Shown here: positions 1 through 63,694 of the stretch, piece after piece | Layout: every line of letters begins with the position of its first letter | How positions within the stretch are numbered: position 1 is the first letter of the stretch | IMG/VR virus record: IMGVR_UViG_3300047564_001096 | Span: 1 to 63,694 of that record | DNA from: a virus | DNA: 63,694 bases | Direction: 5' to 3' (one strand) | Made by a program: the position numbers and the translations under genes | Notes under the pieces: generated by a model | What the model saw: only the letters and a program-made list of their open reading frames with translations | What the model was told of the DNA's origin: nothing | Database searches by the model: none

Positions 1-153
1 AAATATATAAAAGTTCCAAAATTCCAATAAAATTTAGGAGGGGATACCGTCTGGTGCGAAAAAGTTGCACTGGGAAAACAAGCCTTGACCTCCTGCTTTT
101 TTCTCAATTACCCCATGTCCCCCTCGTGCAAAAACTGGAACTTTGGAATTTTC
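1..153. repeat. Left copy of imperfect terminal repeat
   Basis: This block matches 63543-63694 almost base for base, with scattered substitutions and one indel. It starts with two TTCCA units (14-18, 22-26) and ends with two TGGAA units (136-140, 144-148). Between them is a core with a short GGGGA/TCCCC pairing. The copies are not identical, so this is not a simple assembly overlap. If the ends are joined, the two copies lie in tandem. The role is unknown; an origin or terminus is the simplest reading. Confidence 0.85.
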
Positions 154-254
154 GTTGTAAGTCTATGATTACTAAGTAAAATTAAGTTCCAATTCGTGTT
201 TTTGAAACTGGAACTTTTTGTTCCGACACAGATGCCCCAATCCAAAACTTGGAA
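14..254. repeat. Left iteron cluster (TTCCA/TGGAA)
   Basis: TTCCA occurs at 14, 22 and 187; TGGAA occurs at 136, 144, 209 and 250. Each sits in an A/T-rich context such as AAGTTCCAA or CTGGAACTTT. Eight similar units lie at the right end. Clustered short repeats of both orientations in AT-rich, gene-free DNA resemble initiator-binding iterons. No gene is supported in 1-447; the only open frame there, on the plus strand at 218-445, runs through these repeats and a terminator. Confidence 0.6.
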
Positions 255-305
255 CTTTTTGTTTTGCTGTGTCAGTTCTTAGAATTCTAAATGATGCAAA
301 GCAAA

Positions 306-323
306 TTCCACTAGACCGTGGAA
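306..323. promoter_or_regulatory. Exact palindrome TTCCAC-N6-GTGGAA, module A
   Basis: TTCCAC (306-311), spacer TAGACC and GTGGAA (318-323) form a perfect dyad, followed by AGCTAAATAG. About 60 bp further right (381-396) is ATATAACTGGTTTCAAA, which is also found in modules B and C. The -35/-10 boxes seen in B and C are degenerate here (TTGCTT and TAAGAA on the minus strand), so promoter activity is doubtful. Confidence 0.7.
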
Positions 324-408
324 AGCTAAATAGTGACCTTGTGCTGGCAAAGGCATTCCCGCTATCGACGCGCTCGAGGACATATAACTGGTTTCAAAAT
401 TCGGGCAC

Positions 409-442
409 AAAAAAAGGGACAGGGCAATTAAGCCCCGTCCCC
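409..442 (-). terminator. Rho-independent terminator after the 448-1059 gene
   Basis: On the minus strand a GGGAC-G-GGGC / GCCC-T-GTCCC stem with a short AT loop is followed by seven T. It lies directly after the stop codon of the leftward gene, so that gene is an independent transcription unit. Confidence 0.85.
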
Positions 443-447
443 TAGTC

Positions 448-1059
448 TTACTTGATAGCTTTCACTATCGCATTCACCACAGCATCATCCACTGTGGCAT
501 CCCCTCTAGACTTTGCTGTTTTAGCTCTGTCCTTGATTGTGTCCACAGTGTCCTTCAACCATACGGCAAAGTCCTTAGTGGGCGCACGTTCCCGCTTTTT
601 ACCCGCCAGACTATCTAGATACTGTTTAACGTATCTCTTCAAGTCCTTCAACCGATTGGACTTGTAATCTGACCAATCGTCCCGTAATGCCTTATGAATC
701 CCATGCTTCACAGGGTCATCATTTCTGAAGTTCCCAAAAGCTTGAGAAGAGAAGGACATGACGTGGTAAACGTCAATGCGCTGTGAACCCTCTGTCCCCT
801 CTTCACAGGGAATCCAATCCTGTGTGTAGTATTGGGCGGGTTTTAACTCATTGAAGCGCAACATTTGACCCTCTTCAATCTCCGCCTTGATTTCATCGGG
901 GACTGATTCTAGGAATGTTGCACACTTATTGTGTATGAATCTTCCGATTGATACACCACGCTCAGAACTGATACAACCTTGATAGCTTGCGTCCTTCAAG
1001 CTTACGATTTCGGACGTGAAAGATTTTTTGATAATCTTCTCCTGTGTCTGACACACCAT
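448..1059 (-). CDS. Early accessory protein, paralogue of the 1223-1861 product
   Basis: This 203-residue soluble protein matches no family I recognise. It is clearly paralogous to its neighbour. Shared blocks are SLKD near residue 20, LRFNE (67-71), SNRL.DLK (134-141), a RER..T.DFA block (156-165) and a K.AK.RGD.T block near 180. It is Lys/Arg-rich towards the C-terminus. The start codon lies about ten bases below the expected transcription start of its promoter and has no clear Shine-Dalgarno, so it may be read from an almost leaderless mRNA. It has its own promoter and terminator. Such singly controlled accessory genes are often host-takeover or anti-defence factors, but here that is only inference from position. 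Confidence 0.75.
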   Translation of the reverse strand: MVCQTQEKIIKKSFTSEIVSLKDASYQGCISSERGVSIGRFIHNKCATFLESVPDEIKAEIEEGQMLRFNELKPAQYYTQDWIPCEEGTEGSQRIDVYHVMSFSSQAFGNFRNDDPVKHGIHKALRDDWSDYKSNRLKDLKRYVKQYLDSLAGKKRERAPTKDFAVWLKDTVDTIKDRAKTAKSRGDATVDDAVVNAIVKAIK

Positions 1060-1075
1060 TGTGTCATTGGTTATA

Positions 1076-1104
1076 GTTCTACATGATGAAGCCCCTTATG
1101 TAAA
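1076..1104 (-). promoter_or_regulatory. Sigma70-like promoter for the 448-1059 gene
   Basis: On the minus strand, -35 TTTACA (1099-1104) and -10 TAGAAC (1076-1081) are separated by 17 bp. The palindrome at 1106-1123 abuts the upstream edge of the -35 box, a usual place for an activator or repressor. Confidence 0.65.
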
Positions 1105-1105
1105 G

Positions 1106-1176
1106 TTTCACGTGTTAGTGGAACTCTATTTAGTAACGCCCTCAAGACGCGCGCGAGAACATATAACTGGTATCCA
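1106..1176. promoter_or_regulatory. Palindrome TTTCAC-N6-GTGGAA and module B
   Basis: TTTCAC (1106-1111) and GTGGAA (1118-1123) form a dyad one base off the exact consensus. It is followed by CTCTATTTAG and then a GC-rich dyad ending in ATATAACTGG. Module C has the same order of elements. Confidence 0.65.
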
Positions 1177-1186
1177 AAAATTTTGG

Positions 1187-1217
1187 ACAAAAAAAAGCCA
1201 ACCCCGAAGGGTTGGCT
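1187..1217 (-). terminator. Rho-independent terminator after the 1223-1861 gene
   Basis: On the minus strand a 9-bp stem AGCCAACCC/GGGTTGGCT with a TTCG loop is followed by a long T run. The terminator at 2031-2060 is nearly the same sequence. Confidence 0.9.
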
Positions 1218-1222
1218 AGGTG

Positions 1223-1861
1223 TTACTTAGACCAAGCGGTCATAAACGCTTGACGGGCAGTTGCGTACCTACCTTCGTCAGCGGTCTCGTCTCCACGAGC
1301 CTTGGCGTTTTTACACTTGACTGCGAGATCTTTGAAAATCTCATCTAAGCGTTTGGCAAAATCAGCAGTTGCACCACGCTCTCGTTGTTTACCTTCATTC
1401 AGGATAGTACGAGCCTGTTTCTTAAGGTCACCCAAGCGGTTACTGCAGTAGGTGTTGACCTTGTCACGCCACTCTTTGACGATAGCGTGTAGGTAGGGGT
1501 TCTCGTTTTTGAGTTTCCCGTATTGTTGTTGACTGTAAGCAAAACAGTAATCAACACCGATAACGACTTTCTCTCGCTCGTTTTCAAGGGCTGGATTAGA
1601 GCCATCAATGAGTAAGTAATGGTCGTTAACAACAGCGTAGGTTGCAGGCTTGTTAACCTCGTTAAACCGCAAACGATAACCATCATACAGTTGCTCTTTT
1701 ACCTCGTCAGCAACAGTTTCAGGAAAACCCTTTGACTGGTTGATAACATAGCGAGCAACGCTACGCATGCGGTCATTGGCAACCGCTTGTTTATATGCAC
1801 CATCTTTGAGACTGGTGATTTGGTCGTTTACTGCGGGTATTGCTTGGGCTTTAGTAGCCAT
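1223..1861 (-). CDS. Early accessory protein, paralogue of the 448-1059 product
   Basis: A 212-residue protein of unknown function with the same block order as its paralogue: SLKD (17-20), LRFNE (64-68), SNRLGDLK (140-147), RERGATADFA (160-169) and a K.AKARGDET block (185-193). It has no signal peptide or membrane segment. The start has a good GGAGG ribosome site. The gene sits between its own promoter (1925-1953) and a strong terminator, so the pair looks like a duplicated gene-plus-control module. The proteins have diverged well beyond half their residues, so this is not a recent duplication. Confidence 0.8.
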   Translation of the reverse strand: MATKAQAIPAVNDQITSLKDGAYKQAVANDRMRSVARYVINQSKGFPETVADEVKEQLYDGYRLRFNEVNKPATYAVVNDHYLLIDGSNPALENEREKVVIGVDYCFAYSQQQYGKLKNENPYLHAIVKEWRDKVNTYCSNRLGDLKKQARTILNEGKQRERGATADFAKRLDEIFKDLAVKCKNAKARGDETADEGRYATARQAFMTAWSK

Positions 1862-1924
1862 GGTAAAACCTCCATAAAATAGAGTACTGCGGTTATGTCG
1901 GGCATAATTGCGTCGACATGTTTA

Positions 1925-1953
1925 GTTATACGCATACAAGCCTCATAAGTAAA
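1925..1953 (-). promoter_or_regulatory. Sigma70-like promoter for the 1223-1861 gene
   Basis: On the minus strand, -35 TTTACT (1948-1953) and -10 TATAAC (1925-1930) have a 17-bp spacer. The palindrome at 1955-1972 lies immediately upstream. Confidence 0.7.
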
Positions 1954-1954
1954 G

Positions 1955-2024
1955 TTTCACGCTATCGTGGAACGCTAAACAACCACGCTCTCGATACGCA
2001 CTCGAGAACAATAACTGGTTTCAA
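1955..2024. promoter_or_regulatory. Palindrome TTTCAC-N6-GTGGAA and module C
   Basis: The dyad TTTCAC (1955-1960) / GTGGAA (1967-1972) is followed by CGCTAAACA, a CTCGA...CTCGAG dyad and ATAACTGGTTTCAAA. It matches modules A and B. Confidence 0.65.
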
Positions 2025-2030
2025 AGGGAC

Positions 2031-2060
2031 AAAAAAATAGCCAACCCCGAAGGGCTGGCT
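2031..2060 (-). terminator. Rho-independent terminator of the small-gene cluster
   Basis: On the minus strand AGCCAGCCC, a TTCG loop and GGGTTGGCT are followed by a T run. It closes the leftward unit that begins at the promoter 2979-3007. Confidence 0.9.
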
Positions 2061-2077
2061 AAGTACTACAAGGAAGA

Positions 2078-2323
2078 CTATAGGTCTAACACCATCTGAG
2101 GCGACCAGTATGTGTCTGCCATTACTTCAGCAGGATAACCTTGGATGCCCTGCATCGACAATCCTAAGATAATCATGAACCGCGTTGCGCGCCCGTGATC
2201 GTTAGCCAGTATCTTGGCTACTTTGTTGAACTGCTTGGTGCCAAGCCATTGCTTAATATCCTTAAGCGCTTTGGCTTCTGCCTTTGACCTGTCAGTAGTG
2301 TCGTACTTGATTTCGTATCCCAT
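2078..2323 (-). CDS. Small hypothetical protein, 81 aa
   Basis: A soluble protein of unknown function. Its first third is charged (KYDTTDRSKAEAKALKDIK), followed by a helical section. I start it at the ATG at 2323 rather than an ATG five codons upstream, because a good GGAGGAAG ribosome site precedes 2323. Its start also overlaps the stop of the upstream 45-codon gene as TGATG, typical of translational coupling. It is the last gene of the 2078-2931 cluster. Confidence 0.7.
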   Translation of the reverse strand: MGYEIKYDTTDRSKAEAKALKDIKQWLGTKQFNKVAKILANDHGRATRFMIILGLSMQGIQGYPAEVMADTYWSPQMVLDL

Positions 2324-2460
2324 CAGAACTTCCTCCATGTGATTGCAACATAATCGGTATAACTTGTGCCATAGCGTACAAACTCTAGTTTGTAAGGGCT
2401 GACGTGTATCGGCATGAGCGCCAGCAATTTGTACAGTCTTGATTTGTATCTGATTACCAT
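2323..2460 (-). CDS. Very small hypothetical protein, 45 aa
   Basis: A 45-codon frame fills the space between two small genes. It starts at an ATG (2458-2460) behind a GGAGA ribosome site and ends in TGATG, overlapping the next start. The product is basic and aromatic-rich (begins MVIRYKSRLYK) and unrecognised. Tight coupling and a proper ribosome site argue for a real gene; length alone would not. Confidence 0.55.
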   Translation of the reverse strand: MVIRYKSRLYKLLALMPIHVSPYKLEFVRYGTSYTDYVAITWRKF

Positions 2461-2478
2461 TTGTTTCTCCTTGTTAGT

Positions 2479-2496
2479 GGGGGGCTTTCGCCCCCC
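2479..2496 (-). other. Intergenic RNA hairpin, GNRA loop (copy 1)
   Basis: On the minus-strand transcript a perfect 7-bp GGGGGGC/GCCCCCC stem closes a GAAA tetraloop, followed by ACTAACAAGGAG, the next gene's ribosome site. There is no U-run, so it is probably not a terminator. A near-identical hairpin occurs at 2746-2763. Confidence 0.7.
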
Positions 2497-2502
2497 TGTT
2501 GG

Positions 2503-2724
2503 TTACTCAACTTCTGCGCCTTGTAACGAATGAACATCCCATGCAATGCCTGCCGCTGTTTCAACTTGAGGCATGATGATCTCGTTGAATATCTTATCCA
2601 TGCTTGCATCGTTGAAGATGTCATAGGCTTGTGATACATGGGCAACCCACTTGGTTACATACTCTGCTCTGCTTAGTTGGATTGGCTTACCGAATGAATT
2701 GCTGAACTGTTTAGTTACTATCAT
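2503..2724 (-). CDS. Small hypothetical protein, 73 aa
   Basis: An unrecognised soluble protein with an AAGGAG ribosome site. Its middle (KWVAHVSQAYDIFNDA) and C-terminus look helical. Identical GNRA hairpins flank it on both sides, which suggests its message section is cut out or stabilised separately from its neighbours. Confidence 0.65.
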   Translation of the reverse strand: MIVTKQFSNSFGKPIQLSRAEYVTKWVAHVSQAYDIFNDASMDKIFNEIIMPQVETAAGIAWDVHSLQGAEVE

Positions 2725-2745
2725 GATTACTTCTCCTTAGTTAGT

Positions 2746-2763
2746 GGGGGGCTTGCGCCCCCC
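2746..2763 (-). other. Intergenic RNA hairpin, GNRA loop (copy 2)
   Basis: On the minus-strand transcript a GGGGGGC/GCCCCCC stem closes a GCAA tetraloop, then ACTAAC and an AAGGAG ribosome site follow. The surroundings match copy 1 (AACAGGGGGGCG...CACTAAC). Confidence 0.7.
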
Positions 2764-2769
2764 TGTTGA

Positions 2770-2931
2770 TTACCGCTTGTACTTAACTGCTATGGTTTTA
2801 CCGAATAGGTTAGTTACCTTAATGAATACATCATCATTAGGGTATTGATACAACCAACCCAATGCCTTACCTTTAGTCATTGCCTTATGACTTACTGCCT
2901 TACTGCCCCACAGCACAGATACTGTATACAT
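2770..2931 (-). CDS. Very small hypothetical protein, 53 aa
   Basis: A 53-codon frame behind an AAGGAG ribosome site is the first gene of the leftward cluster driven by 2979-3007. The product is basic (begins MYTVSVLWGSK, ends VKYKR) with a predicted beta-rich middle (DDVFIKVTNLFGKTIAV). It is not recognised. Confidence 0.65.
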   Translation of the reverse strand: MYTVSVLWGSKAVSHKAMTKGKALGWLYQYPNDDVFIKVTNLFGKTIAVKYKR

Positions 2932-2978
2932 ATGCTTCTCCTTGTAGTAGGTATGCTTGATTGCTTACCATGATTTAA

Positions 2979-3007
2979 GTTATACCGATACCTACCCCAT
3001 ATGTAAA
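2979..3007 (-). promoter_or_regulatory. Sigma70-like promoter for the small-gene cluster
   Basis: On the minus strand, -35 TTTACA (3002-3007) and -10 TATAAC (2979-2984) have a 17-bp spacer. A degenerate dyad (TTTCAG...GCGGAA, 3009-3025) lies just upstream, where modules B and C carry the palindrome. Confidence 0.7.
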
Positions 3008-3438
3008 GTTTCAGCGGGCGCGGAAGCACCCCCCACCACCCCGTTTTGCAATCTCGGTACCATCGCGCGTCTATACACAATGATCTGCACAAATAACTCC
3101 ACAAAATTCCCAAATATTCACCACTTAAGTAACAAAACTTAATGCCGATTTCGTCTAACCCTTTGATATACATAGCTTTATTTCTGCAACACATAACCCC
3201 TAATCCATATTTACTTGACATATAAATAGGTGTATACCCTACCCCCCTTACTTTTTTGGCTCTGGCCTAATGTGTTCGAGATATAGAAACACCCCCCGTC
3301 AAGGGGACCCAAAACGCAAAAACGCCGTATACTATTTTTGCTCTTCACGTGAGCAGGGGGAACGTGGGATTTTTTGACCGCTTCGCATGTTTCAACTAGT
3401 ACCCATTAGTACCCCACCCCCGCCCCACTATAAAAACA
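3008..3438. other. Gene-free divergent control region, C-rich
   Basis: I see no gene. The plus strand has repeated C runs (3027-3042, 3291-3296, 3402-3426). The last group is CCC, CCCC, CCCCC and CCCC with 7-, 1- and 1-nt loops, a G-quadruplex pattern on the minus strand. TAGTACCC occurs twice, exactly 10 bp apart (3397-3404, 3407-3414), just above the late promoter. Confidence 0.6.
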
Positions 3439-3468
3439 TTTACACATAAAGTAAAAGTCCGATATACT
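3439..3468 (+). promoter_or_regulatory. Sigma70-like promoter of the rightward late block
   Basis: TTTACA (3439-3444) and TATACT (3463-3468) have an 18-bp spacer, about 20 bp above the first late gene. The boxes resemble those of the early promoters, so late timing would need another factor acting on the region above. Confidence 0.6.
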
Positions 3469-3491
3469 TTGTAAAACTGCAAGGGTCAGAC

Positions 3492-4070
3492 ATGGATGTA
3501 TTAATACCCAGTATTGAGGAGAACATTCCCCTCCCTAAGAATGCTCAAGAAGCATTCCCTGACCTAACTCCGACTGAAGAATTAAACATGCGGGCAGCGG
3601 TTGTAGCGCTAATGTCTGATTTGACAGGGCAACCTATCTCTCCAACGCAAGAAAACGCCGCTGAAGCTAAGGTATTAGCTAGAGAAATGCTTACAAATCC
3701 ATCAGTTAGGCCCGATTTCGCTAAATACCCTAACGAGACGCTTGCTATGCTAGCTGGTATGGTGGCTCAGATGAACGTCTCGGTAGTAGACGAGCTAGCG
3801 GAGCTTAAAACATACGTGGTTAACCACCTAGTTCACTCGGTTGAGGCTTCAAAAGACGTAAAAACCAAGATTACAGCCCTCCGTGCCCTTGGAGAAGTCG
3901 ATGGAGTGGACGCATTTAAGAAAAGAACCGAGATTACCCACAAGATTCAGACCATGGAAGAGGTCGAATCCGAGTTATTGGAGCTTTTGGACGAGGTAGA
4001 GAGCAAATATATAGACGTAGAGGCTAGAGAAGTCATTAATAAAGAGCAAGATGACCCAAAACCTGCGTAA
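3492..4070 (+). CDS. Putative terminase small subunit
   Basis: A 192-residue, acidic, helix-rich protein lies immediately upstream of the large terminase and overlaps it by 20 bases. In tailed phages this place is usually taken by the DNA-recognising small subunit. I see no diagnostic HTH motif. Its C-terminal third (MEEVESELLELLDEVE) looks like a coiled coil, which would suit an oligomeric ring. The functional call rests on position and size only. Confidence 0.5.
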   Translation: MDVLIPSIEENIPLPKNAQEAFPDLTPTEELNMRAAVVALMSDLTGQPISPTQENAAEAKVLAREMLTNPSVRPDFAKYPNETLAMLAGMVAQMNVSVVDELAELKTYVVNHLVHSVEASKDVKTKITALRALGEVDGVDAFKKRTEITHKIQTMEEVESELLELLDEVESKYIDVEAREVINKEQDDPKPA

Positions 4071-5583
4071 ATTGACGCCAGAACACCTGTTTAAGCTAAG
4101 ACAGATCATCAAAAACAAGCAAATACCTGATGAAACTAAGCGAAAAGCAAAGGATTTATTAGCAAAACATGACGAATTCCTCACACAAGAACGCGGAAAA
4201 ATATCCTTTTTGGACTTTGTTAAACATGTTTATCCAGGATATAAAGTCGGACCGCATCATCTCAAACTGGCTCAAATTTTTGAAGATATTGCGGCAGGTA
4301 AGAAAAAACGAGTCATTGTTAATATCGCTCCGCGCCATGGTAAGTCAGAACTTATATCCTATCTCGCTCCTGCCTGGTTCTTGGGTAAGTATCCACAGAG
4401 GAAGGTTATCATGGCCTCTCATACAGCGGATTTGGCTGTTAACTTTGGACGCCGCGTTAGGAATCTTGTGGGTTCAGAATCGTATAAAGGCATATTTCCG
4501 CAAATAGAGTTGCAAGCTGACAGTAAGTCGGCATCCAGATGGGGAACAAACTTCAATGGGGAATATTTCGCTATCGGTGTGGGAGGCGCACTGGCTGGTC
4601 GTGGTGCTGACCTTTTTATTATTGACGACCCTCACTCTGAGCAAGACGCTAAGACAGGCAGACCCGACGTTTTCCTTCCTGCTTGGGAGTGGTTTCAGTC
4701 TGGTCCTCTACAGCGTCTTATGCCTGGCGGTGCAATTATTGTCGTAATGACCCGCTGGAGTAAACTTGACTTAACAGGGCAAATAGTAAAGCAACAAGAT
4801 AACAATGACGAAGTTGACAAATGGGAAGTAGTCGAGTTTCCAGCAATAAAAGACGATGGGGAGGCGCTTTGGCCCGAATTTTGGCCTGTGGAAGAGCTGC
4901 TAGCAAAGAAAGCTGCACTTGACATAAGGTACTGGAATGCACAGTATATGCAAAACCCAGTCTCCGAAGAAGGAGCGCTAATTAAGAGGGAGTGGTGGAA
5001 CATCTGGGAAAAAGATGACCCGCCTGAGTGTGAGTTTACGATCATGTCGCTAGATGCGGCACAGGAGGCAACCAACCGTGCGGACTACAATGCGCTTACG
5101 ACGTGGGGTGTCTTCTTCAACGACGAGGTCAACAACTACAACATTATCCTACTTAATTCCATTAAAAAACGGTTGGAGTTTCCAGAACTCAAAAAGCTTG
5201 TACTTGAGGAGTACAAAGAATGGCAGCCAGATGCGTTCATGGTTGAGAAAAAGTCCAACGGGGCTGCGCTATACCAAGAGTTGCGCCGTATGGGTATACC
5301 CGTCGGCGAGTTTACACCTGGCAAAGGTCAAGATAAAATTGCTCGCGTTAATGCTGTATCAGACTTGTTCTCAGGCGGGGTAGTCTGGGCGCCAGACCGC
5401 AGGTGGGCGAAGGAAGTAATCGAGGAATGCAACGATTTTCCTAGCGGAACTAATGATGACTTGGTAGACTCTACTACACTAGCTCTGTTAAGATTCAGGC
5501 AGGGGGGCTTTATACGTCTACCAAATGATGAACCCGAAGATGACATGTTGTACAAGTACCGCAAAAAAGCAGCGTACTATTAA
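4051..5583 (+). CDS. terL: Terminase large subunit
   Basis: A 510-residue packaging motor: an ATPase that pumps DNA through the portal and a nuclease that cuts the concatemer. The N-terminal ATPase has an atypical Walker A, APRHGKSE (93-100), and Walker B LFIIDD (188-193). The C-terminal RNase H-like nuclease shows acidic clusters at SLDAAQE (about 333-339), MVEKKSNG and NDDLVD. The length is normal for the family. The start overlaps the preceding gene, implying coupled translation. The portal follows nine bases after the stop. Confidence 0.95.
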   Translation: MTQNLRKLTPEHLFKLRQIIKNKQIPDETKRKAKDLLAKHDEFLTQERGKISFLDFVKHVYPGYKVGPHHLKLAQIFEDIAAGKKKRVIVNIAPRHGKSELISYLAPAWFLGKYPQRKVIMASHTADLAVNFGRRVRNLVGSESYKGIFPQIELQADSKSASRWGTNFNGEYFAIGVGGALAGRGADLFIIDDPHSEQDAKTGRPDVFLPAWEWFQSGPLQRLMPGGAIIVVMTRWSKLDLTGQIVKQQDNNDEVDKWEVVEFPAIKDDGEALWPEFWPVEELLAKKAALDIRYWNAQYMQNPVSEEGALIKREWWNIWEKDDPPECEFTIMSLDAAQEATNRADYNALTTWGVFFNDEVNNYNIILLNSIKKRLEFPELKKLVLEEYKEWQPDAFMVEKKSNGAALYQELRRMGIPVGEFTPGKGQDKIARVNAVSDLFSGGVVWAPDRRWAKEVIEECNDFPSGTNDDLVDSTTLALLRFRQGGFIRLPNDEPEDDMLYKYRKKAAYY

Positions 5584-5592
5584 GGATAGATT

Positions 5593-8127
5593 ATGGCAAT
5601 AGATAAGTCGTTATCACAAGCTCCTCTAGGACTTGACCAATTAGACCCAGAAATGATGGGTGATGAGCCAGCTCTAGAGATTACTATTGAAGACCCAGAG
5701 GCGGTAGAGATTGGGATTGACGGCGAACCTATTCTACGTATAGAAGAATCTGAAGAAGACGAAGAAAGTTTTGACGAGAACCTAGCTGATGTTATTAGTG
5801 AGGCATCTCTCCAAACGCTAGCATCAGAATTAACATCTGACTTTGAAGATGACGTTGGCTCTCGCAAAGATTGGATACAAACCTATGTAGACGGCTTAGA
5901 ACTACTAGGTTTAAAGATTGAAGAAAGAAGTGAACCATGGGAAGGTGCTTGCGGTGTATATCACCCACTCTTATCTGAAGCCCTTGTAAAGTTCCAAGCA
6001 GAAACCATGATGGAGACCATGCCTGCGGCGGGTCCTGTTAAAACTCAGATCATTGGTAAAGAGACTCCAGAGAAGAAAGATGCAGCGGAGCGTGTCCAAA
6101 ATGACATGAACTACCAGATTACTGACGTGATGAAAGAATACCGCCCAGAGCATGAGCGCATGCTGTGGGGTTTAGGACTTGCAGGTAATGCGTTTAAGAA
6201 AGTTTACTTTGACCCAAGTTTAGGTCGTCAAGTATCCATGTATGTTCCTGCAGAAGACGTTGTTGTCCCCTATGGGGCTTCTAGCTTAGAGGCAGCTGAA
6301 CGAGTTACGCATGTAATGCGTAAGACAGAGAACGATGTAAGACGTCTCCAGCATGATGGTTTTTACCGAGACGTAGACTTAGGTGACCCTGTTCAAGTAA
6401 TGGACGAGGTAGAAAAGAAGATTGCAGAAAAACTTGGTTTTAGAGCTACTACTGATAATCGCTTTAAGTTATTAGAGATGCATGTGGAGTTAGACCTCCC
6501 AGGTTTTGAACATAAAGATGACGACGGTGAGCCAACAGGGATTGCACTTCCCTACGTTGTAACTATTGAAAAGGGTACTAATACTATCCTAGCTATTCGT
6601 CGTAACTGGAGACCCGAAGATGACACTCATCAGAAGAGAAACCATTTTGTCCATTATCCATACATTCCAGGCTTTGGCTTTTATGCTTTTGGGCTTATTC
6701 ACCTTATCGGTGCTTTTGCTAAGTCTGGTACTAGTATTATTCGGCAGCTCGTGGATGCTGGAACCCTTAGCAACTTGCCAGGCGGCTTTAAGACCCGTGG
6801 CTTGCGAATCAAAGGTGACGACACCCCGATAGCCCCTGGTGAATTTAGAGACGTAGACGTACCTAGTGGGACAATGCGTGACAACTTGTTACCGTTGCCA
6901 TATAAAGAACCAAGTCAAGTTTTATATTCCTTATTAGGAACAATCGTAGAAGAAGGTCGTAGGTTTGCTGGCTCTACCGAGTTGTCAGTATCGGATATGA
7001 GCGCAAATGCGCCAGTTGGAACAACTCTAGCAATCTTAGAGAGAACTCTTAAGACGATGAGTGCGATACAAGCCCGTATCCACTATTCGATGAAGCAAGA
7101 GTTTCAATTATTAAAAGACATCATCCGTGACTACACTCCAGATGAGTATGGCTATGAGCCTGTAGAAGGCAGCCGTATGGCTAAGCAATCAGACTATGAC
7201 ATGGTCTACGTGCTTCCAGTCTCCGATCCCAACGCGGCTACTATGGCGCAAAAAGTAGTGCAGTATCAAGCAGCTCTACAACTCGCTCAGACAGCACCGC
7301 AGCTCTATGATCTACCACTATTACATCGTCAGATGTTAGACGTGTTGGGAATCAAAAATTATCAGAAATTGGTACCGATGGCTGAAGATATGAGGCCAAC
7401 CGATCCAGTTGCTGAGAACCAAAACATCCTAAAGAACAAGCCAGTCAAGGCGTTCATTGAGCAGAATCATAAGGCACACATTGGTGTTCACATGGCAGCA
7501 ATGCAAGACCCAAAGATTCAATCTATTTTAGGAATGAACCCACAGTTAGCTCAGCAGTTACAAGCGGCAATGATGGCTCACGTTAATGAACATATTGGCT
7601 TTGAATATCGCTTACAGATTGAACAAGCTATGGGTATGCAGTTGCCTCCAATGCCTAAAGATGGAGAAGAGCCAAAACAAATGCCTCCAGAAATGGCGGA
7701 TCAAGTGGCGCAGATGGCAGCAGCAGCGTCTCAACAGTTGTTAATGCAGAACCAACAAGAAGCTCAGGCTCAACAGGCACAACAACAGATGCAAGACCCA
7801 ATCATTCAGATGCAACAACAAGAGTTGCAGATTAAAGCAGCTGAGCAGCAACGCAAAGCAGCTAAAGACATGATTGATGCACAACTTAAGCAGGAACAAA
7901 TTGCTGTAGAACGAGAGAGAATCAAAGCTCAACAGCAAACAGCAGGAGCACAAGCAGCTATGAAAGCAGCGACTGATAAAGAAGCTCGCGATGCTGCACA
8001 GAGAGTAGAAGGTAGTAAAGCAAGTCTAGAGATGATAAAACTTCAACAGACACTTGCGAATCAGAGGCAAATTGCCGAAAGGCAAACACAAAAAACTGCA
8101 AAGGAGCAGACAAAGAAAGGTAAATAA
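5593..8127 (+). CDS. Portal protein
   Basis: An 844-residue protein directly after the terminase, of the size and position of P22-type portals, which form the dodecameric DNA gate at one capsid vertex. The first 80 residues are very acidic. A conserved-looking section follows (DWIQTYVDGLELLGL, about 95-110; SEPWEGACGVYHPLL). The last 150 residues are rich in Gln, Ala and Lys and look like a long coiled coil, comparable to the helical barrel of P22-like portals. An AAGGATAG ribosome site precedes the start. Confidence 0.85.
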   Translation: MAIDKSLSQAPLGLDQLDPEMMGDEPALEITIEDPEAVEIGIDGEPILRIEESEEDEESFDENLADVISEASLQTLASELTSDFEDDVGSRKDWIQTYVDGLELLGLKIEERSEPWEGACGVYHPLLSEALVKFQAETMMETMPAAGPVKTQIIGKETPEKKDAAERVQNDMNYQITDVMKEYRPEHERMLWGLGLAGNAFKKVYFDPSLGRQVSMYVPAEDVVVPYGASSLEAAERVTHVMRKTENDVRRLQHDGFYRDVDLGDPVQVMDEVEKKIAEKLGFRATTDNRFKLLEMHVELDLPGFEHKDDDGEPTGIALPYVVTIEKGTNTILAIRRNWRPEDDTHQKRNHFVHYPYIPGFGFYAFGLIHLIGAFAKSGTSIIRQLVDAGTLSNLPGGFKTRGLRIKGDDTPIAPGEFRDVDVPSGTMRDNLLPLPYKEPSQVLYSLLGTIVEEGRRFAGSTELSVSDMSANAPVGTTLAILERTLKTMSAIQARIHYSMKQEFQLLKDIIRDYTPDEYGYEPVEGSRMAKQSDYDMVYVLPVSDPNAATMAQKVVQYQAALQLAQTAPQLYDLPLLHRQMLDVLGIKNYQKLVPMAEDMRPTDPVAENQNILKNKPVKAFIEQNHKAHIGVHMAAMQDPKIQSILGMNPQLAQQLQAAMMAHVNEHIGFEYRLQIEQAMGMQLPPMPKDGEEPKQMPPEMADQVAQMAAAASQQLLMQNQQEAQAQQAQQQMQDPIIQMQQQELQIKAAEQQRKAAKDMIDAQLKQEQIAVERERIKAQQQTAGAQAAMKAATDKEARDAAQRVEGSKASLEMIKLQQTLANQRQIAERQTQKTAKEQTKKGK

Positions 8128-8324
8128 TGGAAGCTGATAAGGCTTTTGATGTATTAAAACGTCAAATTGACGACAGAGTTTTACAACTCCAGGAAGCTCT
8201 CGCAGATGGTCGCGTAGAGACTTACGACGAGTACAAAAAAGTGTGTGGCGAGGTAAGAGGTCTCCTTACTGCACGTAACTACATAACCGACCTTAATAAA
8301 GCAATGGAGAACTCGAATGAGTGA
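8127..8324 (+). CDS. Small hypothetical head-region protein, 65 aa
   Basis: A short helical protein (KRQIDDRVLQLQEALADG). Its start overlaps the portal stop as TAATG, and it overlaps the next gene by 8 bases. Proteins like this between portal and scaffold are common in podovirus-like phages. I do not know its function. Confidence 0.75.
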   Translation: MEADKAFDVLKRQIDDRVLQLQEALADGRVETYDEYKKVCGEVRGLLTARNYITDLNKAMENSNE

Positions 8325-8733
8325 CCAACAGGTAGTAGATTTAAGTAGAGCAGTAGATTTAAGTGCAGTTTTAAATAAAGAAGCAGAAGAAAGAGCCAAA
8401 CAACTCCCTATACCTAAAGGCTATAGAATACTTTGCGCTATTCCTGAAGCAGAAGAAGCCTTTGATAGTGGGATTCTTAAATCAGACGAAACCCTACGGT
8501 ACGACGAGCTTTTAACTACAGTACTGTTTGTGGTTGATATGGGTTCTGATTGCTATAAAGACCCAACCCGTTTTCCTAACGGACCTTGGTGCAAAAAAGG
8601 CGATTTTGTTTTAGTAAGACCTAATGCTGGTACCCGTCTGGTAATCCACGACAGGGAATTCCGCATTATTAATGATGACTCCGTAGAGGCTGTAGTTCAA
8701 GACCCACGGGGCATTAAACGCAAATTTATCTAG
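8317..8733 (+). CDS. GroES-like co-chaperonin fold protein
   Basis: A 138-residue protein whose residues 35-127 follow a GroES layout. A GYRILCAIP first strand comes first. A loop with SGILKSDETLRYDE sits at the mobile-loop position (about 50-64). Then come TTVLFVVDMG, WCKKGDFVLVRPNAG (91-105) and a final strand with SVEAVV. GroES-type phage proteins, such as T4 gp31, help the host chaperonin fold the capsid protein. Placement between portal and scaffold fits that role. A structural protein with the same beta-barrel is the main alternative. Confidence 0.65.
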   Translation: MSDQQVVDLSRAVDLSAVLNKEAEERAKQLPIPKGYRILCAIPEAEEAFDSGILKSDETLRYDELLTTVLFVVDMGSDCYKDPTRFPNGPWCKKGDFVLVRPNAGTRLVIHDREFRIINDDSVEAVVQDPRGIKRKFI

Positions 8734-8743
8734 GAGATAAAAC

Positions 8744-9721
8744 ATGGCTGAAATGCAAAAAGATGAGTTTAAATTCCCTGACGAAATAGAAGAAGATAAG
8801 GGTAAACCCGTAGATAAACTAGAAGAAGGCTCAATAAACGTTGAGATTGTTGACGACACTCCTGAAGAGGATCAAAACGTAAGACCTTTACCTAGTGACA
8901 TTAAAGACGACTTAGAAACTGCTGATTTGTCCGCAGAATACTCTAAAAACGTAAAGGATAAGTTTACACAATACAAAAAAGCTTGGCATGATGAGCGTAG
9001 AGCAAAAGAAGCAGCTATACGTGAACAACAAGAGGCGTTAACGGCAGCGCAAGCGATCTTGGATGAGAATAGGCGTTTAAAAGAGGTTCTGCAAAGTGGT
9101 GAAAAAGAACTAATTTCTAGCTACCAAACATCTGCTGAGTTAGAAGCGTCGCAAGCAAGAAAAGCCTATAAAGAAGCCTACGATTCTGGGGATTCTGATG
9201 CACTTGCAGAAGCTCAAGAAGAGATGATGCGGGCGCAACTTAAACTTGACAGAGCAAAAAATTTCAAACCTACTGTACAAATTGCTGAAAATGATGTAAA
9301 ACTACAAACTAAGCAGTCTCAGCAGCCTGCACAAATGGATGATAAAGTTGCTGAATGGGTGTCAAACAACCCCTGGTATGTTGATCCAGACAAGAAATCA
9401 ATGAGTAAGTACGCTGTATTTATTCATGAGGAACTTGAAGAAAAGTTTGGTAGAGCATTTATTGGTACGGATGAATATTTCAAACGTATTGATACAGAAG
9501 TAAAACGCAGATTCCCAGAGGAATTTGACGACATTGAAGTAAAAAACGAAGAGGAAGAAAAGCCTCAACGTACATCTAGGTTAAGTACGGTCGTAGCTCC
9601 TGCGAAGCGCAGTACATCTTCAAAAAAGATTGTACTAACCAAAACGCAAGTAGCTTTGGCTAAAAAATTCGGCCTAAGCCCAGAGCAGTATGCCCGTGAA
9701 CTTAATAAATTGGAGGCCTAA
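8744..9721 (+). CDS. Putative scaffolding protein
   Basis: A 325-residue, highly charged and largely helical protein between portal and capsid genes, the usual place of a scaffold that templates procapsid assembly. The first 70 residues are acidic, about 75-190 look like a coiled coil, and the end is basic. The last 30 residues (TKTQVALAKKFG...) form a small helical unit. In P22 the C-terminal helix-turn-helix of the scaffold binds coat protein. A similar unit recurs in the small gene at 54611-54775. A strong TAGGAG site precedes the start. Confidence 0.75.
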   Translation: MAEMQKDEFKFPDEIEEDKGKPVDKLEEGSINVEIVDDTPEEDQNVRPLPSDIKDDLETADLSAEYSKNVKDKFTQYKKAWHDERRAKEAAIREQQEALTAAQAILDENRRLKEVLQSGEKELISSYQTSAELEASQARKAYKEAYDSGDSDALAEAQEEMMRAQLKLDRAKNFKPTVQIAENDVKLQTKQSQQPAQMDDKVAEWVSNNPWYVDPDKKSMSKYAVFIHEELEEKFGRAFIGTDEYFKRIDTEVKRRFPEEFDDIEVKNEEEEKPQRTSRLSTVVAPAKRSTSSKKIVLTKTQVALAKKFGLSPEQYARELNKLEA

Positions 9722-9723
9722 AA

Positions 9724-10176
9724 ATGGCAACAAACAGATTACAAAGAGAATTAGAAAGTCGTACCCAGTCAGAACGACCAAAGCAGTGGTCGCAACCTGA
9801 GCTTCTCCCTGAACCAGATAAGCAAGCTGGATATGCCTACAGATGGATTCGTATTTCAACGCTTAACACTTCCGATCCTCGCAACCTCTCAGCGAAGTTA
9901 AGAGAAGGGTGGGAACCTGTAAGAATTGAAGAACAACCCAAATTACAACTGTTAGCTGATCCCAATAGTCGTTTTAAAGACAACGTTGAGATTGGTGGAT
10001 TGTTACTTTGCAAAACTCCACTTGAGTTTGTTGACCAGCGTAATAAACATTACTCTGACCAAGCTGATGCTCAAATGAAGGCTGTAGAGAACACTCTTAT
10101 GCGCCAGAATGACCCTCGCATGCCTCTCTTCAATGAAGGGAAAGTTACGATAGGTTCTTTTGGTAAAGGTAATTAA
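9724..10176 (+). CDS. Hypothetical head-region protein, 150 aa
   Basis: An unrecognised soluble protein between scaffold and capsid genes, two bases after the scaffold stop and with a GGAGG site. It has a Gln/Arg-rich N-terminus, a central GYAYRWIRI section and a C-terminal helix with many Gln and Met. Position suggests a role in head assembly or a minor head protein. No motif supports more. Confidence 0.75.
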   Translation: MATNRLQRELESRTQSERPKQWSQPELLPEPDKQAGYAYRWIRISTLNTSDPRNLSAKLREGWEPVRIEEQPKLQLLADPNSRFKDNVEIGGLLLCKTPLEFVDQRNKHYSDQADAQMKAVENTLMRQNDPRMPLFNEGKVTIGSFGKGN

Positions 10177-10200
10177 TTTTTAATTTTTAGGAGATTTATT

Positions 10201-10827
10201 ATGGCTTATCCAAGCGTAACAGCTCCATACGGCTTAGTTCCGATCAACAGCGTAGATGGCAAACCCTACGCTGGTGCAACCCGTCAATTGCCAATTGCAA
10301 GTACTTATAACACTGCAATTTATAACGGGGATATCGTAGCTCTAGTCGATGGTGGCACTATTGCATTATCAGGCGTTACAAACGACTCTACAACTACCGC
10401 TGCTAATTACACTTATGGTGTATTTATGGGCGTTCAGTATGTAAATAGTCAAGGTCAAACCGTTCAAGCTCAGTACTACCCAGGTAATGCTGCTGCTACT
10501 TCGGCTGTGGCTTACGTTGTTGACGATCCTATGGCTGCTTTTAAAGTAGCTGTTGTATATGCAAATAGCGTTGTAACAACCGTTAACCAAAGCGCTGTAG
10601 GTATTAACATGGCAATTGACCAAGGTACAGGTAGTGCTACTACTGGTAATTCTGGTGCAGGCGTTCTTGTTCCTACCGATAACTTAGGTAATGCAGCAAC
10701 CTTGCCAGTTCGTGTTGTTTCTGTAGTTCCAGAAACTGCTACTGGTACCAACGCCTTCACTGAAGTAGTAGTGAAGTTGAACAATCCGCAGATCCTTCGC
10801 CCAACAGCGATCGATTACGCAGCCTAA
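10201..10827 (+). CDS. Putative capsid decoration protein
   Basis: A 208-residue protein rich in Gly, Ala, Thr and Val with almost no helix-favouring stretches, so a beta-sandwich is likely. It lies immediately upstream of the capsid gene behind a perfect TAGGAG site, as expected of a highly expressed virion component. Decoration proteins usually sit here. I do not recognise a family. Confidence 0.6.
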   Translation: MAYPSVTAPYGLVPINSVDGKPYAGATRQLPIASTYNTAIYNGDIVALVDGGTIALSGVTNDSTTTAANYTYGVFMGVQYVNSQGQTVQAQYYPGNAAATSAVAYVVDDPMAAFKVAVVYANSVVTTVNQSAVGINMAIDQGTGSATTGNSGAGVLVPTDNLGNAATLPVRVVSVVPETATGTNAFTEVVVKLNNPQILRPTAIDYAA

Positions 10828-10840
10828 TAGGAGCTAAATA

Positions 10841-11746
10841 ATGGCTATTTCACGCGCACAACTACTGAAAGAGTTGCTCCCTGGCTTGAACGCATTGTTC
10901 GGTTTAGAGTATGCTCGCTACGGCGAAGAGCACAAAGAGATCTATGAAACAGAGACCTCTGAGCGTTCTTTTGAAGAAGAGACCAAGTTGTCTGGCTTTA
11001 GTGCTGCCCCCGTCAAGAACGAGGGTTCACCAATTGCTTATGACAATGCACAAGAGGCATTTACTGCTCGCTATACCCACGTAACGATTGCTCAAGGTTT
11101 CTCCCTCACGGAAGAGGCAATTGAGGACAACTTGTATGACAGCCTATCTGGTCGTTATACCAAGGCGTTAGCTCGTTCCATGGCGTATACCAAGCAAGTT
11201 CGTGCTGCTTCTATATTAAATACTGGCTTTACCGCTGCTACTGGCGGTGATGGTCAGCCTTTATTTAGCACTGCACACCCACTGGTTTCTGGCGGTACTA
11301 ACAGCAACGAACCTGCTGTTCCAGCTGACCTTAACGAGACTTCTTTGGAAGCCGCCGTTATTCAAATCAGCTTGTGGACAGACGAGCGTGGACTGTTGAT
11401 CGCTTCTAAACCACGTAAGTTGATCGTTCCACCTGCACTACAGTTCGTTGCAACTCGTTTGCTAGAAACCGAACTCCGTGTTGGTACTAACGACAACGAC
11501 ATCAACGCATTGAAGAACAATGGTTCGATCCCAGAAGGTTACACAATTAACCACTATCTGACCGACACCAATGCATGGTTCTTGTGCACTGATGTACCTA
11601 ACGGCATGAAGCACTTTGTTCGTACACCACTCCAGAATTCTATGGACGGTGATTTCGACACAGGCAACGTACGTTATAAAGCACGTGAGCGTTACTCATT
11701 TGGATTCTCGGATCCATTGGGAATGTTCGGTTCCCCAGGCGCTTAA
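10841..11746 (+). CDS. Major capsid protein
   Basis: A 301-residue HK97-fold-type coat protein, resembling the Mu gpT-like head subunit group. Features are an N-terminal helix, the section IAQGFSLTEEAIEDNLYD (about 85-105) typical of the capsid spine, and a GLLIASKPRKLIVPP strand. It has a strong TAGGAG site and is followed at once by a terminator, consistent with high-level expression. No maturation protease gene was seen nearby. A cleaved N-terminus is not evident. Confidence 0.85.
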   Translation: MAISRAQLLKELLPGLNALFGLEYARYGEEHKEIYETETSERSFEEETKLSGFSAAPVKNEGSPIAYDNAQEAFTARYTHVTIAQGFSLTEEAIEDNLYDSLSGRYTKALARSMAYTKQVRAASILNTGFTAATGGDGQPLFSTAHPLVSGGTNSNEPAVPADLNETSLEAAVIQISLWTDERGLLIASKPRKLIVPPALQFVATRLLETELRVGTNDNDINALKNNGSIPEGYTINHYLTDTNAWFLCTDVPNGMKHFVRTPLQNSMDGDFDTGNVRYKARERYSFGFSDPLGMFGSPGA

Positions 11747-11768
11747 TCAGCACCTAAGTCGTACTAGA

Positions 11769-11793
11769 CCCCGCCTAAACAGCGGGGTTTTTT
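11769..11793 (+). terminator. Rho-independent terminator after the capsid gene
   Basis: CCCCGC (11769-11774), a 7-nt loop and GCGGGG (11782-11787) are followed by six T. It separates the head genes from the rest of the late block. Readthrough or the candidate promoter at 12394 must serve the genes beyond. Confidence 0.93.
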
Positions 11794-11794
11794 C

Positions 11795-12355
11795 TTAGTT
11801 TGGTGGGATTTTTCCTAAAAATGTAACTACAAAAACTAATCTTCTTTCTCCGTAAGCACAAAATTTATGGGCGTGAGGATTACTCGAAAAAAATACAGCT
11901 TTATATTTGGTAGGAGTAATAATTTTTAATTCTGTTAATTTATCTTCACTAAAAAGTATAGTTTCTCCTGCTGTTACGTCATTTAAGTAAAGTAAAAAAT
12001 TATTGTGCTCAAACTCGTGGTCAGTATGCACTTCTGACATTGCTTGTTTTGAATGCTGCGTTGCATTAACTGCTGACCTAAGCACTGTATCAATTTCTAC
12101 TTTGTTGCTTTTTGCTATCTCAAAAAAGATATCTTCCATTGCTTGCATCACTCCAGAATTACTTTCTCCCTCAACTGGCAAACTACCGTCACCATGTCTT
12201 GATCTCAACACGTGGGCATACAACGAATCTTTAGCCTCTTCCAATGGGTTAAGAATTATTTCTTGAAAAAACCATGGGAAATGGCTTGACTCAATATACT
12301 TAAAAATTTGTTTTTGGCTTTCATTAGGTTGAAACAAAACTTCTAAAAAATTCAT
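11795..12355 (-). CDS. 2-oxoglutarate/Fe(II)-dependent oxygenase
   Basis: A 186-residue enzyme of the prolyl-4-hydroxylase-like group. It shows the iron ligands H110-x-D112 (EVHTDHEF) and a distal H161 or H163 (NPHAHKF). An Arg (171/172) would bind 2-oxoglutarate, followed by the strand LVFVVTF. Likely reaction: oxidative hydroxylation of a protein or other substrate; the target is unknown. It is the only leftward gene inside the late block and sits between a terminator and a structural gene, so it looks like a separately acquired accessory gene. An AAAGGAG site precedes the start. Confidence 0.85.
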   Translation of the reverse strand: MNFLEVLFQPNESQKQIFKYIESSHFPWFFQEIILNPLEEAKDSLYAHVLRSRHGDGSLPVEGESNSGVMQAMEDIFFEIAKSNKVEIDTVLRSAVNATQHSKQAMSEVHTDHEFEHNNFLLYLNDVTAGETILFSEDKLTELKIITPTKYKAVFFSSNPHAHKFCAYGERRLVFVVTFLGKIPPN

Positions 12356-12510
12356 GGCATTAGCTCCTTTTTTACATTCTAACTAAAAAGGGGTTGCACA
12401 AAGCTAAAATAGTAGTAAGATAGTGGAAACTGGGTGAATGGTCTATCAAACTGCCCCAGCAGACGCATACACGATTGATAGGCTGAACTTTGTATGAAGG
12501 ACAATTTATT
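12356..12510. promoter_or_regulatory. Divergent intergenic region with candidate promoter and dyad
   Basis: A weak plus-strand promoter fits TTGCAC (12394-12399), a 16-bp spacer and TAAGAT (12416-12421). CTATCAA (12443-12449) and TTGATAG (12475-12481) form an inverted repeat. A 19-codon frame (12438-12497) spans it and could be a leader peptide. An AAGGA site then serves the gene at 12511. Confidence 0.4.
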
Positions 12511-13011
12511 ATGACTTTAGCAACTACCTCAGCCGTATGGCGCTCCACAGGTGGAGATCAAACCCGTACAGCAATCGCTGGCTCCATGCTTATGGTAGCC
12601 CCTTTTTATGTTGCAAATACTGCAGCAACCGCAAACGTAACTAATGTTTCTGGCGGATCAGCTTTAATTCTTCCTGCTAACGCAGTTGTGACTGAAGTTA
12701 TTGTTTCTAGCGGTGGCGGCGGTAATGCTACAGCTAACATAGGGTTTACCCCAATTATTGGTGTTGGTCCTGGTCAAACAACTACTACTGGTACAAACGT
12801 TCCTACTGGTTTTGTTTCTGCTGGTAACGTATCTGCTCGTACAGTATTTACTGTTGGCGGTACAGGCGGCGGCGCTTCTTTAGGTAACGTAGCTAACGCA
12901 ACTAACTTAGTTGTTGTAACTAACGCTCAAGGTGCGACTAACGCTATTGCTGGAGTTATTACTGGCGAAATAGTCTATTACGTAGCTGACACTGGCGCAG
13001 AAAACGTCTAA
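12511..13011 (+). CDS. Hypothetical virion protein, beta-rich, 166 aa
   Basis: Rich in Gly, Ala, Thr, Asn and Val, almost free of charged residues, and probably beta-structured and surface-exposed. I start it at 12511 (MTLATT), behind an AAGGA site, rather than at an ATG seven codons upstream. It follows the capsid section and forms a pair with the similar-looking 13024 gene. No family is recognised. Confidence 0.7.
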   Translation: MTLATTSAVWRSTGGDQTRTAIAGSMLMVAPFYVANTAATANVTNVSGGSALILPANAVVTEVIVSSGGGGNATANIGFTPIIGVGPGQTTTTGTNVPTGFVSAGNVSARTVFTVGGTGGGASLGNVANATNLVVVTNAQGATNAIAGVITGEIVYYVADTGAENV

Positions 13012-13023
13012 TAGGAGGCTCTT

Positions 13024-13506
13024 ATGGGCATGCAATATGACGTAAAGTCAGAGCACTTAACAAGCTCTGGCGTAGCCGTAAGCTACAGAACTCGTCTTAA
13101 AGGGGCAGTATTGTCCCCTAGTAACGCTTCTGCCAAAAACACTATTTTTGCTAATAACGTAGCTCAAAATGGGACGTATGACATTCCAGGCAGCACTGTA
13201 TGTACGGTAACAATTACTAATCACGGTCTTGCCAATGGTGCTCGTATTTGGGCTGATTTTACTAGCGGCACTGCTGTGGATAACGTTTATGTTGTTGCTA
13301 ATGCTTCAGCCAATACATTTACCATAACAACTGCGTCTCTAACTACTAGTGGAAACGTAAGCGTCTATAGTGATGTGCTAATGGAAGTTGATTGTTTTAA
13401 CGCTGTATCGTTTAATGTCATTATTCCTGGCGAAGGTATTTTGGCTAATAATGGTATTTATGTAGGCGTTCCAGCAAACGTAAGTGCTACGGTGTTTTAT
13501 GGCTAA
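13024..13506 (+). CDS. Hypothetical virion protein, beta-rich, 160 aa
   Basis: A second low-charge, beta-rich protein behind a TAGGAGG site. The middle section (VTITNHGLANGARIWADF...NTFTITTA) resembles short beta repeats often found in phage surface proteins. Its last codons overlap the next gene. Function unknown. Confidence 0.7.
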   Translation: MGMQYDVKSEHLTSSGVAVSYRTRLKGAVLSPSNASAKNTIFANNVAQNGTYDIPGSTVCTVTITNHGLANGARIWADFTSGTAVDNVYVVANASANTFTITTASLTTSGNVSVYSDVLMEVDCFNAVSFNVIIPGEGILANNGIYVGVPANVSATVFYG

Positions 13507-13756
13507 GAAAAAAGGCCCCTCTCTAGCAATTGGTAGAGGCGAAAAGCTCCCTGTTTCTAAGGGGGCTGGTCTTACTGCCAAAGGTCGTGCTAAGTACAAT
13601 GCGGCTACAGGCTCTAATCTAAAGGCTCCGCAGCCTGAAGGCGGTCCTCGTAAGAAGTCGTTTTGTGCCCGTATGTCTGGTATGCCTGGTCCAATGAAAG
13701 ACGAAAAAGGCCGCCCAACTAGGAAAGCTGCCTCATTAGCGAGGTGGAAATGCTAA
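13499..13756 (+). CDS. Small basic phage protein, 85 aa (DUF6321-like)
   Basis: A Lys/Arg/Gly-rich protein starting MAKKKGP, ending with CARMSGMPGPMKDEKG and a short Arg/Lys tail with a last Cys. This C-terminal pattern recurs in many phage proteins of unknown function; I believe Pfam calls it DUF6321. The start at 13499 lies inside the previous gene, so translation is probably coupled. The charge suggests DNA or RNA binding, possibly within the virion. Confidence 0.7.
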   Translation: MAKKKGPSLAIGRGEKLPVSKGAGLTAKGRAKYNAATGSNLKAPQPEGGPRKKSFCARMSGMPGPMKDEKGRPTRKAASLARWKC

Positions 13757-13998
13757 ATATGATGGAGCTTTGGACAGGTGGGCTAACAATATTTGTAGCC
13801 CTTATTGGATATATCATGCACGAAAAGTTTAATGAACTTAGTCGTATTGGTATTTTGGTAAACAAAACAAGAGAAGAGGTAGCCCGTGATAACGTTACTA
13901 AAGCAGAAGTTGACAAAATTATGGAGCACATTGATTCAAGGTTTAACAAGCTTGAAAACAAAATTGACCAACTTATTCAGAAAGGGTTAACCCAATGA
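13750..13998 (+). CDS. Small single-pass membrane protein with coiled coil, 82 aa
   Basis: One membrane segment (about residues 6-22, GGLTIFVALIGYIMH) is followed by a charged coiled coil (VDKIMEHIDSRFNKLENKI). An ATG at 13750 with a GAGG site is preferred over a GTG two codons earlier. It overlaps both neighbours. The topology resembles small holin-associated or spanin-like proteins, but it lies far from the lysis genes, so I leave the role open. Confidence 0.65.
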   Translation: MLNMMELWTGGLTIFVALIGYIMHEKFNELSRIGILVNKTREEVARDNVTKAEVDKIMEHIDSRFNKLENKIDQLIQKGLTQ

Positions 13999-14183
13999 AA
14001 CATTCAGATATGAAACAAGATATGCCAATGATGAAAAAAGTCGCTGGCGCAGCTGTTAAAGGCCACGAGAAGAAGATGCATGGTATGGCTGGTGGTGGCG
14101 TAACTCGTGCAGACGGTTGCGTATCCAAAGGACATACCAAAGGCAAAATGATTAAGATGATGGGCGGCGGTAAGGCTTGTTAA
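13995..14183 (+). CDS. Small basic protein with ADG...KGK motif (1), 62 aa
   Basis: A Met-, Gly- and Lys-rich protein beginning MKHSDMKQDM. Residues about 37-53 carry TRADGCVSKGHTKGKM, the first of four related motifs in this gene run. It overlaps the upstream stop as ATGA. It is probably disordered and nucleic-acid binding. Unknown function. Confidence 0.7.
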   Translation: MKHSDMKQDMPMMKKVAGAAVKGHEKKMHGMAGGGVTRADGCVSKGHTKGKMIKMMGGGKAC

Positions 14184-14555
14184 ATGCCAATAGAGCCTAT
14201 TGACCCTTCTAAAAAGACTGGCGGTGACGGGCAGGAGAAATATCCAGCCAAGCCAAAGCATGGTCCTGGAAAGTTTGACGAAATTCTAGAGAAAGCTGAG
14301 AAGGCTCAAAAGGCTAGGGATGAAATAAGCAAAATAGCAGGAGAGCAAAAAACAAATGCTGAAGCTACGCGCTCACGTACCTATACCGAAAGACTTCAAG
14401 ATATGGGTAGATTACCTAGCGGTAGTAGTGGTAGCACTGGCATACCAAAGACTAACCGTGACCTAATGAGAAATAACAAAGCTGGCGGTATTATTCGTTC
14501 TTCCGCCTCTAAACGTGCAGACGGAATTGCAATTCGTGGAAAGACAAAGGCTTAA
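14184..14555 (+). CDS. Basic protein with C-terminal ADG...RGKTK motif (2), 123 aa
   Basis: Starts directly after the previous stop. A Pro/Lys-rich N-terminus is followed by a helical Lys/Glu/Ala section (ILEKAEKAQKARDEISKI) and a Ser/Gly linker. It ends in KRADGIAIRGKTKA. The end motif is shared with its neighbours. No known family. Confidence 0.7.
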   Translation: MPIEPIDPSKKTGGDGQEKYPAKPKHGPGKFDEILEKAEKAQKARDEISKIAGEQKTNAEATRSRTYTERLQDMGRLPSGSSGSTGIPKTNRDLMRNNKAGGIIRSSASKRADGIAIRGKTKA

Positions 14556-14557
14556 TT

Positions 14558-14740
14558 ATGATGGGTCTTATTGAACAATTAATGAAGCAAATACCTAAAG
14601 AAGATTTAAAGTCTGGCGGTAAATATAGAGACTATTCCGATGTGCAAAATAAAGCTAGAGGCATGAAAGCAGGCGGTACAGCCTCAGCCCGTGCTGACGG
14701 TTGTGCTATTAAAGGCAAGACTAAAGGCAAAATGGTATGA
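14558..14740 (+). CDS. Small basic protein with C-terminal ADGC..KGKTKGK motif (3), 60 aa
   Basis: Starts three bases after the previous stop and ends in ARADGCAIKGKTKGKMV. The N-terminal part (GLIEQLMKQIPKEDLKS) looks like one amphipathic helix. It overlaps the next gene. Function unknown; probably made in amounts similar to its neighbours by coupled translation. Confidence 0.7.
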   Translation: MMGLIEQLMKQIPKEDLKSGGKYRDYSDVQNKARGMKAGGTASARADGCAIKGKTKGKMV

Positions 14741-15024
14741 GATCAAGTCGTGGCATGGGCGCCATTAATCCTTCTAAGATGCCTAAAACAAAAAAGATTA
14801 CCCGTAAGGATAATCCCGATGTTGTTGATATGTATGCCGAAGGCGGTAAGACTTCTAGCGTTAATAAGGCTGGTAACTATACGAAGCCTGGTATGCGCAA
14901 GTCTTTATTTAATAGTATTAAAGCGTCTGCCACGCATGGTACGGGAGCGGGTCAATGGTCGGCTAGGAAAGCACAACTCTTAGCTAAAAAATACAAAGAA
15001 AAAGGTGGAGGTTATCGTGGCTAA
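14737..15024 (+). CDS. Small basic phage protein, 95 aa
   Basis: A disordered-looking N-terminus is followed by a conserved-looking C-terminal half: MRKSLFNSIKAS, then GTGAGQWSARKAQLLAKKY and a KGGGY end. This half matches a sequence pattern I know from many uncharacterised phage proteins. It starts inside the previous gene (ATGA). Role unknown. Confidence 0.7.
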   Translation: MRSSRGMGAINPSKMPKTKKITRKDNPDVVDMYAEGGKTSSVNKAGNYTKPGMRKSLFNSIKASATHGTGAGQWSARKAQLLAKKYKEKGGGYRG

Positions 15025-15298
15025 AAAGTTTCCTGACGTAAGCGGTGATGGCGAAGTAACGCAAAAAGATGTCCTTATGGCTAAAGGAGTAATACCTAAA
15101 GGTGATGGTAAGAAAAAGGGCGGTAAGGTTAATTGGATTCAAGACGCAATTAAAAAACCTGGTGCCCTAAAAGCATCTATGGGCGTTAAAAAAGGCGAGA
15201 AGATTCCCGCTAAGAAGCTTGCTGTAGCGGCTAAAAAGCCAGGTAAGATGGGGCAACGTGCAAGATTAGCGCAGACTTTGTCTAAGTTTAAAAAATGA
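15017..15298 (+). CDS. Small basic protein with EF-hand-like loop, 93 aa
   Basis: I start at the GTG at 15017, spaced correctly from GGTGGAGG and overlapping the previous stop; another in-frame GTG lies at 15005. Residues 6-17, DVSGDGEVTQKD, fit a DxSxDGxVTxxD calcium-binding loop of EF-hand/dockerin type. The rest is Lys-rich (IQDAIKKPGALKASMGVKKG). A single loop is suggestive, not proof, of metal binding. Confidence 0.65.
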   Translation: MAKKFPDVSGDGEVTQKDVLMAKGVIPKGDGKKKGGKVNWIQDAIKKPGALKASMGVKKGEKIPAKKLAVAAKKPGKMGQRARLAQTLSKFKK

Positions 15299-15639
15299 AA
15301 TGGTCAGACAAGCGCAAAAAGTCAATCAACTGCGACAGCCCGAAGGGGTTCTCGGAGAAGGCTCATTGCGCCAGCAAAAAGAAGATGGCAGGGGGTGGTT
15401 TAGCAAAATCCCAGCAATCTTTAAAATCTTGGGGCGACCAAGAGTGGACAACCAAGTCAGGGAAGAAGTCGTCCGAGACGGGGGAGCGATATCTACCCAA
15501 GAAAGCAATACAAGCGTTAAGCCCAAGCGAGTACGCAGCAACAACACGAGCAAAACGAGCAGGGAAAGCACAGGGAAAGCAGTTCGTGCCCCAGCCACCA
15601 AAAGTAAAAGCAAAAGTAAAACCGTATAGGAAGATATGA
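15295..15639 (+). CDS. Small basic phage protein, 114 aa
   Basis: Lys-rich, beginning MKWSDKRKKSINCDSPKGFS, then QQSLKSWGDQEWTTKSGKK, TGERYLPKKAIQAL and a Pro/Lys tail. The SLKSW...W.TKSG...GERYLP pattern recurs in phage and large-virus proteins of unknown function. Start and stop overlap both neighbours. A second long plus-strand frame at 15300-15629 is an overlap artefact of low-complexity codons. Confidence 0.7.
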   Translation: MKWSDKRKKSINCDSPKGFSEKAHCASKKKMAGGGLAKSQQSLKSWGDQEWTTKSGKKSSETGERYLPKKAIQALSPSEYAATTRAKRAGKAQGKQFVPQPPKVKAKVKPYRKI

Positions 15640-16577
15640 CTACTACAGGTATAACCACATTTAACTTGGACATGAATGACCTTGTTGAAGAGGCGTACGA
15701 GCGTTGTGGTTTAGAGCTTCGTTCTGGTTATGACTTTAGGACTGCACGGCGGTCTTTAAACCTATTGACAATCGAGTGGGCTAACCGAGGTATTAACCTT
15801 TGGACACTTGAGCAGGGTCAGATTCTAATGAACACGGGGCAGGCTATTTACCCTATTCCCGTAGATACGATTGACCTTTTAGATACTGTTGTTAGGACTA
15901 ATAACGGGCAAGCTAATAATCAGATTGACATTAATATTAGTCGTATTAGTGAGTCTACTTACATTACTATCCCTAATAAAAATGCTAACGGACGACCTAT
16001 CCAAGTATGGGTTAACCGTCAATCAGGAAATGTAGCTACCATTCCACAGACTACTGTAGCCGCTGGAAACCCTATTACTACTACCGATCAGACAACCATT
16101 ACTCTTACTTCAGTAACTGGTTTACCTACCCAGGGCTTTGTCAATATCGGTAATGAAACTATTGGCTATCAGAATATTGTAGGCAACCAGATTATCAATG
16201 CTTGGCGTGGTCAAAACGGTACTACCGCTACGACTCACTTAGCTGGCGCAGATGTTTATGTAAATAATTTACCGTGTATTAACGTTTGGCCCACCCCTAA
16301 CCCACCTGGAACCCAGTATACGTTTGTGTACTACAGAATGCGTCGAATTCAAGATGCTGGATCAGGCGTAAGAACTGAAGATATTCCGTTTCGTTTTATA
16401 CCCTGTATGGCTGCTGGGCTTGCTTATTATTTAAGCAACAAAATGCCTGAAGTGGATATGAATAGAATAGTTATGTTAAAAGCTGATTATGATTCGCAAT
16501 GGGACTTTGCTTCTTCAGAAGATAGGGAAAAAGCCCCTGTTCGGTTTGTGCCACGCAATATGTTTTACTACAGATAA
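15636..16577 (+). CDS. Head-tail adaptor protein with inserted beta domain
   Basis: A 313-residue protein. The N-terminal helices (LVEEAYERCGLELRSGYDF, then RRSLNLLTIEWANRGINLW) resemble P22 gp4-like adaptors that sit under the portal. Residues about 150-205 (TTITLTSVTGLP, IGNETIGYQNI, then HLAGADVYV) look like a beta module often inserted in phage surface proteins. The C-terminal FRFIPCMAAGLAYYLS returns to the helical adaptor. It probably joins the portal to the tail. Confidence 0.7.
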   Translation: MTTTGITTFNLDMNDLVEEAYERCGLELRSGYDFRTARRSLNLLTIEWANRGINLWTLEQGQILMNTGQAIYPIPVDTIDLLDTVVRTNNGQANNQIDINISRISESTYITIPNKNANGRPIQVWVNRQSGNVATIPQTTVAAGNPITTTDQTTITLTSVTGLPTQGFVNIGNETIGYQNIVGNQIINAWRGQNGTTATTHLAGADVYVNNLPCINVWPTPNPPGTQYTFVYYRMRRIQDAGSGVRTEDIPFRFIPCMAAGLAYYLSNKMPEVDMNRIVMLKADYDSQWDFASSEDREKAPVRFVPRNMFYYR

Positions 16578-16582
16578 ATGAC

Positions 16583-17008
16583 ATGCCAAGTAAATATGCT
16601 TCTGGAAAACATTCAATTGCGCAGTGCGATAGGTGCGACCAGCGGTACATGCTTAAAGAATTACAGATACAGATATTAAAGACAAAGCCGTATCAAGTTA
16701 AGGTTTGCCCGTCTTGTTGGGACCCAGATCAGCCTCAGTTGTCGTTAGGCTTGTATCCAGTAAATGATCCACAGGCGGTGCGGGAACCAAGACCAGACGT
16801 AAGTTATTTAGTATCAGGGCAAAGTGGTTTACAGATTAACCAGACGGGTATTGGTCCAAATGGGTTTGGTAGTCCAGAACTAGGTAGTAGGGTGTTTCAG
16901 TGGGGGTGGAATCCAGTCGGGGGCAGTAGGGGTCCTGATGCAGGTTTAACTCCAAATGACTTGGTACAACAAGTAATTCTTGGTACAGTAACGGTAACAA
17001 CAACTTAA
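16583..17008 (+). CDS. Zinc-finger-like hypothetical protein, 141 aa
   Basis: CDRC (about residues 15-18) and CPSC (about 42-45) form a likely zinc knuckle. The remainder is Gly/Pro-rich with little regular structure. It lies between two adaptor-type genes, so a minor virion component is plausible. I do not recognise a family. Confidence 0.65.
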   Translation: MPSKYASGKHSIAQCDRCDQRYMLKELQIQILKTKPYQVKVCPSCWDPDQPQLSLGLYPVNDPQAVREPRPDVSYLVSGQSGLQINQTGIGPNGFGSPELGSRVFQWGWNPVGGSRGPDAGLTPNDLVQQVILGTVTVTTT

Positions 17009-17018
17009 GGAGTTGAAA

Positions 17019-17213
17019 ATGTACAAAAAAGGCGCAGATGGCGTTACTAAAACGGGTAAAACCGAAGGTAAAAATTTAGGTGACTCTGGTCCATCAGTAG
17101 GTATTGAGAAGGGACCAAAGGCTAGCACAAGTTCTTTAAACAAGAACATGAAGTCTATGGGCAAAAATTTGGCTCGTATTATGAACCAAAAGAAATCAGG
17201 AAGAGGTCGATAA
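17019..17213 (+). CDS. Small basic protein with N-terminal ADG..GKT.GK motif (4), 64 aa
   Basis: The start is the ATG at 17019 behind AAGGAG. Residues 2-17 (YKKGADGVTKTGKTEGK) repeat the motif seen in three small genes at 14.0-14.7 kb, here at the N-terminus. The rest is Ser/Lys-rich. It overlaps the next gene by one base. Confidence 0.65.
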   Translation: MYKKGADGVTKTGKTEGKNLGDSGPSVGIEKGPKASTSSLNKNMKSMGKNLARIMNQKKSGRGR

Positions 17214-17476
17214 TGGCTAAGTTTTCTATGAAAAAAGGCGGTAAGGAAGTAGGACCTGCTGAGGTTTATGCTGCACCGCACACAATGGATGGTAAGAAAA
17301 TAACTACAGTAAAGTCTGCTGTTACTAAACCAGGCAATGGTGTAGACCAGGTAAATATGTCTGTAGGCGGATATACCAAGAACAACGATCAACCAGTTAA
17401 CAAACATGGTGAGATGAAGCAACGTGGATCAGGCGCAGCAACTAAAGGCTTTACTTCACGTGGACCAATGGCATAA
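17213..17476 (+). CDS. Small hypothetical protein, 87 aa
   Basis: A Lys/Gly-rich protein beginning MAKFSMKKGGKE, without hydrophobic segments. It starts as TAATG on the previous stop and shares its last base with the next gene. Short phage proteins with the GPAEVYA..HTMDG pattern occur beside connector genes. Function unknown. Confidence 0.65.
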   Translation: MAKFSMKKGGKEVGPAEVYAAPHTMDGKKITTVKSAVTKPGNGVDQVNMSVGGYTKNNDQPVNKHGEMKQRGSGAATKGFTSRGPMA

Positions 17477-18384
17477 TGAACTTCCAGCAGCTATCTGAGG
17501 CTATTCAAAGCTATACGGAATCGACTGAGCAGTTATTTGTTCAGAACATACCGAACTTTGTACAACTTTGCGAAGAGCGTGTTTATAACGCTGTTCAGAT
17601 ACCTGCTATCCGTAAAAACGTCATTGGTAATTTTACAAGCGGAGATACGTATCTTGCCTTGCCTAGTGATTATTTAGCGTCTTTTTCCCTTGCTGTAATT
17701 GATGCAAGTGGTAATTACACATACTTAATTGATAAAGACGTTAACTTTATCCGTGAGGCATATCCTAACCCATCTACTGATACTGGCACCCCTAGGTATT
17801 ACGCTCAGTTTTTACCCTATACCTACATTATTGGGCCTACCCCTAATGCTTCCTATCAGACTGAGTTGAACTATTATTATTACCCTCTTACGATTGTGCA
17901 AGGCGGTATATCTAATTTTGGCACTATTGTTGGGGGTTCTGGCTACACCAACGGTACATATGAAAATGTGCCTTTGACTGGTGGGGATGGCGCAAACGGT
18001 TCAGCCACAATTACTGTATCGGGTGGGTCTGTAACTGCAGTTACTTTAGTAAACCCAGGATATTTATATCTTGTTGGCAACTCTTTAAGCGCCGCTACCT
18101 CTACAATAGGAGGTACTGGAAGTGGATTCTCGGTACCTGTCAGTGTTATTCAAAACGCAGCTGGTACTTCTTGGCTGGGCGATAATTTTGAGAGTGTTTT
18201 GTTATATGGTTCATTGCGTGAAGCCGTTATCTTCCAAAAGGGAGAACAAGATATGGTGAACTATTATGAACAGAAGTACCAAGAATCTTTAGCTTTACTT
18301 GCTATGTTGGGTGAAGGTAAAGATAGAAGAAGTGCATACCGTGACGGGCAACTTAGGCTGCCTGTACCTGGGCCAACAAATTAA
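17476..18384 (+). CDS. Second adaptor-type tail protein with inserted beta domain
   Basis: A 302-residue protein. The N-terminal FVQNIPNFVQLCEERVYN and the C-terminal VLLYGSLREAVIFQKGEQDM with YYEQKYQESLALL are typical of podovirus adaptor or gatekeeper proteins. In between, residues about 140-225 carry a Gly/Thr-rich beta module (GGSGYTNGTYENVPLTGG, ATITVSGGSVTAVTL) absent from the helical core. It probably forms the ring between adaptor and tail tip, with the module outside. Confidence 0.65.
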   Translation: MNFQQLSEAIQSYTESTEQLFVQNIPNFVQLCEERVYNAVQIPAIRKNVIGNFTSGDTYLALPSDYLASFSLAVIDASGNYTYLIDKDVNFIREAYPNPSTDTGTPRYYAQFLPYTYIIGPTPNASYQTELNYYYYPLTIVQGGISNFGTIVGGSGYTNGTYENVPLTGGDGANGSATITVSGGSVTAVTLVNPGYLYLVGNSLSAATSTIGGTGSGFSVPVSVIQNAAGTSWLGDNFESVLLYGSLREAVIFQKGEQDMVNYYEQKYQESLALLAMLGEGKDRRSAYRDGQLRLPVPGPTN

Positions 18385-18401
18385 TTTTTTAGGAGCAAGA
18401 A

Positions 18402-18833
18402 ATGCCAATTACCCAAGCAATGGCTACATCGTTTAAGGTTCAACTCTTAAATGGTACGCAAAACTTTTCAGCAAACACGTTTAAATTAGCCCTGTATACC
18501 AGCTCGGCTACTATTAACGAGAACACAACCGTTTATTCAACAACCAATGAAGTAGCATCTACTGGCAATTACTCTGCTGGCGGTAATACTTTAGCGGTTA
18601 GCGTAACCCCAACAAATACTGGAAACGTAGCTTTTATCTCGTTTGCTAATACTTCTTGGGCAAATGCAACTATTACTGCAGCTGGGGCTTTAATTTATAA
18701 CGCAAATGCATCAAACGCAGCTGTATGCGTGTTGTCTTTTGGTGGTGATAAAACATCCACTAACGGCACATTTGCAGTGAACTTCCCAACTGCTGACGCA
18801 AGTAACGCAATTATTCGTTTGACCGCTTCGTAA
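18402..18833 (+). CDS. Hypothetical virion protein, 143 aa
   Basis: A beta-rich, low-charge protein behind TAGGAG, beginning MPITQAMATSFKVQLL. The pattern ANTFKLALYTSSA near residue 25 is common in phage proteins placed before tail fibres. It is a likely tail or fibre-associated component. Function not established. Confidence 0.65.
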   Translation: MPITQAMATSFKVQLLNGTQNFSANTFKLALYTSSATINENTTVYSTTNEVASTGNYSAGGNTLAVSVTPTNTGNVAFISFANTSWANATITAAGALIYNANASNAAVCVLSFGGDKTSTNGTFAVNFPTADASNAIIRLTAS

Positions 18834-18846
18834 TTAGGGAGGCCGT

Positions 18847-20787
18847 ATGGCTTTGGTCTTAAAAGATAGAGTTAAGGAAACTAGCTCTAGCTCTGGTACA
18901 GGCAGTATTACGCTTGGTGGCGCATTTCCTGGCTATCAAACGTTTAATGCCGCCATAGCTACTGGTTCTACCGTTTATTACACCATCCATAATTTAACCG
19001 CTGGGGTTGATAACGAGTGGGAGGTGGGTCTTGGTACGTTTACGTCTCCAGCTACATTAGCTAGGACTACGGTTCTTTCTTCGTCTAATTCAGGATCATT
19101 GGTCCCATTTACTGCAGGTGCAAGTGGTCTTGAAGTATTTATTACTCAACCAGCTGAAGAAGCAGTCTATCTAAATCAGGCTACAGGCAAAGTTGAAATT
19201 GGCGGTAATGGCACAAATACCGTGTCGTTTACCAATATCAATGCTTCTAACGTAGTCATGGTGTCTGGAACAATCAGCACCAATGCTGCCAATGCCACGG
19301 ATATTACCAATAAGACCTATGTTGACGGGCTTTTCTCAACAGGCATCACATACCACGACCCTGTTCTTGTTGAGTCCCCAACGGCTTTAATTGCCACGTA
19401 TAACCAACCAGGTGGCGCAGGTAACGGCGTAGGCGCTACGCTGACCAATAGTGGTTCAAACGTAGCCTTAAGTATTGATGGTGTGTCATTATCTAACACA
19501 GCTCGCGTTTTGGTTTATACCCAGTCTAATGCCGCCCATAATGGTGTTTATACGGTTACTAATGCGGGTGCGCCCGATGCTCCTGGTCCTGGGGCTGCCT
19601 GGGTACTTACTCGTGCTACTGATGCTGATACCTTTGGACTTGCTAACCCTAATCAGTTGGGCCAAGGCGACGCATTTTTCGTACAGTCTGGTAATACAGG
19701 CGCTGGTGAAACTTATATTCTCAATACCGTAGGCACAATCACGTTTGGCACTACAAATATTACATTTGCTCAAATTAGTTCTGCTCAGATTTATGCAGCG
19801 GGTACAGGATTAAACCTATCAAACCTAACATTTAGCGTTGCTAATACAGCAGTTACTGCAGCTCAATACGGTAACGATGGGGCTGTTGGACAATTTACAG
19901 TCAATGCCCAAGGTCAGCTAACCAACGCTGCTAACGTATCAATCAACGCTTCTAGTATCTCTGTAGGTACTTTAGCCAACGGTAGAACAACCGCCGCTTC
20001 CGCTAACGGAGCAAGCACAATTGTATTGCGTGATTCTAATGGTGACTTTGCGGCTAATACAATTGCAGCTACAACGGTTAATGCAACTTCTGGCAACTTT
20101 ACCAACATTACTGGTAATGCTGTATCTTTAACAGCTATCAATGCCTCCAACATAACTTCAGGCACCTTAGATAACGCCCGTACTACAGGCAGTACGTCTA
20201 ACAGTGCGAGCACAATAGTTCTTCGGGATGCTTCTGGTAACTTTGGCTCTAATGTAATTAGTGCTTCTTCGTTTAGCGGTGACGGTACAGCTATTACAGC
20301 AATCAATGCTTCTAACATTTCATCGGGCACAATCTCAAACGCTCATACTACAGCTGCTTCTGCTAACGGGGCTTCTACTATTGTTTTGCGTGATTCAGCT
20401 GGTGACTTTAGTGCTGGAATAATTACCGCTAACGGTTCTGCTTTATCAGCTATTAATGCGTCTAATGTTTCTAGTGGGACTATTGACAATGCAAGAACGA
20501 CTGCTTCTTCTAGTAACGGTACTTCTACTATTGTTCTTCGTGGAACTTCTGGTGAATTTGCTGCTGGAGTAATTACCGCAGATGGTTCTGGGTTATCGGC
20601 TATTAATGCTTCTAATGTATCTAGTGGAACTTTAGTAGCAGCTCGTGGGGGTACAGGAATAACATCGCCAGGAACAGCAGGCAACGTACTAACTTCAGAC
20701 GGGTCTGGGTGGGTGAGTTCTACTCCAACGTCTTCTGGCGCTACCAAAGCTACAGCGCTGGCATTTGCAATACTTTTTGGATATTAA
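18847..20787 (+). CDS. Tail fibre protein with ~48-residue repeats
   Basis: A 646-residue, almost lysine-free protein. The N-terminal 110 residues look like an attachment domain. From about 375 to 600 it repeats a unit of the form INASN.SSGT.DNARTTA, ANGASTIVLRDSSGDF and A..ITADGSALSA about five times, typical of trimeric beta-helical fibres. The end (GTAGNVLTSDGSGW) resembles fibre C-termini. It probably binds the host surface. A GGGAGG site precedes the start. Confidence 0.8.
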   Translation: MALVLKDRVKETSSSSGTGSITLGGAFPGYQTFNAAIATGSTVYYTIHNLTAGVDNEWEVGLGTFTSPATLARTTVLSSSNSGSLVPFTAGASGLEVFITQPAEEAVYLNQATGKVEIGGNGTNTVSFTNINASNVVMVSGTISTNAANATDITNKTYVDGLFSTGITYHDPVLVESPTALIATYNQPGGAGNGVGATLTNSGSNVALSIDGVSLSNTARVLVYTQSNAAHNGVYTVTNAGAPDAPGPGAAWVLTRATDADTFGLANPNQLGQGDAFFVQSGNTGAGETYILNTVGTITFGTTNITFAQISSAQIYAAGTGLNLSNLTFSVANTAVTAAQYGNDGAVGQFTVNAQGQLTNAANVSINASSISVGTLANGRTTAASANGASTIVLRDSNGDFAANTIAATTVNATSGNFTNITGNAVSLTAINASNITSGTLDNARTTGSTSNSASTIVLRDASGNFGSNVISASSFSGDGTAITAINASNISSGTISNAHTTAASANGASTIVLRDSAGDFSAGIITANGSALSAINASNVSSGTIDNARTTASSSNGTSTIVLRGTSGEFAAGVITADGSGLSAINASNVSSGTLVAARGGTGITSPGTAGNVLTSDGSGWVSSTPTSSGATKATALAFAILFGY

Positions 20788-20796
20788 GGAAAAACA

Positions 20797-21168
20797 ATGG
20801 CAAACCCCAATATACTAAACGCAACATCAATTTATGGTAACGTAACCTATTTAATACCAACTGCAACAAGTGCAACACCTTGGACTTCACTTACTCCAGC
20901 CGTTGGTACGGTAAATAGAATTGATTACATCATGGCAGCAAACGTTACAGGTACAGCCGCTACCATAACTGTTTCTGTTAATAGTGCAACGGGTGGTGGT
21001 GGAACAGCATATCGAATTGCGTTTCAAATCCAAGTACCAGCTAATACTACTTTGATTCTTTCTGACAAATCTACCGCAATTTATCTTGGTGAATCACAGT
21101 CGATTGTAGTAACTTCAGGAACAAGCAACGCCAGTGAACGTACAGCGTCTTATGAAGCAATAACCTAA
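20797..21168 (+). CDS. Hypothetical fibre-region protein, 123 aa
   Basis: Small, beta-rich, with a VPANTTLILSDKS.AIYLGE section seen in small phage tail-associated proteins. It sits between two fibre genes with an AAGGA site. It could be a fibre knob or accessory subunit. Function not established. Confidence 0.65.
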   Translation: MANPNILNATSIYGNVTYLIPTATSATPWTSLTPAVGTVNRIDYIMAANVTGTAATITVSVNSATGGGGTAYRIAFQIQVPANTTLILSDKSTAIYLGESQSIVVTSGTSNASERTASYEAIT

Positions 21169-21179
21169 AGAGATCAGTT

Positions 21180-22319
21180 ATGACTGATAGATTTTATGCG
21201 GGTTTTGTTAATGCGGCATACGTTGGGGCTAGAGCACCCAATGCACCAACTTCTGCGGCTGCTGATAAAGGAAATGGAAATGCGGAAATAAGTTTTACTC
21301 CTCCCTCTAACTTAGGTACAGGCGGCGCAGTAACTTACCGAGCAACATCAACACCAGGAAATTTTACAGGTACGAGCGCTTCTTCACCAATTACAGTAAA
21401 TGGGTTAACTAACGGTGTAACTTATACATTTCAAGTAACTGCTATTAATACTTATGGTGAAAGTCCTGGAAGTAACGTAACAAATGCTGTAACTCCTAGC
21501 GTTGCTGGTCAAAGACTTTATACAGGGGGTACTTTTACTTTTGTAGTCCCAACAGGAACTACTTCTGTTAGCGTAGTTTGCGTAGGCGGTGGTGGGGCTG
21601 GTGGCTATTATGGAACTGGCGCTGGTTCTGGCGGAGGTCTTAGATATAAAAATAATATTACTGTAACTCCTGGACAGTCAATTGCTATAGCTGCCCCTGC
21701 TTTTGCTCAGTTTGGTTCTCCTGGTGGTAATGCAGAGTTTGGCACTAACGGAGTTGATGCTTTTTATTTTTTTGGAGGCGGCGGTGGGTCTGGAGGCGGT
21801 GCTTCTGTTGGTACTGGCTCAACAATTGGTGGCGCTGCAGATGGCGGTGGTAACGGCGGATCAACAGGTTCTTATGCAGGCGGCGGCGGTGCTGGCGGAT
21901 ATTCTGGTAACGGTGGCAATGCAGGTACTTCTCCAGGCGCTTCTGGCTCTGCTGGTGCAGGCGGTGGCGGTGGCGGTGGTTATGGTGTCAGCTTCCCAGG
22001 TACTAATTATTCGGGTAGCGGCGGTGGTGTTGGAGTTTTAGGTGCTGGCGCAAACGGTGCTGGCGGCACGGGGTCAAGTCAAACCGCAGGTTCTGGTGGT
22101 GTTAGTGAACCATCTAAAAATGGTCAAGGTGGTTCTGGCGGCTTAGCTACACCAGGAAATCTATTTGGTATTGGTGGTAACTACGGTGGTGGTGGCGGTG
22201 GTGTTTACGGATATACCGAAAACTACACTGGAGGTGGTGCAGCCGCAGTTAGGATTATTTACCCAGCAACAGGCGCTATAACACGTTCTTTCCCATCAAC
22301 TAATACAGGTGATATTTAA
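21180..22319 (+). CDS. Fibre-like protein: fibronectin type III plus glycine-rich domain
   Basis: 379 residues. Positions about 18-107 form an FN3-like domain (PTSAAADKGNGNAEISFTPP ... VTYTFQVTAINTYGES). The remainder is a Gly-rich domain (GGGGAGG tracts) opening with FTFVVPTGTTSVSVVCVGGG and closing with AAVRIIYP. Such Gly-rich modules occur in phage receptor-binding proteins. Its last base overlaps the next, related gene. Confidence 0.75.
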   Translation: MTDRFYAGFVNAAYVGARAPNAPTSAAADKGNGNAEISFTPPSNLGTGGAVTYRATSTPGNFTGTSASSPITVNGLTNGVTYTFQVTAINTYGESPGSNVTNAVTPSVAGQRLYTGGTFTFVVPTGTTSVSVVCVGGGGAGGYYGTGAGSGGGLRYKNNITVTPGQSIAIAAPAFAQFGSPGGNAEFGTNGVDAFYFFGGGGGSGGGASVGTGSTIGGAADGGGNGGSTGSYAGGGGAGGYSGNGGNAGTSPGASGSAGAGGGGGGGYGVSFPGTNYSGSGGGVGVLGAGANGAGGTGSSQTAGSGGVSEPSKNGQGGSGGLATPGNLFGIGGNYGGGGGGVYGYTENYTGGGAAAVRIIYPATGAITRSFPSTNTGDI

Positions 22320-23278
22320 TGCCAACCTATAGTGGAGTTTGGACCCCCGCACAAGTAATGCAACAAGCTGGTTCAGGACTTTGGCCTGGAGTAACTCTAC
22401 CAGGACAACAAGTATATGTAGGCTCATTTTATGGTGGTGGCGGGTCTAATACCTATACTTGGGTTTGTCCTCCAGGAGTTACTCTTGTTAGCGTTTGTTG
22501 TATTGGCTCTGGCGCTACTAGTGGATCTGGAGTTAGTACGGGCACTTATTCAGGTTGTGGGGGCGGTGGATTAGGCTGGAAAAATAATATTGCTGTAATA
22601 CCAGGAAATTCATACACAGTTCTAGCAGGTAATAGTAACTGGGCAACTAGCGTAGCTGTGGATGGCAACATATCTTATTTTAATACTTCTGGGACTGTAA
22701 GTGGTGGAGGGGGAATTAAAGGGGCTGGAGGAAGTGGTGGCGCTGGTGGCACATACACAGGTGATGGTGGTGGTATTGGAGGTGCTGGCGGTTTTGGTTA
22801 TTACGGGTACCCTAGCACTTTTTCAACAGGTGGCGGTGCAGGTGGCGCTGGTGGTTATACAGGTAATGGTGGTAATGGTGGTAATGGGAATTATTCTCCA
22901 GGTGGTGGCTCTCCTGGCGCATCTGGTGCTGGTGGTGGCGGTGGAGGTGGCGGTGGCGGAAATTATTATGGTCCTCCAGGATACAACGGAGGCGGTGGTG
23001 GCGGTGGTGGCGTTGGGATTTTAGGGCAAGGCGCAAACGGTGCAGGTGGTGCCGCTGGTGACCCTCCCTTTGGTGGCGGTGGCGGTTCGGGCGGTAGTGC
23101 GGGTGCAAATGCAACTTCTGGTCCTGTCAATGGCGCGATAGGTGGTTCATATGGTGGCGGTGGCGGCAGCGGGTTTTATAATTATGGCAATGGTGGTGAA
23201 GGCGCAGTAAGAATAATGTGGCAAGGACCAGTCCCTGGAACACCAAGATCATATCCAAGTAATGCTGGCAATCTTTAA
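22319..23278 (+). CDS. Glycine-rich fibre-like protein, 319 aa
   Basis: It starts as TAATG on the previous stop. It repeats the Gly-rich module of that gene (NTYTWVCPPGVTLVSVCCIG ... GEGAVRIMWQ) but lacks the FN3 part. About 40% of residues are Gly. A tandem duplication that later diverged is the simplest history. Long open frames on the other strands here reflect GGT/GGC codon bias. Confidence 0.75.
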   Translation: MPTYSGVWTPAQVMQQAGSGLWPGVTLPGQQVYVGSFYGGGGSNTYTWVCPPGVTLVSVCCIGSGATSGSGVSTGTYSGCGGGGLGWKNNIAVIPGNSYTVLAGNSNWATSVAVDGNISYFNTSGTVSGGGGIKGAGGSGGAGGTYTGDGGGIGGAGGFGYYGYPSTFSTGGGAGGAGGYTGNGGNGGNGNYSPGGGSPGASGAGGGGGGGGGGNYYGPPGYNGGGGGGGGVGILGQGANGAGGAAGDPPFGGGGGSGGSAGANATSGPVNGAIGGSYGGGGGSGFYNYGNGGEGAVRIMWQGPVPGTPRSYPSNAGNL

Positions 23279-23292
23279 TTTAAGGAAATACG

Positions 23293-23712
23293 ATGGAACT
23301 TTTTATTCAAATAGATGAAAACGGGCAAGCAAAAGAACATCCAATTCACGGCGACAACTTTCGCCAAGCGTTTCCACATATTGACACTAACAACTTACCA
23401 AGTAACTTTGCTAGGTTTGAGCGTATACCTCCTCCACTGCCAAGTGTTTATCAAAAAAATCACAGGGTAATTTATCAGAAGCGCCATGATGGCGTTTGGA
23501 TAGACATACACTTATATGACCTAATGACAAGAGAAGAAATAGTTGCGCTTCAAGATCAAGTTAAAGCTAATTTTGCCGCAAGTAATGGTCCTGCTTCTTG
23601 GACATTTAACGAGTTTATTTGCCGATTTGATCCACCCGTGCCATATCCAAATGACGGAAAAAACTATCGGTGGGATGAGCCAACAACTAACTGGGTGGAG
23701 GTAACAGTATGA
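23293..23712 (+). CDS. Putative tail fibre assembly chaperone
   Basis: A 139-residue, charged protein with little similarity to its fibre neighbours. Near the C-terminus YPNDGKNYRWDEPTTNWVEV matches the ending of many small phage proteins next to fibre genes. Role inferred from context: helping fibre folding or attachment. Confidence 0.6.
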   Translation: MELFIQIDENGQAKEHPIHGDNFRQAFPHIDTNNLPSNFARFERIPPPLPSVYQKNHRVIYQKRHDGVWIDIHLYDLMTREEIVALQDQVKANFAASNGPASWTFNEFICRFDPPVPYPNDGKNYRWDEPTTNWVEVTV

Positions 23713-23822
23713 TTAAGAAATATCCAGGCGGAATAATTTATTTAATAGTTCCAGCTACAAGTAGAGGCGTATTCAATTTAACTACTCAAATGTTTTATAA
23801 AAAACTAGGCATTTGGTCATAA
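23709..23822 (+). CDS. Very small hypothetical protein, 37 aa
   Basis: A 37-codon frame starts as ATGA on the previous stop and ends one base before the next ATG, so it exactly fills an otherwise empty 110-bp gap. The product begins MIKKYPGGIIYLIV and is mildly hydrophobic. Support is only from packing and coupling. Confidence 0.45.
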   Translation: MIKKYPGGIIYLIVPATSRGVFNLTTQMFYKKLGIWS

Positions 23823-23823
23823 A

Positions 23824-24333
23824 ATGACTTTTGGTTTTTCACCTTATGCTGGCGCTCCGTTTGCTGATGTAGGCGATACGAGCCAAGGTATTACAGTTCA
23901 ATTAACTGGAGTATCTGCTGTTGGCGTGGTCGGCACAGTTGCTGTAGGTCTTGGATGCACAGTTGATTTAACAGGTGTAAGCGCTGTAGGTCGGATTGGC
24001 AATGTTGATTTAAGCCTTGGATGTACCGTTGATTTAATAGGGGTTAGCGCTGTAGGTCAAGTTGGCAATGTGTCAATAATTGAAAGCGTTACCATTGATT
24101 TAACTGGAGTTTATGCAGTAGGTAGGCTTGGTAATGTTGATGTAGAAGCTGGAGCAAGTACTAATGTAACTGGTTTTGCTGTACCTGTTTTGCTTGGTAC
24201 TGTTAATGCGCAAGCAAATTCTGTAGTTGATGTGACTGGTGTTAGAACTGTAGTTAGGTTAAATACAGTCAATGTTTGGGGTCTTGTTGATACGGCGCAA
24301 AACCCAAATTGGACAGAAGTAATAGCCGCTTAA
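23824..24333 (+). CDS. Tail protein with ~23-residue beta repeats
   Basis: 169 residues. After a short GFSPYAGAPFADVG leader come six or so repeats of the form VDLTGVSAVGRIGNVDLSLG. The short Val/Gly-rich repeat suggests a beta-helix or solenoid, as seen in phage spikes and fibres. It lies between fibre genes. Confidence 0.65.
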   Translation: MTFGFSPYAGAPFADVGDTSQGITVQLTGVSAVGVVGTVAVGLGCTVDLTGVSAVGRIGNVDLSLGCTVDLIGVSAVGQVGNVSIIESVTIDLTGVYAVGRLGNVDVEAGASTNVTGFAVPVLLGTVNAQANSVVDVTGVRTVVRLNTVNVWGLVDTAQNPNWTEVIAA

Positions 24334-24342
24334 GGATAAATT

Positions 24343-25566
24343 ATGGCAAGTACATATTCACCAAGTTTAAAACTAACCCTGATGGGGGATGGCGATCAAG
24401 CAGGTCTTTGGGGCCAGACCACCAATACTAACCTAGGCACTTTGCTTGAACAGGCTATTACGGGTGTGCAATCTATTGTTATGGCTGATGCTAACTACAC
24501 CCTTACTAACTTTAACGGTATAACAAACGAAGCTCGTAATGCGGTTTTAGTGGTTACTGGGACAAACAATGCGGTACGAGACCTTATACCTCCTGTCGTA
24601 GAAAAGCTTTATACCATTGTTAATAACACTACAGGTGGCTATGCAATTAGAGTAATTGGTAGTTCTGGTACAGGCGTAAATATACCGAATGGCGTTACTA
24701 CTCTTGTCTACTGTGACGGCACTAACTTTTATGCTGGAAACACAGGCACATCTGGAAACTTTATTGTAAATGGCACCTTAACAGCTACAACTGCTAATGC
24801 CACAACAGTAAACGCAACAACAGTAACTGCTACGACAGTAAACGCTACAAATGCTACATTTAGCGGTGCTATTTCTTCAGTATCCCCAGCTTTTACAGGA
24901 ACCCCTACAGCGCCGACTGCTACTGTTGGAACTAACACAACTCAAATAGCTACTACGGCTTTTGTCTTGGCTAATAACACTCCTGTTGGCGGTGCTGGTG
25001 GGTTTGTTTCCGTTCAGTACTTTACAACTGCTGGGGCAATTACTTGGACTAGACCGTCTGGAATAAAGAAAATATACGTGTACGTTATTGGTGGCGGTGG
25101 TGGTGGGCGTCAATCTGGTACACAAGCTACTTGTGGGGGTGGCGGTGGTGGTTGCGCAATTAAACTAATAGATGTGACATCCATTTCCTCAATTTCTGGA
25201 AACGTTGGTTCAGGTGGCGCAGTTAATGTCGCAGGTTCGCCTTCAATTTTTAACACCACAATAATTGGCGGTGGTGGCGGTGTTGGTAATGAGAGCGGTG
25301 GGTACCCAGTTGGTGGTACGGGCGGTTCTGCAAGCGGTGGAGATTTAAATATCCCTGGCGGAACAGCTAGCGCTAATTCATATTCTTCAGTATCTAGTGG
25401 CACCCCTGGTGGTACTCCTGCATTTTTTGGTCAAGCTGGTCCAGGTGGTGGATATAGTGGTTCTCAAGGCAATGGCTTATACGGCGGTGGCGGTGGCGGC
25501 AATGGTTACAGCAGCAGCGCTGGTGCTGGCGGTGACGGGATTATTGTTGTTTACGAATACAGCTAA
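24343..25566 (+). CDS. Tail fibre protein with C-terminal glycine-rich domain
   Basis: 407 residues. The N-terminus (YSPSLKLTLMGDGDQAGLWG, about 4-23) is a frequent fibre attachment sequence. A short run of ATTVNATTV repeats (about 148-170) and PTAPTATVGTNTTQIATTAF follow. The last 180 residues are a Gly-rich module ending GDGIIVVYEYS, similar to those at 21.5-23.2 kb. It is a candidate receptor-binding protein. Confidence 0.75.
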   Translation: MASTYSPSLKLTLMGDGDQAGLWGQTTNTNLGTLLEQAITGVQSIVMADANYTLTNFNGITNEARNAVLVVTGTNNAVRDLIPPVVEKLYTIVNNTTGGYAIRVIGSSGTGVNIPNGVTTLVYCDGTNFYAGNTGTSGNFIVNGTLTATTANATTVNATTVTATTVNATNATFSGAISSVSPAFTGTPTAPTATVGTNTTQIATTAFVLANNTPVGGAGGFVSVQYFTTAGAITWTRPSGIKKIYVYVIGGGGGGRQSGTQATCGGGGGGCAIKLIDVTSISSISGNVGSGGAVNVAGSPSIFNTTIIGGGGGVGNESGGYPVGGTGGSASGGDLNIPGGTASANSYSSVSSGTPGGTPAFFGQAGPGGGYSGSQGNGLYGGGGGGNGYSSSAGAGGDGIIVVYEYS

Positions 25567-25575
25567 GGAAAAATA

Positions 25576-25785
25576 ATGATTAAAGAGATTGCAGACGAAC
25601 TAGTAGGCGATGAGTTTAAGCCACGCCATACTATTGAGATCTATTGCCCTAACTGCGGATACGATGTTTCCGAAGCTGAACTAGCTGCCAAGATGTGCAG
25701 TGACTGTGGGCATAGCCTCGAAGAACCAGAACAGCACGTAGCCATTGTGGTTGCCAATATGTCATTTGGTGGTTCAACACTCTGA
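25576..25785 (+). CDS. Small zinc-ribbon protein, 69 aa
   Basis: CPNC (about 24-27) and CSDC (about 41-44) make a compact zinc-ribbon, as in rubredoxin-like or double zinc ribbons. No catalytic motif. It begins the gene run leading into lysis, with an AAGGA site. Role unknown. Confidence 0.65.
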   Translation: MIKEIADELVGDEFKPRHTIEIYCPNCGYDVSEAELAAKMCSDCGHSLEEPEQHVAIVVANMSFGGSTL

Positions 25786-25803
25786 GGCAAAGAACAGTGA
25801 GAT

Positions 25804-26256
25804 ATGTCAGACGAACTGGGGTTATCGGCTGGTGCCAAGGGCATTAGCGAAGGGATAAAGACTGGGCGTGAGGCTGGGCGGGAGATTGGCAAGAACATTG
25901 AGGATGTTCAGAAGGAAGCGGTAGATGTAGCCAAGCAGCAAGCAAATGCAAGGATTCGGGAACGCAGGGAAGCGGAGTTAAAGAAAGAACGAGCAATATT
26001 TAAAGCCCTTGAGGAGTACAAACACCGCAAGAAGATTTCGGACGAGGAATACCAATTACGGATTGACTTTATCAAGCAGCATGGCACGAAGGAGTGGCAA
26101 AAGCTAATAGACATCAAGACCGAGATTGAACGGCTAGAGAAGGAAGACCGCAAGTACTTTGATGCGGAGTTAGAAAAGGTTAAGTGGGTGCAGTTCTGGT
26201 GCTTTCTGGCAGCAGGTTGGATTGCTTATTTTATTGTATGGGGGAGTAAAAAATGA
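25804..26256 (+). CDS. Coiled-coil protein with C-terminal membrane anchor, 150 aa
   Basis: A charged coiled coil (about 25-128) ends in one membrane segment (VQFWCFLAAGWIAYFIVW). It overlaps the next gene (holin-like) by four bases. Tail-anchored topology next to holin and endolysin suggests a part in lysis, but classical inner-membrane spanins have the anchor at the N-terminus, so I do not call it a spanin. Confidence 0.6.
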   Translation: MSDELGLSAGAKGISEGIKTGREAGREIGKNIEDVQKEAVDVAKQQANARIRERREAELKKERAIFKALEEYKHRKKISDEEYQLRIDFIKQHGTKEWQKLIDIKTEIERLEKEDRKYFDAELEKVKWVQFWCFLAAGWIAYFIVWGSKK

Positions 26257-26603
26257 ACGAACATGAAACCGCCAAAGAAGTTGCTGGTAAATACATCGGC
26301 AAACAAGGTCTTTTCTACATTACCTTTATTGTCGTTATTGGCGTAGGTGCTTCTATAGTCCTTGAAGAATCTAAGATGGCTGCCGTTATGGGGCTACTTG
26401 GTGCGTCTTTAACCGCCTTAATCTCAATGCTTAACGGTGTCGCTGGTGCTACCCCCAAACAAGACAGACCTGAGTTTGAGATTATGAAAGAACTAATTTC
26501 CCGCCTAGATAAGATGGCTGATCGTGATCCAATGACTGTTGCAGTAGATGGCGATAAAGTTGTTGTTCGCAAAGGCGATAACGAAACCGCTATAGGGAGA
26601 TAA
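26253..26603 (+). CDS. Putative holin-like membrane protein, 116 aa
   Basis: Two adjacent membrane segments (about 20-37, FYITFIVVIGVGASIVL, and 43-66, AVMGLLGASLTALISML) are followed by a charged soluble tail. Size, topology and place before a second holin candidate and the M15 peptidase fit a holin or antiholin. Confirmation would need expression data. Confidence 0.55.
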   Translation: MNEHETAKEVAGKYIGKQGLFYITFIVVIGVGASIVLEESKMAAVMGLLGASLTALISMLNGVAGATPKQDRPEFEIMKELISRLDKMADRDPMTVAVDGDKVVVRKGDNETAIGR

Positions 26604-26604
26604 T

Positions 26605-27015
26605 ATGTTACCGCTAATGGCATTAGTCGATGTTGGGATGAAAGTCCTAGACAAGTTTATCCCTGACCCTGAAGCTAAAGCCAAGGCTCAAAAAGAACTT
26701 CTACAGATGCAACAAGAAGGCAGGTTGGCTGAACTACAAGCTGACAATATTGAGGCGCAAGAACTTACTAAACGGCATGAAGCAGACATGGGAAGCGACT
26801 CTACGCTATCCAAAAATATCCGACCTATGACTCTTGTGTTTATTCTAATTGTCTACTCTACCTTTGCGATGATGTCCGCTTGGGATATAGAGGTCAATAA
26901 CAACTATGTAGAACTGCTTGGACAGTGGGGTATGTTAATTATGTCCTTCTATTTTGGCGGGCGTACTCTTGAGAAGATCATGGATATGAAGAGGTCAAAA
27001 GATGAGTCTAAGTGA
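26605..27015 (+). CDS. Holin, 3TM type
   Basis: 136 residues. An N-terminal helix MALVDVGMKVLDKFIPDPEAK, a Lys/Glu/Gln amphipathic section and membrane segments at about 74-95 and 105-122 resemble the phage/GTA 3TM holin family. It would form the lesion that releases the endolysin. The endolysin gene starts 14 bases before its stop. Confidence 0.7.
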   Translation: MLPLMALVDVGMKVLDKFIPDPEAKAKAQKELLQMQQEGRLAELQADNIEAQELTKRHEADMGSDSTLSKNIRPMTLVFILIVYSTFAMMSAWDIEVNNNYVELLGQWGMLIMSFYFGGRTLEKIMDMKRSKDESK

Positions 27016-27430
27016 ACACTTTACCTTTGAAGAACTAACGCACACAGACCATCGGCAGTTTGACAATACTCCTAATGCCTCTGAAATGGCTAACCTTGTA
27101 CGTTTGGCTGCGCTTCTTGAAGAAGTTAAAATAGCCATAGGCGGTAAGCCTGTAATGATTAATTCGGCGTTTCGTTGCAAAGAGGTAAATGATGCCGTAG
27201 GTTCTAAAGATACTAGTCAGCACCGTATTGGATGCGCTGCTGATCTTCGTGTACCAGGCATGACCCCCGATGAAGTTGTTAAAGCGGTGATTGCCTCTGG
27301 TATTGGTTACGACCAAATAATCCGTGAGTTTGACCGCTGGACACATATCTCAGTTCCTAACACAAAAGACATGACACCAAGGCGGCAAGCCCTTATCATT
27401 GACAAATCAGGAACACGTCAATACGTCTAA
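27002..27430 (+). CDS. Endolysin, M15-family peptidase
   Basis: A 142-residue zinc peptidase that cuts the peptidoglycan peptide. The ligands are visible: SQHRIGCAADL gives H74 and D81, and WTHIS gives H115. SAFRC upstream is the usual strand. It has no signal peptide, so export depends on the holin. Overlap with the holin gene couples their translation. Confidence 0.9.
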   Translation: MSLSEHFTFEELTHTDHRQFDNTPNASEMANLVRLAALLEEVKIAIGGKPVMINSAFRCKEVNDAVGSKDTSQHRIGCAADLRVPGMTPDEVVKAVIASGIGYDQIIREFDRWTHISVPNTKDMTPRRQALIIDKSGTRQYV

Positions 27431-27442
27431 GGGTAAACCCGT

Positions 27443-29650
27443 ATGCCATTACAAAAACTTCAATTTAGACCAGGACTTAACCGAGAAGGTACAGACTACT
27501 CCAACGAGGGTGGTTGGTACGATGCCGACAAAGTGCGCTTTCGTTCTGGTTTTCCTGAGAAGATTGGTGGTTGGAGCCGTATGGCTAATGCTCAATTCTT
27601 AGGGTTGGCGCGGTCTTTATGGAATTGGGTTACGTTAGCAGGATCTAATTATCTAGGTGTTGGTACAACTGTTAAGTACTATGTTGAGCAGGGTGGTACG
27701 TACAACGACATTACCCCCGTGGTAGTTACTTCAGCTAACGTAGCAAATGCTTTTGTAGCAACAAACGGCTCTAACGTAGTTACGGTTATTGACAGCACGT
27801 ATAACCCTGCCGTGGGGGATTACCTTACTATTTCTAGTGCGGCTAGTCTTGGTGGCGCTATAACGGCTACTGTTCTAAATAACGAGTTTGCTGTTAATTC
27901 TCTAGTTAATTCAACTGCTTATACTATTGTTGTCTCGGTTACTGCAGATGCTTCAGATACAGGCAACGGAGGTTCTGGCACCGACATTGCTTACCAACAA
28001 CCTATTGGTCTAAATACATACACTTTAGGTACTGGATGGGGCGCTGGACCTTGGCCCGTTACAGGCGTAACAACTAGCCTAACCGACCCATTTGCCACAA
28101 CCAATGCTAGTAACGTAGTTACAGTAACCCAGACAGCCCATGGTTTAACTAACGGCAAAGCAGTTATTTTTTCCAACGCTGCAAATACAGGTGGGGTTTC
28201 ATCTGTCCTTTTAAATACATTGTTCTACCCCACAGTTGCTAATGCCAACGCATACACTATTACGGTTCAGGCTAATGCAACATCTAACGTAGCTGCAGGT
28301 GGCGGTAACGTCATTGCCTATACCCAAACTGGTGTTCATGGTTGGGGTGATTCGTATCCTGCATCTAGTATTGGAGAACAGCTACGTCTTTGGACTAACG
28401 ACAACTACGGGCAAGACTTATTTATTGCTCCTCGTGGGGGGTCTATTTTTTACTGGATCCCAGCTGGAAGCGTCTATCCTAGTAACGCAGCGGGTGGTTT
28501 AACTACAAGAGCACAATTTCTTTCTGTTGAGTCTACCGCTGCTGGGTATGACGGTACAAGGGTACCAACCGCTACCTTTCAAGTTTTATCTTCAGCAATT
28601 CAACGTTTTGTTATTTGCATGGGTGCCAATCCATACGACCCAACAACAGCCGCTACAACCTTTGACCCAATGTTGGTGCGTTGGTCTGACCAAGAAAACC
28701 CCTATGAGTGGGTACCTGCAGTAACTAACCAATCAGGTGAATTTAGGTTGTCTAACGGCTCATTTATTATGGGTTCCCGTGCAACCCGCCAAGAAATTTT
28801 GGTATGGACAGATTCTGCTATTTACTCCATGCAATACCTAGGACCTCCTTATATTTGGGGCTTTCAGATCCTCATGGACAACATTTCAATTATGTCTCCA
28901 AACGCTATGATTACAGTCAATAACGTAACGTATTGGATGGGTGTTGATAAGTTTTATATGTACTCAGGTCGTGTTGAGACTTTGCCTTGCTCGCTCTGGC
29001 AATACACCTTTGAGGATATTAATAAAGAACAAGCCTTCCAAGTATTTTGTGGTGGCAACGAGAGCTACAATGAAGTATGGTGGTTCTACTGCTCACAGGG
29101 AAGTAACGTCATAAATAAGTACATTATTTACAACTACCTAGAGCGTACTTGGTACTACGGCACAATGGGGCGTACGGCTTGGCTAGACTCTGGCTTACGT
29201 CAATACCCTATGGCTGCTGACTACAACAACAGGATGCTATTCCATGAATCTGTGGTAGATGACGTATCAGGTACAAGCCCAGTGCCAATTAACGCTTATA
29301 TACAGTCTTCTGACTTTGATATTGGGGACGGGCATAACTTTGGGTTTGTCTGGCGCATCTTACCTGACGTAAACTTTAACGGCTCAAACGTCAATAACCC
29401 ATATGTAACAATGAGGGTTAAACCCCGTCAAAACTCTGGAGCGCCTTATGGTACGGCAGATAACCCAGAAGTAATTAGCGGGGATAACTTTTCTACCGCT
29501 TCTGTCTACAACATCCAAGAGTTTACTGGGCAGGTCTATACCCGCTTACGTGGTCGCCAGCTTGCCTTTAGGATTGAGTCGGATTCGCTGGGTGTGGCAT
29601 GGCAGTTAGGTAGCCCACGGATTGATATTCGCAACGACGGGCGTAGGTAA
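27443..29650 (+). CDS. Large tail-hub protein (P22 gp10-like position)
   Basis: 735 residues, beta-rich. The start (LQFRPGLNREGTDYSNEGGW, YDADKVRFRSGFPEKIGGW) and later sections (RQEILVWTDSAIYSMQY, NVTYWMGVDKFYMYSG) suggest a beta-propeller like the DNA-stabilising tail protein gp10 of P22 or a T7-type nozzle. Inserted low-charge repeats (NVVTVIDSTYNPAVGDYLTI) sit around residues 100-290. It probably plugs the tail. Confidence 0.6.
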   Translation: MPLQKLQFRPGLNREGTDYSNEGGWYDADKVRFRSGFPEKIGGWSRMANAQFLGLARSLWNWVTLAGSNYLGVGTTVKYYVEQGGTYNDITPVVVTSANVANAFVATNGSNVVTVIDSTYNPAVGDYLTISSAASLGGAITATVLNNEFAVNSLVNSTAYTIVVSVTADASDTGNGGSGTDIAYQQPIGLNTYTLGTGWGAGPWPVTGVTTSLTDPFATTNASNVVTVTQTAHGLTNGKAVIFSNAANTGGVSSVLLNTLFYPTVANANAYTITVQANATSNVAAGGGNVIAYTQTGVHGWGDSYPASSIGEQLRLWTNDNYGQDLFIAPRGGSIFYWIPAGSVYPSNAAGGLTTRAQFLSVESTAAGYDGTRVPTATFQVLSSAIQRFVICMGANPYDPTTAATTFDPMLVRWSDQENPYEWVPAVTNQSGEFRLSNGSFIMGSRATRQEILVWTDSAIYSMQYLGPPYIWGFQILMDNISIMSPNAMITVNNVTYWMGVDKFYMYSGRVETLPCSLWQYTFEDINKEQAFQVFCGGNESYNEVWWFYCSQGSNVINKYIIYNYLERTWYYGTMGRTAWLDSGLRQYPMAADYNNRMLFHESVVDDVSGTSPVPINAYIQSSDFDIGDGHNFGFVWRILPDVNFNGSNVNNPYVTMRVKPRQNSGAPYGTADNPEVISGDNFSTASVYNIQEFTGQVYTRLRGRQLAFRIESDSLGVAWQLGSPRIDIRNDGRR

Positions 29651-30348
29651 TGGCAGTCAACCCCCAGATTAAGACCCTAGACCTTAGACCGCCAAAAGCG
29701 CCTAACTTACCCATTGCGCCTGTAGATTATCGCCAGCAGTACCAAGATCAGTTATTAAATGCTCTACGCCTATACTTTAACCAGATAGATAACTTTGGGT
29801 TTGGTTTATTAAATACATCAGGCGGAGGTGGAATTAGCTTTCCTTATATTGCTGCGTCTGATAATACCGATCAGCTTGCCACTGCTACAAACACTCCTAC
29901 AATAGTTACATGGAACACGTTAGATAGTGGCAACGGGTTTACTTTAGCTGCTCCTGGAACTGCTACCGCCGAAGTATCTGGGATCTACAAGATTACATAT
30001 AGCCTTCAGCTTGCTAATACAGACAATGCCCAGCATGACGCAGCGGTATGGTTAAAGATAAATAACAGCAATGTAGCCAATTCTACGACTCTATTTACTG
30101 TACCAGCCCGCAAAAGCGCTGGAGTGTTTAGCTATGTCTGTGCCTACTCCGAGGTGGTGTTTTCAATAAATGCTGGGGATGAGATAGAACTGTACTGGGC
30201 AACTAACCAAGCCTACGATACTTCTCCCGCAACGGACGGTATTTATATAGAACATTTAGCCGCACAAAGTAGCCCGTATGTTAGACCAGCCACACCATCT
30301 GCATTAGGCTCAATAACCTTTGTTTCAAGACTACCAACAAACACATAA
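29650..30348 (+). CDS. Virion protein with C1q/TNF-like jelly-roll domain
   Basis: 232 residues. About 90-215 read as a C1q-like trimerisation domain: VSGIYKITYSLQLANTDN, AAVWLKINNSNV, AGDEIELYWATN. The N-terminal 60 residues are helical and probably anchor it to the tail. Such domains often form fibre heads. It overlaps the previous stop as TAATG. Confidence 0.65.
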   Translation: MAVNPQIKTLDLRPPKAPNLPIAPVDYRQQYQDQLLNALRLYFNQIDNFGFGLLNTSGGGGISFPYIAASDNTDQLATATNTPTIVTWNTLDSGNGFTLAAPGTATAEVSGIYKITYSLQLANTDNAQHDAAVWLKINNSNVANSTTLFTVPARKSAGVFSYVCAYSEVVFSINAGDEIELYWATNQAYDTSPATDGIYIEHLAAQSSPYVRPATPSALGSITFVSRLPTNT

Positions 30349-30350
30349 CG

Positions 30351-30857
30351 ATGACAACATCTATACAAAATACTCCAAACAAGGTAAAGTTCAGACAGGA
30401 TGTTTTAGCTGTTGAACAGGGCCTTAAAGATAAGGTTGCGTCAGGAGAAATAGTTCCAGATGATAGCCCTTTAAAGCATTACTTTTCACCAGTAGACGAG
30501 AAATACGGTTGTTGCACTTATGCTAGAGAAATTCTTTTACGAAAAGGAAGTTTAGTTATAGGTAAAATACACAAACATCAGCACTTAAACATTATCTCTA
30601 AAGGTAAAGTTACGGTGTTTACCGAGTTTGGCAAAAAGGAATTAGAGGGGCCTTGTACATTTGTATCAGAAGTAGGTCTAAAACGTGCCGTATATGCACA
30701 CGAAGATACCATCTGGACAACTATACATTTAACTGCCCATGTGGGCGAAGAGAATTTAGACAAAGTTGAAGACGAAGTCATAGCGCCAGATTATGGTGAT
30801 TTGGGTTTGATAGCGTCTGTCAATGACTTAGTTGGGATTGAGGGAGAAAAACTATGA
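30351..30857 (+). CDS. Cupin-fold protein, 168 aa
   Basis: The central part (about 57-125) fits a small cupin barrel: a metal-binding-type IGKIHKHQHLNII, the turn SKGKVTVFTEFG and a late His in VYAHEDTIWTTIHLTAHVG. Two His near 76-79 and a later His could bind a metal. Role in the phage is unknown. It is coupled to the next gene by ATGA. Confidence 0.65.
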   Translation: MTTSIQNTPNKVKFRQDVLAVEQGLKDKVASGEIVPDDSPLKHYFSPVDEKYGCCTYAREILLRKGSLVIGKIHKHQHLNIISKGKVTVFTEFGKKELEGPCTFVSEVGLKRAVYAHEDTIWTTIHLTAHVGEENLDKVEDEVIAPDYGDLGLIASVNDLVGIEGEKL

Positions 30858-32632
30858 CTTGGGTAGCCGTCGGTACAGCAGCAGCTATTGGTGCAGGTGT
30901 AGGCGCAGGAAGCGCCGCAATTCAAGGTAAAGATACTGATGAAATTTTAGAAGGTGCTCTTATCGGTGGCGCTACAGGTGCTGTAACAGGAGGCGCTGGT
31001 GCGGCTTTTGGCGGCAGTGCAGCTAGTACTGTTGGTACTGAACTTGGTAAAGAAGCCGTTACCGAAGTTGGAAAAGAAGCAGCTACTCAAGCAGTTCAAG
31101 AAGGGATTAAAGAAGGTGCTACCCAAGTTTTAGCTGAGGCTGCTCCACAAGCTATCCAAGAATCTGCGGTTAATCAAGGTATTTTGCAGGCTGGTGCTAC
31201 CCCTGCTGGTGCTATTCCCCCACCTCCTGCTGGTTCTGTGCCATTAATTCCTGCTGGCACTACCCCTGCTGGTGCTATTCCTCCTCCCGCCGCTGGTTTG
31301 GAACAAGTTGGTCCTAGCCAGGCAGAAATAAACGCAATTAATCAAGGCAATGCTGATTCTATAGCTGCACGAGGTACAGGTACACAAGTAGCTGGTCCTG
31401 CTATGAATATTGAGCCAGCTGGTGTTTCTCCTTCTGCTGCCCAAATGAATTTCTATACTGGAACTTCTGAAGGTCCTCAGACTTTTTCTGAGATGCCAGA
31501 CTTTCGTGAAGCGTATTCGGCAAAAGATTCTGTGGGATTTAAGGACGAGGCAGAATTACTAAACGCTCCAGAAACTAATCCATTCTTGCAAGGTGTTAAA
31601 GATGTAGGAAGCTGGATGAACGCTAATAAAGGCTATACAGCTGCTGGCGCTTATTTAGGTTTACAGTCTATGGGCGCTTTTAACCAAAATTCAGCTAGTA
31701 GACCGCCAGAAAAAAGACAGTTTAATAACCCATATAGACTTTCGCCTGATTTTAAAGGTGGTCCATATAGCGAACCTAATGTTTATAAGCCTAAAACTTA
31801 TAACTACGCTTCGGGCGGAATTACTTCCTTGCAAGGCGGTGGTGGTCCTGTAGAGCGTATGAGCCAAATGAACACGGCTATGAACCCTCAAGGTGGTATG
31901 TACCCTATGGGAATGATTGATAAGACTCAATATGCTACCCCAACCCAGCGCCCAGTAAGCGCTGAAATGGTTTCTGCAGCTCCTGCTTATGAACGGTCTA
32001 ACCCCATGCTTATGGCTTCTGGCGGGATTGCTAGATATGCTGAAGGTGAAGAAGTTGAAGAACGTCCTACCCGTCGTTATCGTGGCGATTTAATGGGTAC
32101 TTTAGATAAGTACAACGAGATGATTGGAGGCAGTAAAAAAATGTCTGGGCCTCCCGCAACTGATGTTGGTATTGTTAGTGATACTGACCCAGATACAAGA
32201 CTTCAAGACGCTTACACTGCGGCGTTAACTAGACTAAAGAAAACTGGTAAACGAGCTAATGTTGGTATTGCTGCTCTTCCCGCTGGCGTTCAAGCTGGCG
32301 CTTTAAACATGTCAACACAACAAGCCGCTGGCGGTGGGATCATGCAAGCTAACCTAGGTAGCTACGCCGCAGGTGGTAATCCCCGTCTATTGCGTGGACC
32401 TGGTGATGGCATGAGCGATAACATCCCAGCTACTATTGGTGGTAAACAGCCAGCTAGACTTGCGGACGGTGAGTTTGTAGTTCCTGCTGACGTGGTTTCC
32501 CATCTAGGTAATGGCTCTACGGATGCTGGCGCTAAGAAGTTACATGCCATGATGGATAAAGTACGTATGGACAGAACAGGTAAGAAGAAGCAAGCTCCAG
32601 CCGTTAAAGCAAAAAAGTACATACCTAAATGA
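30854..32632 (+). CDS. Putative internal virion/ejection protein, 592 aa
   Basis: The N-terminal 50 residues are a Gly/Ala-rich hydrophobic stretch that could enter a membrane. Then comes a Pro/Ala section with a duplicated PAGAIPPPxAG. The C-terminus has GPGDGMSDNIPATIGGKQP and ADGEFVVPADVVSHLG, a pattern frequent in large phage virion proteins near the end of the late block. It is probably carried inside the head and ejected with the DNA; that role is inferred. Confidence 0.55.
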   Translation: MTWVAVGTAAAIGAGVGAGSAAIQGKDTDEILEGALIGGATGAVTGGAGAAFGGSAASTVGTELGKEAVTEVGKEAATQAVQEGIKEGATQVLAEAAPQAIQESAVNQGILQAGATPAGAIPPPPAGSVPLIPAGTTPAGAIPPPAAGLEQVGPSQAEINAINQGNADSIAARGTGTQVAGPAMNIEPAGVSPSAAQMNFYTGTSEGPQTFSEMPDFREAYSAKDSVGFKDEAELLNAPETNPFLQGVKDVGSWMNANKGYTAAGAYLGLQSMGAFNQNSASRPPEKRQFNNPYRLSPDFKGGPYSEPNVYKPKTYNYASGGITSLQGGGGPVERMSQMNTAMNPQGGMYPMGMIDKTQYATPTQRPVSAEMVSAAPAYERSNPMLMASGGIARYAEGEEVEERPTRRYRGDLMGTLDKYNEMIGGSKKMSGPPATDVGIVSDTDPDTRLQDAYTAALTRLKKTGKRANVGIAALPAGVQAGALNMSTQQAAGGGIMQANLGSYAAGGNPRLLRGPGDGMSDNIPATIGGKQPARLADGEFVVPADVVSHLGNGSTDAGAKKLHAMMDKVRMDRTGKKKQAPAVKAKKYIPK

Positions 32633-33045
32633 CATATAAAGTTCAGCCTGTACCGACTCAGTTAGTTAACCAACTTTGGTCTAAGGTTGAGCCGTTTATT
32701 AAAAGTGCTGAAGAAAAGTTTGGCGGTTCAGAGTACACAACCGAACAGATAAAAGTATATTTAGTGACAGGACAGATGATGTTATTAGTGGCAACAGATG
32801 ACAACTCGGAAATACACGGTGCCGCTACGGTATCATTTATTAACTATCCTAACGACAGAGTTGCGTTTGTTACCTCAATAGGTGGAAAATTAGTAACAAG
32901 CCCAGAGACTTTTACGCAGATGTCTGAAGTATTTAAAGCTAATGGGGCTACTAAGATTCAAGGGGCTGCCAAAGAAGCAGTGGCAAGATTATGGAAACGT
33001 TTTGGCTTTGAAGAGAAAGCCATTTTAGTGGAAGTTAAATTATGA
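32629..33045 (+). CDS. GNAT-like acetyltransferase fold protein, 138 aa
   Basis: Strand order and a CoA-loop-like region (EIHGAATVSFINYPND, then VTSIGGKLVT, then EAVARLWKRFGFEEKAILVEV) resemble GNAT N-acetyltransferases. The classical Q/RxxGxG/A P-loop is not obvious, so it may be inactive or bind another ligand. Small GNAT-like proteins between internal virion genes occur in podoviruses (T7 gp13-like position). It is coupled to both neighbours. Confidence 0.55.
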   Translation: MTYKVQPVPTQLVNQLWSKVEPFIKSAEEKFGGSEYTTEQIKVYLVTGQMMLLVATDDNSEIHGAATVSFINYPNDRVAFVTSIGGKLVTSPETFTQMSEVFKANGATKIQGAAKEAVARLWKRFGFEEKAILVEVKL

Positions 33046-35783
33046 ATATTATTAAGTTCTTCAAGTGGTTGTTACTTGACCAGTTTATGCTCGGCTTCGG
33101 TGGCGGAGGTGGTGGCGGGCAACAACAACCATCAACTACATATTCTCAAACTTCTAACATTCCAGAATACGCTCAGCCTTATGTTGAGACAATGCTTGGC
33201 GCTACCCAAAGACAGTTGTTTAATATGGGCGGTGAAGGTGGCAAAGATATTACGGGCTTTAAACCATACCAACCATATAGTACTAACGTAAATGATTATG
33301 TAGCAGGATTCCAACCGCTTCAGCAACAAGCTATGGCAGCTACTGGGCAATTACAAGTTCCAGGTCAGTACGGTCAAGCTTCTCAAATGACTGAAACCGC
33401 TGGCTTAGGTTCATTAGGTTTAGCAAGTCAAATGGCTGGTGCAGGTTCTGACTATGCCAGAATGGCTACAGATCCTACCGCTATGCAAGGTTACATGTCT
33501 CCTTATATGCAAAGCGTTGTTGATTACCAAAAGTCTCAAGCATTGCGTGATTACAACCTTGGTACAGGAGTACGTAAAGCCCAAGCTGTAGGCTCTAACG
33601 CGTTTGGTGGTAATCGTCAAGCTTTGATGGAAGCAGAAGCTCAACGTTCTTTAGGTAATCAATTACAAGGAATTACCGCTACAGGTTCACAAAAAGCATT
33701 TGAAGATGCTCAGCGCCAGCAACAGTTTGGTGCTCAGTTAGGTATGCAAGGGCGACAAGCTGCATTGCAAGGCGTTGGTCAATATGGTCAGATGGCTGGT
33801 CAGTTAGGTCAATTAGGTGGTCAAGAACTTGCTGCTAGACAAGGCATTATTCAGACACAGTATGGTATGGGTCAGCAACAGCAAGCTATGGAACAACAGA
33901 AGATTAACCAAGCTATGCAAGACTGGGCTAATACCCAACAGTACCCACTTATGCAGTTGGGTGTTATGTCTAACATGCTTCGTGGTCTTCCAATGCAGTC
34001 GTCTACCACTAACCAATATCAAGCTGCTCCTAATGCGCTTACGCAAGGTATTGGCGCTGCTGGTGCTGGTGCGTCTTTATATAATGCGCTTAGAGGCAAA
34101 GAAGGTGGTCTTCCCAGTGAGTTTGAATCTTCTAAAACTGGTATCAAGTCTTACTATGAGGGTGATGTTGTTGAGAGCACCAAGGCTGACTTGTACGACC
34201 TACCATTAGATGAGTTAGATAAACGCGCTAAAAATTCTACTAGCCCTACTATTAAACGCTTGGCTACTGCAATTGCTAAAGAAAAACGCATGGGCTTAGC
34301 TGGCGGTGGCATTATTGCGTTTTCTAACCCTAATGAAGCTAATAATCAAGGCGTTGTTAAAGAAGACCCAGAGTTAGTACGCCAAGCGTATATTGACGCT
34401 GCAAACTTACAAGCTGCTGATTTGCCCCCTGCTCCAACTGCAGCGCCAGATGCAGGTATTGGTCGTGGTCGTGGATCAGGTATGGGTCCAGGCACTTCTA
34501 GATTTAAAACTTCTGAGCAAAACGTACAAGATATAAGAATTGGTAGAGGCGGCATTAAACCTGAAGTAAGCCCACGCGTTGCTGCTGCAAGAGCATATGA
34601 GGCAAACCAATCACGCGTAATAGGCGCAGATCAGTTAAACGCAGAAACAAGACAATCTGAGGCTGATTACGAAGCCGCTAGACCCAAACCTCCCGTTGCT
34701 CCAGCTGCTCCTCCTGCTGGTATTAAAGCCGCTGCACCTGCTCCTGCTCCTGCTGGTATTAAACCCGCCGCTGCTCCTGGTGCTGCACCCGCTGCCGTTG
34801 TTTCTACTGGTAATAAAATTTCAGGCAGTTCAATAGCAGCAGAATATGGTTTAGAGCCTCCTGCCGATGACCCACGGGCTAAGATGTCTACAGCGGAATT
34901 AGCTAAAGAAAAATTGGCATTTTTAGGTCCAGATGTTAGAAAAGAAGAACGTGCAGGATTAATGGCAGAACGTGCTAGTGCTAAAGACGAAGCTCGCCGC
35001 GCACAATCATTACGTTTTGCTGAGTTTTTTGCTGATTGGGGTTCAAAACCTGGCGGCACTATTAAAGCTGGTTTAGATGCGCTTAAAGAAAAAGTTCCTA
35101 GTCTTGTTACTGATGCAAGAAAAGCATCTGAAATTCGCAGAGCCATTAACAAAGACATAGCTGGATTAGATAAAGCTGACCGTTTAGAAAAAGCTGGCGC
35201 TTGGGACGAAGCCGCTAAACTTAAGAGTGAATTAGGTAAAGACGGAAGAAAAACTTACGGTGACCAATTAAATTTCTTATCTGCTCGTTTGACTGATCGG
35301 TCTAGAGAAAAAACTTCTTTAGCATCTGACCAGTCTAGAGAAACAGTTGCTCGAATTGGTCAAACTAGTAAAGAAAACGCTGCTGATACTAAAGACATAA
35401 GATTTTATGAAGCAGAAATAGGTAAAGAAGACAAAAAATATAATGAGTTGACAGCAGGTAAAAATACTCCTTATGTAATAGATCAAAGACTTATTGATCG
35501 TAATAAAGAAAAAGCTGCAAAAGGTGAACTATCACCAGCTATGAAAACTCAATATGATGCAGCTGTAATACGAAACGCTACTATAGATAATGAATATAAA
35601 ACTCGTAGAGCAGAATTAGTAGCAGCGCGTGATAAAGCTAAAGGTACTTCTGCTGCCCCTGCACCTACTAAAACTGAATTACCGCCAGGTGCTATACCAG
35701 GATCTAAAATAGTAGGAACAGCTAAAGGTACTGGAGAGCAAGTCTACGAAGCACCAGACGGTAAAAGATACACGCTTAAATAA
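33042..35783 (+). CDS. Putative internal virion protein, 913 aa
   Basis: A short hydrophobic N-terminus (NIIKFFKWLLLDQFMLGFGG) precedes a Gln/Gly/Met-rich part (about 40-340). A Pro/Ala linker follows (about 545-600, AAPAPAPAGIKPAAAPG). The C-terminal coiled-coil half ends in QVYEAPDGKRYTLK. Composition and place before the giant protein fit the DNA-ejection apparatus. No enzyme motif was found. Confidence 0.55.
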   Translation: MNIIKFFKWLLLDQFMLGFGGGGGGGQQQPSTTYSQTSNIPEYAQPYVETMLGATQRQLFNMGGEGGKDITGFKPYQPYSTNVNDYVAGFQPLQQQAMAATGQLQVPGQYGQASQMTETAGLGSLGLASQMAGAGSDYARMATDPTAMQGYMSPYMQSVVDYQKSQALRDYNLGTGVRKAQAVGSNAFGGNRQALMEAEAQRSLGNQLQGITATGSQKAFEDAQRQQQFGAQLGMQGRQAALQGVGQYGQMAGQLGQLGGQELAARQGIIQTQYGMGQQQQAMEQQKINQAMQDWANTQQYPLMQLGVMSNMLRGLPMQSSTTNQYQAAPNALTQGIGAAGAGASLYNALRGKEGGLPSEFESSKTGIKSYYEGDVVESTKADLYDLPLDELDKRAKNSTSPTIKRLATAIAKEKRMGLAGGGIIAFSNPNEANNQGVVKEDPELVRQAYIDAANLQAADLPPAPTAAPDAGIGRGRGSGMGPGTSRFKTSEQNVQDIRIGRGGIKPEVSPRVAAARAYEANQSRVIGADQLNAETRQSEADYEAARPKPPVAPAAPPAGIKAAAPAPAPAGIKPAAAPGAAPAAVVSTGNKISGSSIAAEYGLEPPADDPRAKMSTAELAKEKLAFLGPDVRKEERAGLMAERASAKDEARRAQSLRFAEFFADWGSKPGGTIKAGLDALKEKVPSLVTDARKASEIRRAINKDIAGLDKADRLEKAGAWDEAAKLKSELGKDGRKTYGDQLNFLSARLTDRSREKTSLASDQSRETVARIGQTSKENAADTKDIRFYEAEIGKEDKKYNELTAGKNTPYVIDQRLIDRNKEKAAKGELSPAMKTQYDAAVIRNATIDNEYKTRRAELVAARDKAKGTSAAPAPTKTELPPGAIPGSKIVGTAKGTGEQVYEAPDGKRYTLK

Positions 35784-35792
35784 GGACTGACT

Positions 35793-38700
35793 GTGGCTAT
35801 AAAAGAATTTACTGGCGAATTAGAACCAGTTAAACCTAGCAGGTTAGTTGAATTTACTGGAGAGTTAGAAAAACCAGAAGAAGTTAAACCTGTAAAACCT
35901 GCGAGTTTTTCTGCTAAAGATACCGCTATTGCTTTAGGGCAAGGTATTGTTGGTGCTGGTAAATCTTTAACCGATGTGTTTGGTGCTGAGAACGTAGCTT
36001 CTAGAAAGCTAGGTGAGGTATCTAAAACGCTAGGGGAACAAATCTCTCCAGAGCGCCAAGCAGAAATGCAACGGCGCCAAGTTCTACAAGAAAAAGCTTC
36101 TAAAGGTACTTTAACTGAAGAAATTAGCGCTTACTTAGGTGGCGTAACTGAAGCCCCAGTCCAAGCTCTTGCACAAGGTTTAGGTTCAATCGTGCCATAC
36201 ATTGGCACAGGAATTATTGGCGGAATTGCTAAATTAGGTGGAGCAACAATCACGGCTTTAAATACTGTGGTAGGTGCGGCTCAAGGCGCTGGTTCTATTA
36301 AGGGTTCTTTATACGACAGCGTTAAACAAGAATTAGAGAAGTCAGGAATGAGTCCCAAAGAAGCTGCAGCTAAAGCTTCTAAAGCCCAAGAGTATCTTGG
36401 AGAAAACTTCTTAGACATAGCTGGTGGCTCTGCATTAGGTGGCGTAGGCGCTAGGTTTGGTGTTGAGAAACTATTGCAAAGAGGCGCTGCTGATAAGTTA
36501 AGCCCTAGTTTAATACCCCGTGTTGGTAAGGCAGCGTTGGCTGAAGCCCCATTAGAAGGAGCACAAGGTGCTCAAGAACAGTTAGCAATTAACCGTGCCC
36601 TACAAAAACAAGGTTTTGATGTTGATACATTCCAAGGCGTAGCAGGTGCTGCTGCTCGTGACGCAGCTGTTGGTGCTTTAACTGGCGCCGCAGTAGGTGT
36701 TCGTGGACCAAGCTCAGTTGCAGAAACACCGCCGCCTCCTACTACAGAACCTGGCAAAGAAACTACAACTGCGCCTCCCCCTGTACCGCCAGTAACACCG
36801 CCTACTACAGATGCTGCTACTGAAGCTCTTTTGGCTTCTACTATTGACCCCGTTACTGGACAGTTTGTACAACAGTTTGCTACTCCATCAGCAACAGAAA
36901 CGCCTGTTATAGCCGAAGCAGATAAGCAAGCCGCTATTAAAAAGGTTTCTGAACTAGAAATTGATAATGCTAGGATTCAAGCTAAATTAGCTGCTGGCGA
37001 ATACAAAGCGCCACAAGCAAAAGCTGCTGCACAAAACAAATTAGCAAAACAACAAGCACTCATTGATGAACTTAAAACACAAATAGGAGGTCAAGATGCT
37101 TTTCAACAGACTAACGCTGGAACAAGTGGAGTTGGCGCTGGAATACCTGGAGGATCCGCAACAACTGGAGCCGCCGCAGGAGCTACAGATACTGGACTTG
37201 GACGACCTGGAGTGGACAGCGATCAGGGTCTTGAATCAGCACCTCAAGACGGAGAGAGCGCACAGCAGCCTACATTAGATATAAATCAACTAGATGAAAT
37301 AGAGCTAGCTCGGTTACAAGAGTTAGCAGATGCTAGAGAAGCTGGTTATAACATTGATGCAGAGTTAGTTAATTTAGGCAATCAAGTTCAAGAAAGATTA
37401 GCTACTACAACAGAAGTAATTGACGAACAAGCATTAGCCGACCAAGAAGCTAAAGCCGCTGCCGCAGCAGAAGCATCACGCCTAGCTGAAGAACAAAGAT
37501 TAGCTACAGAAGCTCAAGCCCAAGCCGCAGAACAAGCACGCTTAGCTGAAGAACAGAGATTAGCCGCAGAACAACAAGCTGCGTTAGAAGCAGAGCAAGC
37601 TGCATTAAATGAAGAAGCTGCCGCTGAGTTAGCTGGTGAAGTAACACCTCCTACCGTTACACCCTCTACCGTTACACCCTCTACCGTTACACCCCCTACC
37701 GTTACACCCCCTACCGTTACACCCCCTACCGTTACACCTACCAAACCTCCTGTAGTTGAAGAGTTTACTGGTGAGTTAGACGAAGAAACACCACAGGGTG
37801 CAATAGAAACTAAAGTAAAAGCCTTTGAAGACATCCGTAAGCTATTGGCGTTTCCTGAAAAATTAGGCACTTTAGATAAAAAAGCAAAAACACCTGGCGT
37901 ACAGGGCGAAGTAATTAAGGAAGAGAAAGTAGCCAAACCAATTAAATGGCGTGGCAAGAAGGGTACTAAAACCGAAAACCCATCGCCTTATAACTTCTTA
38001 AACGAAAACGGCTACTACTCTGATAAGTCCCCAGAACAAATTGCAGAGCAAAGCACGGCTATTGCAGCTAAAGACAAAAAAGCTACCGTTAAAAATGCCG
38101 TAGAAGCTGGCGTTGAATCCGCTGCCTTTGATGAGGCTTACGACTTGTATGACAGCATTGCTTACGACGAAAAGGTATTGCCAGAAATCAAACAAGTAAT
38201 GGCTCAGCGTCAAGCTGCTAAAGATGCAGAAGTAGATGCGCTTAACGAAGAACGTAAAGCTAATCGTGAAGCTAAACGGGCGCAAATGACTCGTGATGGC
38301 AAGAGCGAAAAAGTCATTAAAGAAGCTTTATCTGTAATTAAGAACGTACGAAAAGTTAAATACCAAGAGACTAAGCCGCTTGAGTTTATGTCTGAGCAAG
38401 AAGTATTAGATCTGTTTAAAAAGAATATTGGTACTAAGACTGAAAAACAGATGGCAAAAGAAGGCGGTCAGGCTAGGATAGATGCTGCTAAAAATAGAAA
38501 CGCTTTTGTAGACGTACTAAACCCTAACGATAAAATTAAGTTCAGCATGATGGCTGAATCCATACTTGATATGGAGATTATCTCGGCTGTCCAGGACAAT
38601 AAGGTTACTACTGCTGGCGACAGGCGCACTGAAAATTACAGAAAGAAACAAGAAAAGAAAGTCATTAGCGAAGTTGAACAGCAACTTAAAGACGCTGAGA

Positions 38701-41700
38701 TAACTGCTAAGCAAATAGAACAGAAAGCTGAACGCATTGCCAAACGTGCTGAGGAAAAGAAACAGGAAAGAGCACAAGTAACAAAAGAAGTTGAAACTGA
38801 AGAGGCAGAAGCCAAGTCTAAACTTGTTGTTAGCATAGAAAAAAGTATTGTTGCAGGTAGCCTTGATACTGTTCTAGAAGTTATTGCAGATAAAAAGAAA
38901 GAAGTAAACGAGTCAACTACCAGAAACATTGCTCAGTCGTTTATAGACCTTGTTAGTGATTTTGGAAACATCACTATTCAGTTTGGTAATGTGCCAAAAG
39001 GCAAAGACGGTCAGTTTGACCCAAGCAACAATACTATTACTATTAAGGGTGAAAACGGCGTATATACGGGTGAACGTGCGTTAGATGAAACTGTTCTACA
39101 CGAGGTAGGGCACTACCTAACCGATCATATATTTGATAGCAAAGAAAATCAAAAAGCGTATTTAAATGGTATTAAAGACCCTGCTAAGCGTAAAGCAGCG
39201 CAAGATGCTATCAATCGCCTAAATAACAACTACCGTCTTGTAAAGAGCAAGCTTGGTAATAAGTTTAATATTCCGACAATTAAAGAATTCATTGCTGAGA
39301 TTTACTCAAACCCTAGATTCCAAGAAGCTGTAGCAGCGCTTGATACTGGCGAATTAGGTATTGATTACAAAAAGTTTGTTGAAACTAAACCCGAAACAGA
39401 GACCGAAGAAGCAGAAGGCTATGTAACTGGAACAGGTAAAGAAATTCCAGGTCCAGTTAAACAGTATGTGCCAGCTAAAGAAAGTCTGTTCCAGAAGATT
39501 GTTAAAAACATAGCAAACGTTCTTGGTTTTAATATCAAAGAAAAAGAAGGGTTTGTAAACGATCCAGCTAGAGGCGTAACTCTAAAACAAGCAATTGAAG
39601 ATATTGCTCGAATCATATCGTTGCCTACCGCAAATATACGTGGTACAGAAGTCTCTTATTCTACGGCTCCCGCCGCCGCTGCAAAGCCAGGTGACAAAAT
39701 ACCTAAGTATTTGCACGTAACAGATCCAGATTCTACTGACCCTAACGAAAACAAAGACTTTAATTTGCCAGCAAGACCTGTTCCTAGGTTACGTATGATG
39801 ATTAAAGAACTGTTTACAACAGTTAAGCCTTGGCGTGAGCTAGTAAGATTGTTCCAAGACAGAGCCTATTGGGGTAACGTTTTACAAAATCAATTAAATG
39901 CGTCTGGTCTAATTAACTTTGTAAATACTCCTGGTGAACCAAGCAAGGGCATAAATAATTTTATGACTCAAATTAACTTGGCTACTTCAAAAGGTCGTAA
40001 CATATACATGGAAAAAATATCAGGTCTGTATACAGACTTGAATTTAGCGGTTAATGGTTTTATGGATGCCACCAATAAAACAGTTGACGAAGCGCTTAAA
40101 ACTCTTCAGATATATTTGCAGGCTTTGCACGATTCAGAACGTAGAGATGTAAAGTACATATTTACTGTACCGCTTTCTAATAAAGAAAATATACCTCAAA
40201 AAGGCAGTAAGACTGGAATGATTAGCGCTTCTTTGCGTAGACAGCAAATTGTAGGCGACCCAGAAAAAGGTATTAAGGGTTTACTAGATAACCCAAACAT
40301 TACTGAAGCTCAGTCAAAAGCGCTGCGCAAAGAGTTAGACACTTATATCTTTGAAAAAGATGCCAAAGGCGAGTTTGTATTAGATGCTAACGGCTACAAA
40401 AAACCTAATACTAAATACGTAGATCCTTTGGGTTACAGCCCTACTGGCAATAAAGACATAAACGTAGCTAATCCTGCTTTTATACCTAGTGGTATGGAGC
40501 CGATAGAAGTAAAAACTATTGTTAAAAAATACGAAAGTCACCCACAAAAAGCTGAAATAGATGCTGTTATTAAACAGTTACAGGCTCTCCATAAAGTAAC
40601 TATAGAGCTAAATAAAGACGCTTATTACTGGGCACAGCCTGTAAGTAATAGGGTTGCGTTCTATGGATTTGAAAATTATGTACCGCTTAAAGCCAACAAA
40701 AACCACAAGATGCTTGACGAAGAATTGTCTTTAAATTTTGACGGTGTAGGCGAAGACGCAAGACGAGGTAAACAATTTCAAGACATAGCTCAAGCGTTTG
40801 TTGGACACATAGCTCCTTCTAATAACCCTGTACTGCAAAGTTTGTCAGAAGCTATTATCGCTGCTAATCGTGCTGGTAATGGCACTGATTTGACGTTGTC
40901 AATAAGAAATGCTTTAGAAAAAAGTGACTTAAATCCTGACGGTCAAGGTCTAATTAAAGGAACAGTAGTGCAACACATTCCGTTTAGTGAGCGTTCTAAG
41001 TCTGTTATTGACGCTATTAAACGAGAAAACACTGTATTTCACTACAACAAGGATGGCAGTATTGACGTGTTAGAGATCCGTGAGAAAAAAATCCGTGAGT
41101 CTATCCGTCGTACTTATGAGACTGCCAATCAGTTAACTCAGTTTGCTAACACAGTAACTAGCACGTTGGGTCAATTACACACTAGATATAACTTTAACTT
41201 TGCTCCGCTAAACTTTGTTCGTGACGCATTAACCAACGCTTGGGCTATTGGCGCTGGAATGGGTCCTAAAAAATCCGTAGAATTTATTACGCAGATAGCT
41301 GGAGTTGTAGCAAAAACTGGTTTCACAGGCAAAGCTTTTAAAGTAGCTGCCATGTACGAAAGTAAAAACGTTAATCAGTTAGAAGCCCTAGCAAAGAAAG
41401 ACCCTGATATTAGGGACATGTACGAGCTAATAAAAGAAGGCGGCATGGTGGAGTACATGGAAGGCTTGTCTATTAAGTCCAACCTAAACAAGCTTCGTAA
41501 AGAAGTAGGTCGTTCTGGAATAATGACTAAGTTAGACCAATTTAACAGAGTAATTGATATTTGGACTAACGTATTTGAAATTGCAAGCCGTTCCGCCGCC
41601 TACAGTGTTACTAAGAAAAGTTTCCATACTAAGAATATTGCTAAGGGAATGGATGACAAACCAGGTCCTAACGGCGAACCTTCTCCAGCGTTAAAAGCAG

Positions 41701-42971
41701 CGATGGTAGAAGCAGCTGACTTTACTAAAAACTTAGCTAACTTCCAAAAAGTTGGTGAATATGGTCGTGGTATGGGAGCAGCATTTATGTTCTTCCGCCC
41801 ATCTGCAACGGGCGCTGTTCGTGCTATCGAAGCTGTTGCTCCAGCGTTTAGAGATATAGAAGCTGCAGTTGCTGAGCTGCCCCCAATAATTAGAGATAAC
41901 AAAGAAGCTTTAGCTAAGTTTAGAAAAGACTACGCAAGCAAAAAGAAATCAGCCCAACAAATGATGACGGCTTTAATGTCTATGGGTATGCTTGCGTATT
42001 TAATTTCTTTCATGATGTCTGAAGAAGATGACATGGGCAGGAACAAAGCTGCAACAGATGACATGGGTCAATGGAATCGTTTCTGGCGCATTCATATTCC
42101 TGGCGTTGATACCCCGTTTCAAATGCCGTGGGGCTTTGGTTTAGGTTCTTTTATGGCAGCTGGCGCTCAAATGATGGCAGCGTTTATGGGTAAACAGTCG
42201 TTTGGCTCAGCGTTGACTAACGTAAGCACTCAGATTGCGCTTGATTCGTTTGTTCCAATTCCTGTATCCCGCATGAGCGCTGTCGAGAATCCTGGTATGT
42301 GGTTTATAGATTCTATTACGCCAAGCACATTGCGTCCTATAGTTGAGTTAGTAGTTAATAAAAACGGTTTAGGACAGGATATTAGAAACGTAGCTAGCAG
42401 CCGCCGTATGGGCGATGCTTTCTTGGGCGGCGACAATATCCCAGAGTCTTATAAAGATATGGCAGAGTACTTTAACGTAGCTACTGGCGGTTTTGTAGAT
42501 GTAAGTCCTAACGTTATGTACTTCTTATTTAATAGTTATATGGATGGACCTGCTAAATTAGGTGATTTAATTTATAACTCTATGTATTTAGTAACAGGCG
42601 AAAAAGAATTTAAAGCCAAGACTGACGTGCCGTTTATTGGTTCGTTCATCGGTGCTGCACCTAACGTTGATAGTAGAGAGTGGACATCTACCGAGAAACA
42701 AATTTTAGAAATGAAACGTCGGTTAAATGCTCCTAATCCAGATGCAGTAGATAAATTTTTAGACAACAACCCGCTTGCAGAAATAGTCACTAATTTGTAC
42801 GATCAAAATTTAGTTGAACTTAATCGACTTCGTAAAGAAGGTAACGATATTCGCGCAGGTGGGTATACGCCTAAAGAACGTGTTGAGCTTTTAGAAATGA
42901 ATAAGATGGAGCAAAACATGGTGAAGGCTAATCTAGTTGAGATGTTTAAGGACTACGACATTAAACCCTAA
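35793..42971 (+). CDS. Giant internal virion protein with HExxH metallopeptidase site
   Basis: 2392 residues from a GTG start with an AAGGA site. Near the N-terminus EFTGELE occurs twice, and EFTGELD recurs at about 657. Residues about 545-620 are an Ala/Glu/Gln coiled coil. A 15-bp tandem repeat codes for TPSTVTP/TPPTVTP at about 620-650. HEVGH (1103-1107), in LHEVGHYLTDHIF, is a zinc-peptidase site. A long helical region follows, with a hydrophobic segment near 2060 (MTALMSMGMLAYLISFMM). It is probably ejected into the cell; the peptidase may open the cell wall or mature other proteins. Confidence 0.7.
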   Translation: MAIKEFTGELEPVKPSRLVEFTGELEKPEEVKPVKPASFSAKDTAIALGQGIVGAGKSLTDVFGAENVASRKLGEVSKTLGEQISPERQAEMQRRQVLQEKASKGTLTEEISAYLGGVTEAPVQALAQGLGSIVPYIGTGIIGGIAKLGGATITALNTVVGAAQGAGSIKGSLYDSVKQELEKSGMSPKEAAAKASKAQEYLGENFLDIAGGSALGGVGARFGVEKLLQRGAADKLSPSLIPRVGKAALAEAPLEGAQGAQEQLAINRALQKQGFDVDTFQGVAGAAARDAAVGALTGAAVGVRGPSSVAETPPPPTTEPGKETTTAPPPVPPVTPPTTDAATEALLASTIDPVTGQFVQQFATPSATETPVIAEADKQAAIKKVSELEIDNARIQAKLAAGEYKAPQAKAAAQNKLAKQQALIDELKTQIGGQDAFQQTNAGTSGVGAGIPGGSATTGAAAGATDTGLGRPGVDSDQGLESAPQDGESAQQPTLDINQLDEIELARLQELADAREAGYNIDAELVNLGNQVQERLATTTEVIDEQALADQEAKAAAAAEASRLAEEQRLATEAQAQAAEQARLAEEQRLAAEQQAALEAEQAALNEEAAAELAGEVTPPTVTPSTVTPSTVTPPTVTPPTVTPPTVTPTKPPVVEEFTGELDEETPQGAIETKVKAFEDIRKLLAFPEKLGTLDKKAKTPGVQGEVIKEEKVAKPIKWRGKKGTKTENPSPYNFLNENGYYSDKSPEQIAEQSTAIAAKDKKATVKNAVEAGVESAAFDEAYDLYDSIAYDEKVLPEIKQVMAQRQAAKDAEVDALNEERKANREAKRAQMTRDGKSEKVIKEALSVIKNVRKVKYQETKPLEFMSEQEVLDLFKKNIGTKTEKQMAKEGGQARIDAAKNRNAFVDVLNPNDKIKFSMMAESILDMEIISAVQDNKVTTAGDRRTENYRKKQEKKVISEVEQQLKDAEITAKQIEQKAERIAKRAEEKKQERAQVTKEVETEEAEAKSKLVVSIEKSIVAGSLDTVLEVIADKKKEVNESTTRNIAQSFIDLVSDFGNITIQFGNVPKGKDGQFDPSNNTITIKGENGVYTGERALDETVLHEVGHYLTDHIFDSKENQKAYLNGIKDPAKRKAAQDAINRLNNNYRLVKSKLGNKFNIPTIKEFIAEIYSNPRFQEAVAALDTGELGIDYKKFVETKPETETEEAEGYVTGTGKEIPGPVKQYVPAKESLFQKIVKNIANVLGFNIKEKEGFVNDPARGVTLKQAIEDIARIISLPTANIRGTEVSYSTAPAAAAKPGDKIPKYLHVTDPDSTDPNENKDFNLPARPVPRLRMMIKELFTTVKPWRELVRLFQDRAYWGNVLQNQLNASGLINFVNTPGEPSKGINNFMTQINLATSKGRNIYMEKISGLYTDLNLAVNGFMDATNKTVDEALKTLQIYLQALHDSERRDVKYIFTVPLSNKENIPQKGSKTGMISASLRRQQIVGDPEKGIKGLLDNPNITEAQSKALRKELDTYIFEKDAKGEFVLDANGYKKPNTKYVDPLGYSPTGNKDINVANPAFIPSGMEPIEVKTIVKKYESHPQKAEIDAVIKQLQALHKVTIELNKDAYYWAQPVSNRVAFYGFENYVPLKANKNHKMLDEELSLNFDGVGEDARRGKQFQDIAQAFVGHIAPSNNPVLQSLSEAIIAANRAGNGTDLTLSIRNALEKSDLNPDGQGLIKGTVVQHIPFSERSKSVIDAIKRENTVFHYNKDGSIDVLEIREKKIRESIRRTYETANQLTQFANTVTSTLGQLHTRYNFNFAPLNFVRDALTNAWAIGAGMGPKKSVEFITQIAGVVAKTGFTGKAFKVAAMYESKNVNQLEALAKKDPDIRDMYELIKEGGMVEYMEGLSIKSNLNKLRKEVGRSGIMTKLDQFNRVIDIWTNVFEIASRSAAYSVTKKSFHTKNIAKGMDDKPGPNGEPSPALKAAMVEAADFTKNLANFQKVGEYGRGMGAAFMFFRPSATGAVRAIEAVAPAFRDIEAAVAELPPIIRDNKEALAKFRKDYASKKKSAQQMMTALMSMGMLAYLISFMMSEEDDMGRNKAATDDMGQWNRFWRIHIPGVDTPFQMPWGFGLGSFMAAGAQMMAAFMGKQSFGSALTNVSTQIALDSFVPIPVSRMSAVENPGMWFIDSITPSTLRPIVELVVNKNGLGQDIRNVASSRRMGDAFLGGDNIPESYKDMAEYFNVATGGFVDVSPNVMYFLFNSYMDGPAKLGDLIYNSMYLVTGEKEFKAKTDVPFIGSFIGAAPNVDSREWTSTEKQILEMKRRLNAPNPDAVDKFLDNNPLAEIVTNLYDQNLVELNRLRKEGNDIRAGGYTPKERVELLEMNKMEQNMVKANLVEMFKDYDIKP
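37651..37740 (+). repeat. 15-bp coding tandem repeat
   Basis: Six copies of ctaccgttacaccc(y) code for the five-residue unit TP[SP]TV. It forms a Pro/Thr linker within the 2392-residue protein. Third-position T/C differences split the units into two types, so the array expanded in steps. Confidence 0.85.
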
Positions 42972-43177
42972 GCGGTGCGCCAGCAACGCACCCCTAGGTA
43001 GCCTTCTTTAGTTGTAACGTATGACTTTACACGCACTCCAGCGCGCTTTGACCCACAGTCTATTGAATAGATAAGTTCTGCTGGACGGAGTGTAGGAATA
43101 AAAAAACTATTCCCCACCTCCATGCCTTCAAACGGAAGCAGCCATTCTGGCTCAATTATCTGAGTTGGATTCAACAT
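42968..43177 (-). CDS. Small hypothetical protein, 69 aa
   Basis: The last gene of the leftward arm overlaps the primase-helicase stop by 26 bases and ends inside the stop of the convergent giant gene. A beta-rich pattern (FEGMEVGNSFFIPTLRP, AGVRVKSYVTTKEGYLGVR) resembles small phage proteins of unknown role found after primases. No separate terminator is obvious; a GGTGCG/CGCACC stem (42974-42992) lies inside it. Confidence 0.7.
   Translation of the reverse strand: MLNPTQIIEPEWLLPFEGMEVGNSFFIPTLRPAELIYSIDCGSKRAGVRVKSYVTTKEGYLGVRCWRTA
42974..42992. other. Stem-loop at the convergence of the two arms
   Basis: GGTGCG (42974-42979), a 7-nt loop and CGCACC (42987-42992). There is no T run on either strand, so if it terminates transcription it does so without the classical signal. 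Confidence 0.35.
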
Positions 43178-46037
43178 CTAGAAATGAACTCTTAAATAAA
43201 TATACACGTGCGCCGTCAATAGTAGTAGTAGCTTTCCAGCCAGTCTCAAGGTGTTTTCTAGCACTCTTGCTAAGCATCTCGCCAGACTCTATAAGCGCCT
43301 TTTCAAACTCGCGTGGTGTAATCTTCTTCTTGCCTAAGTATTCTTTTAAAGCGTCCTTAGATACACGAGTCGGTTCATCAGTGGCTACCCTTGCTACCAG
43401 CTTACCACGTGGTTCATCAATCACTTTACCGTCTTTTATGCGTAAAGTGTTACCCATATTCTCGTACATAAAGTCAGCAAGAATTGCAGTAAAGTCGGTG
43501 TTATTAACCTTGACCACGTTCATCTTAATGTTGTTAAGCTCAGAAATTACCTTAGCGTAAATACGCTCTAAGTCGTAGTTAACAATGCCAGCATCTATAG
43601 CAATCTCACCAGCAGTAAAGACAGCCGCTACAAAGTTCTGATGAAAACGATAAGCTGAATCACCACCTGTGTCAGTTAGGTATCTATCAATCCAAAAATC
43701 AATACGTTTCTTAATGTGAATGTCCCCAGCCTCTAACACTGCAACAATAAACTTAGGACCAGCATGACCGTAGTTATGCTTGAACGCATCAAAGATATGA
43801 ACACCTAGCTTAGCGCCGTCAGCCCCTTTTAGGTCATTAGGTTGTTCCATCAAGAACTCAATTACACGAGCTACCTCTCCGTCAGGGCTTCCCTTATGAA
43901 GTTCAAACTTGTTGTAGACAGACTCGTTGGTAGTTAGTATTGCTATCAATGAAGCTGACATCTCTGTAACACGTTCAGCGTTGACCGATGCTTGCATACG
44001 AATCTTGGCTTTACCGTTAGAGATGTTATGTACCAACTGAGACAGGGGCTTAGGGTCTTTGTTACCAATCTCGTCAACCCCGAACATAAGGTTCTTCAAG
44101 CCAAGCATACGACCAGTCAAACCGTTGTCTGTACTCTCAAACACGCTGAGTGCGTCAGGGTCTCCAAAGGTACTAATGCCAGCATACATAGCTCCAGTCT
44201 TAGCGCAACCTGACCGACCAAGCAAAGATATAACAACGCCTGGGGTAGACATGTAGGGCATGAGTGTTGTACCAAAACCAGCTAGGCAAGTCATAGCATG
44301 CACTTCAAACCCTGGGCGGTTAAGCTCGTTAGCAGACTCTTGCCAGCGCTCATACGTACCTACAGGCTTAAAGTGTTTAACTACACCCTTAATGTAAGGG
44401 GAAACAGGAGACTCTACTGTTTCTTTATTAATCGTAATCTCACGTTCACCAATAACAAAGCTTCTTGTCTTCCATTCTTCTGTGTTGTTTGCTGCTGTCC
44501 AACCTAACTGCATACGCATCATTTGCGCTTTTCCTACATTAATCATGTACTGACTCCATTTCACAAGATATTCTTGTATGTTATTGATATATTTAGGGGT
44601 ATAGATTACTTGGTGAAACGATAGTGTCTTCTTTAATTCTTCTAGCGCATACACTGACTTCATCGGCAGTAAAAACTCTTTGAGTCCATCATTAGGAAGA
44701 ATCAGATGCATGGTCATACACTCACCGTCTAGCGGGCTAAACAAACGACGTACTGGAAATAGTAGGTGGGCTAGTATTTCTACAGGGTCTTCGTGACGCA
44801 CTTGACCTTTTTTATCAGCCTTTGGGGGCGGGTTGTAATAGACACCGCCAGTTTGTCCACGGCTATATGGGCTTAAAAATTCTGGGAATTTTGGAATTTT
44901 TTGGGTATCCGATGTCTCCCGAATTGATTCCGCTTCATAGGTTTGAGTTCCGAGGAGGGCGTTGATTTCTGCGGCGCTTGGTTCTCCTGCGGTTGGTTCT
45001 GGGTCAACTTCTTTGAGTACTTTTCCCAATACGATGGGGGTATGGATTTTTCCACGGTGTTTGCATCCTTGACATCTGTCTGGGTGTTGGTTGGCTAAAT
45101 ACTCGCAAGTCTGTGGCTTGCCACGCTTGATGAATTCAAGTTTCTTTTCTTCTACGGCTTTGGCTGTATAGTCTGGGTGCTCATTAGATACCTCATGAAT
45201 CATCTTCTCACCGTCTTTGCAGAAGTAAGCGATGTTCATGCTGGAGAACCAGTCGTCGTAGCCTAGTGTAGTTGCGTTCTCTAACCAATACTTAACTTGG
45301 TTACAGCCATCTCCAGCCAACGAACGCTCAGCAATTTTGTAGAAATCCCACTCAAAGTTATCGAGCTTTTTCATTGCCATTGTGTCTTCGTCTAACCCCT
45401 TGCGTACATTTGCCAGCGGGTTAGTTGGCGCTACGTCTGCGCCTAGAAACTCTTTAAACTCATCCCAGTTATAGACAGAAATCTCATCGCCGATAACAGA
45501 CGCAGGTTCTGGCGGATTAAACTTATAGTTAAACGTGTCTGGGCAACGCATGATGCGAGCCGCATCTGCCATTACTGACGGGTCGGCAGCTATCTTTCCG
45601 AGTACAAATGCCTTGAACTTTTGGGCATAAACAAGGTACTCATCAATAGGTATATCCCTATCCATAATCCAATAGGCATGCATACCACCACCAGAATCAA
45701 TGCAAACAGGATCAGGCAAACCTGTTTCACCAAGGAACTTCCATAAGGCTGTTTGCGCCTCGCCTTTGTCGGCATAAGCTTTGCCCTCCCCAACGTCAAG
45801 GTCAATGAATAATGAACGGAAGAATAGGCAGTTGTCAGCTTTTCTGCTGAACCCATCATAACTACCTGGTGCTACGAATACATTTAACTTCTGTCCTTTG
45901 AATTTATCTACTAATTTAAATACATCTTCAAGTGTTTCAGCAAAGCGGTTAGTTGTTTTCTTTGTCTCTTGATCTATACCGCTTACACAATAAACACCCT
46001 GCGATGGCAATGCTTTCTCATAAAATTGTTTTAACAT
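43152..46037 (-). CDS. Primase-helicase (AEP-type primase plus DUF927-like ATPase)
   Basis: 961 residues. N-terminal primase: FIDLDVGE with D79 and D81, and SGGGMHAYW (115-123) supplying the nucleotide-binding His, as in archaeo-eukaryotic primases. Near 310-335 a Cys cluster (CEYL...CQGCKH) suggests a zinc knuckle. The C-terminal helicase-like ATPase has Walker A GRSGCAKT (about 620) and a VDEIGN Walker B. It would start and drive replication together with the family A polymerase. A terminator-like hairpin lies in its leader. Confidence 0.85.
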   Translation of the reverse strand: MLKQFYEKALPSQGVYCVSGIDQETKKTTNRFAETLEDVFKLVDKFKGQKLNVFVAPGSYDGFSRKADNCLFFRSLFIDLDVGEGKAYADKGEAQTALWKFLGETGLPDPVCIDSGGGMHAYWIMDRDIPIDEYLVYAQKFKAFVLGKIAADPSVMADAARIMRCPDTFNYKFNPPEPASVIGDEISVYNWDEFKEFLGADVAPTNPLANVRKGLDEDTMAMKKLDNFEWDFYKIAERSLAGDGCNQVKYWLENATTLGYDDWFSSMNIAYFCKDGEKMIHEVSNEHPDYTAKAVEEKKLEFIKRGKPQTCEYLANQHPDRCQGCKHRGKIHTPIVLGKVLKEVDPEPTAGEPSAAEINALLGTQTYEAESIRETSDTQKIPKFPEFLSPYSRGQTGGVYYNPPPKADKKGQVRHEDPVEILAHLLFPVRRLFSPLDGECMTMHLILPNDGLKEFLLPMKSVYALEELKKTLSFHQVIYTPKYINNIQEYLVKWSQYMINVGKAQMMRMQLGWTAANNTEEWKTRSFVIGEREITINKETVESPVSPYIKGVVKHFKPVGTYERWQESANELNRPGFEVHAMTCLAGFGTTLMPYMSTPGVVISLLGRSGCAKTGAMYAGISTFGDPDALSVFESTDNGLTGRMLGLKNLMFGVDEIGNKDPKPLSQLVHNISNGKAKIRMQASVNAERVTEMSASLIAILTTNESVYNKFELHKGSPDGEVARVIEFLMEQPNDLKGADGAKLGVHIFDAFKHNYGHAGPKFIVAVLEAGDIHIKKRIDFWIDRYLTDTGGDSAYRFHQNFVAAVFTAGEIAIDAGIVNYDLERIYAKVISELNNIKMNVVKVNNTDFTAILADFMYENMGNTLRIKDGKVIDEPRGKLVARVATDEPTRVSKDALKEYLGKKKITPREFEKALIESGEMLSKSARKHLETGWKATTTIDGARVYLFKSSFLDVESNSDN

Positions 46038-46049
46038 ATGCGCAGAGTC

Positions 46050-46072
46050 TAAAAAGGCGGATTGCTCCGCCT
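46050..46072 (-). terminator. Terminator/attenuator before the primase-helicase
   Basis: On the minus strand AGGCGGA, a GCAA loop and TCCGCCT are followed by TTTTT. It lies between the HTH gene and the primase-helicase gene, which have the same direction and no visible promoter between them, so it may set their ratio by partial termination. Confidence 0.8.
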
Positions 46073-46103
46073 AGGTTATTGGGTAGGGATTGCTCCCCGT
46101 TTT

Positions 46104-46415
46104 TTAAATCTTCTCGCCGATCATGTCCTCTAAGTATGCCTTAGCGTGAGTGGTGTTTTTAGCTGGGAGTAACCCTTTAGCCGTATCACTTTCTACTAAG
46201 TCTGTAAACACTTCAACAAGTTGTTGATTCTTAAAGCGAATAGGTTTGCCACGGAACCAGCTATAGAGCGTCATCCTAGTTACCTTTAACGCAACAGCTA
46301 CATACTTAGAGGGTAGATTTGCTTGTATGCATGCTTTAGCTAAAGCCACCCCAGGGTAGTTGGGGTTAGCCTTACTAACTGCGTTGATTAGTTCTTGACT
46401 GTATGTCCGTGGCAT
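46104..46415 (-). CDS. Small HTH DNA-binding protein, 103 aa
   Basis: The helix-turn-helix is visible in LPSKYVAVALKVTRMTLYSWFRG (about 34-56): a turn between AVALKV and RMTLYSW, as in Cro/CI or transposase-type HTH. The C-terminal half is helical and may dimerise. It lies between the ssDNA-binding-like gene and the attenuator. It is one of only two HTH proteins seen, hence a candidate reader of the dispersed palindromes. Confidence 0.7.
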   Translation of the reverse strand: MPRTYSQELINAVSKANPNYPGVALAKACIQANLPSKYVAVALKVTRMTLYSWFRGKPIRFKNQQLVEVFTDLVESDTAKGLLPAKNTTHAKAYLEDMIGEKI

Positions 46416-46418
46416 TTT

Positions 46419-47291
46419 TTATCCTTGCTTCTTAGACCATTTTTTAACAATATCCGATACGTCGGATGCTTTCTCACCTGCGGCAGCTTTTGACTCTCGC
46501 TTCTTTGGCTCTTCAACTTCTACTTCAGTCGACACTGACGTTACTGCAACTTCTACGTCACCCGTGCTATCAGCTTGAAACACGCTTAACTTGATAGCTG
46601 CTTCGGCTGCTGGGCTTTTGGCTTGGCGGGCAATAATTTCTAAATCAGCATCAGGTATAGCGCCGACTGGAGCAAACAAAACCTTTGGTGTAGGAGATTT
46701 TGTATCGAAGGCTATCTTAGTTACCACGCGGCCCGCTGACACATTGTGTGACGCTAGATGCTGGATGTAAGGACGGAAAGGCCAACGACCATTATCTTCT
46801 TTACCGAAAGCTGAAGTTGCTGGAAGAACAAACTGCATTACATCGCCACCTGGATCATTAGGTAGAACTACCGCAGTGCGCCATGACAACTTGCACTTAG
46901 CACCCATACCATTATCGCCAGAACCCTTTACGCTATTAGGGCAAGAGTTGCAGCTAGAAGATGGTGGGTTTTTTACTTCAGCATCGGGAGTCTCTGAGTC
47001 AGATGACCAGCAAGCTGGGCTAACCTTTTCGCCTTCTCTGTAGCCTTTGTCGTAGTATGTACGAGAAGCTTTGTGTGCCATCTTAACAATGATGACGTTC
47101 ATAAAACGGTCTTCAATAGCACCGATTTCTTTACCACCCGCATACTTACGGAATACGCTACCTTTAATAGATAAACGCTTAGTACCTTGACGACCACCAC
47201 CAGCGCCAGCTACCGCTAATGTGTCTTCGTCCAAACCACCTACTGTTGCCAATGCGCCGATAGCGCTTAAATTCACTAGATCTGTACTCAT
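46419..47291 (-). CDS. Putative single-stranded DNA-binding protein, 290 aa
   Basis: Cys at 94, 114, 117 and 133 probably bind zinc. The core is beta-rich and the C-terminus is acidic then basic (VEVEEPKKRESK ... VKKWSKKQG). Position among replication genes and a charged flexible tail suggest a ssDNA-binding role. I cannot identify an OB-fold by eye. A repeated 16-bp leader element (47305-47320) lies above the AAGGAG site. Confidence 0.5.
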   Translation of the reverse strand: MSTDLVNLSAIGALATVGGLDEDTLAVAGAGGGRQGTKRLSIKGSVFRKYAGGKEIGAIEDRFMNVIIVKMAHKASRTYYDKGYREGEKVSPACWSSDSETPDAEVKNPPSSSCNSCPNSVKGSGDNGMGAKCKLSWRTAVVLPNDPGGDVMQFVLPATSAFGKEDNGRWPFRPYIQHLASHNVSAGRVVTKIAFDTKSPTPKVLFAPVGAIPDADLEIIARQAKSPAAEAAIKLSVFQADSTGDVEVAVTSVSTEVEVEEPKKRESKAAAGEKASDVSDIVKKWSKKQG

Positions 47292-47304
47292 GTAAAACTC
47301 CTTA

Positions 47305-47320
47305 TTTAACTAAATTTAAC
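47305..47320 (-). repeat. Leader repeat GTTAAATTTAGTTAAA, copy 1
   Basis: Exact 16-bp copy of 49294-49309. Each copy lies just above the ribosome site of a leftward gene. Confidence 0.7.
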
Positions 47321-47724
47321 TAATCCGAGGTTGGCTTATAAACAACAGCCGTAAATTCCCTCATTACATTCACGCCAGGCGGCAAGCCATCACTTGCATG
47401 CTCAGCCATGAATTCCTTAAAGTTTGTCTGGTGAATCCGTGTCTCAAATAGTTCGGGCATTTCATTCTCCATAACAAACTTACGAAAGCTATCTCCATCT
47501 GATACTGTGTAGCGCTCGTTTAATTTCTTAACTACTCTTCCTTCGTTAGTCTTAATACTTGTTGCATTTGTTTCGTTGCAGATAGCTAGCATCTGTTGAC
47601 CAAGAACTGCCAAGTCATTTTCAAAAGCCTTATCTTTTACTTTCCACTCACCTGCAATTCTTTCACGTTCATTTCTTATTGTCAAGTAAGTTTTTACTAA
47701 TTCATCTAAATTATTTTCACTCAT
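47320..47724 (-). CDS. Hypothetical recombination-associated protein, 134 aa
   Basis: N-terminal coiled coil (RNERERIAGEWKVKDKAFENDLAV), then a compact part with GRVVKKLNERYTVSDGDSF and a SDGLPPGVNV end. This pattern is frequent in phage proteins encoded beside helicases and nucleases; its function is unknown to me. The start overlaps the upstream SNF2 gene by 8 bases. Confidence 0.65.
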   Translation of the reverse strand: MSENNLDELVKTYLTIRNERERIAGEWKVKDKAFENDLAVLGQQMLAICNETNATSIKTNEGRVVKKLNERYTVSDGDSFRKFVMENEMPELFETRIHQTNFKEFMAEHASDGLPPGVNVMREFTAVVYKPTSD

Positions 47725-49285
47725 CTTTTATTCCTAACTCTTCTTTGTACAGGTCAACCAGCTTCTCGTGACTAGCAACTTTTCCTTGTAGCATCTGATA
47801 CATCTTGCGTTCTACTTCTGAACCTTGTAGATGCACAACGGTCATGCTATTCACTTGCCCAACACGATCTATGCGGGCTATGCACTGCAAGTATGTTTCC
47901 ACACTCATGACTGGAGACCAAAACACTACTGTATTGGCGGCAGTTAGAGTCACACCATGCGATGCAGCTTGAGGTTGAATAATTAGAACTCGTGGAAATT
48001 CTGAGGTTTGGAAACGATTGATTAGATCGCCTCGCTCTTTTGCTCCTACGTCTCCACTAATAATCTCACTAGTGATACCTTCTCCTTGTAAATGTCTAGA
48101 AACTAACTCAATGGTGTGACGATAAGGAACAAACACAATGACTTTATGTTCCGTCTCATCTAGCACCTCCATTAGGGCACTTAGTCGTGGAGACACATCA
48201 AACTCCACAACTTCACGGGTGTCTGAATAAACAGCCCCTCCCGAAATCTGTAACAACTTTGTTAACTTTGCCGCCGCATTGACTGCACTAATCTTTTCCC
48301 CTGCCGCCTCAATAAGCATCTGATCTTTGATTGCTCTGTAATAACGGATAACTTGGGGTGTTAATGGTACTTCACGGGTCTGATACATTACAGGCGGTAA
48401 GTCTAAGCATTGGGCTTTTTCAAACCGAATGGCAGGTTGCAAGGCATTGTAAACATCCTGTCTTGAAGTAGGCTTGGGCACGTACTTAAAGCGGGTAATC
48501 TGGTGCATAACCTTATCCCGCCAAGCGGTGAAGTATTTAGGTATACCCCCTGGATTTACAAGCTTAGCCAGCCCAAACGCATCTAGCGGGGACTGAGAAG
48601 CTGGTGTGCCAGTAAGCATCCAAAGCTTTGTAGAAGGGTCTATTAATTTTGCCAATGTTTTAAATCTTTTAGTCGTAGCTGTTTTATACGCGTTTGCTTC
48701 ATCAACCACAATTAGGTCAAACCCTAGTTTACTTATTTCTTCGGAAACAATCCCTACCCCATCGTAGTTAATGATGACAAACTCATAGATTCCGTTAATT
48801 ACTTTCTTGCGTTTATTGGCATCGCCGTAGGCTACGGCAACGCTTCGGTGCATGGCAGTTTTAAAAATGTCGGCTTGCCAAGCAGAGTACATAATAGATA
48901 GTGGGCAGATGATTAAAACACGCTTTACCAAGCCTTGAGTCATCAGGTAGTCGGCAGCCCAGATTACTGACGAAGTCTTGCCTGTGCCAGCCTCATTGAA
49001 GCAGAAAGCCCTGTCATGTAGGGATAGAAACGCAGCCGTGGTTTCTTGGTGTTTGAAGGGAGTGTACATCCCAGGCCACTTGTAATCCTTTTGTATCGGT
49101 GAAGGAACTTTATTCCCATAGACCTTGGCTACCCTTTGCATTTCTTCAATGCCCCAGTAAACGAGTAGCTCTGCATTTTTGCCATCATCCTTTAGGATTT
49201 GGCTTTTTTCTAGGTAGTTTGTTATTAGGCTAGCTTTATCCGAAGGGACGCTAAATTTAACAACTTCATTTTCAACTATTTCCAC
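47717..49285 (-). CDS. SNF2-family DEAD/DEAH helicase
   Basis: 522 residues. Walker A EAGTGKTS (98-105), DEAN in VVDEANAYK (195-198), LTGTPASQSPLDAFGL (motif III region) and motif VI QCIARIDRVGQ near 480 define a SNF2-like ATPase. It probably remodels DNA or protein-DNA complexes during replication or recombination. GTG start behind AAAGGA. It is longer than the minimal phage versions but lacks extra domains. Confidence 0.9.
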   Translation of the reverse strand: MEIVENEVVKFSVPSDKASLITNYLEKSQILKDDGKNAELLVYWGIEEMQRVAKVYGNKVPSPIQKDYKWPGMYTPFKHQETTAAFLSLHDRAFCFNEAGTGKTSSVIWAADYLMTQGLVKRVLIICPLSIMYSAWQADIFKTAMHRSVAVAYGDANKRKKVINGIYEFVIINYDGVGIVSEEISKLGFDLIVVDEANAYKTATTKRFKTLAKLIDPSTKLWMLTGTPASQSPLDAFGLAKLVNPGGIPKYFTAWRDKVMHQITRFKYVPKPTSRQDVYNALQPAIRFEKAQCLDLPPVMYQTREVPLTPQVIRYYRAIKDQMLIEAAGEKISAVNAAAKLTKLLQISGGAVYSDTREVVEFDVSPRLSALMEVLDETEHKVIVFVPYRHTIELVSRHLQGEGITSEIISGDVGAKERGDLINRFQTSEFPRVLIIQPQAASHGVTLTAANTVVFWSPVMSVETYLQCIARIDRVGQVNSMTVVHLQGSEVERKMYQMLQGKVASHEKLVDLYKEELGIKDE

Positions 49286-49461
49286 GACTGTCCTTTAACT
49301 AAATTTAACGGCGCCCCTTACGGGGGCTAGTCGGTCGAGCCTGTCACGCCAAGGAGAAGTAGCTAGAACCATCAGTACTAGACTTCAAAAACGTCGCTCA
49401 ACAGACATGGTTACGGAGTATGATTCAAACCCCACTGCCCACTCATGCCTTACAGCAGGTA
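49286..49461. other. Non-coding gap with hairpins
   Basis: There is no gene in these 176 bases, unusual in this compact arm. It holds the second 16-bp leader repeat (49294-49309), a GCCCC-TTAC-GGGGGC stem near 49313-49330 and a longer dyad (GAAGT..CTAG / CTAGACTTC, about 49359-49390). A tRNA was considered and rejected. A structured leader or small RNA is possible. Confidence 0.5.
49294..49309 (-). repeat. Leader repeat GTTAAATTTAGTTAAA, copy 2
   Basis: Exact copy of 47305-47320, immediately above the AAAGGA site and GTG start of the SNF2 gene. Confidence 0.7.
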
Positions 49462-49776
49462 TTACTTTTTCTTACGTTCTTTCTTACTTGTTTCTGATAC
49501 TAAGTTACCTTTTGAATCACGCTTAAAGCTACGGTTTTTGGCGGCAGTCGTAATGTACGTACCGTGACCATTACTACCTCCTTTGTCCAGCGCTTTGCGG
49601 TGGGCTACGTCTTTACCCTCCCGTGCATCTGCCTTGCCGTTGCCATTACCATCAGGAAGTTTCTTATCTATTGCGCGACGGGCACGTTGGCGTTCCATAC
49701 GACGAGGATGTTCCCCACGTTCTTTTTCTTGCTGATATTCTTTTGCATACGGTCTTGGTTTAGTTACGTAGGGCAT
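49462..49776 (-). CDS. Small basic phage protein, 104 aa
   Basis: Very Lys/Arg-rich and probably disordered. KKLPDGNGNGKADAREG, then RKALDKGGSNGHGTYI and NRSFKRDSKGNLVSETSKK match small proteins frequent in phages next to nucleases. It begins as TAATG on the nuclease stop. Probably nucleic-acid binding; no catalytic residues are visible. Confidence 0.65.
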   Translation of the reverse strand: MPYVTKPRPYAKEYQQEKERGEHPRRMERQRARRAIDKKLPDGNGNGKADAREGKDVAHRKALDKGGSNGHGTYITTAAKNRSFKRDSKGNLVSETSKKERKKK

Positions 49777-50432
49777 TATCTTTCCTTATGAAATTCGCAA
49801 GATTTAACAGGACACCACCCACACAAGGGGGTAGGGTTAGCTTGCCATACATCATTTTCGTACGAATGGTTCAACCTTTCAAGGTCATTTTCAAAATAAG
49901 ACCATAGCTTTGGAATCTGATCTCGTGTGTATTCCTCATCCATAAAACTCTCATGCATCACAAACAACAACCCAGCCTTAATCTTGTTGACTTCGGGAAA
50001 GTGGGCAAAGGTCATCAGCGCCATTAGCTTTAACTGCTTTGGGTCAGGATAGCGGTTAGAGCCAGTCTTGTAGTCAATGATGAACGCATAGTCGCCGTCT
50101 ACAATAAGCAAGTCCACAATACCCCGTACCCATCTGCCGTTATCACGGAACGCACACGGTTGCTTATCAGGTGTGAGTGCCATCTCATGCTCAGGATATT
50201 TAGTTCCAGGGATTGCAACTAAAGAGTCAAGTACAGGTTTAAAACGCTGATAGTTTTTCTCTAAGGGTTTACCCGTAGATACATAGTCTTCACAAGCCTT
50301 ATGCACAACAGTCCCATAAAGCATCTGTTCCGTAGGTTGCTTCTCGTAGCGTTTTAATATCTTTAACTCTTGGTATTGCTTAGGACAGTTAACGTATTCT
50401 TTGAGAGCAGAAAACGACCAAGTAAAGTTCAT
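49776..50432 (-). CDS. PD-(D/E)XK exonuclease with likely Fe-S cluster
   Basis: 218 residues of the RecB/Cas4-like group. Catalytic signs: H44 (GTVVHKACEDY), D107 (RGIVDLLI), D120-x-K122 (IIDYKTGS) and Q133. C16 with C204, C207 and C212 fit a 4Fe-4S cluster as in AddB and Cas4. Such enzymes process DNA ends for recombination. It overlaps both neighbours. No cas1 or cas2 and no repeats are nearby, so a CRISPR role is not supported. Confidence 0.85.
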   Translation of the reverse strand: MNFTWSFSALKEYVNCPKQYQELKILKRYEKQPTEQMLYGTVVHKACEDYVSTGKPLEKNYQRFKPVLDSLVAIPGTKYPEHEMALTPDKQPCAFRDNGRWVRGIVDLLIVDGDYAFIIDYKTGSNRYPDPKQLKLMALMTFAHFPEVNKIKAGLLFVMHESFMDEEYTRDQIPKLWSYFENDLERLNHSYENDVWQANPTPLCGWCPVKSCEFHKER

Positions 50433-51163
50433 TTTGACATATTACCATGTTTAGGATGCCGTGCTAAGTTGTTTAGTCCTAGTTGTTGTATATCATAGCC
50501 GTGACCTTCTAAATATTCAAACAACGCTTTACGCTTAGGCTCAAACCATGGCTTCCATGTCCATGCCTCAAAGATAATCGGCGGATAGTTGTTCTTTTTG
50601 ATGGTTTCAATACCGCCCTTAATGACCTCAAGCTCGTGCCCTTCTACGTCAATCTTAATTAGCCGTACGTTTTGGTGTGTGCCTGAGTCCAAAGTAAATA
50701 CTACTAATGGTTCTTTTGCGCCTTCGGTTTTGCACTCGTAATCATTTTCACGAGCTTCTTTGTCCATGCTAAATGCACCGATGTTGACCTCGTTAGCGTA
50801 GTCAGGCATGGTAAGCACTAGCCGTTTTTCTTTATCAGACATCCCAAAATTATGACAATGAACGTTGTCTAATCCGTTAATAAACGTATTGGCACATAGC
50901 TGGTAATAGACTATCCGTTGTGGCTCAAAGGCATGGTAGGTATGCTTTGATACTTTCTTAGCCAGAGGCACACAAAACGTACCTAAGTTAGCGCCGATGT
51001 CTAGCACTTCGCCCGCAGGTTCGTTTATTAAAAGCTTAAGGCTTATTTGATGTACGTCGTCTTCGTACAGTTCTTGTTTCAAATGGTTTGAGATTAAGTC
51101 TTGCCCTTTAAATACTAGGAACTGCGTGTCGTCTGCTTTTACTAATTCACAATTTGGTAACAT
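50429..51163 (-). CDS. FkbM-family SAM-dependent methyltransferase
   Basis: 244 residues. SAM motif I DIGANLGTF (55-63), FEP (79-81) and KIDVEGHE (170-177) are diagnostic of FkbM-type enzymes, which usually O-methylate sugars. It follows a glycosyltransferase gene in the same direction, so the two may act in turn on a glycan. DNA methylation is unlikely for this family. Confidence 0.85.
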   Translation of the reverse strand: MLPNCELVKADDTQFLVFKGQDLISNHLKQELYEDDVHQISLKLLINEPAGEVLDIGANLGTFCVPLAKKVSKHTYHAFEPQRIVYYQLCANTFINGLDNVHCHNFGMSDKEKRLVLTMPDYANEVNIGAFSMDKEARENDYECKTEGAKEPLVVFTLDSGTHQNVRLIKIDVEGHELEVIKGGIETIKKNNYPPIIFEAWTWKPWFEPKRKALFEYLEGHGYDIQQLGLNNLARHPKHGNMSK

Positions 51164-51164
51164 A

Positions 51165-51938
51165 TTATTTCCTTGGTAAAGTACCGCTAAAGTTGTAAGT
51201 ACCGCTATGGGTTAGGTTTGCCCAAGGTGCGGCATATACTTTGAATCCTGCTTTGCGAGCAATCTTGCAGAAGTGGTAGTCCTCTGACAACAAACGATTG
51301 CCTGATTCTTCATCGATGCTAGTAGTAAAGAACTCATCAACAATCTTCTTTTTTGGGTTCTTGTCAGTAATGTGAATCATATCGTTGGTGTACTTAGGCA
51401 CTGTGGGTTGTAGAGTTTCAAATACATTACGCTTGATTAGCATGAAGCCTGTACCGCCGTTGTCAATTTCCATGGGATTGTTAATGTTGCCTTCAGTTTC
51501 TAACGCACCACCCACTAAGTTCACTACAAAAGAACCTGTGTAATTACCTAAGTCTTTGTAGTCAACACCTTGCTTAACAGCATCATGCACTAACTTCCAG
51601 TTAATTTCTTTCTTGGGATAAAGACCGCAAATAATATCCTTGTCGGCTTTTACCATACGTACAATATCTTTTGGATTAAAACTAATGTCCGCATCAATAA
51701 ACATTAGGTGACTTGCGTCTGATTGTAAAAAGTCATATGCCATGCCATTACGGGCACGAGTAATTAAAGATTCATTCATCATGTACGAGTAGTACATTTG
51801 AATTTTGTGCGGCATAAACGTCTGCACACACTCTAAGATACCCATGGTGTAACCACCTGTGCATAGCCCGCCATACATCGGTGTAGCTACAAATAATTTG
51901 ACGGGCTTTGGTGCTTGTATTTCATCTAGTTCTAACAT
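51165..51938 (-). CDS. GT-A-fold glycosyltransferase
   Basis: 257 residues. FVATPMYGG starts the nucleotide-binding fold. IDADISF gives the metal-binding D82-x-D84, and LLSEDYHFCKIARKAG is a typical acceptor-side ED. No membrane segment. Possible targets are host surface glycan, virion protein or modified DNA; the sequence does not decide. Neighbours are the FkbM methyltransferase and two exported proteins, favouring the cell surface. Confidence 0.8.
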   Translation of the reverse strand: MLELDEIQAPKPVKLFVATPMYGGLCTGGYTMGILECVQTFMPHKIQMYYSYMMNESLITRARNGMAYDFLQSDASHLMFIDADISFNPKDIVRMVKADKDIICGLYPKKEINWKLVHDAVKQGVDYKDLGNYTGSFVVNLVGGALETEGNINNPMEIDNGGTGFMLIKRNVFETLQPTVPKYTNDMIHITDKNPKKKIVDEFFTTSIDEESGNRLLSEDYHFCKIARKAGFKVYAAPWANLTHSGTYNFSGTLPRK

Positions 51939-51953
51939 TTAATTTCCTTTTAG

Positions 51954-52262
51954 TTATCTGTACTTCGGTAAGCATTGTATGTCGACTACTACATCAGAAG
52001 TCTGACCTGTAATTCTACGACGAGCAAAAGTAGGTGAAGCTCTTAATCCTGAGTCTTCGCATAAGCGAGTAGCCTCTACCACTTGAGTCCTACTCATAGC
52101 TGTAACCTCTGTCTCATAAACATAAGCTACGGCTGGTATGTTAGTTGTATTAGTGATAGGTATATTCTGAACATTAAGTGGGGGTGTAAATACTATTGAC
52201 TCAGGCTTTTTGCTTGCACAAGCTCCTAGCAATACGGTTAAGACTACTATTAGTTTTTTCAT
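51954..52262 (-). CDS. Lipoprotein, 102 aa
   Basis: Signal sequence MKKLIVVLTVLLGAC with lipobox L-G-A-C15. Ala at +2 predicts outer-membrane sorting in Gram-negative bacteria. The mature part is Pro/Asn/Thr-rich at first and has two further Cys. AAGGAG site. Being in the early arm it is more likely a superinfection-exclusion or envelope protein than an outer-membrane spanin, though size alone would allow the latter. Confidence 0.75.
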   Translation of the reverse strand: MKKLIVVLTVLLGACASKKPESIVFTPPLNVQNIPITNTTNIPAVAYVYETEVTAMSRTQVVEATRLCEDSGLRASPTFARRRITGQTSDVVVDIQCLPKYR

Positions 52263-52272
52263 TTACTTCTCC

Positions 52273-52737
52273 TTATTCACGAACGTCAATGTAATTTGCA
52301 AACTTAAACAACGATGATGCCTTATTAAAATTTAATATTAGCCCTGCTTGGCGAGCATCCGCTTCCATATCATCAAAGTTATGGGTTTTTCTATTGTTTG
52401 TTAACCACTCATCCTCCTCATAAGTTTCAATAGTTTTGTTAATCTTGTTAATGTAAGTAACCTTTGTCCACGAATTTGCCTTGCCATTATTAAACATACC
52501 TCTAACAATCTTGATGTGATTACTGTGATTCCATGCCTGTATATATCCAGCAATGCCATATAAACCGTTCCAACCGCACTTGCCTGTATACATAACAACT
52601 GACCCAGCACGGTACTCAGACATAACCAACTTGCAAGTCGAGCCTGTTGGGTTGTCTAGTGGCATAGCATTGATAGCCATTTCTTGAGCATTAGCGCTCG
52701 AACACAGCAGGCCAATGCAGAAAACAAACGCTTTCAT
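52273..52737 (-). CDS. Secreted periplasmic protein, 154 aa
   Basis: A signal peptide (MKAFVFCIGLLCSSANA) should be cut after residue 17 (ANA/QE). The mature part has two Cys that could pair (STCKL, GKCGW). I start at the ATG at 52737, which overlaps the polymerase stop as ATGA; another in-frame ATG lies two codons earlier. No family is recognised. Export suggests envelope modification or exclusion of competing phages. Confidence 0.7.
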   Translation of the reverse strand: MKAFVFCIGLLCSSANAQEMAINAMPLDNPTGSTCKLVMSEYRAGSVVMYTGKCGWNGLYGIAGYIQAWNHSNHIKIVRGMFNNGKANSWTKVTYINKINKTIETYEEDEWLTNNRKTHNFDDMEADARQAGLILNFNKASSLFKFANYIDVRE

Positions 52738-54614
52738 TTCCATTCTTCCATCTCCCCATAGTTTTTACCAACTTGAGCTTCACATGCCACAGGCAATCCT
52801 TTAGCCCAGTCTGGTGGTGTTGACATGACCTCGACAATCCATGCACAAGCCTCGTTTACTTCATCTTCGGGAACTACGCACACCGCCGCATCATGTACGG
52901 TTAGCACAGGGCGATAGCGCTCAGTGAGTTTTAACATCTGCTCGCCCACGATGATCCGTGCAAGAGCTTGAACTACGTTTTCCACAATAGACCCGCCCCA
53001 TAGAGACACGGGGCCTTTGCGTGACTTGTATTCGTATCCGCTTTTAGTTTCATCAGTGTTGAGTTTTAGGTCGGGGTAGCGGATGTACAACCCGTTTGGC
53101 AATTTAAAGCCTTCCTTGGTAACAGCCACGCACTTATGCTTGCCATAGTAGAAAGACTTGCTAGTCGGTTGCCAGTCAGCCATAGCCTTTAGAGCTTTGT
53201 CGCCTTCTCTCCAAAGCTTAACAATCATATCGTTGGTGTCTCTGTACAATTTAACTATCTCGTCACACTTATCTTTAGTGAGGTCAGCGCCAGGCGGGCT
53301 AGTCTTTAGTGTGTGCTGTAACTTTAACGACCCAGTACCATATCCCAGTCCGAGGATGCAGGTCTTACCCACGAACCTTTCAACGGGATTCTTTTTTGTG
53401 ATTTCAATGTCATATATCTTCGACGCAAAAATGGAGTAAACATCGTCCCCGTTGGCAAACTCTTTAACCAAGTCTTCCTGACCCGAAAGCCACGCAAGTA
53501 CACGTGCTTCAATTTGAGACGAATCGCAGTTGATAACCATGTAACCTTCGGGCGCAACAACCGCATTCTTAAGGGCTTTTTTCTTTTTGTCACGGCTCGG
53601 AAGGTTTTGGAAATTGACCTTATCCGACCCTGCCCAACGACCCGTATGCGCTCCATAGTATTTAAGGGGGATTGGTAATCGTCCTTTGTTTCTTGCTCCA
53701 ACGTCAATGAAACGTTCAATGCGACTCTCCTCAATAGTTGATTTAGTCCCCAAACGCACGGCGGCGAGTTGTTGGATAAACGGGTCTTCGTGTTCAGTTA
53801 GTGCAATGAACCCTGTGTCGTTCTTTGCCAACGCATAGGTTAGCTTGCCAGTAGTCTTGCTTTCCTTCATTGGCACTTCAACACCAAAATCCTCTAGCAC
53901 TTGAGCAAATTGTTTATTACTAGCTAACTTCTTACGTACTGACTCTTCGTCTTCGCATTCAAGCTTTTCTTTAAGCGTCCCCAATAACTGTAACTTCTCA
54001 TGTTTTAGTTCTTCCAGTCGGTCAACCAAAAGAGCATCGTCTACCTCCAGCACAGGATTAATAAACATCCGCAAAGTTAAATCTATCAGTTGTAATTCGT
54101 CTGCTGGGAACGCACTCGACAATACTTGGAAGAGCTTAAAAGTTAGCTCCACATCGTTCTTACAGTATTCGCCGTATTGCGCAAGCTCGCTATTTGAGAA
54201 ACCAGTTATCTGTTTGCCTTTAGCGTCAACGACCTCTGTACCCTTCTTGCCTAAGTTATAACGCTCAGATAGGTACGCTAAAGAGCCTCCGACATCCACA
54301 CCATTGGTCGCCCTACCCATGCAAAGCGTATCGAGATATAACTTGGGTTTAATGCCAAATCGCCATGCAAGGATTGCACCATCAAACATCGTGTTATGAC
54401 AAAGGAGAGCAGAATCGTTCCACGGGTACGTGGAAAGGTATTTTTGGATGTCAAGGTGTGAGCCAGAGAACCATTCAGTGATGCCCTCGCCAACCTTGAC
54501 ACCAACACCAATCACTTCAAAGCGTTTGTCCCTGATGTATTCCTCAGTTGTTAGCTTAGTTAGTGAGTAGTCTTGAGCGTAGTAAGTCTCAAAGTCTAGA
54601 GTAATGAGGTTCAT
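52734..54614 (-). CDS. DNA polymerase, family A, with 3'-5' exonuclease
   Basis: 626 residues. Exonuclease: D7-x-E9 (LDFETYY), HNTMFDGA (73-80) and YCKNDVE (150-156). Polymerase: motif A INCDSSQIEA (361-370, D364), motif B RFVGKTCILGLGYG (413-426) and motif C VHDAAV (573-578). There is no 5'-nuclease domain. It is the replicative enzyme of the phage, acting with the primase-helicase. An exact palindrome copy lies within it (54418-54435). Confidence 0.95.
   Translation of the reverse strand: MNLITLDFETYYAQDYSLTKLTTEEYIRDKRFEVIGVGVKVGEGITEWFSGSHLDIQKYLSTYPWNDSALLCHNTMFDGAILAWRFGIKPKLYLDTLCMGRATNGVDVGGSLAYLSERYNLGKKGTEVVDAKGKQITGFSNSELAQYGEYCKNDVELTFKLFQVLSSAFPADELQLIDLTLRMFINPVLEVDDALLVDRLEELKHEKLQLLGTLKEKLECEDEESVRKKLASNKQFAQVLEDFGVEVPMKESKTTGKLTYALAKNDTGFIALTEHEDPFIQQLAAVRLGTKSTIEESRIERFIDVGARNKGRLPIPLKYYGAHTGRWAGSDKVNFQNLPSRDKKKKALKNAVVAPEGYMVINCDSSQIEARVLAWLSGQEDLVKEFANGDDVYSIFASKIYDIEITKKNPVERFVGKTCILGLGYGTGSLKLQHTLKTSPPGADLTKDKCDEIVKLYRDTNDMIVKLWREGDKALKAMADWQPTSKSFYYGKHKCVAVTKEGFKLPNGLYIRYPDLKLNTDETKSGYEYKSRKGPVSLWGGSIVENVVQALARIIVGEQMLKLTERYRPVLTVHDAAVCVVPEDEVNEACAWIVEVMSTPPDWAKGLPVACEAQVGKNYGEMEEWK
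54418..54435. promoter_or_regulatory. Exact palindrome inside the polymerase gene
   Basis: TTCCAC-GGGTAC-GTGGAA. It codes for part of STYPWND, in a reading frame different from the other coding copies, so it is not a shared protein motif. Confidence 0.75.
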
Positions 54615-54775
54615 TCGCTATCTTTTTCTTTTCTCTCGTCTAGCTCAACTTTTGCTAACTCTACTAAGTAATCTTTTTCATCTATACCAAGCTTCTTAGC
54701 TAACTCTAATTGAACATCGGTCACTATAAATTGGTGAAATGTTTTACCGTCTTTTTTTATTTTGATGGTCTTCAC
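54611..54775 (-). CDS. Small protein with scaffold-tail-like module, 54 aa
   Basis: GTG start (54773-54775) behind AAGGA; the stop overlaps the polymerase start as ATGA. About 30 residues (VTDVQLELAKKLGIDEKDY...) align without gaps to the last 30 residues of the scaffold (TKTQVALAKKFGLSPEQY...), with about 12 identities. The unit looks like a two-helix module. Function unknown; it may bind a shared partner. Confidence 0.65.
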   Translation of the reverse strand: MKTIKIKKDGKTFHQFIVTDVQLELAKKLGIDEKDYLVELAKVELDERKEKDSE

Positions 54776-54806
54776 TTAAATCCTTAAATAACAAATTCAA
54801 TAGATA

Positions 54807-54840
54807 CAAAAATAGGGAGCAGAGCATAAGCCCGACTCCC
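54807..54840 (-). terminator. Rho-independent terminator after the HTH-DUF3310 gene
   Basis: On the minus strand GGGAG...CTCCC closes an 11-pair stem with one mismatch and a TTAT loop, followed by TATTTTTG. It separates the early arm from the polymerase unit. Confidence 0.85.
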
Positions 54841-54846
54841 TAGGGG

Positions 54847-55263
54847 TTACTTGCTTAGATTATTAAGTTCTCTAGCGAGATACCATTGCGCCTTCTGCAA
54901 ATCTTCTAACTTACTTCCTTTGTGGTCAGCACGTGTGATGTACTTGACTACATTGCCAAGGTTATAGTTAAGAGACTTTGCCTCGATGAAATCAATAGTC
55001 TCAATCCCGCCCGCCTTGTAGTGTGGAGGGTGGTTGACGTTATCAACACCTTGCATCCTTAGCTTTCCACGCTGGGGTGGAACTCTATTTACTGGTGCAA
55101 GAGCCGTCATTGGTAATGACTTAGCTTTCTTCTTAGCATTGTATTTAGTTTGATACACAGTATTGATACTCACTCCAACGGCTTTAGCTACTTCACTTGC
55201 AAGAGCCTTTGGATGACTACGGATATAGCGTAACACTTTGGTGGCTTTGGTTAACTTCTTCAT
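54847..55263 (-). CDS. Fusion of N-terminal HTH and DUF3310 nucleotide-kinase-like domain
   Basis: 138 residues. The first 45 form an HTH (KVLRYIRSHPKALASEVAKA, then GVSINTVYQTKY) with a basic tail. A linker (about 48-72) follows. The C-terminus is DUF3310: NHPPHYKAGGIETIDFIE, NYNLGNVVKYITR and LQKAQWYLAREL, the domain of T7 gp1.7, a nucleotide kinase. Fusion to a DNA-binding part is unusual. The linker DNA itself carries an exact palindrome (55065-55082), so self-regulation is conceivable. Confidence 0.8.
   Translation of the reverse strand: MKKLTKATKVLRYIRSHPKALASEVAKAVGVSINTVYQTKYNAKKKAKSLPMTALAPVNRVPPQRGKLRMQGVDNVNHPPHYKAGGIETIDFIEAKSLNYNLGNVVKYITRADHKGSKLEDLQKAQWYLARELNNLSK
55065..55082. 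promoter_or_regulatory. Exact palindrome inside the HTH-DUF3310 gene
   Basis: TTCCAC-GCTGGG-GTGGAA, flanked by TTAGC and CTCTATTTA. Its left flank on the minus strand (TAAATAGAGTTCCAC) is identical to that of module B at 1106. Confidence 0.8.
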
Positions 55264-55458
55264 TTACTTCTCCTTTTTAGTTGAACTACGTTTTACTGCG
55301 ACAATTCCTGTTTCATCTTTAGCGTTGCGAGCCTTAAGCATTGCATCTGCGTAGGTATATGCCACTTTTGCTACATCGTTAATAAGAAGTTCGTTTTGTT
55401 GAATTAAGCCCATTAATGCAAACATGGCAAAACAATCTCTTAGGTCTTGCTCATTCAT
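55264..55458 (-). CDS. Small hypothetical phage protein, 64 aa
   Basis: Begins MNEQDLRDCFAMFALMGLIQ, then VAKVAYTYADAMLKARN and a Lys-rich tail. The RDxFAxxALxGL...YxxADAMLKAR pattern is frequent in small phage proteins of unknown role. It overlaps its upstream neighbour by 8 bases. Confidence 0.7.
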   Translation of the reverse strand: MNEQDLRDCFAMFALMGLIQQNELLINDVAKVAYTYADAMLKARNAKDETGIVAVKRSSTKKEK

Positions 55459-55597
55459 CTTGTTTGTCCTTTAAAAATTCTTCCATTAACTCAATCGCCC
55501 GATTGAAACCAGTTGTATAAGCCTCCTCAAGTCCGCCATCAGAAGTTATAAACTTCTCGTCTTCAATCCAGTCTTCAAACTCTTTCTTTGCTCTCAT
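55451..55597 (-). CDS. Very small hypothetical protein, 48 aa
   Basis: A 48-codon frame from an ATG (55595-55597) overlapping the VRR-NUC stop as ATGA and overlapping the next start by 8 bases. Acidic and helical (begins MRAKKEFEDWIEDEKF). Continuous coupling on both sides supports a real gene. Confidence 0.65.
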   Translation of the reverse strand: MRAKKEFEDWIEDEKFITSDGGLEEAYTTGFNRAIELMEEFLKDKQDE

Positions 55598-55968
55598 GAG
55601 AAATGCACCTCCATATATTGATTAACATTAGATTCATTGATGACAAAAGCATAGCCACCATTCTTTTCAATCCGATCAAGGTTATCCATTTGCAATGCCG
55701 TAGGTTTGTTAGCACCCGACTTAATCTCTAAGCCGTAGAACTTTCCTTTGTGACACACGACAATGTCAGGCGCACCGCTACTTCCGTATCCACCTGTGGC
55801 TGGCATGATGTAATAGATTCCTTTTTCTTTAAGATATTTCTTAACTACGTCTTTAACTTTTCCTTCGGGTGTCATCGCCATATCAATTTCTTCCTGTTCT
55901 TGTTGTTGAAGGGTAGTCTGTCTCTTCCAAAACCTACCCCAATAAAGTCTTTCTTCTTTATTCACCAC
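55594..55968 (-). CDS. VRR-NUC domain nuclease
   Basis: 124 residues from a GTG. The VRR-NUC core is clear: SSGAPDIVVCHKGKFYGLEIKSG gives D68, E81 and K83, and Q93 follows. Such stand-alone nucleases act on branched or flapped DNA. An ATG at 55881 (residue 30, behind AGGA) is an alternative start and would give the bare domain; the long form fills space that would otherwise be empty. Confidence 0.85.
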   Translation of the reverse strand: MVNKEERLYWGRFWKRQTTLQQQEQEEIDMAMTPEGKVKDVVKKYLKEKGIYYIMPATGGYGSSGAPDIVVCHKGKFYGLEIKSGANKPTALQMDNLDRIEKNGGYAFVINESNVNQYMEVHFS

Positions 55969-56305
55969 GCAATGCCATTAAAGATTTATAGGAGAGGATG
56001 ATGCAAAACCAACTGTCACTTGCTCGCCATCCTATATCTCTGAAATTACTATCAACTGTCGTAGTCATCAGATGTAATTTAGTTACGTCATGGTCGCTTA
56101 CAATCTGCTTCGCATTTGCCAGCACCATCGCCATCTTGGTCTTAACTTCATCAGGCAATGTGTGTTCATCAAATACCCGATTAAAGTCATCACCAACATA
56201 TATGGTGTAGGAGTTTCCTTCCCTATGCAAAGGGACACGATAGAGGTTGAAGTCATACTGGTGAACTACTGGGCTTAAATCCCTGAGCATGGAATCAATG
56301 TCCAA
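55958..56305 (-). CDS. Hypothetical early protein, 115 aa
   Basis: An unrecognised soluble protein, mixed alpha/beta (NLYRVPLHREGNSYTIYVGD, TLPDEVKTKMAMVLANAKQI). Its start overlaps the preceding gene by 31 bases. It belongs to the block of unknowns downstream of the VWA gene, and the section STRPVNEFNLHW in the preceding product resembles no part of it. Confidence 0.65.
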   Translation of the reverse strand: MDIDSMLRDLSPVVHQYDFNLYRVPLHREGNSYTIYVGDDFNRVFDEHTLPDEVKTKMAMVLANAKQIVSDHDVTKLHLMTTTVDSNFRDIGWRASDSWFCIILSYKSLMALRGE

Positions 56306-57210
56306 TGTAGGTTGAACTCATTTACTGGGCGAGTAGAAATATTTATCAGGTCAAGGTCAGGGTTGTATCCACTCTTGGCTGGAACGATATTTGCGTAGAA
56401 CTCGGTAACATTCTTACCCTCTGCATGAACCTTGTTCATAAGCATGACTGCCTTGAACTCGTCAGGCAATTCCTTTACACGCTTGAACGGCTTGACTTCA
56501 TGGAAGTAATACTCGTCGTGACCTTGTCTTGGCATCGCTTTAACTGAACCTATAACTAAATGATTTAACTTATCTGCACCGATTGCATAGAACTCATTGA
56601 GGAAAAATCTTTCAATATCTTTTCGCTTCTCTACCTTGATTCTATCTTGCCCATTCCATTTGTCAAGTACTTCTTTACAATTATTTAGATTTAAATTACT
56701 AGGACTTTCCCCTAGTAAGATTACCTTGAGCATTGTATGAATTTCGTCGGCAGAAAAATTAGTTTGCTTCCAATCTCGACCATGATGAGAGTCCATCTGA
56801 TTAATACCAGCATTAAAAGATTCTTTACAGACTGTCATTAGTGTTCCACCGATGGGTGGAACGACATTTTGTCGCTTAAGTGTAGCCATCAGCGTTGAGA
56901 GTTTTTTACTATGCAAAGTCTCTCGGTCAGCAGAGTCAGAGCCACGCTCTTTCTTGTAGAAAGGCGAGCGATAGTTATACACGTCATGCCCATCTTCCTT
57001 GTCTACCCACACCTTTGCCACCATGAAACCGCTAGATTCAGCGAGTAAAAAGCTAGTAGGACTACTACGGCTTAGAGCATGAGGATCAACTTTGTCTACA
57101 ACCTTCAGACCATACTTAAAGTTTAGTTCCTGTATGAGTCTTTTAGCTGACGAGTCATTAATAAGATGCTCGAGATGCTCACTTTCAAATCCTTCGTATA
57201 TGAGTTTCAT
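56275..57210 (-). CDS. Hypothetical early protein, 311 aa
   Basis: I start at the ATG at 57210 (MKLIYEGFES) behind AAGGAGAAG, not at an upstream in-frame codon. Mixed charge, no signal peptide, no recognised motif. It is coupled to the 55958 gene and separated by 11 bases from the 57222 gene. Position in the MoxR/VWA block makes it a candidate partner of that machine. An exact palindrome lies inside it. Confidence 0.7.
   Translation of the reverse strand: MKLIYEGFESEHLEHLINDSSAKRLIQELNFKYGLKVVDKVDPHALSRSSPTSFLLAESSGFMVAKVWVDKEDGHDVYNYRSPFYKKERGSDSADRETLHSKKLSTLMATLKRQNVVPPIGGTLMTVCKESFNAGINQMDSHHGRDWKQTNFSADEIHTMLKVILLGESPSNLNLNNCKEVLDKWNGQDRIKVEKRKDIERFFLNEFYAIGADKLNHLVIGSVKAMPRQGHDEYYFHEVKPFKRVKELPDEFKAVMLMNKVHAEGKNVTEFYANIVPAKSGYNPDLDLINISTRPVNEFNLHWTLIPCSGI
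56844..56861. promoter_or_regulatory. Exact palindrome inside the 311-aa gene
   Basis: TTCCAC-CGATGG-GTGGAA. It codes for VPPIGG on the minus strand. Confidence 0.75.
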
Positions 57211-57221
57211 ATTACTTCTCC

Positions 57222-58238
57222 TTATAGTTGTTCTACTTCTTTGCCATTGACAAACACATCCACGCCCCACTCACTTGGAGGGTATGCTTCGTTAGGTACA
57301 TACTCTGTGAGTTTCATAACTGATGGATTACTCTTGTACAACTCCTTGTTCAGCTTACGTTTGAGATTACTGAACACTACGTCTAACTCCACCTCTCGCC
57401 TGTAACTACTGCCATTGGGTTCAGCGAACGCACGATGTTTTGAATACAAACTCTGAACGTCGTACGCAAGTGCGTACGCAATGCCAGCATCTAGTGATGC
57501 AGTATTTAGATTCTCCTCGGCAAACTTAATAAGTTTCTCTTGCTCTGCGCTATGCAAAGACCAATTTTCTGTTGTTATGCCCAATGACTTTAATACATCA
57601 GCCATCGCTTCCATGTAGCCTTTCCAGTCCATCGCCTTGAGCATGACTTCGTTGATTTTGTAGAAGTCTGTGTATCGGCTAAGAAAGTACTTGGCATCCT
57701 TACGACTAACACGCTTGCCAACAACTTTGTAAACGCTACTCTCATGGGGCATCATCGTCTCGCAGTTAAGTCTCATACCTTTAAAGATTGGATGAAAGAT
57801 TGAACTCACGTAGTTTGACTTATATATCATTCCACCATGACGTGAACTCCTAAGAAACCACCCACTCGCCCAGTTAGACATAATCATGTTGTCGCCCTGT
57901 CCGTAATATTTAGCAGTAAATTCAAACGTATTGTCTGAACGCACTATGCCCAACTCACTAGGAACTGAACTATAACTTTCATAGACGGTGTTTCCTTCCC
58001 AGTCTTCTCTCTCGTGAATAGTGCCTTGGTTGGCTTGCCACTCTTCTTTCGTATGCTCATTACGCTTATGGGTATAACCATACCGCACCACATACACTTG
58101 CTCGCCGTTACGCTCTTCGCTTACAAAGTCTTTAGTGTTGTGTCGTCTGTCACCAATGGGAAACCGATTGGTTGTCCCTCGGTATGGCTTTTGAGTTTTA
58201 GTAATGTCGGTAAGTCTGTCCCACGTCAATGCTTTCAT
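57222..58238 (-). CDS. Hypothetical early protein, 338 aa
   Basis: Unrecognised, soluble, Tyr/Arg-rich in its first half (RFPIGDRRHNTKDFVSEE, YVVRYGYTHKRNEHT), helical in the second (EQEKLIKFAEENLNTASL). AAGGAGAAGG site. It lies two genes below the VWA protein. No nucleotide-binding or metal motif is visible. Confidence 0.7.
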   Translation of the reverse strand: MKALTWDRLTDITKTQKPYRGTTNRFPIGDRRHNTKDFVSEERNGEQVYVVRYGYTHKRNEHTKEEWQANQGTIHEREDWEGNTVYESYSSVPSELGIVRSDNTFEFTAKYYGQGDNMIMSNWASGWFLRSSRHGGMIYKSNYVSSIFHPIFKGMRLNCETMMPHESSVYKVVGKRVSRKDAKYFLSRYTDFYKINEVMLKAMDWKGYMEAMADVLKSLGITTENWSLHSAEQEKLIKFAEENLNTASLDAGIAYALAYDVQSLYSKHRAFAEPNGSSYRREVELDVVFSNLKRKLNKELYKSNPSVMKLTEYVPNEAYPPSEWGVDVFVNGKEVEQL

Positions 58239-58423
58239 TGTCCTTCTCCTTTAAAGTGTTTATCTATATCGTTTAGTATGTCTTTCCAAATCTTTACACT
58301 AAACTCATCGCCTTCGTGTGTTGCTATCCTTCCTAATGCTATCGTGTATGCTCCTTCTCCATGACGTTTTATCAAGTCTTCTACAAGCCCATGTTTGATT
58401 CGTGCATATCCGCCGTCGCCCAT
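58235..58423 (-). CDS. Small hypothetical protein, 62 aa
   Basis: Begins MGDGGYARIKHGLVEDLIKR; helical, charged. It lies between the VWA gene (two bases away) and the 338-aa gene (four-base overlap), so it is part of one translational unit. Function unknown. Confidence 0.65.
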   Translation of the reverse strand: MGDGGYARIKHGLVEDLIKRHGEGAYTIALGRIATHEGDEFSVKIWKDILNDIDKHFKGEGQ

Positions 58424-58425
58424 GC

Positions 58426-59742
58426 TTACTCCCTTTCAAAGATAACTTTCTTACCGCATGGAATTTCTAAGCCACGGTTCTGAGTAATCATCCACAGGGT
58501 AGGTGGAACGATATTCCACTCGATGTCATGCTCGACGTAGCCATCGGTGAACACAATCACACACTCTGCGTTAAGTTTCTTCTCATTGATGTAAGTCGCA
58601 ACAGACCCCACGTGAGTACCACCACCGCCTAATGGTTTTAGTAATGATGCAATGTTGTTAAACGATTCGGGCTTGAAGACTTGTTCGCCATGCACCATGG
58701 TGTCCCACCACAAAACACGTACCGTTTCGGGTTGCACAAGGTCACAGATGGATGCCAGTTCTGAGGCAAACTCGGTAAGTTCAGCACCGCCGATAGAGCC
58801 TGACGTATCAATGGCTACGATAACCTCGCCGATAGTTTCGTTCTCCATGCTTGGCATATAAATATCATTTGCCATCTGACGCTTGTTCATCTTGCGCCAA
58901 GTGAACTCATCCTTGCCTTTCATCGCTGATGAAACAAAGTCACGTAGTGCATCTCGCCAATCAATCTTGGGTTCAAGTAACTCTCCGATAGCACGTGGCA
59001 TCTTTGCACCCATACGACCAGCGAGCATACCGCCCTCACGCAAAGCCTTATCAATCCCATCCGATAGTTCTTTGAGTTCTTCGGGAGTTATGTCCTTAAA
59101 TGATTCCCAGTCATGCTCATCGAAACCATCGCCACCCATGTCATACTCTTTGCCATTGGCTTTGATTTTGTTATCTTGCTTTCCACCCTGTGATGGAGAA
59201 CTATTCTGCGAATCATCATTGCCATCGCCTTGTTCGTCATCATCACTAGGTGAGCCTGATGAGCTACCCTTACCTTTACCTCGCTGAGGATTCTCTTTAC
59301 GGATATAGTTGTAGACCTCACGCATATTCCAGTTGTGAAAGAATGGGTCATACAACGCACCTTCGGGCAACGCAACAATAGCCTCGTTACCTCCGCTAAT
59401 AGTTCCTTTGATGTTGAAGATGATGTCGTTGACTACAAAATCCGCCGCCATGTTTGCAATCTTAGAATCTTCCTTGAACATATCCTTGCCACGTGGGATT
59501 TGTTTCAATGCCACATGAAGATTCTCATGGAGGACAAGACCACGCAACTTGGGTTCACAGTCGATAGTCTCTAAGAATGGCTTAGAGTATCTCTTGTTGA
59601 CACCATCGGTGTATGCCGTAAACATATCATCGCTCACCTCTGACTTACCCATCAGCATGACACCGCTATACAACGCAGTCTCAGGATGTTTCATTAGTGC
59701 GATGTGCGCTTTCTTCAAGCGAACTTCTTGTTTGTTATTCAT
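58426..59742 (-). CDS. VWA-domain protein with HExxH metallopeptidase-like N-terminus (CobT/DUF2201-like)
   Basis: 438 residues. N-terminus: HENLH (72-76) followed by NMAADFVVND (about 97-106), the zinc-peptidase-like part of the DUF2201 family. Residues about 153-195 are an acidic, Ser/Gly-rich linker as in CobT. C-terminus: a VWA domain with MIDAS D-T-S-G-S (312-316), the Thr in GGGTH (about 375) and FTDG (about 397-400). VWA proteins of this kind work with MoxR AAA+ ATPases, which is the gene just upstream. The target is unknown. Confidence 0.85.
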   Translation of the reverse strand: MNNKQEVRLKKAHIALMKHPETALYSGVMLMGKSEVSDDMFTAYTDGVNKRYSKPFLETIDCEPKLRGLVLHENLHVALKQIPRGKDMFKEDSKIANMAADFVVNDIIFNIKGTISGGNEAIVALPEGALYDPFFHNWNMREVYNYIRKENPQRGKGKGSSSGSPSDDDEQGDGNDDSQNSSPSQGGKQDNKIKANGKEYDMGGDGFDEHDWESFKDITPEELKELSDGIDKALREGGMLAGRMGAKMPRAIGELLEPKIDWRDALRDFVSSAMKGKDEFTWRKMNKRQMANDIYMPSMENETIGEVIVAIDTSGSIGGAELTEFASELASICDLVQPETVRVLWWDTMVHGEQVFKPESFNNIASLLKPLGGGGTHVGSVATYINEKKLNAECVIVFTDGYVEHDIEWNIVPPTLWMITQNRGLEIPCGKKVIFERE

Positions 59743-59745
59743 TTG

Positions 59746-59841
59746 TTACTCCTTGTTAATTAGACAATATAAAAATCCTGTAATCACACCCAAACCGTAC
59801 ATGATTAAAGACCACATAAATATTCCGATTCCGACATCCAT
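59746..59841 (-). CDS. Single-pass membrane microprotein, 31 aa
   Basis: A 31-codon frame, begins MDVGIGIFMWSLIMYGLG, almost entirely one membrane helix ending in INKE. Strong GGAGG site. Its stop overlaps the ribosome site of the VWA gene, so the two are coupled. It lies exactly between the MoxR and VWA genes and could tether them to the membrane. Confidence 0.6.
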   Translation of the reverse strand: MDVGIGIFMWSLIMYGLGVITGFLYCLINKE

Positions 59842-59845
59842 AGCT

Positions 59846-59863
59846 TTCCACCTCCTCGTGGTT
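59846..59863. promoter_or_regulatory. Degenerate palindrome over the microprotein's ribosome site
   Basis: TTCCAC-CTCCTC-GTGGTT, preceded by ATAGCT as in other copies. On the mRNA the spacer is the GAGGAG ribosome site, so binding or folding here could control translation. Confidence 0.6.
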
Positions 59864-59869
59864 AGTTAA

Positions 59870-60943
59870 TTAGAACAACTCGTGATTGTTTTTAGCCCAC
59901 TCTGCAATCTGCATATTGTGGCGAGCCAACTTGGTTGCCTTGGTGTTACGCATCATCATGGTAAAGAACACCGCTTGCACCTCTGAACTAGGAATCTTAT
60001 TAACGAACTTCATGAACTTGTTCAACTCGTCTTGAGTCTCTAGCACGTCGACTGCTTGGAACATAATCATTAACTGCGCTGATACCTCGTCGGGAACTTT
60101 AACTCCGTCTGGATCTTTGACGATGTCTTTTACATCCATCAGAGTCTTCTCTAGCGATAGAAACGCTGACATATCACCAGCACCAGCAAGACCGATAGTG
60201 CCAGCCAATGCGACCATCGTTGCGTTCTCACCCAATGTATCCCGATTACGCACAATCACGTCGCACTTAGCTAGAGACCTTGGCGAACAGAATGATAGTT
60301 GAGTCTTCTTGGGGTTGAACACGTATGGGTTGTCATCTTGGTTGCCATCACGATACGATGCCAATGTCCTTGGGAACAACGCAACGAACGCACGAACAAC
60401 ACGAGAGATACCTCTAGATGATGCCCACTCTAGCCAGTCATTGACTGATGGTTTGCTCATCTCCATGATGCACACACGATTACCAGCATGGGCGAGCATT
60501 GTGTCGCCGACCCCGTCGCTTGCATTATTCGACGTGCCGAAAACTATGCTTCCACTTGGTAGTGGAACGTCACCTACCATTCTCTCCAACATTAGTCGGG
60601 TAAAGATAACTTGCAATAGCTTTGGTGCTTTCATGAACTCGTCGAGCAAGATGACCTTTGGCTTAGGAGAGTCAAGCTTGAAGAGAGACGAAACATAATA
60701 CTCAAGAGACTTACTAGCATGATTGGGTATCGTCATACCTACGTCGGACATATCCTTGACAGGACAGTCCACATAGATATAGTCGTACTTGTCGCCATGG
60801 TCTGCTTCCATCATGGACAATATAGAAGTCTTACCACACCCAGGCTCAGAGACTATGATTGGTGTGATTTCTGAACCTATTAGGGGAATGACTTTGCGTA
60901 ACTCGTTGATGGTTACGGTTGCATTGAAGTTAAGTTTGCTCAT
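59870..60943 (-). CDS. MoxR-type AAA+ ATPase (CobS-like)
   Basis: 357 residues. Walker A EPGCGKTS (33-40), Walker B VILLDEF (97-103), sensor 1 GTSNN (136-140) and a sensor-2-like SPRSLAKC (about 220-227). The family forms hexameric rings that work with VWA proteins in chelation or in protein assembly. Neighbours are a DUF3150-like gene upstream and the VWA gene downstream. An exact palindrome lies in the gene. Confidence 0.9.
   Translation of the reverse strand: MSKLNFNATVTINELRKVIPLIGSEITPIIVSEPGCGKTSILSMMEADHGDKYDYIYVDCPVKDMSDVGMTIPNHASKSLEYYVSSLFKLDSPKPKVILLDEFMKAPKLLQVIFTRLMLERMVGDVPLPSGSIVFGTSNNASDGVGDTMLAHAGNRVCIMEMSKPSVNDWLEWASSRGISRVVRAFVALFPRTLASYRDGNQDDNPYVFNPKKTQLSFCSPRSLAKCDVIVRNRDTLGENATMVALAGTIGLAGAGDMSAFLSLEKTLMDVKDIVKDPDGVKVPDEVSAQLMIMFQAVDVLETQDELNKFMKFVNKIPSSEVQAVFFTMMMRNTKATKLARHNMQIAEWAKNNHELF
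60550..60567. promoter_or_regulatory. Exact palindrome inside the MoxR gene
   Basis: TTCCAC-TTGGTA-GTGGAA. It codes for VPLPSG on the minus strand, between the Walker B and sensor 1 regions. Confidence 0.75.
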
Positions 60944-60959
60944 TTGTATTTCTCCTTGA

Positions 60960-61871
60960 TTAGATTGAATTGAAACTACCGAACTTGGAAAGAATATCGT
61001 CTATGCCTTCCTTAACATGATGGCGAACTGCATCGGAATCTCGAATGTCCTCTGCCTTCACACCACGTAATACTTCTTCTAGCGATGCACGTGCCTGTTC
61101 CAATCCTGAATCATTCTTAAGATTGAATCGCTTAAAACTTTCGCACATTTCTAGGGCTTTTTGTATCGTTGTGTCGTAAATCTTGCGACGCTTGGTGCGA
61201 ATCTCGCCGTTGACCTCTGACTCATCGACACCGCAACAATGCGAGATGGACTCCATAACCTCGACCATGCGTTCTGATTGTTCTTGCGCAATGGATTCGA
61301 TAATGCCGTGAGCCTGCTTTTTGTATGTATTAAACAAGTCATCAGCGATGTCCTCTGCTATCCCACAGCGAAAGTCGTTCATTGGCACTTCGGACACATA
61401 CAGGTTCAAGCTGAACTTGGAGTGAACTTGTTCTTTAGTTGGGTAGTCATCTCGGTTGAACATAGTACCTTGCTTGAAAGCCATGTCGGACACGATTGAA
61501 TCGTAGTCGCTTGTTAATGAATCCACTAACGCATGGAAAGCTATTTGATGTTCGTGATACTCTTGCTTGAACTTAGGCACGTCAACGCTTGGCAACAAAT
61601 TCTGCGATTGATTCCAGCGATAGGTGCGACGTTGAAGCCAGTTGTATACGGTCTGCCGATAATTCACCACCGCCTTGTGCTTGGGATGATTAGCCAACAG
61701 ATTCTTAACATACCTGCCCGCGGACTTATCCGCATTCTTTGCCGTAGTAACTTCATCACTGATGCCACGGTCTTGCTTGGTTGCTGACCACACGCTGATG
61801 TCTACGCTTACTAGGACTGCTGAACTAGCAAGGCTAATCAGGTGATCGGGTTTGGTTAATTCCATATTCAT
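60960..61871 (-). CDS. DUF3150-like protein, 303 aa
   Basis: Helix-rich protein beginning near SLASSAVLVSVDISVWSATK. Its middle has FRCGIAEDIADDLFNTYKKQ and it ends in a coiled coil. It resembles DUF3150 proteins, which I know from MoxR-VWA gene groups. The call rests partly on that context. AAGGAG site; first gene of the machine, downstream of the promoter at 62008-62036. A degenerate palindrome lies at 61521-61538. Confidence 0.65.
   Translation of the reverse strand: MNMELTKPDHLISLASSAVLVSVDISVWSATKQDRGISDEVTTAKNADKSAGRYVKNLLANHPKHKAVVNYRQTVYNWLQRRTYRWNQSQNLLPSVDVPKFKQEYHEHQIAFHALVDSLTSDYDSIVSDMAFKQGTMFNRDDYPTKEQVHSKFSLNLYVSEVPMNDFRCGIAEDIADDLFNTYKKQAHGIIESIAQEQSERMVEVMESISHCCGVDESEVNGEIRTKRRKIYDTTIQKALEMCESFKRFNLKNDSGLEQARASLEEVLRGVKAEDIRDSDAVRHHVKEGIDDILSKFGSFNSI
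61521..61538. promoter_or_regulatory. Degenerate palindrome inside the DUF3150-like gene
   Basis: ATCCAC-TAACGC-ATGGAA followed by AGCTATTTG. Two mismatches to the exact dyad, but the right flank fits. Confidence 0.5.
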
Positions 61872-61895
61872 ACACTTCTCCTTGGTTTGATTGAA

Positions 61896-61982
61896 CTACG
61901 CTAAAAGTAAATCCACTATCACGTGGTAAGCTAAATAGCCCACCGCTACAACAACTAATAACTTCCCCCAAAAGTCTTCCAT
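61896..61982 (-). CDS. Single-pass membrane microprotein, 28 aa
   Basis: A 28-codon frame (begins MEDFWGKLLVVVAVGYLAYH) behind a GGAGGAGG site, 26 bases below the -10 of the promoter at 62008. It is one membrane helix. First gene of the MoxR/VWA transcript. The palindrome at 61911-61928 is part of it. Confidence 0.6.
   Translation of the reverse strand: MEDFWGKLLVVVAVGYLAYHVIVDLLLA
61911..61928. promoter_or_regulatory. Degenerate palindrome in the MoxR/VWA leader
   Basis: ATCCAC-TATCAC-GTGGTA followed by AGCTAAATAG, the same flank as at 306 and 63268. Confidence 0.6.
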
Positions 61983-62007
61983 AAAAGTATCCTCCTCCAG
62001 TTTCATA

Positions 62008-62036
62008 AGTATACCATAACTTTACATTTGAGTCAA
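62008..62036 (-). promoter_or_regulatory. Strong sigma70-like promoter P1
   Basis: On the minus strand, TTGACT (62031-62036), 17 bp, TATACT (62008-62013). The 29 bases are identical to those at 63345-63373. Above it lies an A-rich tract with AGTCATACA, also shared. Confidence 0.9.
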
Positions 62037-62059
62037 TGGTGATGTATGACTTTTTTATC

Positions 62060-62473
62060 TCACTCCCAGTCCACATACACCGACCGATTGACTCCTACCC
62101 AGTCATGTTCGCCGTTACCCCACACTTCCTCGACATTGTCATTAGTGTCCTCACCCACACGAGCAAACGCACCACCTATATATAAGTCATTCGTGTTGCC
62201 CTCGTCAGCCCACTCTCGTGCCAATCCCATCAAGCACTCGTGACATTGGACATCGGGGTAAGACTCATACCACTTGACTTCTTCGGCAAAGAACCTAATC
62301 TCCAGCTTGTCTTCAAGAACCTTAAAGACTTCATCCTCTTGTTCTGAAAAGCACAATGCCGTTGTCTCCTTTGACTTCGCTTCCGCTATGAATGTATAGA
62401 ACGAATGCTTGGCTTTAGTGTCATCCTCGCCCCCGAATCGTATGGTGTATGCAACAGTTGACCTATACCCCAT
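62060..62473 (-). CDS. Hypothetical early protein, 137 aa
   Basis: Acidic, mixed fold (begins MGYRSTVAYTIRFGG). Includes CHEC in a DVQCHECLMGLAREWADEG section. I do not recognise it. It is the last gene before promoter P1, driven from the promoter at 63345. Confidence 0.7.
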   Translation of the reverse strand: MGYRSTVAYTIRFGGEDDTKAKHSFYTFIAEAKSKETTALCFSEQEDEVFKVLEDKLEIRFFAEEVKWYESYPDVQCHECLMGLAREWADEGNTNDLYIGGAFARVGEDTNDNVEEVWGNGEHDWVGVNRSVYVDWE

Positions 62474-62657
62474 GTTCTTCTCCTATGAATGTTCTAACCC
62501 AGTCTACGTATATCTCGTCTGCGTAGAGCCACCTTGCCATTCGCTTACTGTTTGGCACGTCTATCGGGTAATTAACCAATAGAGCATGGTTGTCGCACCG
62601 CACCAGCTTGTAGAACTCAGGCTTGTCGGGCTTGCGATATAACTTAATGACTTTCAT
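62463..62657 (-). CDS. Small hypothetical protein, 64 aa
   Basis: Begins MKVIKLYRKPDKPEFYKLV; probably one small beta domain with a C-terminal helix (YADEIYVDWVRTFIGEE). GAGGTGG site; overlaps both neighbours. Unknown. Confidence 0.65.
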   Translation of the reverse strand: MKVIKLYRKPDKPEFYKLVRCDNHALLVNYPIDVPNSKRMARWLYADEIYVDWVRTFIGEEHGV

Positions 62658-62835
62658 ACACCACCTCTTTCAGTTTGACCAACTCTCGGTCAAGGGCTTC
62701 CTCGCCCACCTCGTTGCGGATACGCAAAATCCTGTCTACGTTTCCACCATCTAGTAGAAACCTAGCCATCTCGTTACCGCCTGACCGAACCGCATTGATA
62801 ACTTGGAGTAGAAATATCTTATCTTCGCCTTTCAT
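62644..62835 (-). CDS. Small hypothetical protein, 63 aa
   Basis: Helical protein beginning MKGEDKIFLLQVINAVRSGG, acidic and basic residues evenly mixed (VDRILRIRNEVGEEALDRE). Overlaps its neighbours by 14 and 4 bases. Unknown. A degenerate palindrome (62742-62759) lies in it. Confidence 0.65.
   Translation of the reverse strand: MKGEDKIFLLQVINAVRSGGNEMARFLLDGGNVDRILRIRNEVGEEALDRELVKLKEVVYESH
62742..62759. promoter_or_regulatory. Degenerate palindrome in the 63-aa gene
   Basis: TTCCAC-CATCTA-GTAGAA, one mismatch to the exact dyad. Confidence 0.5.
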
Positions 62836-63050
62836 TTGATTAGCCCTCCCTTGTTGTTGAGTCCCTTCAAGTCCTCTCTGTTGGTAATCATCATGTAGTT
62901 TGACTTGTGCATTGGTGCAACTGTGCGAACCACCTTCGTTGCTAGGTCATCACCGCATGGCATACAAATCGCATAGCCGATGGCTAACCGTTCCGCAGCG
63001 TAGGTCATACCGCATAGCTTACATTGTGGATTAAAAGTCTCATCAATCAT
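62832..63050 (-). CDS. Small zinc-finger protein, 72 aa
   Basis: Two CxxC pairs (CKLCGM near 10-15 and CMPCGD near 29-34) form a zinc ribbon; the rest is basic. Such early small proteins may bind host polymerase or DNA, but nothing here shows which. Overlaps both neighbours. Confidence 0.7.
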   Translation of the reverse strand: MIDETFNPQCKLCGMTYAAERLAIGYAICMPCGDDLATKVVRTVAPMHKSNYMMITNREDLKGLNNKGGLIK

Positions 63051-63238
63051 GGTAGGTATCCTCTGTCGTCACCGAACGATGCTTCGTACTTGTCCAACCA
63101 GTCGTTGAACTCTGCTTCGTATATCGCCCATGCTTCGTCGCTATCTTCCATTCCACGATATCGTGGGTCGAGAATTGGCTTTTGTTTGCTAGCACGATGT
63201 TCTTCAAATTGAATCAAAGCATTTTTAAGTTTGCCCAT
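63047..63238 (-). CDS. Small hypothetical protein, 63 aa
   Basis: I start at the ATG at 63238 (MGKLKNALIQFEEH) behind AAGGAGAAGG rather than at a far upstream codon that would run through the leader palindrome. First gene after the promoter at 63345. Acidic, helical (EAWAIYEAEFNDWLDKYE). Unknown. Confidence 0.7.
   Translation of the reverse strand: MGKLKNALIQFEEHRASKQKPILDPRYRGMEDSDEAWAIYEAEFNDWLDKYEASFGDDRGYLP
63151..63168. promoter_or_regulatory. Degenerate palindrome in the first early gene
   Basis: TTCCAC-GATATC-GTGGGT; two mismatches on the right half. Confidence 0.45.
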
Positions 63239-63267
63239 GTCCTTCTCCTTCATTAGAGTTGAATGAT

Positions 63268-63285
63268 TTCCACTACCTCGTGGAA
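63268..63285. promoter_or_regulatory. Exact palindrome in the leader below the right-end promoter
   Basis: TTCCAC-TACCTC-GTGGAA followed by AGCTAAATAG. It lies about 60 bp below the -10 box, as the copy at 61911 does below P1. Confidence 0.8.
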
Positions 63286-63344
63286 AGCTAAATAGCGTTG
63301 AAGGGTTCGTCTTGCTTGGTAATAACTTGCCCATCAACATTATT

Positions 63345-63373
63345 AGTATACCATAACTTTACATTTGAGTCAA
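63345..63373 (-). promoter_or_regulatory. Strong sigma70-like promoter P2
   Basis: On the minus strand, TTGACT (63368-63373), 17 bp, TATACT (63345-63350), identical over 29 bases to P1. It drives the right-end early genes. Confidence 0.9.
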
Positions 63374-63414
63374 CCTCTTGTATGACTTTTTTTCGTGATG
63401 GGTAGCCAAAAAAA

Positions 63415-63690
63415 TTCCAAGTTTGAGAAAAAGTTCCAGCGAAGTTCCAGTTTTAAAAAGCGAATTGGAATTTTTTTAGACTTAGTAGAAATGGGCTGAG
63501 AGCCTTATAAAATAAGGATGTAGTAGTAGTAGTATTCTTAATAAATATATAAAAATTCCAAAATTCCAAGAAAATTTAAGAGGGGATACCGTCTGGTGCT
63601 AAATAGTTGCACTGGCTGAGCAAGCCTTGCTCTCCCTCTTTTTTCTCAATTACCCCCTGTCCCCTTCGTGCAAAACTTGGAATTTTGGAA
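63415..63690. repeat. Right iteron cluster (TTCCA/TGGAA)
   Basis: TTCCA at 63415, 63434, 63445, 63556 and 63564; TGGAA at 63466, 63678 and 63686. AT-rich, gene-free from 63374 to the end apart from the terminal repeat. A short AGT run (agtagtagtagt) lies near 63523. Confidence 0.65.
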
Positions 63691-63694
63691 TTTC
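63543..63694. repeat. Right copy of imperfect terminal repeat
   Basis: Pairs with 1-153. Here the flanks form a perfect 14-bp inverted repeat (63556-63569 and 63677-63690). The core holds GAGCAAG-C-CTTGCTC, which is less complete in the left copy, and AGGGGA/TCCCCT. The unit could fold as a cruciform or RNA. Confidence 0.85.

Follow-up and report, generated by a model that had tools for sequence, protein, structure and literature searches.

Palindrome arrays in the early arm of apparently lytic phages and a candidate helix-turn-helix regulator

Dispersed dyad arrays in apparently lytic phages have been published before as a puzzle of unknown function. In the Cluster O mycobacteriophages, such as Corndog, a 17-bp repeat, TGTTCGG-N3-CCGAACA, is an invariant dyad with over 30 copies, which are more frequent in one arm and lie inside genes in about one third of cases; these phages carry no integrase, and a dimeric binder was predicted for the repeat, whose function was published as unknown (PMC4351075). 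The Cluster A stoperators, recognized by the L5 repressor, are 13-bp asymmetric, orientation-dependent sites of temperate phages, bound by a monomeric two-domain repressor (PMC9283540).

This report addresses a palindrome array in the window, that is, the whole stretch of 63,694 nucleotides analysed here (IMG/VR record IMGVR_UViG_3300047564_001096). Here dozens of related phages carry such arrays, each group with its own word; a candidate regulator occupies a constant place in the gene order and some members are in culture, so that the function becomes testable. The family also represents a natural experiment on specificity change in a regulator with many targets, because all sites must be rewritten together.

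Sites in the window

The palindrome TTCCAC-N6-GTGGAA occurs in six exact copies, against a mean of 0.00 in 100 dinucleotide-preserving shuffles, and nine copies carry at most one mismatch, where 0.14 are expected from 100 such shuffles. The six exact and seven near copies listed in a first-pass annotation are all present, with no further exact one. With three mismatches permitted the pattern is not special (35 matches, 24 expected), so only copies with at most one mismatch or with matrix support were counted; tallying copies with two or three mismatches by pattern alone was dropped, and an independent matrix, built from 139 sites of 12 relatives (other phages only), was used instead. This matrix finds 16 sites in the window (scores 15.3-23.9; Table 1), adding those at 56367, 57830 and 59181. 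All lie within 54.4-63.3 kb and 0.3-2.0 kb, with a regular spacing of about one per 0.6-0.8 kb, and the remaining 50 kb hold none. No matrix score reaches 10 between 3.45 and 54 kb, which bears out the absence of copies reported for 3.5-54 kb, and the scan for an equal density in the late arm returned no site outside the early arm.

Table 1. Palindromic sites, predicted early promoters and proposed binders in the window
Position	Strand	Feature	Score or status
306..323	-	Exact dyad, intergenic, after terminator 443-414; flank CTATTTAGCT	matrix 22.5
1106..1123	-	1-mismatch dyad, intergenic, abuts -35 of TTTACA-N17-TAGAAC, gene 448-1059	matrix 17.5
1955..1972	-	1-mismatch dyad, intergenic, abuts -35 of TTTACT-N17-TATAAC, gene 1223-1861	matrix 21.7
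46104..46415	-	103-aa protein with Xre-type HTH, flanked by SSB-like gene and primase gene	pLDDT 92.6
54418..54435	-	Exact dyad in DNA polymerase gene 52734-54614, frame 2; last site of array	matrix 23.7
54847..55263	-	HTH-DUF3310 protein, other proposed binder	argued against
55065..55082	-	Exact dyad within HTH-DUF3310 gene	matrix 23.9
56367..56384	-	Degenerate dyad within gene 56275-57270	matrix 15.3
56844..56861	-	Exact dyad within gene 56275-57270	matrix 22.0
57830..57847	-	2-mismatch dyad within gene 57222-58238	matrix 18.8
59181..59198	-	2-mismatch dyad within VWA/DUF2201 gene	matrix 16.6
59846..59863	-	2-mismatch dyad, intergenic, 104 bp upstream of VWA gene start	matrix 17.5
60550..60567	-	Exact dyad within AAA ATPase gene 59870-60943	matrix 21.9
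61521..61538	-	2-mismatch dyad within gene 60960-61871	matrix 19.3
61911..61928	-	2-mismatch dyad, about +81 from promoter 62036-62008, 40 bp before gene 60960-61871	matrix 16.2
62008..62036	-	Second predicted early promoter, same sequence TTGACTCAAATGTAAAGTTATGGTATACT as 63345..63373	consensus match
62742..62759	-	1-mismatch dyad within gene 62644-62835	matrix 16.1
63151..63168	-	2-mismatch dyad within gene 63047-63340	matrix 21.7
63268..63285	-	Exact dyad, about +61 from promoter 63373-63345, gene 63047-63340	matrix 23.3
63345..63373	-	Predicted early promoter TTGACT-N17-TATACT, TG before -10	consensus match

Four of the exact copies (54418, 55065, 56844 and 60550) lie inside genes and use two reading frames. 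The site at 63268 falls in a called ORF, yet more likely belongs to the leader, upstream of an internal start codon that has a good ribosome site. The site at 54418 retains 12 of 12 bases in most close relatives although the spacer codon varies, and that at 56844 shows mostly 0-2 mismatches in relatives, down to 47% protein identity; at the position of the degenerate site 56367, several relatives have TTCCACAGTCTAGTGGAT. The flank AGCTAAATAG, earlier said to be shared by many copies, is exact at 306, 61911 and 63268 and only partial at 1106, 55065 and 61521. It reads CTATTTAGCT-TTCCAC on the transcribed strand, and its CTAWWTAG, the sole oriented part of the site, is present in the subgroup of the window phage only.

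Selection, relatives and promoter position

In coding copies, third positions are kept in 240 of 253 cases in the dyad arms (94.9%), in 78 of 108 in the spacers and in 15058 of 21274 elsewhere (70.8%); the arms resist synonymous change, and the loss of coding copies by synonymous drift is not what is observed. Across 725 sites, 339 deviations include only 7 that are Watson-Crick compensated, 253 one-sided without pairing and 72 one-sided wobble. Since the pairing of an RNA stem-loop would be kept by compensatory change, and deviations here are almost never compensated, the palindrome is a pair of DNA half-sites and the RNA-stem reading was rejected.

Arrays are found throughout the family: 72 of 80 related sequences beat their 20 shuffles each, and 65 beat the highest of all 1600. 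The dyad word is common to close relatives and differs in more distant ones, where CTAACA-N1, CTGACA-N1, GTTATA-N3 and CTTCAG-N6 are among the words found. Arrays are also present in cultured phages, among them Caulobacter GB2A/RW, Planktothrix Pag-Yong1 and Alcaligenes QDWS535. An arm-wide array was looked for and not found in the isolates HTVC027P, DSL-LC04 and Rollin, CRP-902 gave a weak candidate only, and no near-identical phages were found in GenBank. The independent matrix, the purifying selection on synonymous positions, the uncompensated half-sites and the phage-specific words across the family strongly support, at the level of sequence, the initial proposal of a binding-site array for a single dimeric DNA-binding protein.

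Promoters were called by consensus match and, in the window alone, are no commoner than in shuffles, so the family-wide statistic is what counts. A dyad lies 0-200 bp downstream of the predicted start at 101 of 239 strong promoters, against about 36 expected; 40 lie at +40 to +60 and none at 0 to +20, and the opposite strand is flat. Sites are found preferentially at +40 to +80 from strong early promoters, and within genes. Promoter overlap as a general rule was rejected for the group of the window phage, whose sites are mostly downstream of predicted starts. Some copies abut -35 boxes, as had been noticed, those at 1106 and 1955 ending one base before a weak one. Because most called sites (69%) fall in coding DNA, simple promoter control cannot be the whole function.

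A candidate regulator and its alternatives

We consider it probable that the array is a stoperator-like set of operators through which a phage-encoded dimeric helix-turn-helix (HTH) repressor closes the early arm, its binder most likely being 46104-46415; our inferences concern which protein binds, that it represses and does not activate, and when it acts. The 16 palindromes would be operators of this one protein. Early in infection, host RNA polymerase would initiate at strong leftward promoters, one near 63.37 kb and one near 62.04 kb, and transcribe the early arm and on into the replication genes. Made late in the early transcript, beside the primase, the regulator would accumulate and occupy the sites about 60-80 bp downstream of these promoters, those beside the -35 boxes of the 1-2 kb promoters and about one per gene within the operon. 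Once bound, it would block initiation and elongation in the manner of stoperators, and the early arm would shut at the time when late transcription sets in. Such a block would leave distant relatives unaffected, since their words differ. An earlier suggestion of a repressor or silencer is favoured by the location of the sites, which follow promoters and fall within genes. There is no support for a prophage-type role, because no Pfam integrase match was found in 15 records, and the window phage and its relatives appear lytic.

The protein at 46104-46415 is the best candidate binder, though not a proven one. An HTH protein beside the primase is syntenic in 14 of 15 long records, and in the remaining one, G023, an unrelated HTH_17 protein is encoded one gene away (E 8e-9). 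Profile searches found the HTH in 20 of 40 records; one record ends before the relevant genes (G028) and another is without them (G036), so neither is a counterexample. In GB2A, an annotated repressor adjoining the primase has a dyad 50 bp upstream; in the window no dyad lies near the HTH gene. PDB folds gave C-proteins, antitoxins and the lambda repressor as best matches, all weak (E 0.3 or worse). The word correlates with the HTH, peaking within it at helix 3, but the covariation (p about 0.0005 at first) was weakened by a sliding-window control, in which the partial correlation was 0.30 for helix 3 against up to 0.44 for 10-residue windows in unrelated proteins; this evidence is suggestive only. 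Two phages share the helix and the half-site TCTG and differ in spacing (L069, L071), and two have similar helices with different words (L065, L058). The other HTH protein first proposed, at 54847-55263, is largely excluded as binder: the HTH is missing from its orthologues in L032-L035, of which L032 and L033 retain clear arrays.

The array could instead serve another phage protein, such as a small early protein or the 303-aa product of 60960-61871, or a host protein, with 46104-46415 in a different role. We regard this as a less likely but serious alternative. The gene 60960-61871 lies inside the array and is present in 15 of 15 long records, the word-HTH correlation is not unique, and G023 carries an array although the Xre HTH is missing there. 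However, no DNA-binding domain is recognizable in 60960-61871, which correlates negatively with the word (partial correlation), and a host binder would probably not account easily for such a diversity of words in related phages.

It is improbable that the protein is a dual switch that shuts off the TTGACT/TATACT promoters and stimulates transcription from the weak TTTACT/TATAAC ones, later turning on the 0.4-1.9 kb genes. The weak -35 boxes TTTACA/TTTACT directly below the sites at 1106 and 1955, after a terminator, would equally fit an activator; this geometry concerns two or three sites only, the in-gene sites have no promoter, and in GB2A the sites overlap the -35, their right half reading as the box itself, which fits repression.

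Very unlikely, too, are RNA hairpins acting in the transcript as pause, nut-like antitermination or protein-binding stem-loops. Some sites do lie in leaders, the RNA of TTCCAC-N6-GTGGAA can pair as a 6-bp stem, the flank CTATTTAG loosely resembles boxA, and many Pag-Yong1 sites stand about 22 bp before start codons. Against this, beyond the uncompensated changes, the loops are free to vary, an N0-N1 spacer leaves a word poorly suited to form a stem, the flank is missing from other word groups, and the palindromes have no Rfam match.

A partition, compaction or replication-initiator role for a ParB-like or nucleoid protein, for which the regular spacing might speak, is likewise very unlikely, as the sites are limited to early genes and concentrated near promoters and outside genes, the phages appear lytic, and PHROGs/Pfam scans of the main arm proteins found no ParA/ParB.

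Returning to the repressor, we tentatively extend it to the family: lytic phages might silence their own early operon through some 5-30 dyads per genome, with word and half-site spacing rewritten in concert in each lineage while the regulator diverges or an unrelated HTH protein takes its place (as in G023), giving superinfection-type specificity without lysogeny.

Comparison with known systems

The Start Associated Sequences of Cluster K are repeats just upstream of start codons, as in Pag-Yong1; they are tied to translation starts (discussed in PMC4351075), whereas most window sites are not. The Cro/CI-type operators of lambda and relatives share with the operators proposed for the window a palindromic form, early promoter control and, in the candidate binder, an Xre-fold dimer (the phage protein 46104-46415 has this predicted fold), and GB2A looks closest to them; the window differs in having 16 sites, mostly away from promoters and inside genes. 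As with the Cluster A stoperators, which are dispersed along the genome within promoters and the short gaps between genes and diverge in specificity between relatives (PMC9283540), many sites, here 16, are spread along the early operon. Unlike them, the window site is a dyad rather than an asymmetric site oriented with transcription, and the candidate is a small protein with a single HTH rather than a temperate immunity repressor with two DNA-binding domains, in phages where no integrase was matched. The closest published parallel is the Cluster O repeat. The window shares its dyad and variable centre, in 16 copies, some degenerate and in one arm only, rather than more than 30 invariant ones genome-wide. 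Cluster O represents one cluster with one word and sites mostly not at promoters; the present type of array has many words across a family, is confined to an arm in the window and is positioned relative to promoters.

The dyad array in the window

The window is an IMG/VR virus contig of 63,694 bases. The six exact copies of the palindrome TTCCAC-N6-GTGGAA noticed in the first-pass annotation were recovered at the same positions, against 0.00 in dinucleotide shuffles. Copies with at most one mismatch number 9, against 0.14 in the shuffles. To avoid circularity, a 22-bp matrix was made from 139 sites of 12 other phages, with the window itself left out. This independent matrix finds 16 sites in the window, scoring 15.3-23.9, all of which lie within 54418-63285 and 306-1972, and no score of 10 or more occurs across the other 50 kb. 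Read on the minus strand, which is the transcribed one, the core is CTAWWTAG-CK-TTCCAC-N6-GTGGAA, most clearly in the leader copies. Along leftward transcription there is about one site per 0.8 kb, and the array ends within the polymerase gene, in its 5' portion. Gene order suggests that the early arm continues from one contig end into the other. Inverted copies of TTCCAAAATTCCAA stand at both window ends (1-40 and 63655-63694); these may mark a terminus or a break in the assembly.

Dyad sites of the window and their neighbouring signals
Site start	Location	Preceding terminator-like hairpin	Relation to predicted promoter
63268			~61 bp downstream of start, TTGACT-N17-TATACT
61911			~81 bp downstream of start, identical second promoter TTGACT-N17-TATACT
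1955		2061-2038	one base before weak -35, TTTACT-N17-TATAAC
1106		1217-1196	one base before weak -35, TTTACA-N17-TAGAAC
306		443-414	
59846	intergenic		
Other sites	inside genes: polymerase, DUF3310, VWA, AAA ATPase, others		

The predicted early promoters 62008-62036 and 63345-63373 share an identical 29-base stretch, TTGACTCAAATGTAAAGTTATGGTATACT. In the leaders at 1955, 1106 and 306, a second repeat, about CCAGTTATATGTTCTCGAGCGCGTC, lies between the hairpin and the dyad, within ~100 bp upstream. Genes 448-1059 and 1223-1861 encode adjacent related proteins of 203 and 212 aa, matching nothing in Pfam or PHROG, and each gene comes with a separate terminator-like hairpin, dyad and promoter. 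A perfect GGGGGGC-loop-GCCCCCC hairpin occurs twice, at 2479-2496 and 2746-2763.

Selection on the sites and their place below promoters

Coding copies were compared with relatives at 75-99% protein identity, counting third bases only where the amino acid and first two bases were unchanged. Dyad arms retain the third base in 240 of 253 cases, spacers in 78 of 108, and the figure elsewhere is 15058 of 21274. Because the sequences are related, independence is overstated by the nominal Fisher value, while the arm-versus-spacer contrast is internal to the same sites. At site 54418, most close relatives retain all twelve dyad bases despite an amino-acid change in the spacer codon (LSTYPWN to LSTLPWN or LSTFPWN). 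Copies are lost in distant relatives, site 54418 for example below ~70% identity. Given this retention and the confinement of the matrix sites to the early arm, neither of the two outcomes named beforehand as contrary to a binding-site array, equal density in the late arm and loss of coding copies by synonymous drift, is seen within the group that has this word.

An RNA stem would call for paired changes. Among 725 family sites, 339 dyad pairs are off consensus, and only 7 are compensated, with 253 one-sided unpaired, 72 one-sided wobble and 7 two-sided unpaired; the RNA reading was rejected. Rfam gave no match within the window. Each half-site varies on its own, the pattern that a protein dimer binding DNA would give, and on this basis the element is read as DNA, not RNA.

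Strong sigma-70-type promoter matches on the transcribed strand number 239 across the family. Of these, 101 have a dyad centre no more than 200 bp downstream of their predicted start (~36 expected); 40 fall at +40 to +60, and the interval 0 to +20 is empty. On the opposite strand the distribution is flat. This placement below the predicted starts is, from sequence, a roadblock position. Intergenic sites make up 31%, although called genes leave just 13% of the array span uncovered.

Words of the family and the candidate binder

Relatives were collected through the VWA protein and through the extended motif. The TTCCAC word is common to most contigs with VWA identity above ~60%, and a CCCAGC-N4 word occurs among closer relatives. 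In more distant relatives the arrays of this arm are built from different words, including CTTCAG-N6, GTTTCA-N8, CTGACA-N1 and -N2, CTAACA-N1 and -N2, GTTATA-N3, TTAAAC-N2 and TTCTAAC-GTTAGAA. In 72 of 80 sequences the array exceeds all 20 of its own shuffles, and 65 exceed the top value of all 1600; sites cluster in the early arm in most of the 15 long records. One relative, L102, has the half-site CTAACA with both spacers (N2 sites 78-10329, N1 sites 2662-12066), possibly an array in transition. At 35793-42971 the window also encodes a giant protein of 2392 aa containing an LPD38 domain. It has no match in 5 of the 15 long records; its place in G023 and G024 is taken by a different giant protein.

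Among cultured phages, the GC-rich Planktothrix phage Pag-Yong1 (L191/L192) has ~33 copies of GGTTCAG-N-CTGAACC (ATCCGGTTCAG-N-CTGAACCGGAT-like), many of them 18-29 bp (about 22 bp) before start codons. Caulobacter phage GB2A (L194) has ~11 TTGCAACNNNNNNGTTGCAA-like sites, mostly intergenic; the right half of these sites can be read as a -35. In the GB2A region L194 18549-18830, a dyad stands 50 bp ahead of gp49, which is annotated as a transcriptional repressor and adjoins primase, making this phage a good bench model; the paper describing GB2A mentions neither palindrome nor repressor. Alcaligenes phage QDWS535 has 15 copies of TCCTAA-N2-TTAGGA, and no arrays were seen in HTVC027P, DSL-LC04 and Rollin.

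Two HTH proteins had been put forward as binders. The HTH-DUF3310 protein is unlikely, because relatives L032 and L033 have lost its HTH and keep clear arrays. In 14 of 15 long records the Xre-type candidate (46104-46415) is flanked by an SSB-like gene and primase; profile search is positive in 20 of 40 records, many being too short to reach the gene. In the exception, G023, the word is rigid, and an HTH_17 protein (E 8e-9) unrelated to the Xre candidate is encoded one gene away. A Cro/Xre-type gene adjoins primase in GB2A and CRP-902 as well. For the 46104-46415 protein a helical bundle is predicted with high confidence (pLDDT 92.6), weakly matching C-proteins, antitoxins, Aca1 and lambda repressor in the PDB. 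Helix 3 correlates with the word beyond phage relatedness (partial Mantel r 0.30), which is only suggestive of a tie, since windows of other proteins reach 0.44. Relatives L069 and L071, which have helix 3 and the half-site TCTG in common, differ in spacing; this would fit a division of roles in which helix 3 recognises the half-site and dimer spacing is fixed by another part. L058 and L065 fit this scheme less well.

Working model and known systems

Beside the observed sites, selection and geometry, we infer a binder, repression and its timing. The simplest working model would be delayed shut-off: early transcription would arrive late at the regulator gene, whose product would then fill the sites below promoters and along genes, halting early transcription. 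Activation is possible at the 1-2 kb promoters. No Pfam phage integrase was found in 15 records, and these phages are therefore read as lytic.

Our literature search, of incomplete coverage, found no paper describing arrays for this phage group, and priority is not established. The array would work similarly to stoperators (PMC9283540), but two of their defining features, an asymmetric site and a temperate two-domain repressor, are absent. The greatest likeness is to the Cluster O repeats, whose authors left the function open and argued against initiation control for most sites (PMC4351075).

Follow-up and report, generated by a model that had tools for sequence, protein, structure and literature searches.

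A DUF3150-like protein linked to the MoxR/HExxH-VWA pair in phages and plasmids: a possible ternary protein-remodelling machine

The window analysed in this work is the whole 63,694-nucleotide (63.7-kb) stretch of an aquatic phage (IMG/VR virus record IMGVR_UViG_3300047564_001096), whose minus-strand arm carries a compact run of genes at positions 55958–62036. All of the genes that an earlier sequence-only reading listed at this place are present on the minus strand. The operon opens with a sigma70-like promoter (TTGACT-N17-TATACT; 62008–62036) in which a TG precedes the −10 box, followed by a hydrophobic 28 amino acid (aa) predicted membrane microprotein (61896–61982), a 303 aa DUF3150-like protein (60960–61871), a 357 aa AAA+ ATPase of the MoxR/midasin clade (59870–60943), a 31 aa predicted membrane microprotein in the gap between the MoxR and VWA genes (59746–59841), and a 438 aa VWA protein with an N-terminal zincin-like HExxH domain (58426–59742). 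Four further genes complete the run, encoding proteins of 62 aa (58235–58423; overlapping the next gene by 4 nt, with homologues in 20 of 80 loci), 338 aa (57222–58238), 311 aa (56275–57210) and 115 aa (55958–56305; overlapping the adjacent genes); the gene taken as encoding 311 aa has a longest open reading frame of 331 aa. Downstream of the operon lie genes for a nuclease-like protein (phrog_93), a DUF3310-related protein with matches in the "nucleotide kinase" families of phages, and DNA polymerase A (PolA). The terminase, portal and capsid genes are on the opposite strand of the record, and Synechococcus phage MinM2/Planktothrix phage Pag-Yong1, phage DSL-LC04 and the pelagiphages HTVC023P and HTVC027P are the nearest named relatives as judged by terminase and capsid. 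The plus strand also contains a 2392 aa open reading frame at 35793–42971.

The MoxR protein matches the ATPase family phrog_1297 (E 3.8e-53), and the nearest solved structure to its family profile is Midasin (4.3e-35). The VWA protein matches the Pfam families DUF2201_N, a "putative metallopeptidase" (3.7e-24), and DUF2201, which is VWA-like (7.9e-16), as well as phrog_1314 (E 1.6e-77); in a comparison with the gluzincin/minigluzincin peptidases, its zincin-like domain gives only weak profile matches, to projannalysin and MJ1213 (E 0.03–0.07). In MoxR the Walker A and B residues are unvarying among the homologues that cover them and sensor 1 is conserved, whereas the VWA protein has an invariant zincin motif HENLH (H72, E73 and H76) with D101 and a complete MIDAS (DxSxS, T, D; viz. 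D312, S314, S316, T376 and D400) in all 62 clade homologues. H72, E73, H76, N97, D101, N105 and the MIDAS residues are also kept in distant homologues at 21–31% identity, in a comparison of 14 proteins whose sources include N4 gp25, S-TIM5, Bacillus phage G, an Enterobacter phage, MinM2 and four plasmids; P258 and W262, which lie between the peptidase and VWA domains in the DUF2201 linker, are invariant in the same set. Loss of the HExxH and MIDAS residues in homologues, which had been named in advance as an observation that would speak against a functional machine, was thus not seen. The same reading had described a CobS/CobT-like pair with a zinc-peptidase-like N-terminus on the VWA protein: the AAA+ and VWA-zincin motifs are indeed intact, but the closest relatives are the phage gp24/gp25 proteins (DUF2201), with Midasin closest among solved structures, and no window protein has a CobT or CobS match in Pfam, so the CobS/CobT cobaltochelatase was rejected as the identity of the pair.

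The pair itself is already known. A tblastn search with the VWA protein matched 643 phage records, including many from N4-like phages, and N4 itself encodes the pair as gp24/gp25 in identical order. As in the window, a MoxR-clade AAA+ protein (phrog_1297) is followed there by a DUF2201 metallopeptidase-VWA protein (phrog_1314) with the same motifs, at 21–23% identity. The genes for gp24 and gp25 are core genes of the N4-like phages and are middle transcripts in N4 (PMC4193335). A MoxR-vWA metallopeptidase pair of the same two-protein architecture, with the metallopeptidase at the N-terminus of the vWA protein, has been reported from group 2.2 jumbo phages, where a role in virion assembly was proposed and a third, DUF3150 component is not described (Iyer 2021, PMC7824862). 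No data on the essentiality of N4 gp24/25 were found; the main text of the CRISPRi-ART paper mentions neither MoxR, VWA nor Schitoviridae. It may be noted that phrog_1314 is labelled "HNH endonuclease" by PHROGs and that this name has spread to many RefSeq phage records; the family is actually a DUF2201 metallopeptidase-VWA protein.

What is new in the present work is the third gene. The 303 aa protein has no significant match to a Pfam or PHROG family and a direct tblastn search in named phages returned nothing, so that profiles were needed to reveal its link to DUF3150. A hidden Markov model (HMM) built from 65 relatives retrieved a MinM2 protein annotated as "DUF3150 domain-containing" (3.5e-16), profile-profile alignment of the family with cyanophage and plasmid DUF3150-type proteins by hhalign gave 99.8% (E 1.8e-30) over 279 columns, and the reverse HMM search gave 1.3e-36. 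Its AF2 model is of moderate quality (pLDDT 75.5, pTM 0.47), and Foldseek found eight significant viral fold matches to it, a DUF3150 phage protein being first (E 8.2e-13). The best match in the PDB, at Z 8.8, is a generic helical bundle and is not trusted. The gathering threshold of Pfam PF11348 (DUF3150) is reached by none of the window, MinM2/Pag-Yong1 and plasmid proteins (a Cupriavidus relative scores 22.1 against a threshold of 24.9), and "DUF3150-like" is hence the correct term. On these profile comparisons we regard the protein as a genuine relative of DUF3150 with full-length homology, which bears out its earlier assignment even without a Pfam match. In the literature searched, largely papers available without subscription, no mention of DUF3150 was found, nor any paper in which three or more of the terms DUF2201, MoxR, plasmid and PRTRC come together.

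The genes for MoxR, the DUF3150-like protein and the VWA protein are adjacent in three settings, viz. the window clade, the cyanophage MinM2/Pag-Yong1, and plasmids of Burkholderiales and Rhodovastum. For the window clade 80 loci were retrieved with MoxR, and the subset of eligible loci differs for each gene: the DUF3150-like gene is present in 63 of 63 and the VWA gene in 70 of 70, where it neighbours MoxR each time. The MinM2 DUF3150 protein has relatives on 42 plasmids. In all seven of the plasmid regions examined, genes for a DUF3150-type and a VWA protein adjoin each other, and an AAA+/ATP-binding gene immediately precedes them, except in one region where it is about 3.6 kb upstream. When genomes were scanned with a single plasmid protein, 33 Burkholderiales loci were retrieved, closely related and here counted as a single lineage, in which VWA is adjacent in 33 and MoxR in 32, the sole locus without MoxR being ended by a contig edge; Rhodovastum, Simplicispira, MinM2 and the window clade provide further lineages. 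All three genes are homologous between the settings (E 1.3e-36, 4.8e-54 and 6.6e-35). However, the order is DUF3150-MoxR-VWA in the window clade and MoxR-DUF3150-VWA on the plasmids, whose trio frequently has PRTRC or type IV secretion system (T4SS) genes at its flanks and shows no 338, 311 or 115 aa partners among its annotated neighbours. The persistence of the linkage despite altered order and neighbours is our main evidence that the three genes form a functional trio. The profile search of an N4 stretch, unlike the window, revealed no DUF3150 gene, and no trio matches were found in the stretches searched of DSL-LC04, HTVC023P and 023Pt_psg01, which indicates that the trio is accessory.

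Some further observations concern these relatives. On the Burkholderiales plasmids the trio is located in a backbone block beside a protein of about 480–520 aa. MinM2, Pag-Yong1 and Planktothrix phage Pra-JY27 (PP438419.1 is among the records) are of equal length (65,014 b) with identical DUF3150 proteins, and are probably a single phage under three names. An "AcrVA2" anti-CRISPR label on the gene two downstream of VWA in Pag-Yong1 (41429–42469; 10084–11124 in a second record) has no support from Pfam, PHROG or PDB sequences and was set aside.

The survey of gene neighbourhoods had been suggested to establish whether the partner genes travel with MoxR and VWA. This is the case for DUF3150 across phages and plasmids, but the 338, 311 and 115 aa proteins travel with the pair only inside one phage clade, where they occur in 60 of 62, 50 of 50 and 44 of 47 eligible loci, respectively; hhalign detected no homologues of them in MinM2. 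The downstream nuclease-like and DUF3310-like genes, which are not part of the module, are equally constant in this clade, so that co-occurrence within it demonstrates vertical synteny only and is discounted as functional evidence. Among loci retrieved by the 338 aa protein, the VWA gene is present wherever the contig reaches. After correction for PolA, pairwise distances correlate at 0.62 for VWA and the 338 aa protein, 0.58 for VWA and the 311 aa protein and 0.64 for MoxR and VWA, against −0.18 to 0.20 for the nuclease-like neighbour, the one control gene, over 20 non-redundant loci; these values do no more than suggest a tie of the 338 and 311 aa candidate partners to VWA. AF2 gave a high-confidence model of the 338 aa protein (pLDDT 92.2), but the best PDB match of the latter (Z 3.9) is an uninformative designed protein and it otherwise matches only two uncharacterised phage proteins. 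No significant Pfam or PDB match was found for the 311 aa protein. In most loci a 137 aa gene precedes the trio; a divergent subclade has it downstream of VWA.

Both of the predicted membrane microproteins that had been reported exist as open reading frames. For the one at the operon start, the 28 aa form is preferred over a 36 aa form beginning at an upstream ATG (62006), because the 28 aa start has a strong Shine-Dalgarno with GGAGGAGG directly upstream, whereas the ATG of the longer frame abuts the −10 box. Of 70 loci, 18 have a hydrophobic microprotein frame at the corresponding site, and predicted transmembrane (TM) microproteins of several sequence types occupy the MoxR–VWA gap in 38 of 70, gaps shorter than about 60 nt having none. 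One of these types, found in this gap in many loci, is a recurrent single-TM protein of about 62 aa with a conserved soluble tail (e.g. at 6764–6961 in one locus and 11196–11387 in another). That the microproteins serve as a membrane tether is a guess.

The window contains exactly two identical copies of the 29-bp promoter sequence TTGACTCAAATGTAAAGTTATGGTATACT, one heading the arm (63345–63373) and one at the operon start, and both copies share GTCATAC upstream; promoter-like sites in the region overall are no more numerous than expected by chance. Of 65 loci, 49% have a strong sigma70-like site no more than 250 nt upstream of the gene for the DUF3150-like protein, against 0% of control stretches, which were taken inside the VWA gene and differ in base composition. 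The promoter makes early expression by the host RNA polymerase plausible. The earlier proposal of early expression is consistent with this conserved site, but the N4 gp24/25 pair is transcribed in the middle and not the early phase (PMC4193335).

Four MoxR-vWA ternary conflict systems have been described, with VMAP, iSTAND, FtsH and beta-propeller components, DUF3150 not being among them (Kaur 2020, PMC7159879). They likewise combine MoxR, vWA and a conserved third protein; the window trio differs from them in its DUF3150-like third protein, its N-terminal zincin, the absence of variable C-terminal effectors and its location on phages and plasmids. When the DUF3150-like and VWA proteins were scanned against Pfam, no VMAP, inactive STAND, FtsH or beta-propeller domain was found, although a highly diverged iSTAND could escape such a scan. 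In Midasin (Rea1) and NorQ/NorD, too, a bound protein is remodelled by a MoxR-clade AAA+ ring that works with a MIDAS VWA domain, but Midasin is a single giant protein and NorQD acts in metal insertion. To our knowledge, neither carries a zincin domain on its VWA protein.

The best reading of these results is that the trio represents a fifth MoxR-vWA ternary remodelling machine, and we consider it an even matter whether it is an ATP-driven protein-remodelling machine of mobile elements, probably made early. In such a machine MoxR would assemble into an AAA+ ring, on which the VWA domain of the 438 aa protein would dock while gripping a target through its MIDAS metal. The ring would then pull on the VWA-zincin protein, by analogy with NorQD, in which the ATPase twists and stretches the linker of its VWA partner (PMC13036017), and the N-terminal zincin would possibly cut the target. 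The helical DUF3150 protein may be an obligate third subunit, a target adaptor or a substrate. In the phage, the machine would probably be expressed early from the host-type promoter, with the membrane microproteins and the 338, 311 and 115 aa proteins as clade-specific accessories. Formation of a complex by the trio is likely, proteolysis by the zincin could as readily prove right as wrong, and a target at the interface of element and host, rather than in the virion, is our leading guess, with slightly less than an even chance. A more specific possibility, which we advance tentatively and hold to be on the unlikely side, is that a DUF3150-based ternary machine of phages and conjugative plasmids captures a host protein that matters to both lifestyles (e.g. 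a defence or replication factor) and remodels it by proteolysis directly after DNA entry.

Other functions for the trio have to be weighed against this remodelling machine. It could act as an assembly chaperone and processing protease for structural proteins of the phage itself, a role proposed for the jumbo phages with the peptidase-less pair of the Acidianus two-tailed virus as precedent (PMC7824862), and roseophage RPP1 has a second structural module near gp24/gp25 (PMC4193335). However, the operon in the window lies among replication and small early-type genes, distant from the structural genes and behind a host-type promoter, and the complete trio occurs on plasmids. Plasmids produce no virion; the function that phages and plasmids share is thus unlikely to be capsid or virion assembly, and we consider this explanation unlikely, though it carries some weight. 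Exclusion of competitors is common to phages and plasmids, and the trio might be a conflict system of the MoxR-vWA immune type directed against competing phages or plasmids, in which a sensor protein would trigger a peptidase effector; the variable third components of the known ternary systems include some with peptidase domains (Kaur 2020, PMC7159879). Against this, the matches obtained with PADLOC are weak and partial only (DrmD 0.0026, IetA 0.0042), variable effector domains were not seen, and the third protein is conserved, with a median identity of 70% within the clade, rather than diversifying, all of which makes an immune role quite doubtful.

The order trio, nuclease, small genes, PolA, which is kept across the window clade, together with the PRTRC (ParB-related cassette) and T4SS genes on either side of the trio on several plasmids, would suit a remodeller of the element's own replication or partition complexes. 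This argument is one of position, however, and the trios of MinM2 and Rhodovastum have other neighbours, so that we regard such a role as improbable. Least in keeping with the sequence is a metal-insertion machine resembling CobS/CobT or NorQ/NorD and acting on a metalloenzyme, which has the shared MoxR-VWA architecture in its favour but is very hard to reconcile with a VWA protein of the DUF2201 type bearing a zincin domain and with the absence of Pfam CobT/CobS matches. None of the arm genes scanned was recognised as a chelatase gene, in agreement with the earlier view that chelation of metal into a tetrapyrrole is unlikely.

The gp24/gp25 pair belongs to the core genes of N4-like phages and is found in hundreds of phages under a mistaken database label. 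The identification of a third protein that accompanies the pair, together with its link to plasmids, narrows the options for the function of this machinery, and since both the trio-bearing plasmids and N4 are laboratory systems, they provide a tractable test bed.
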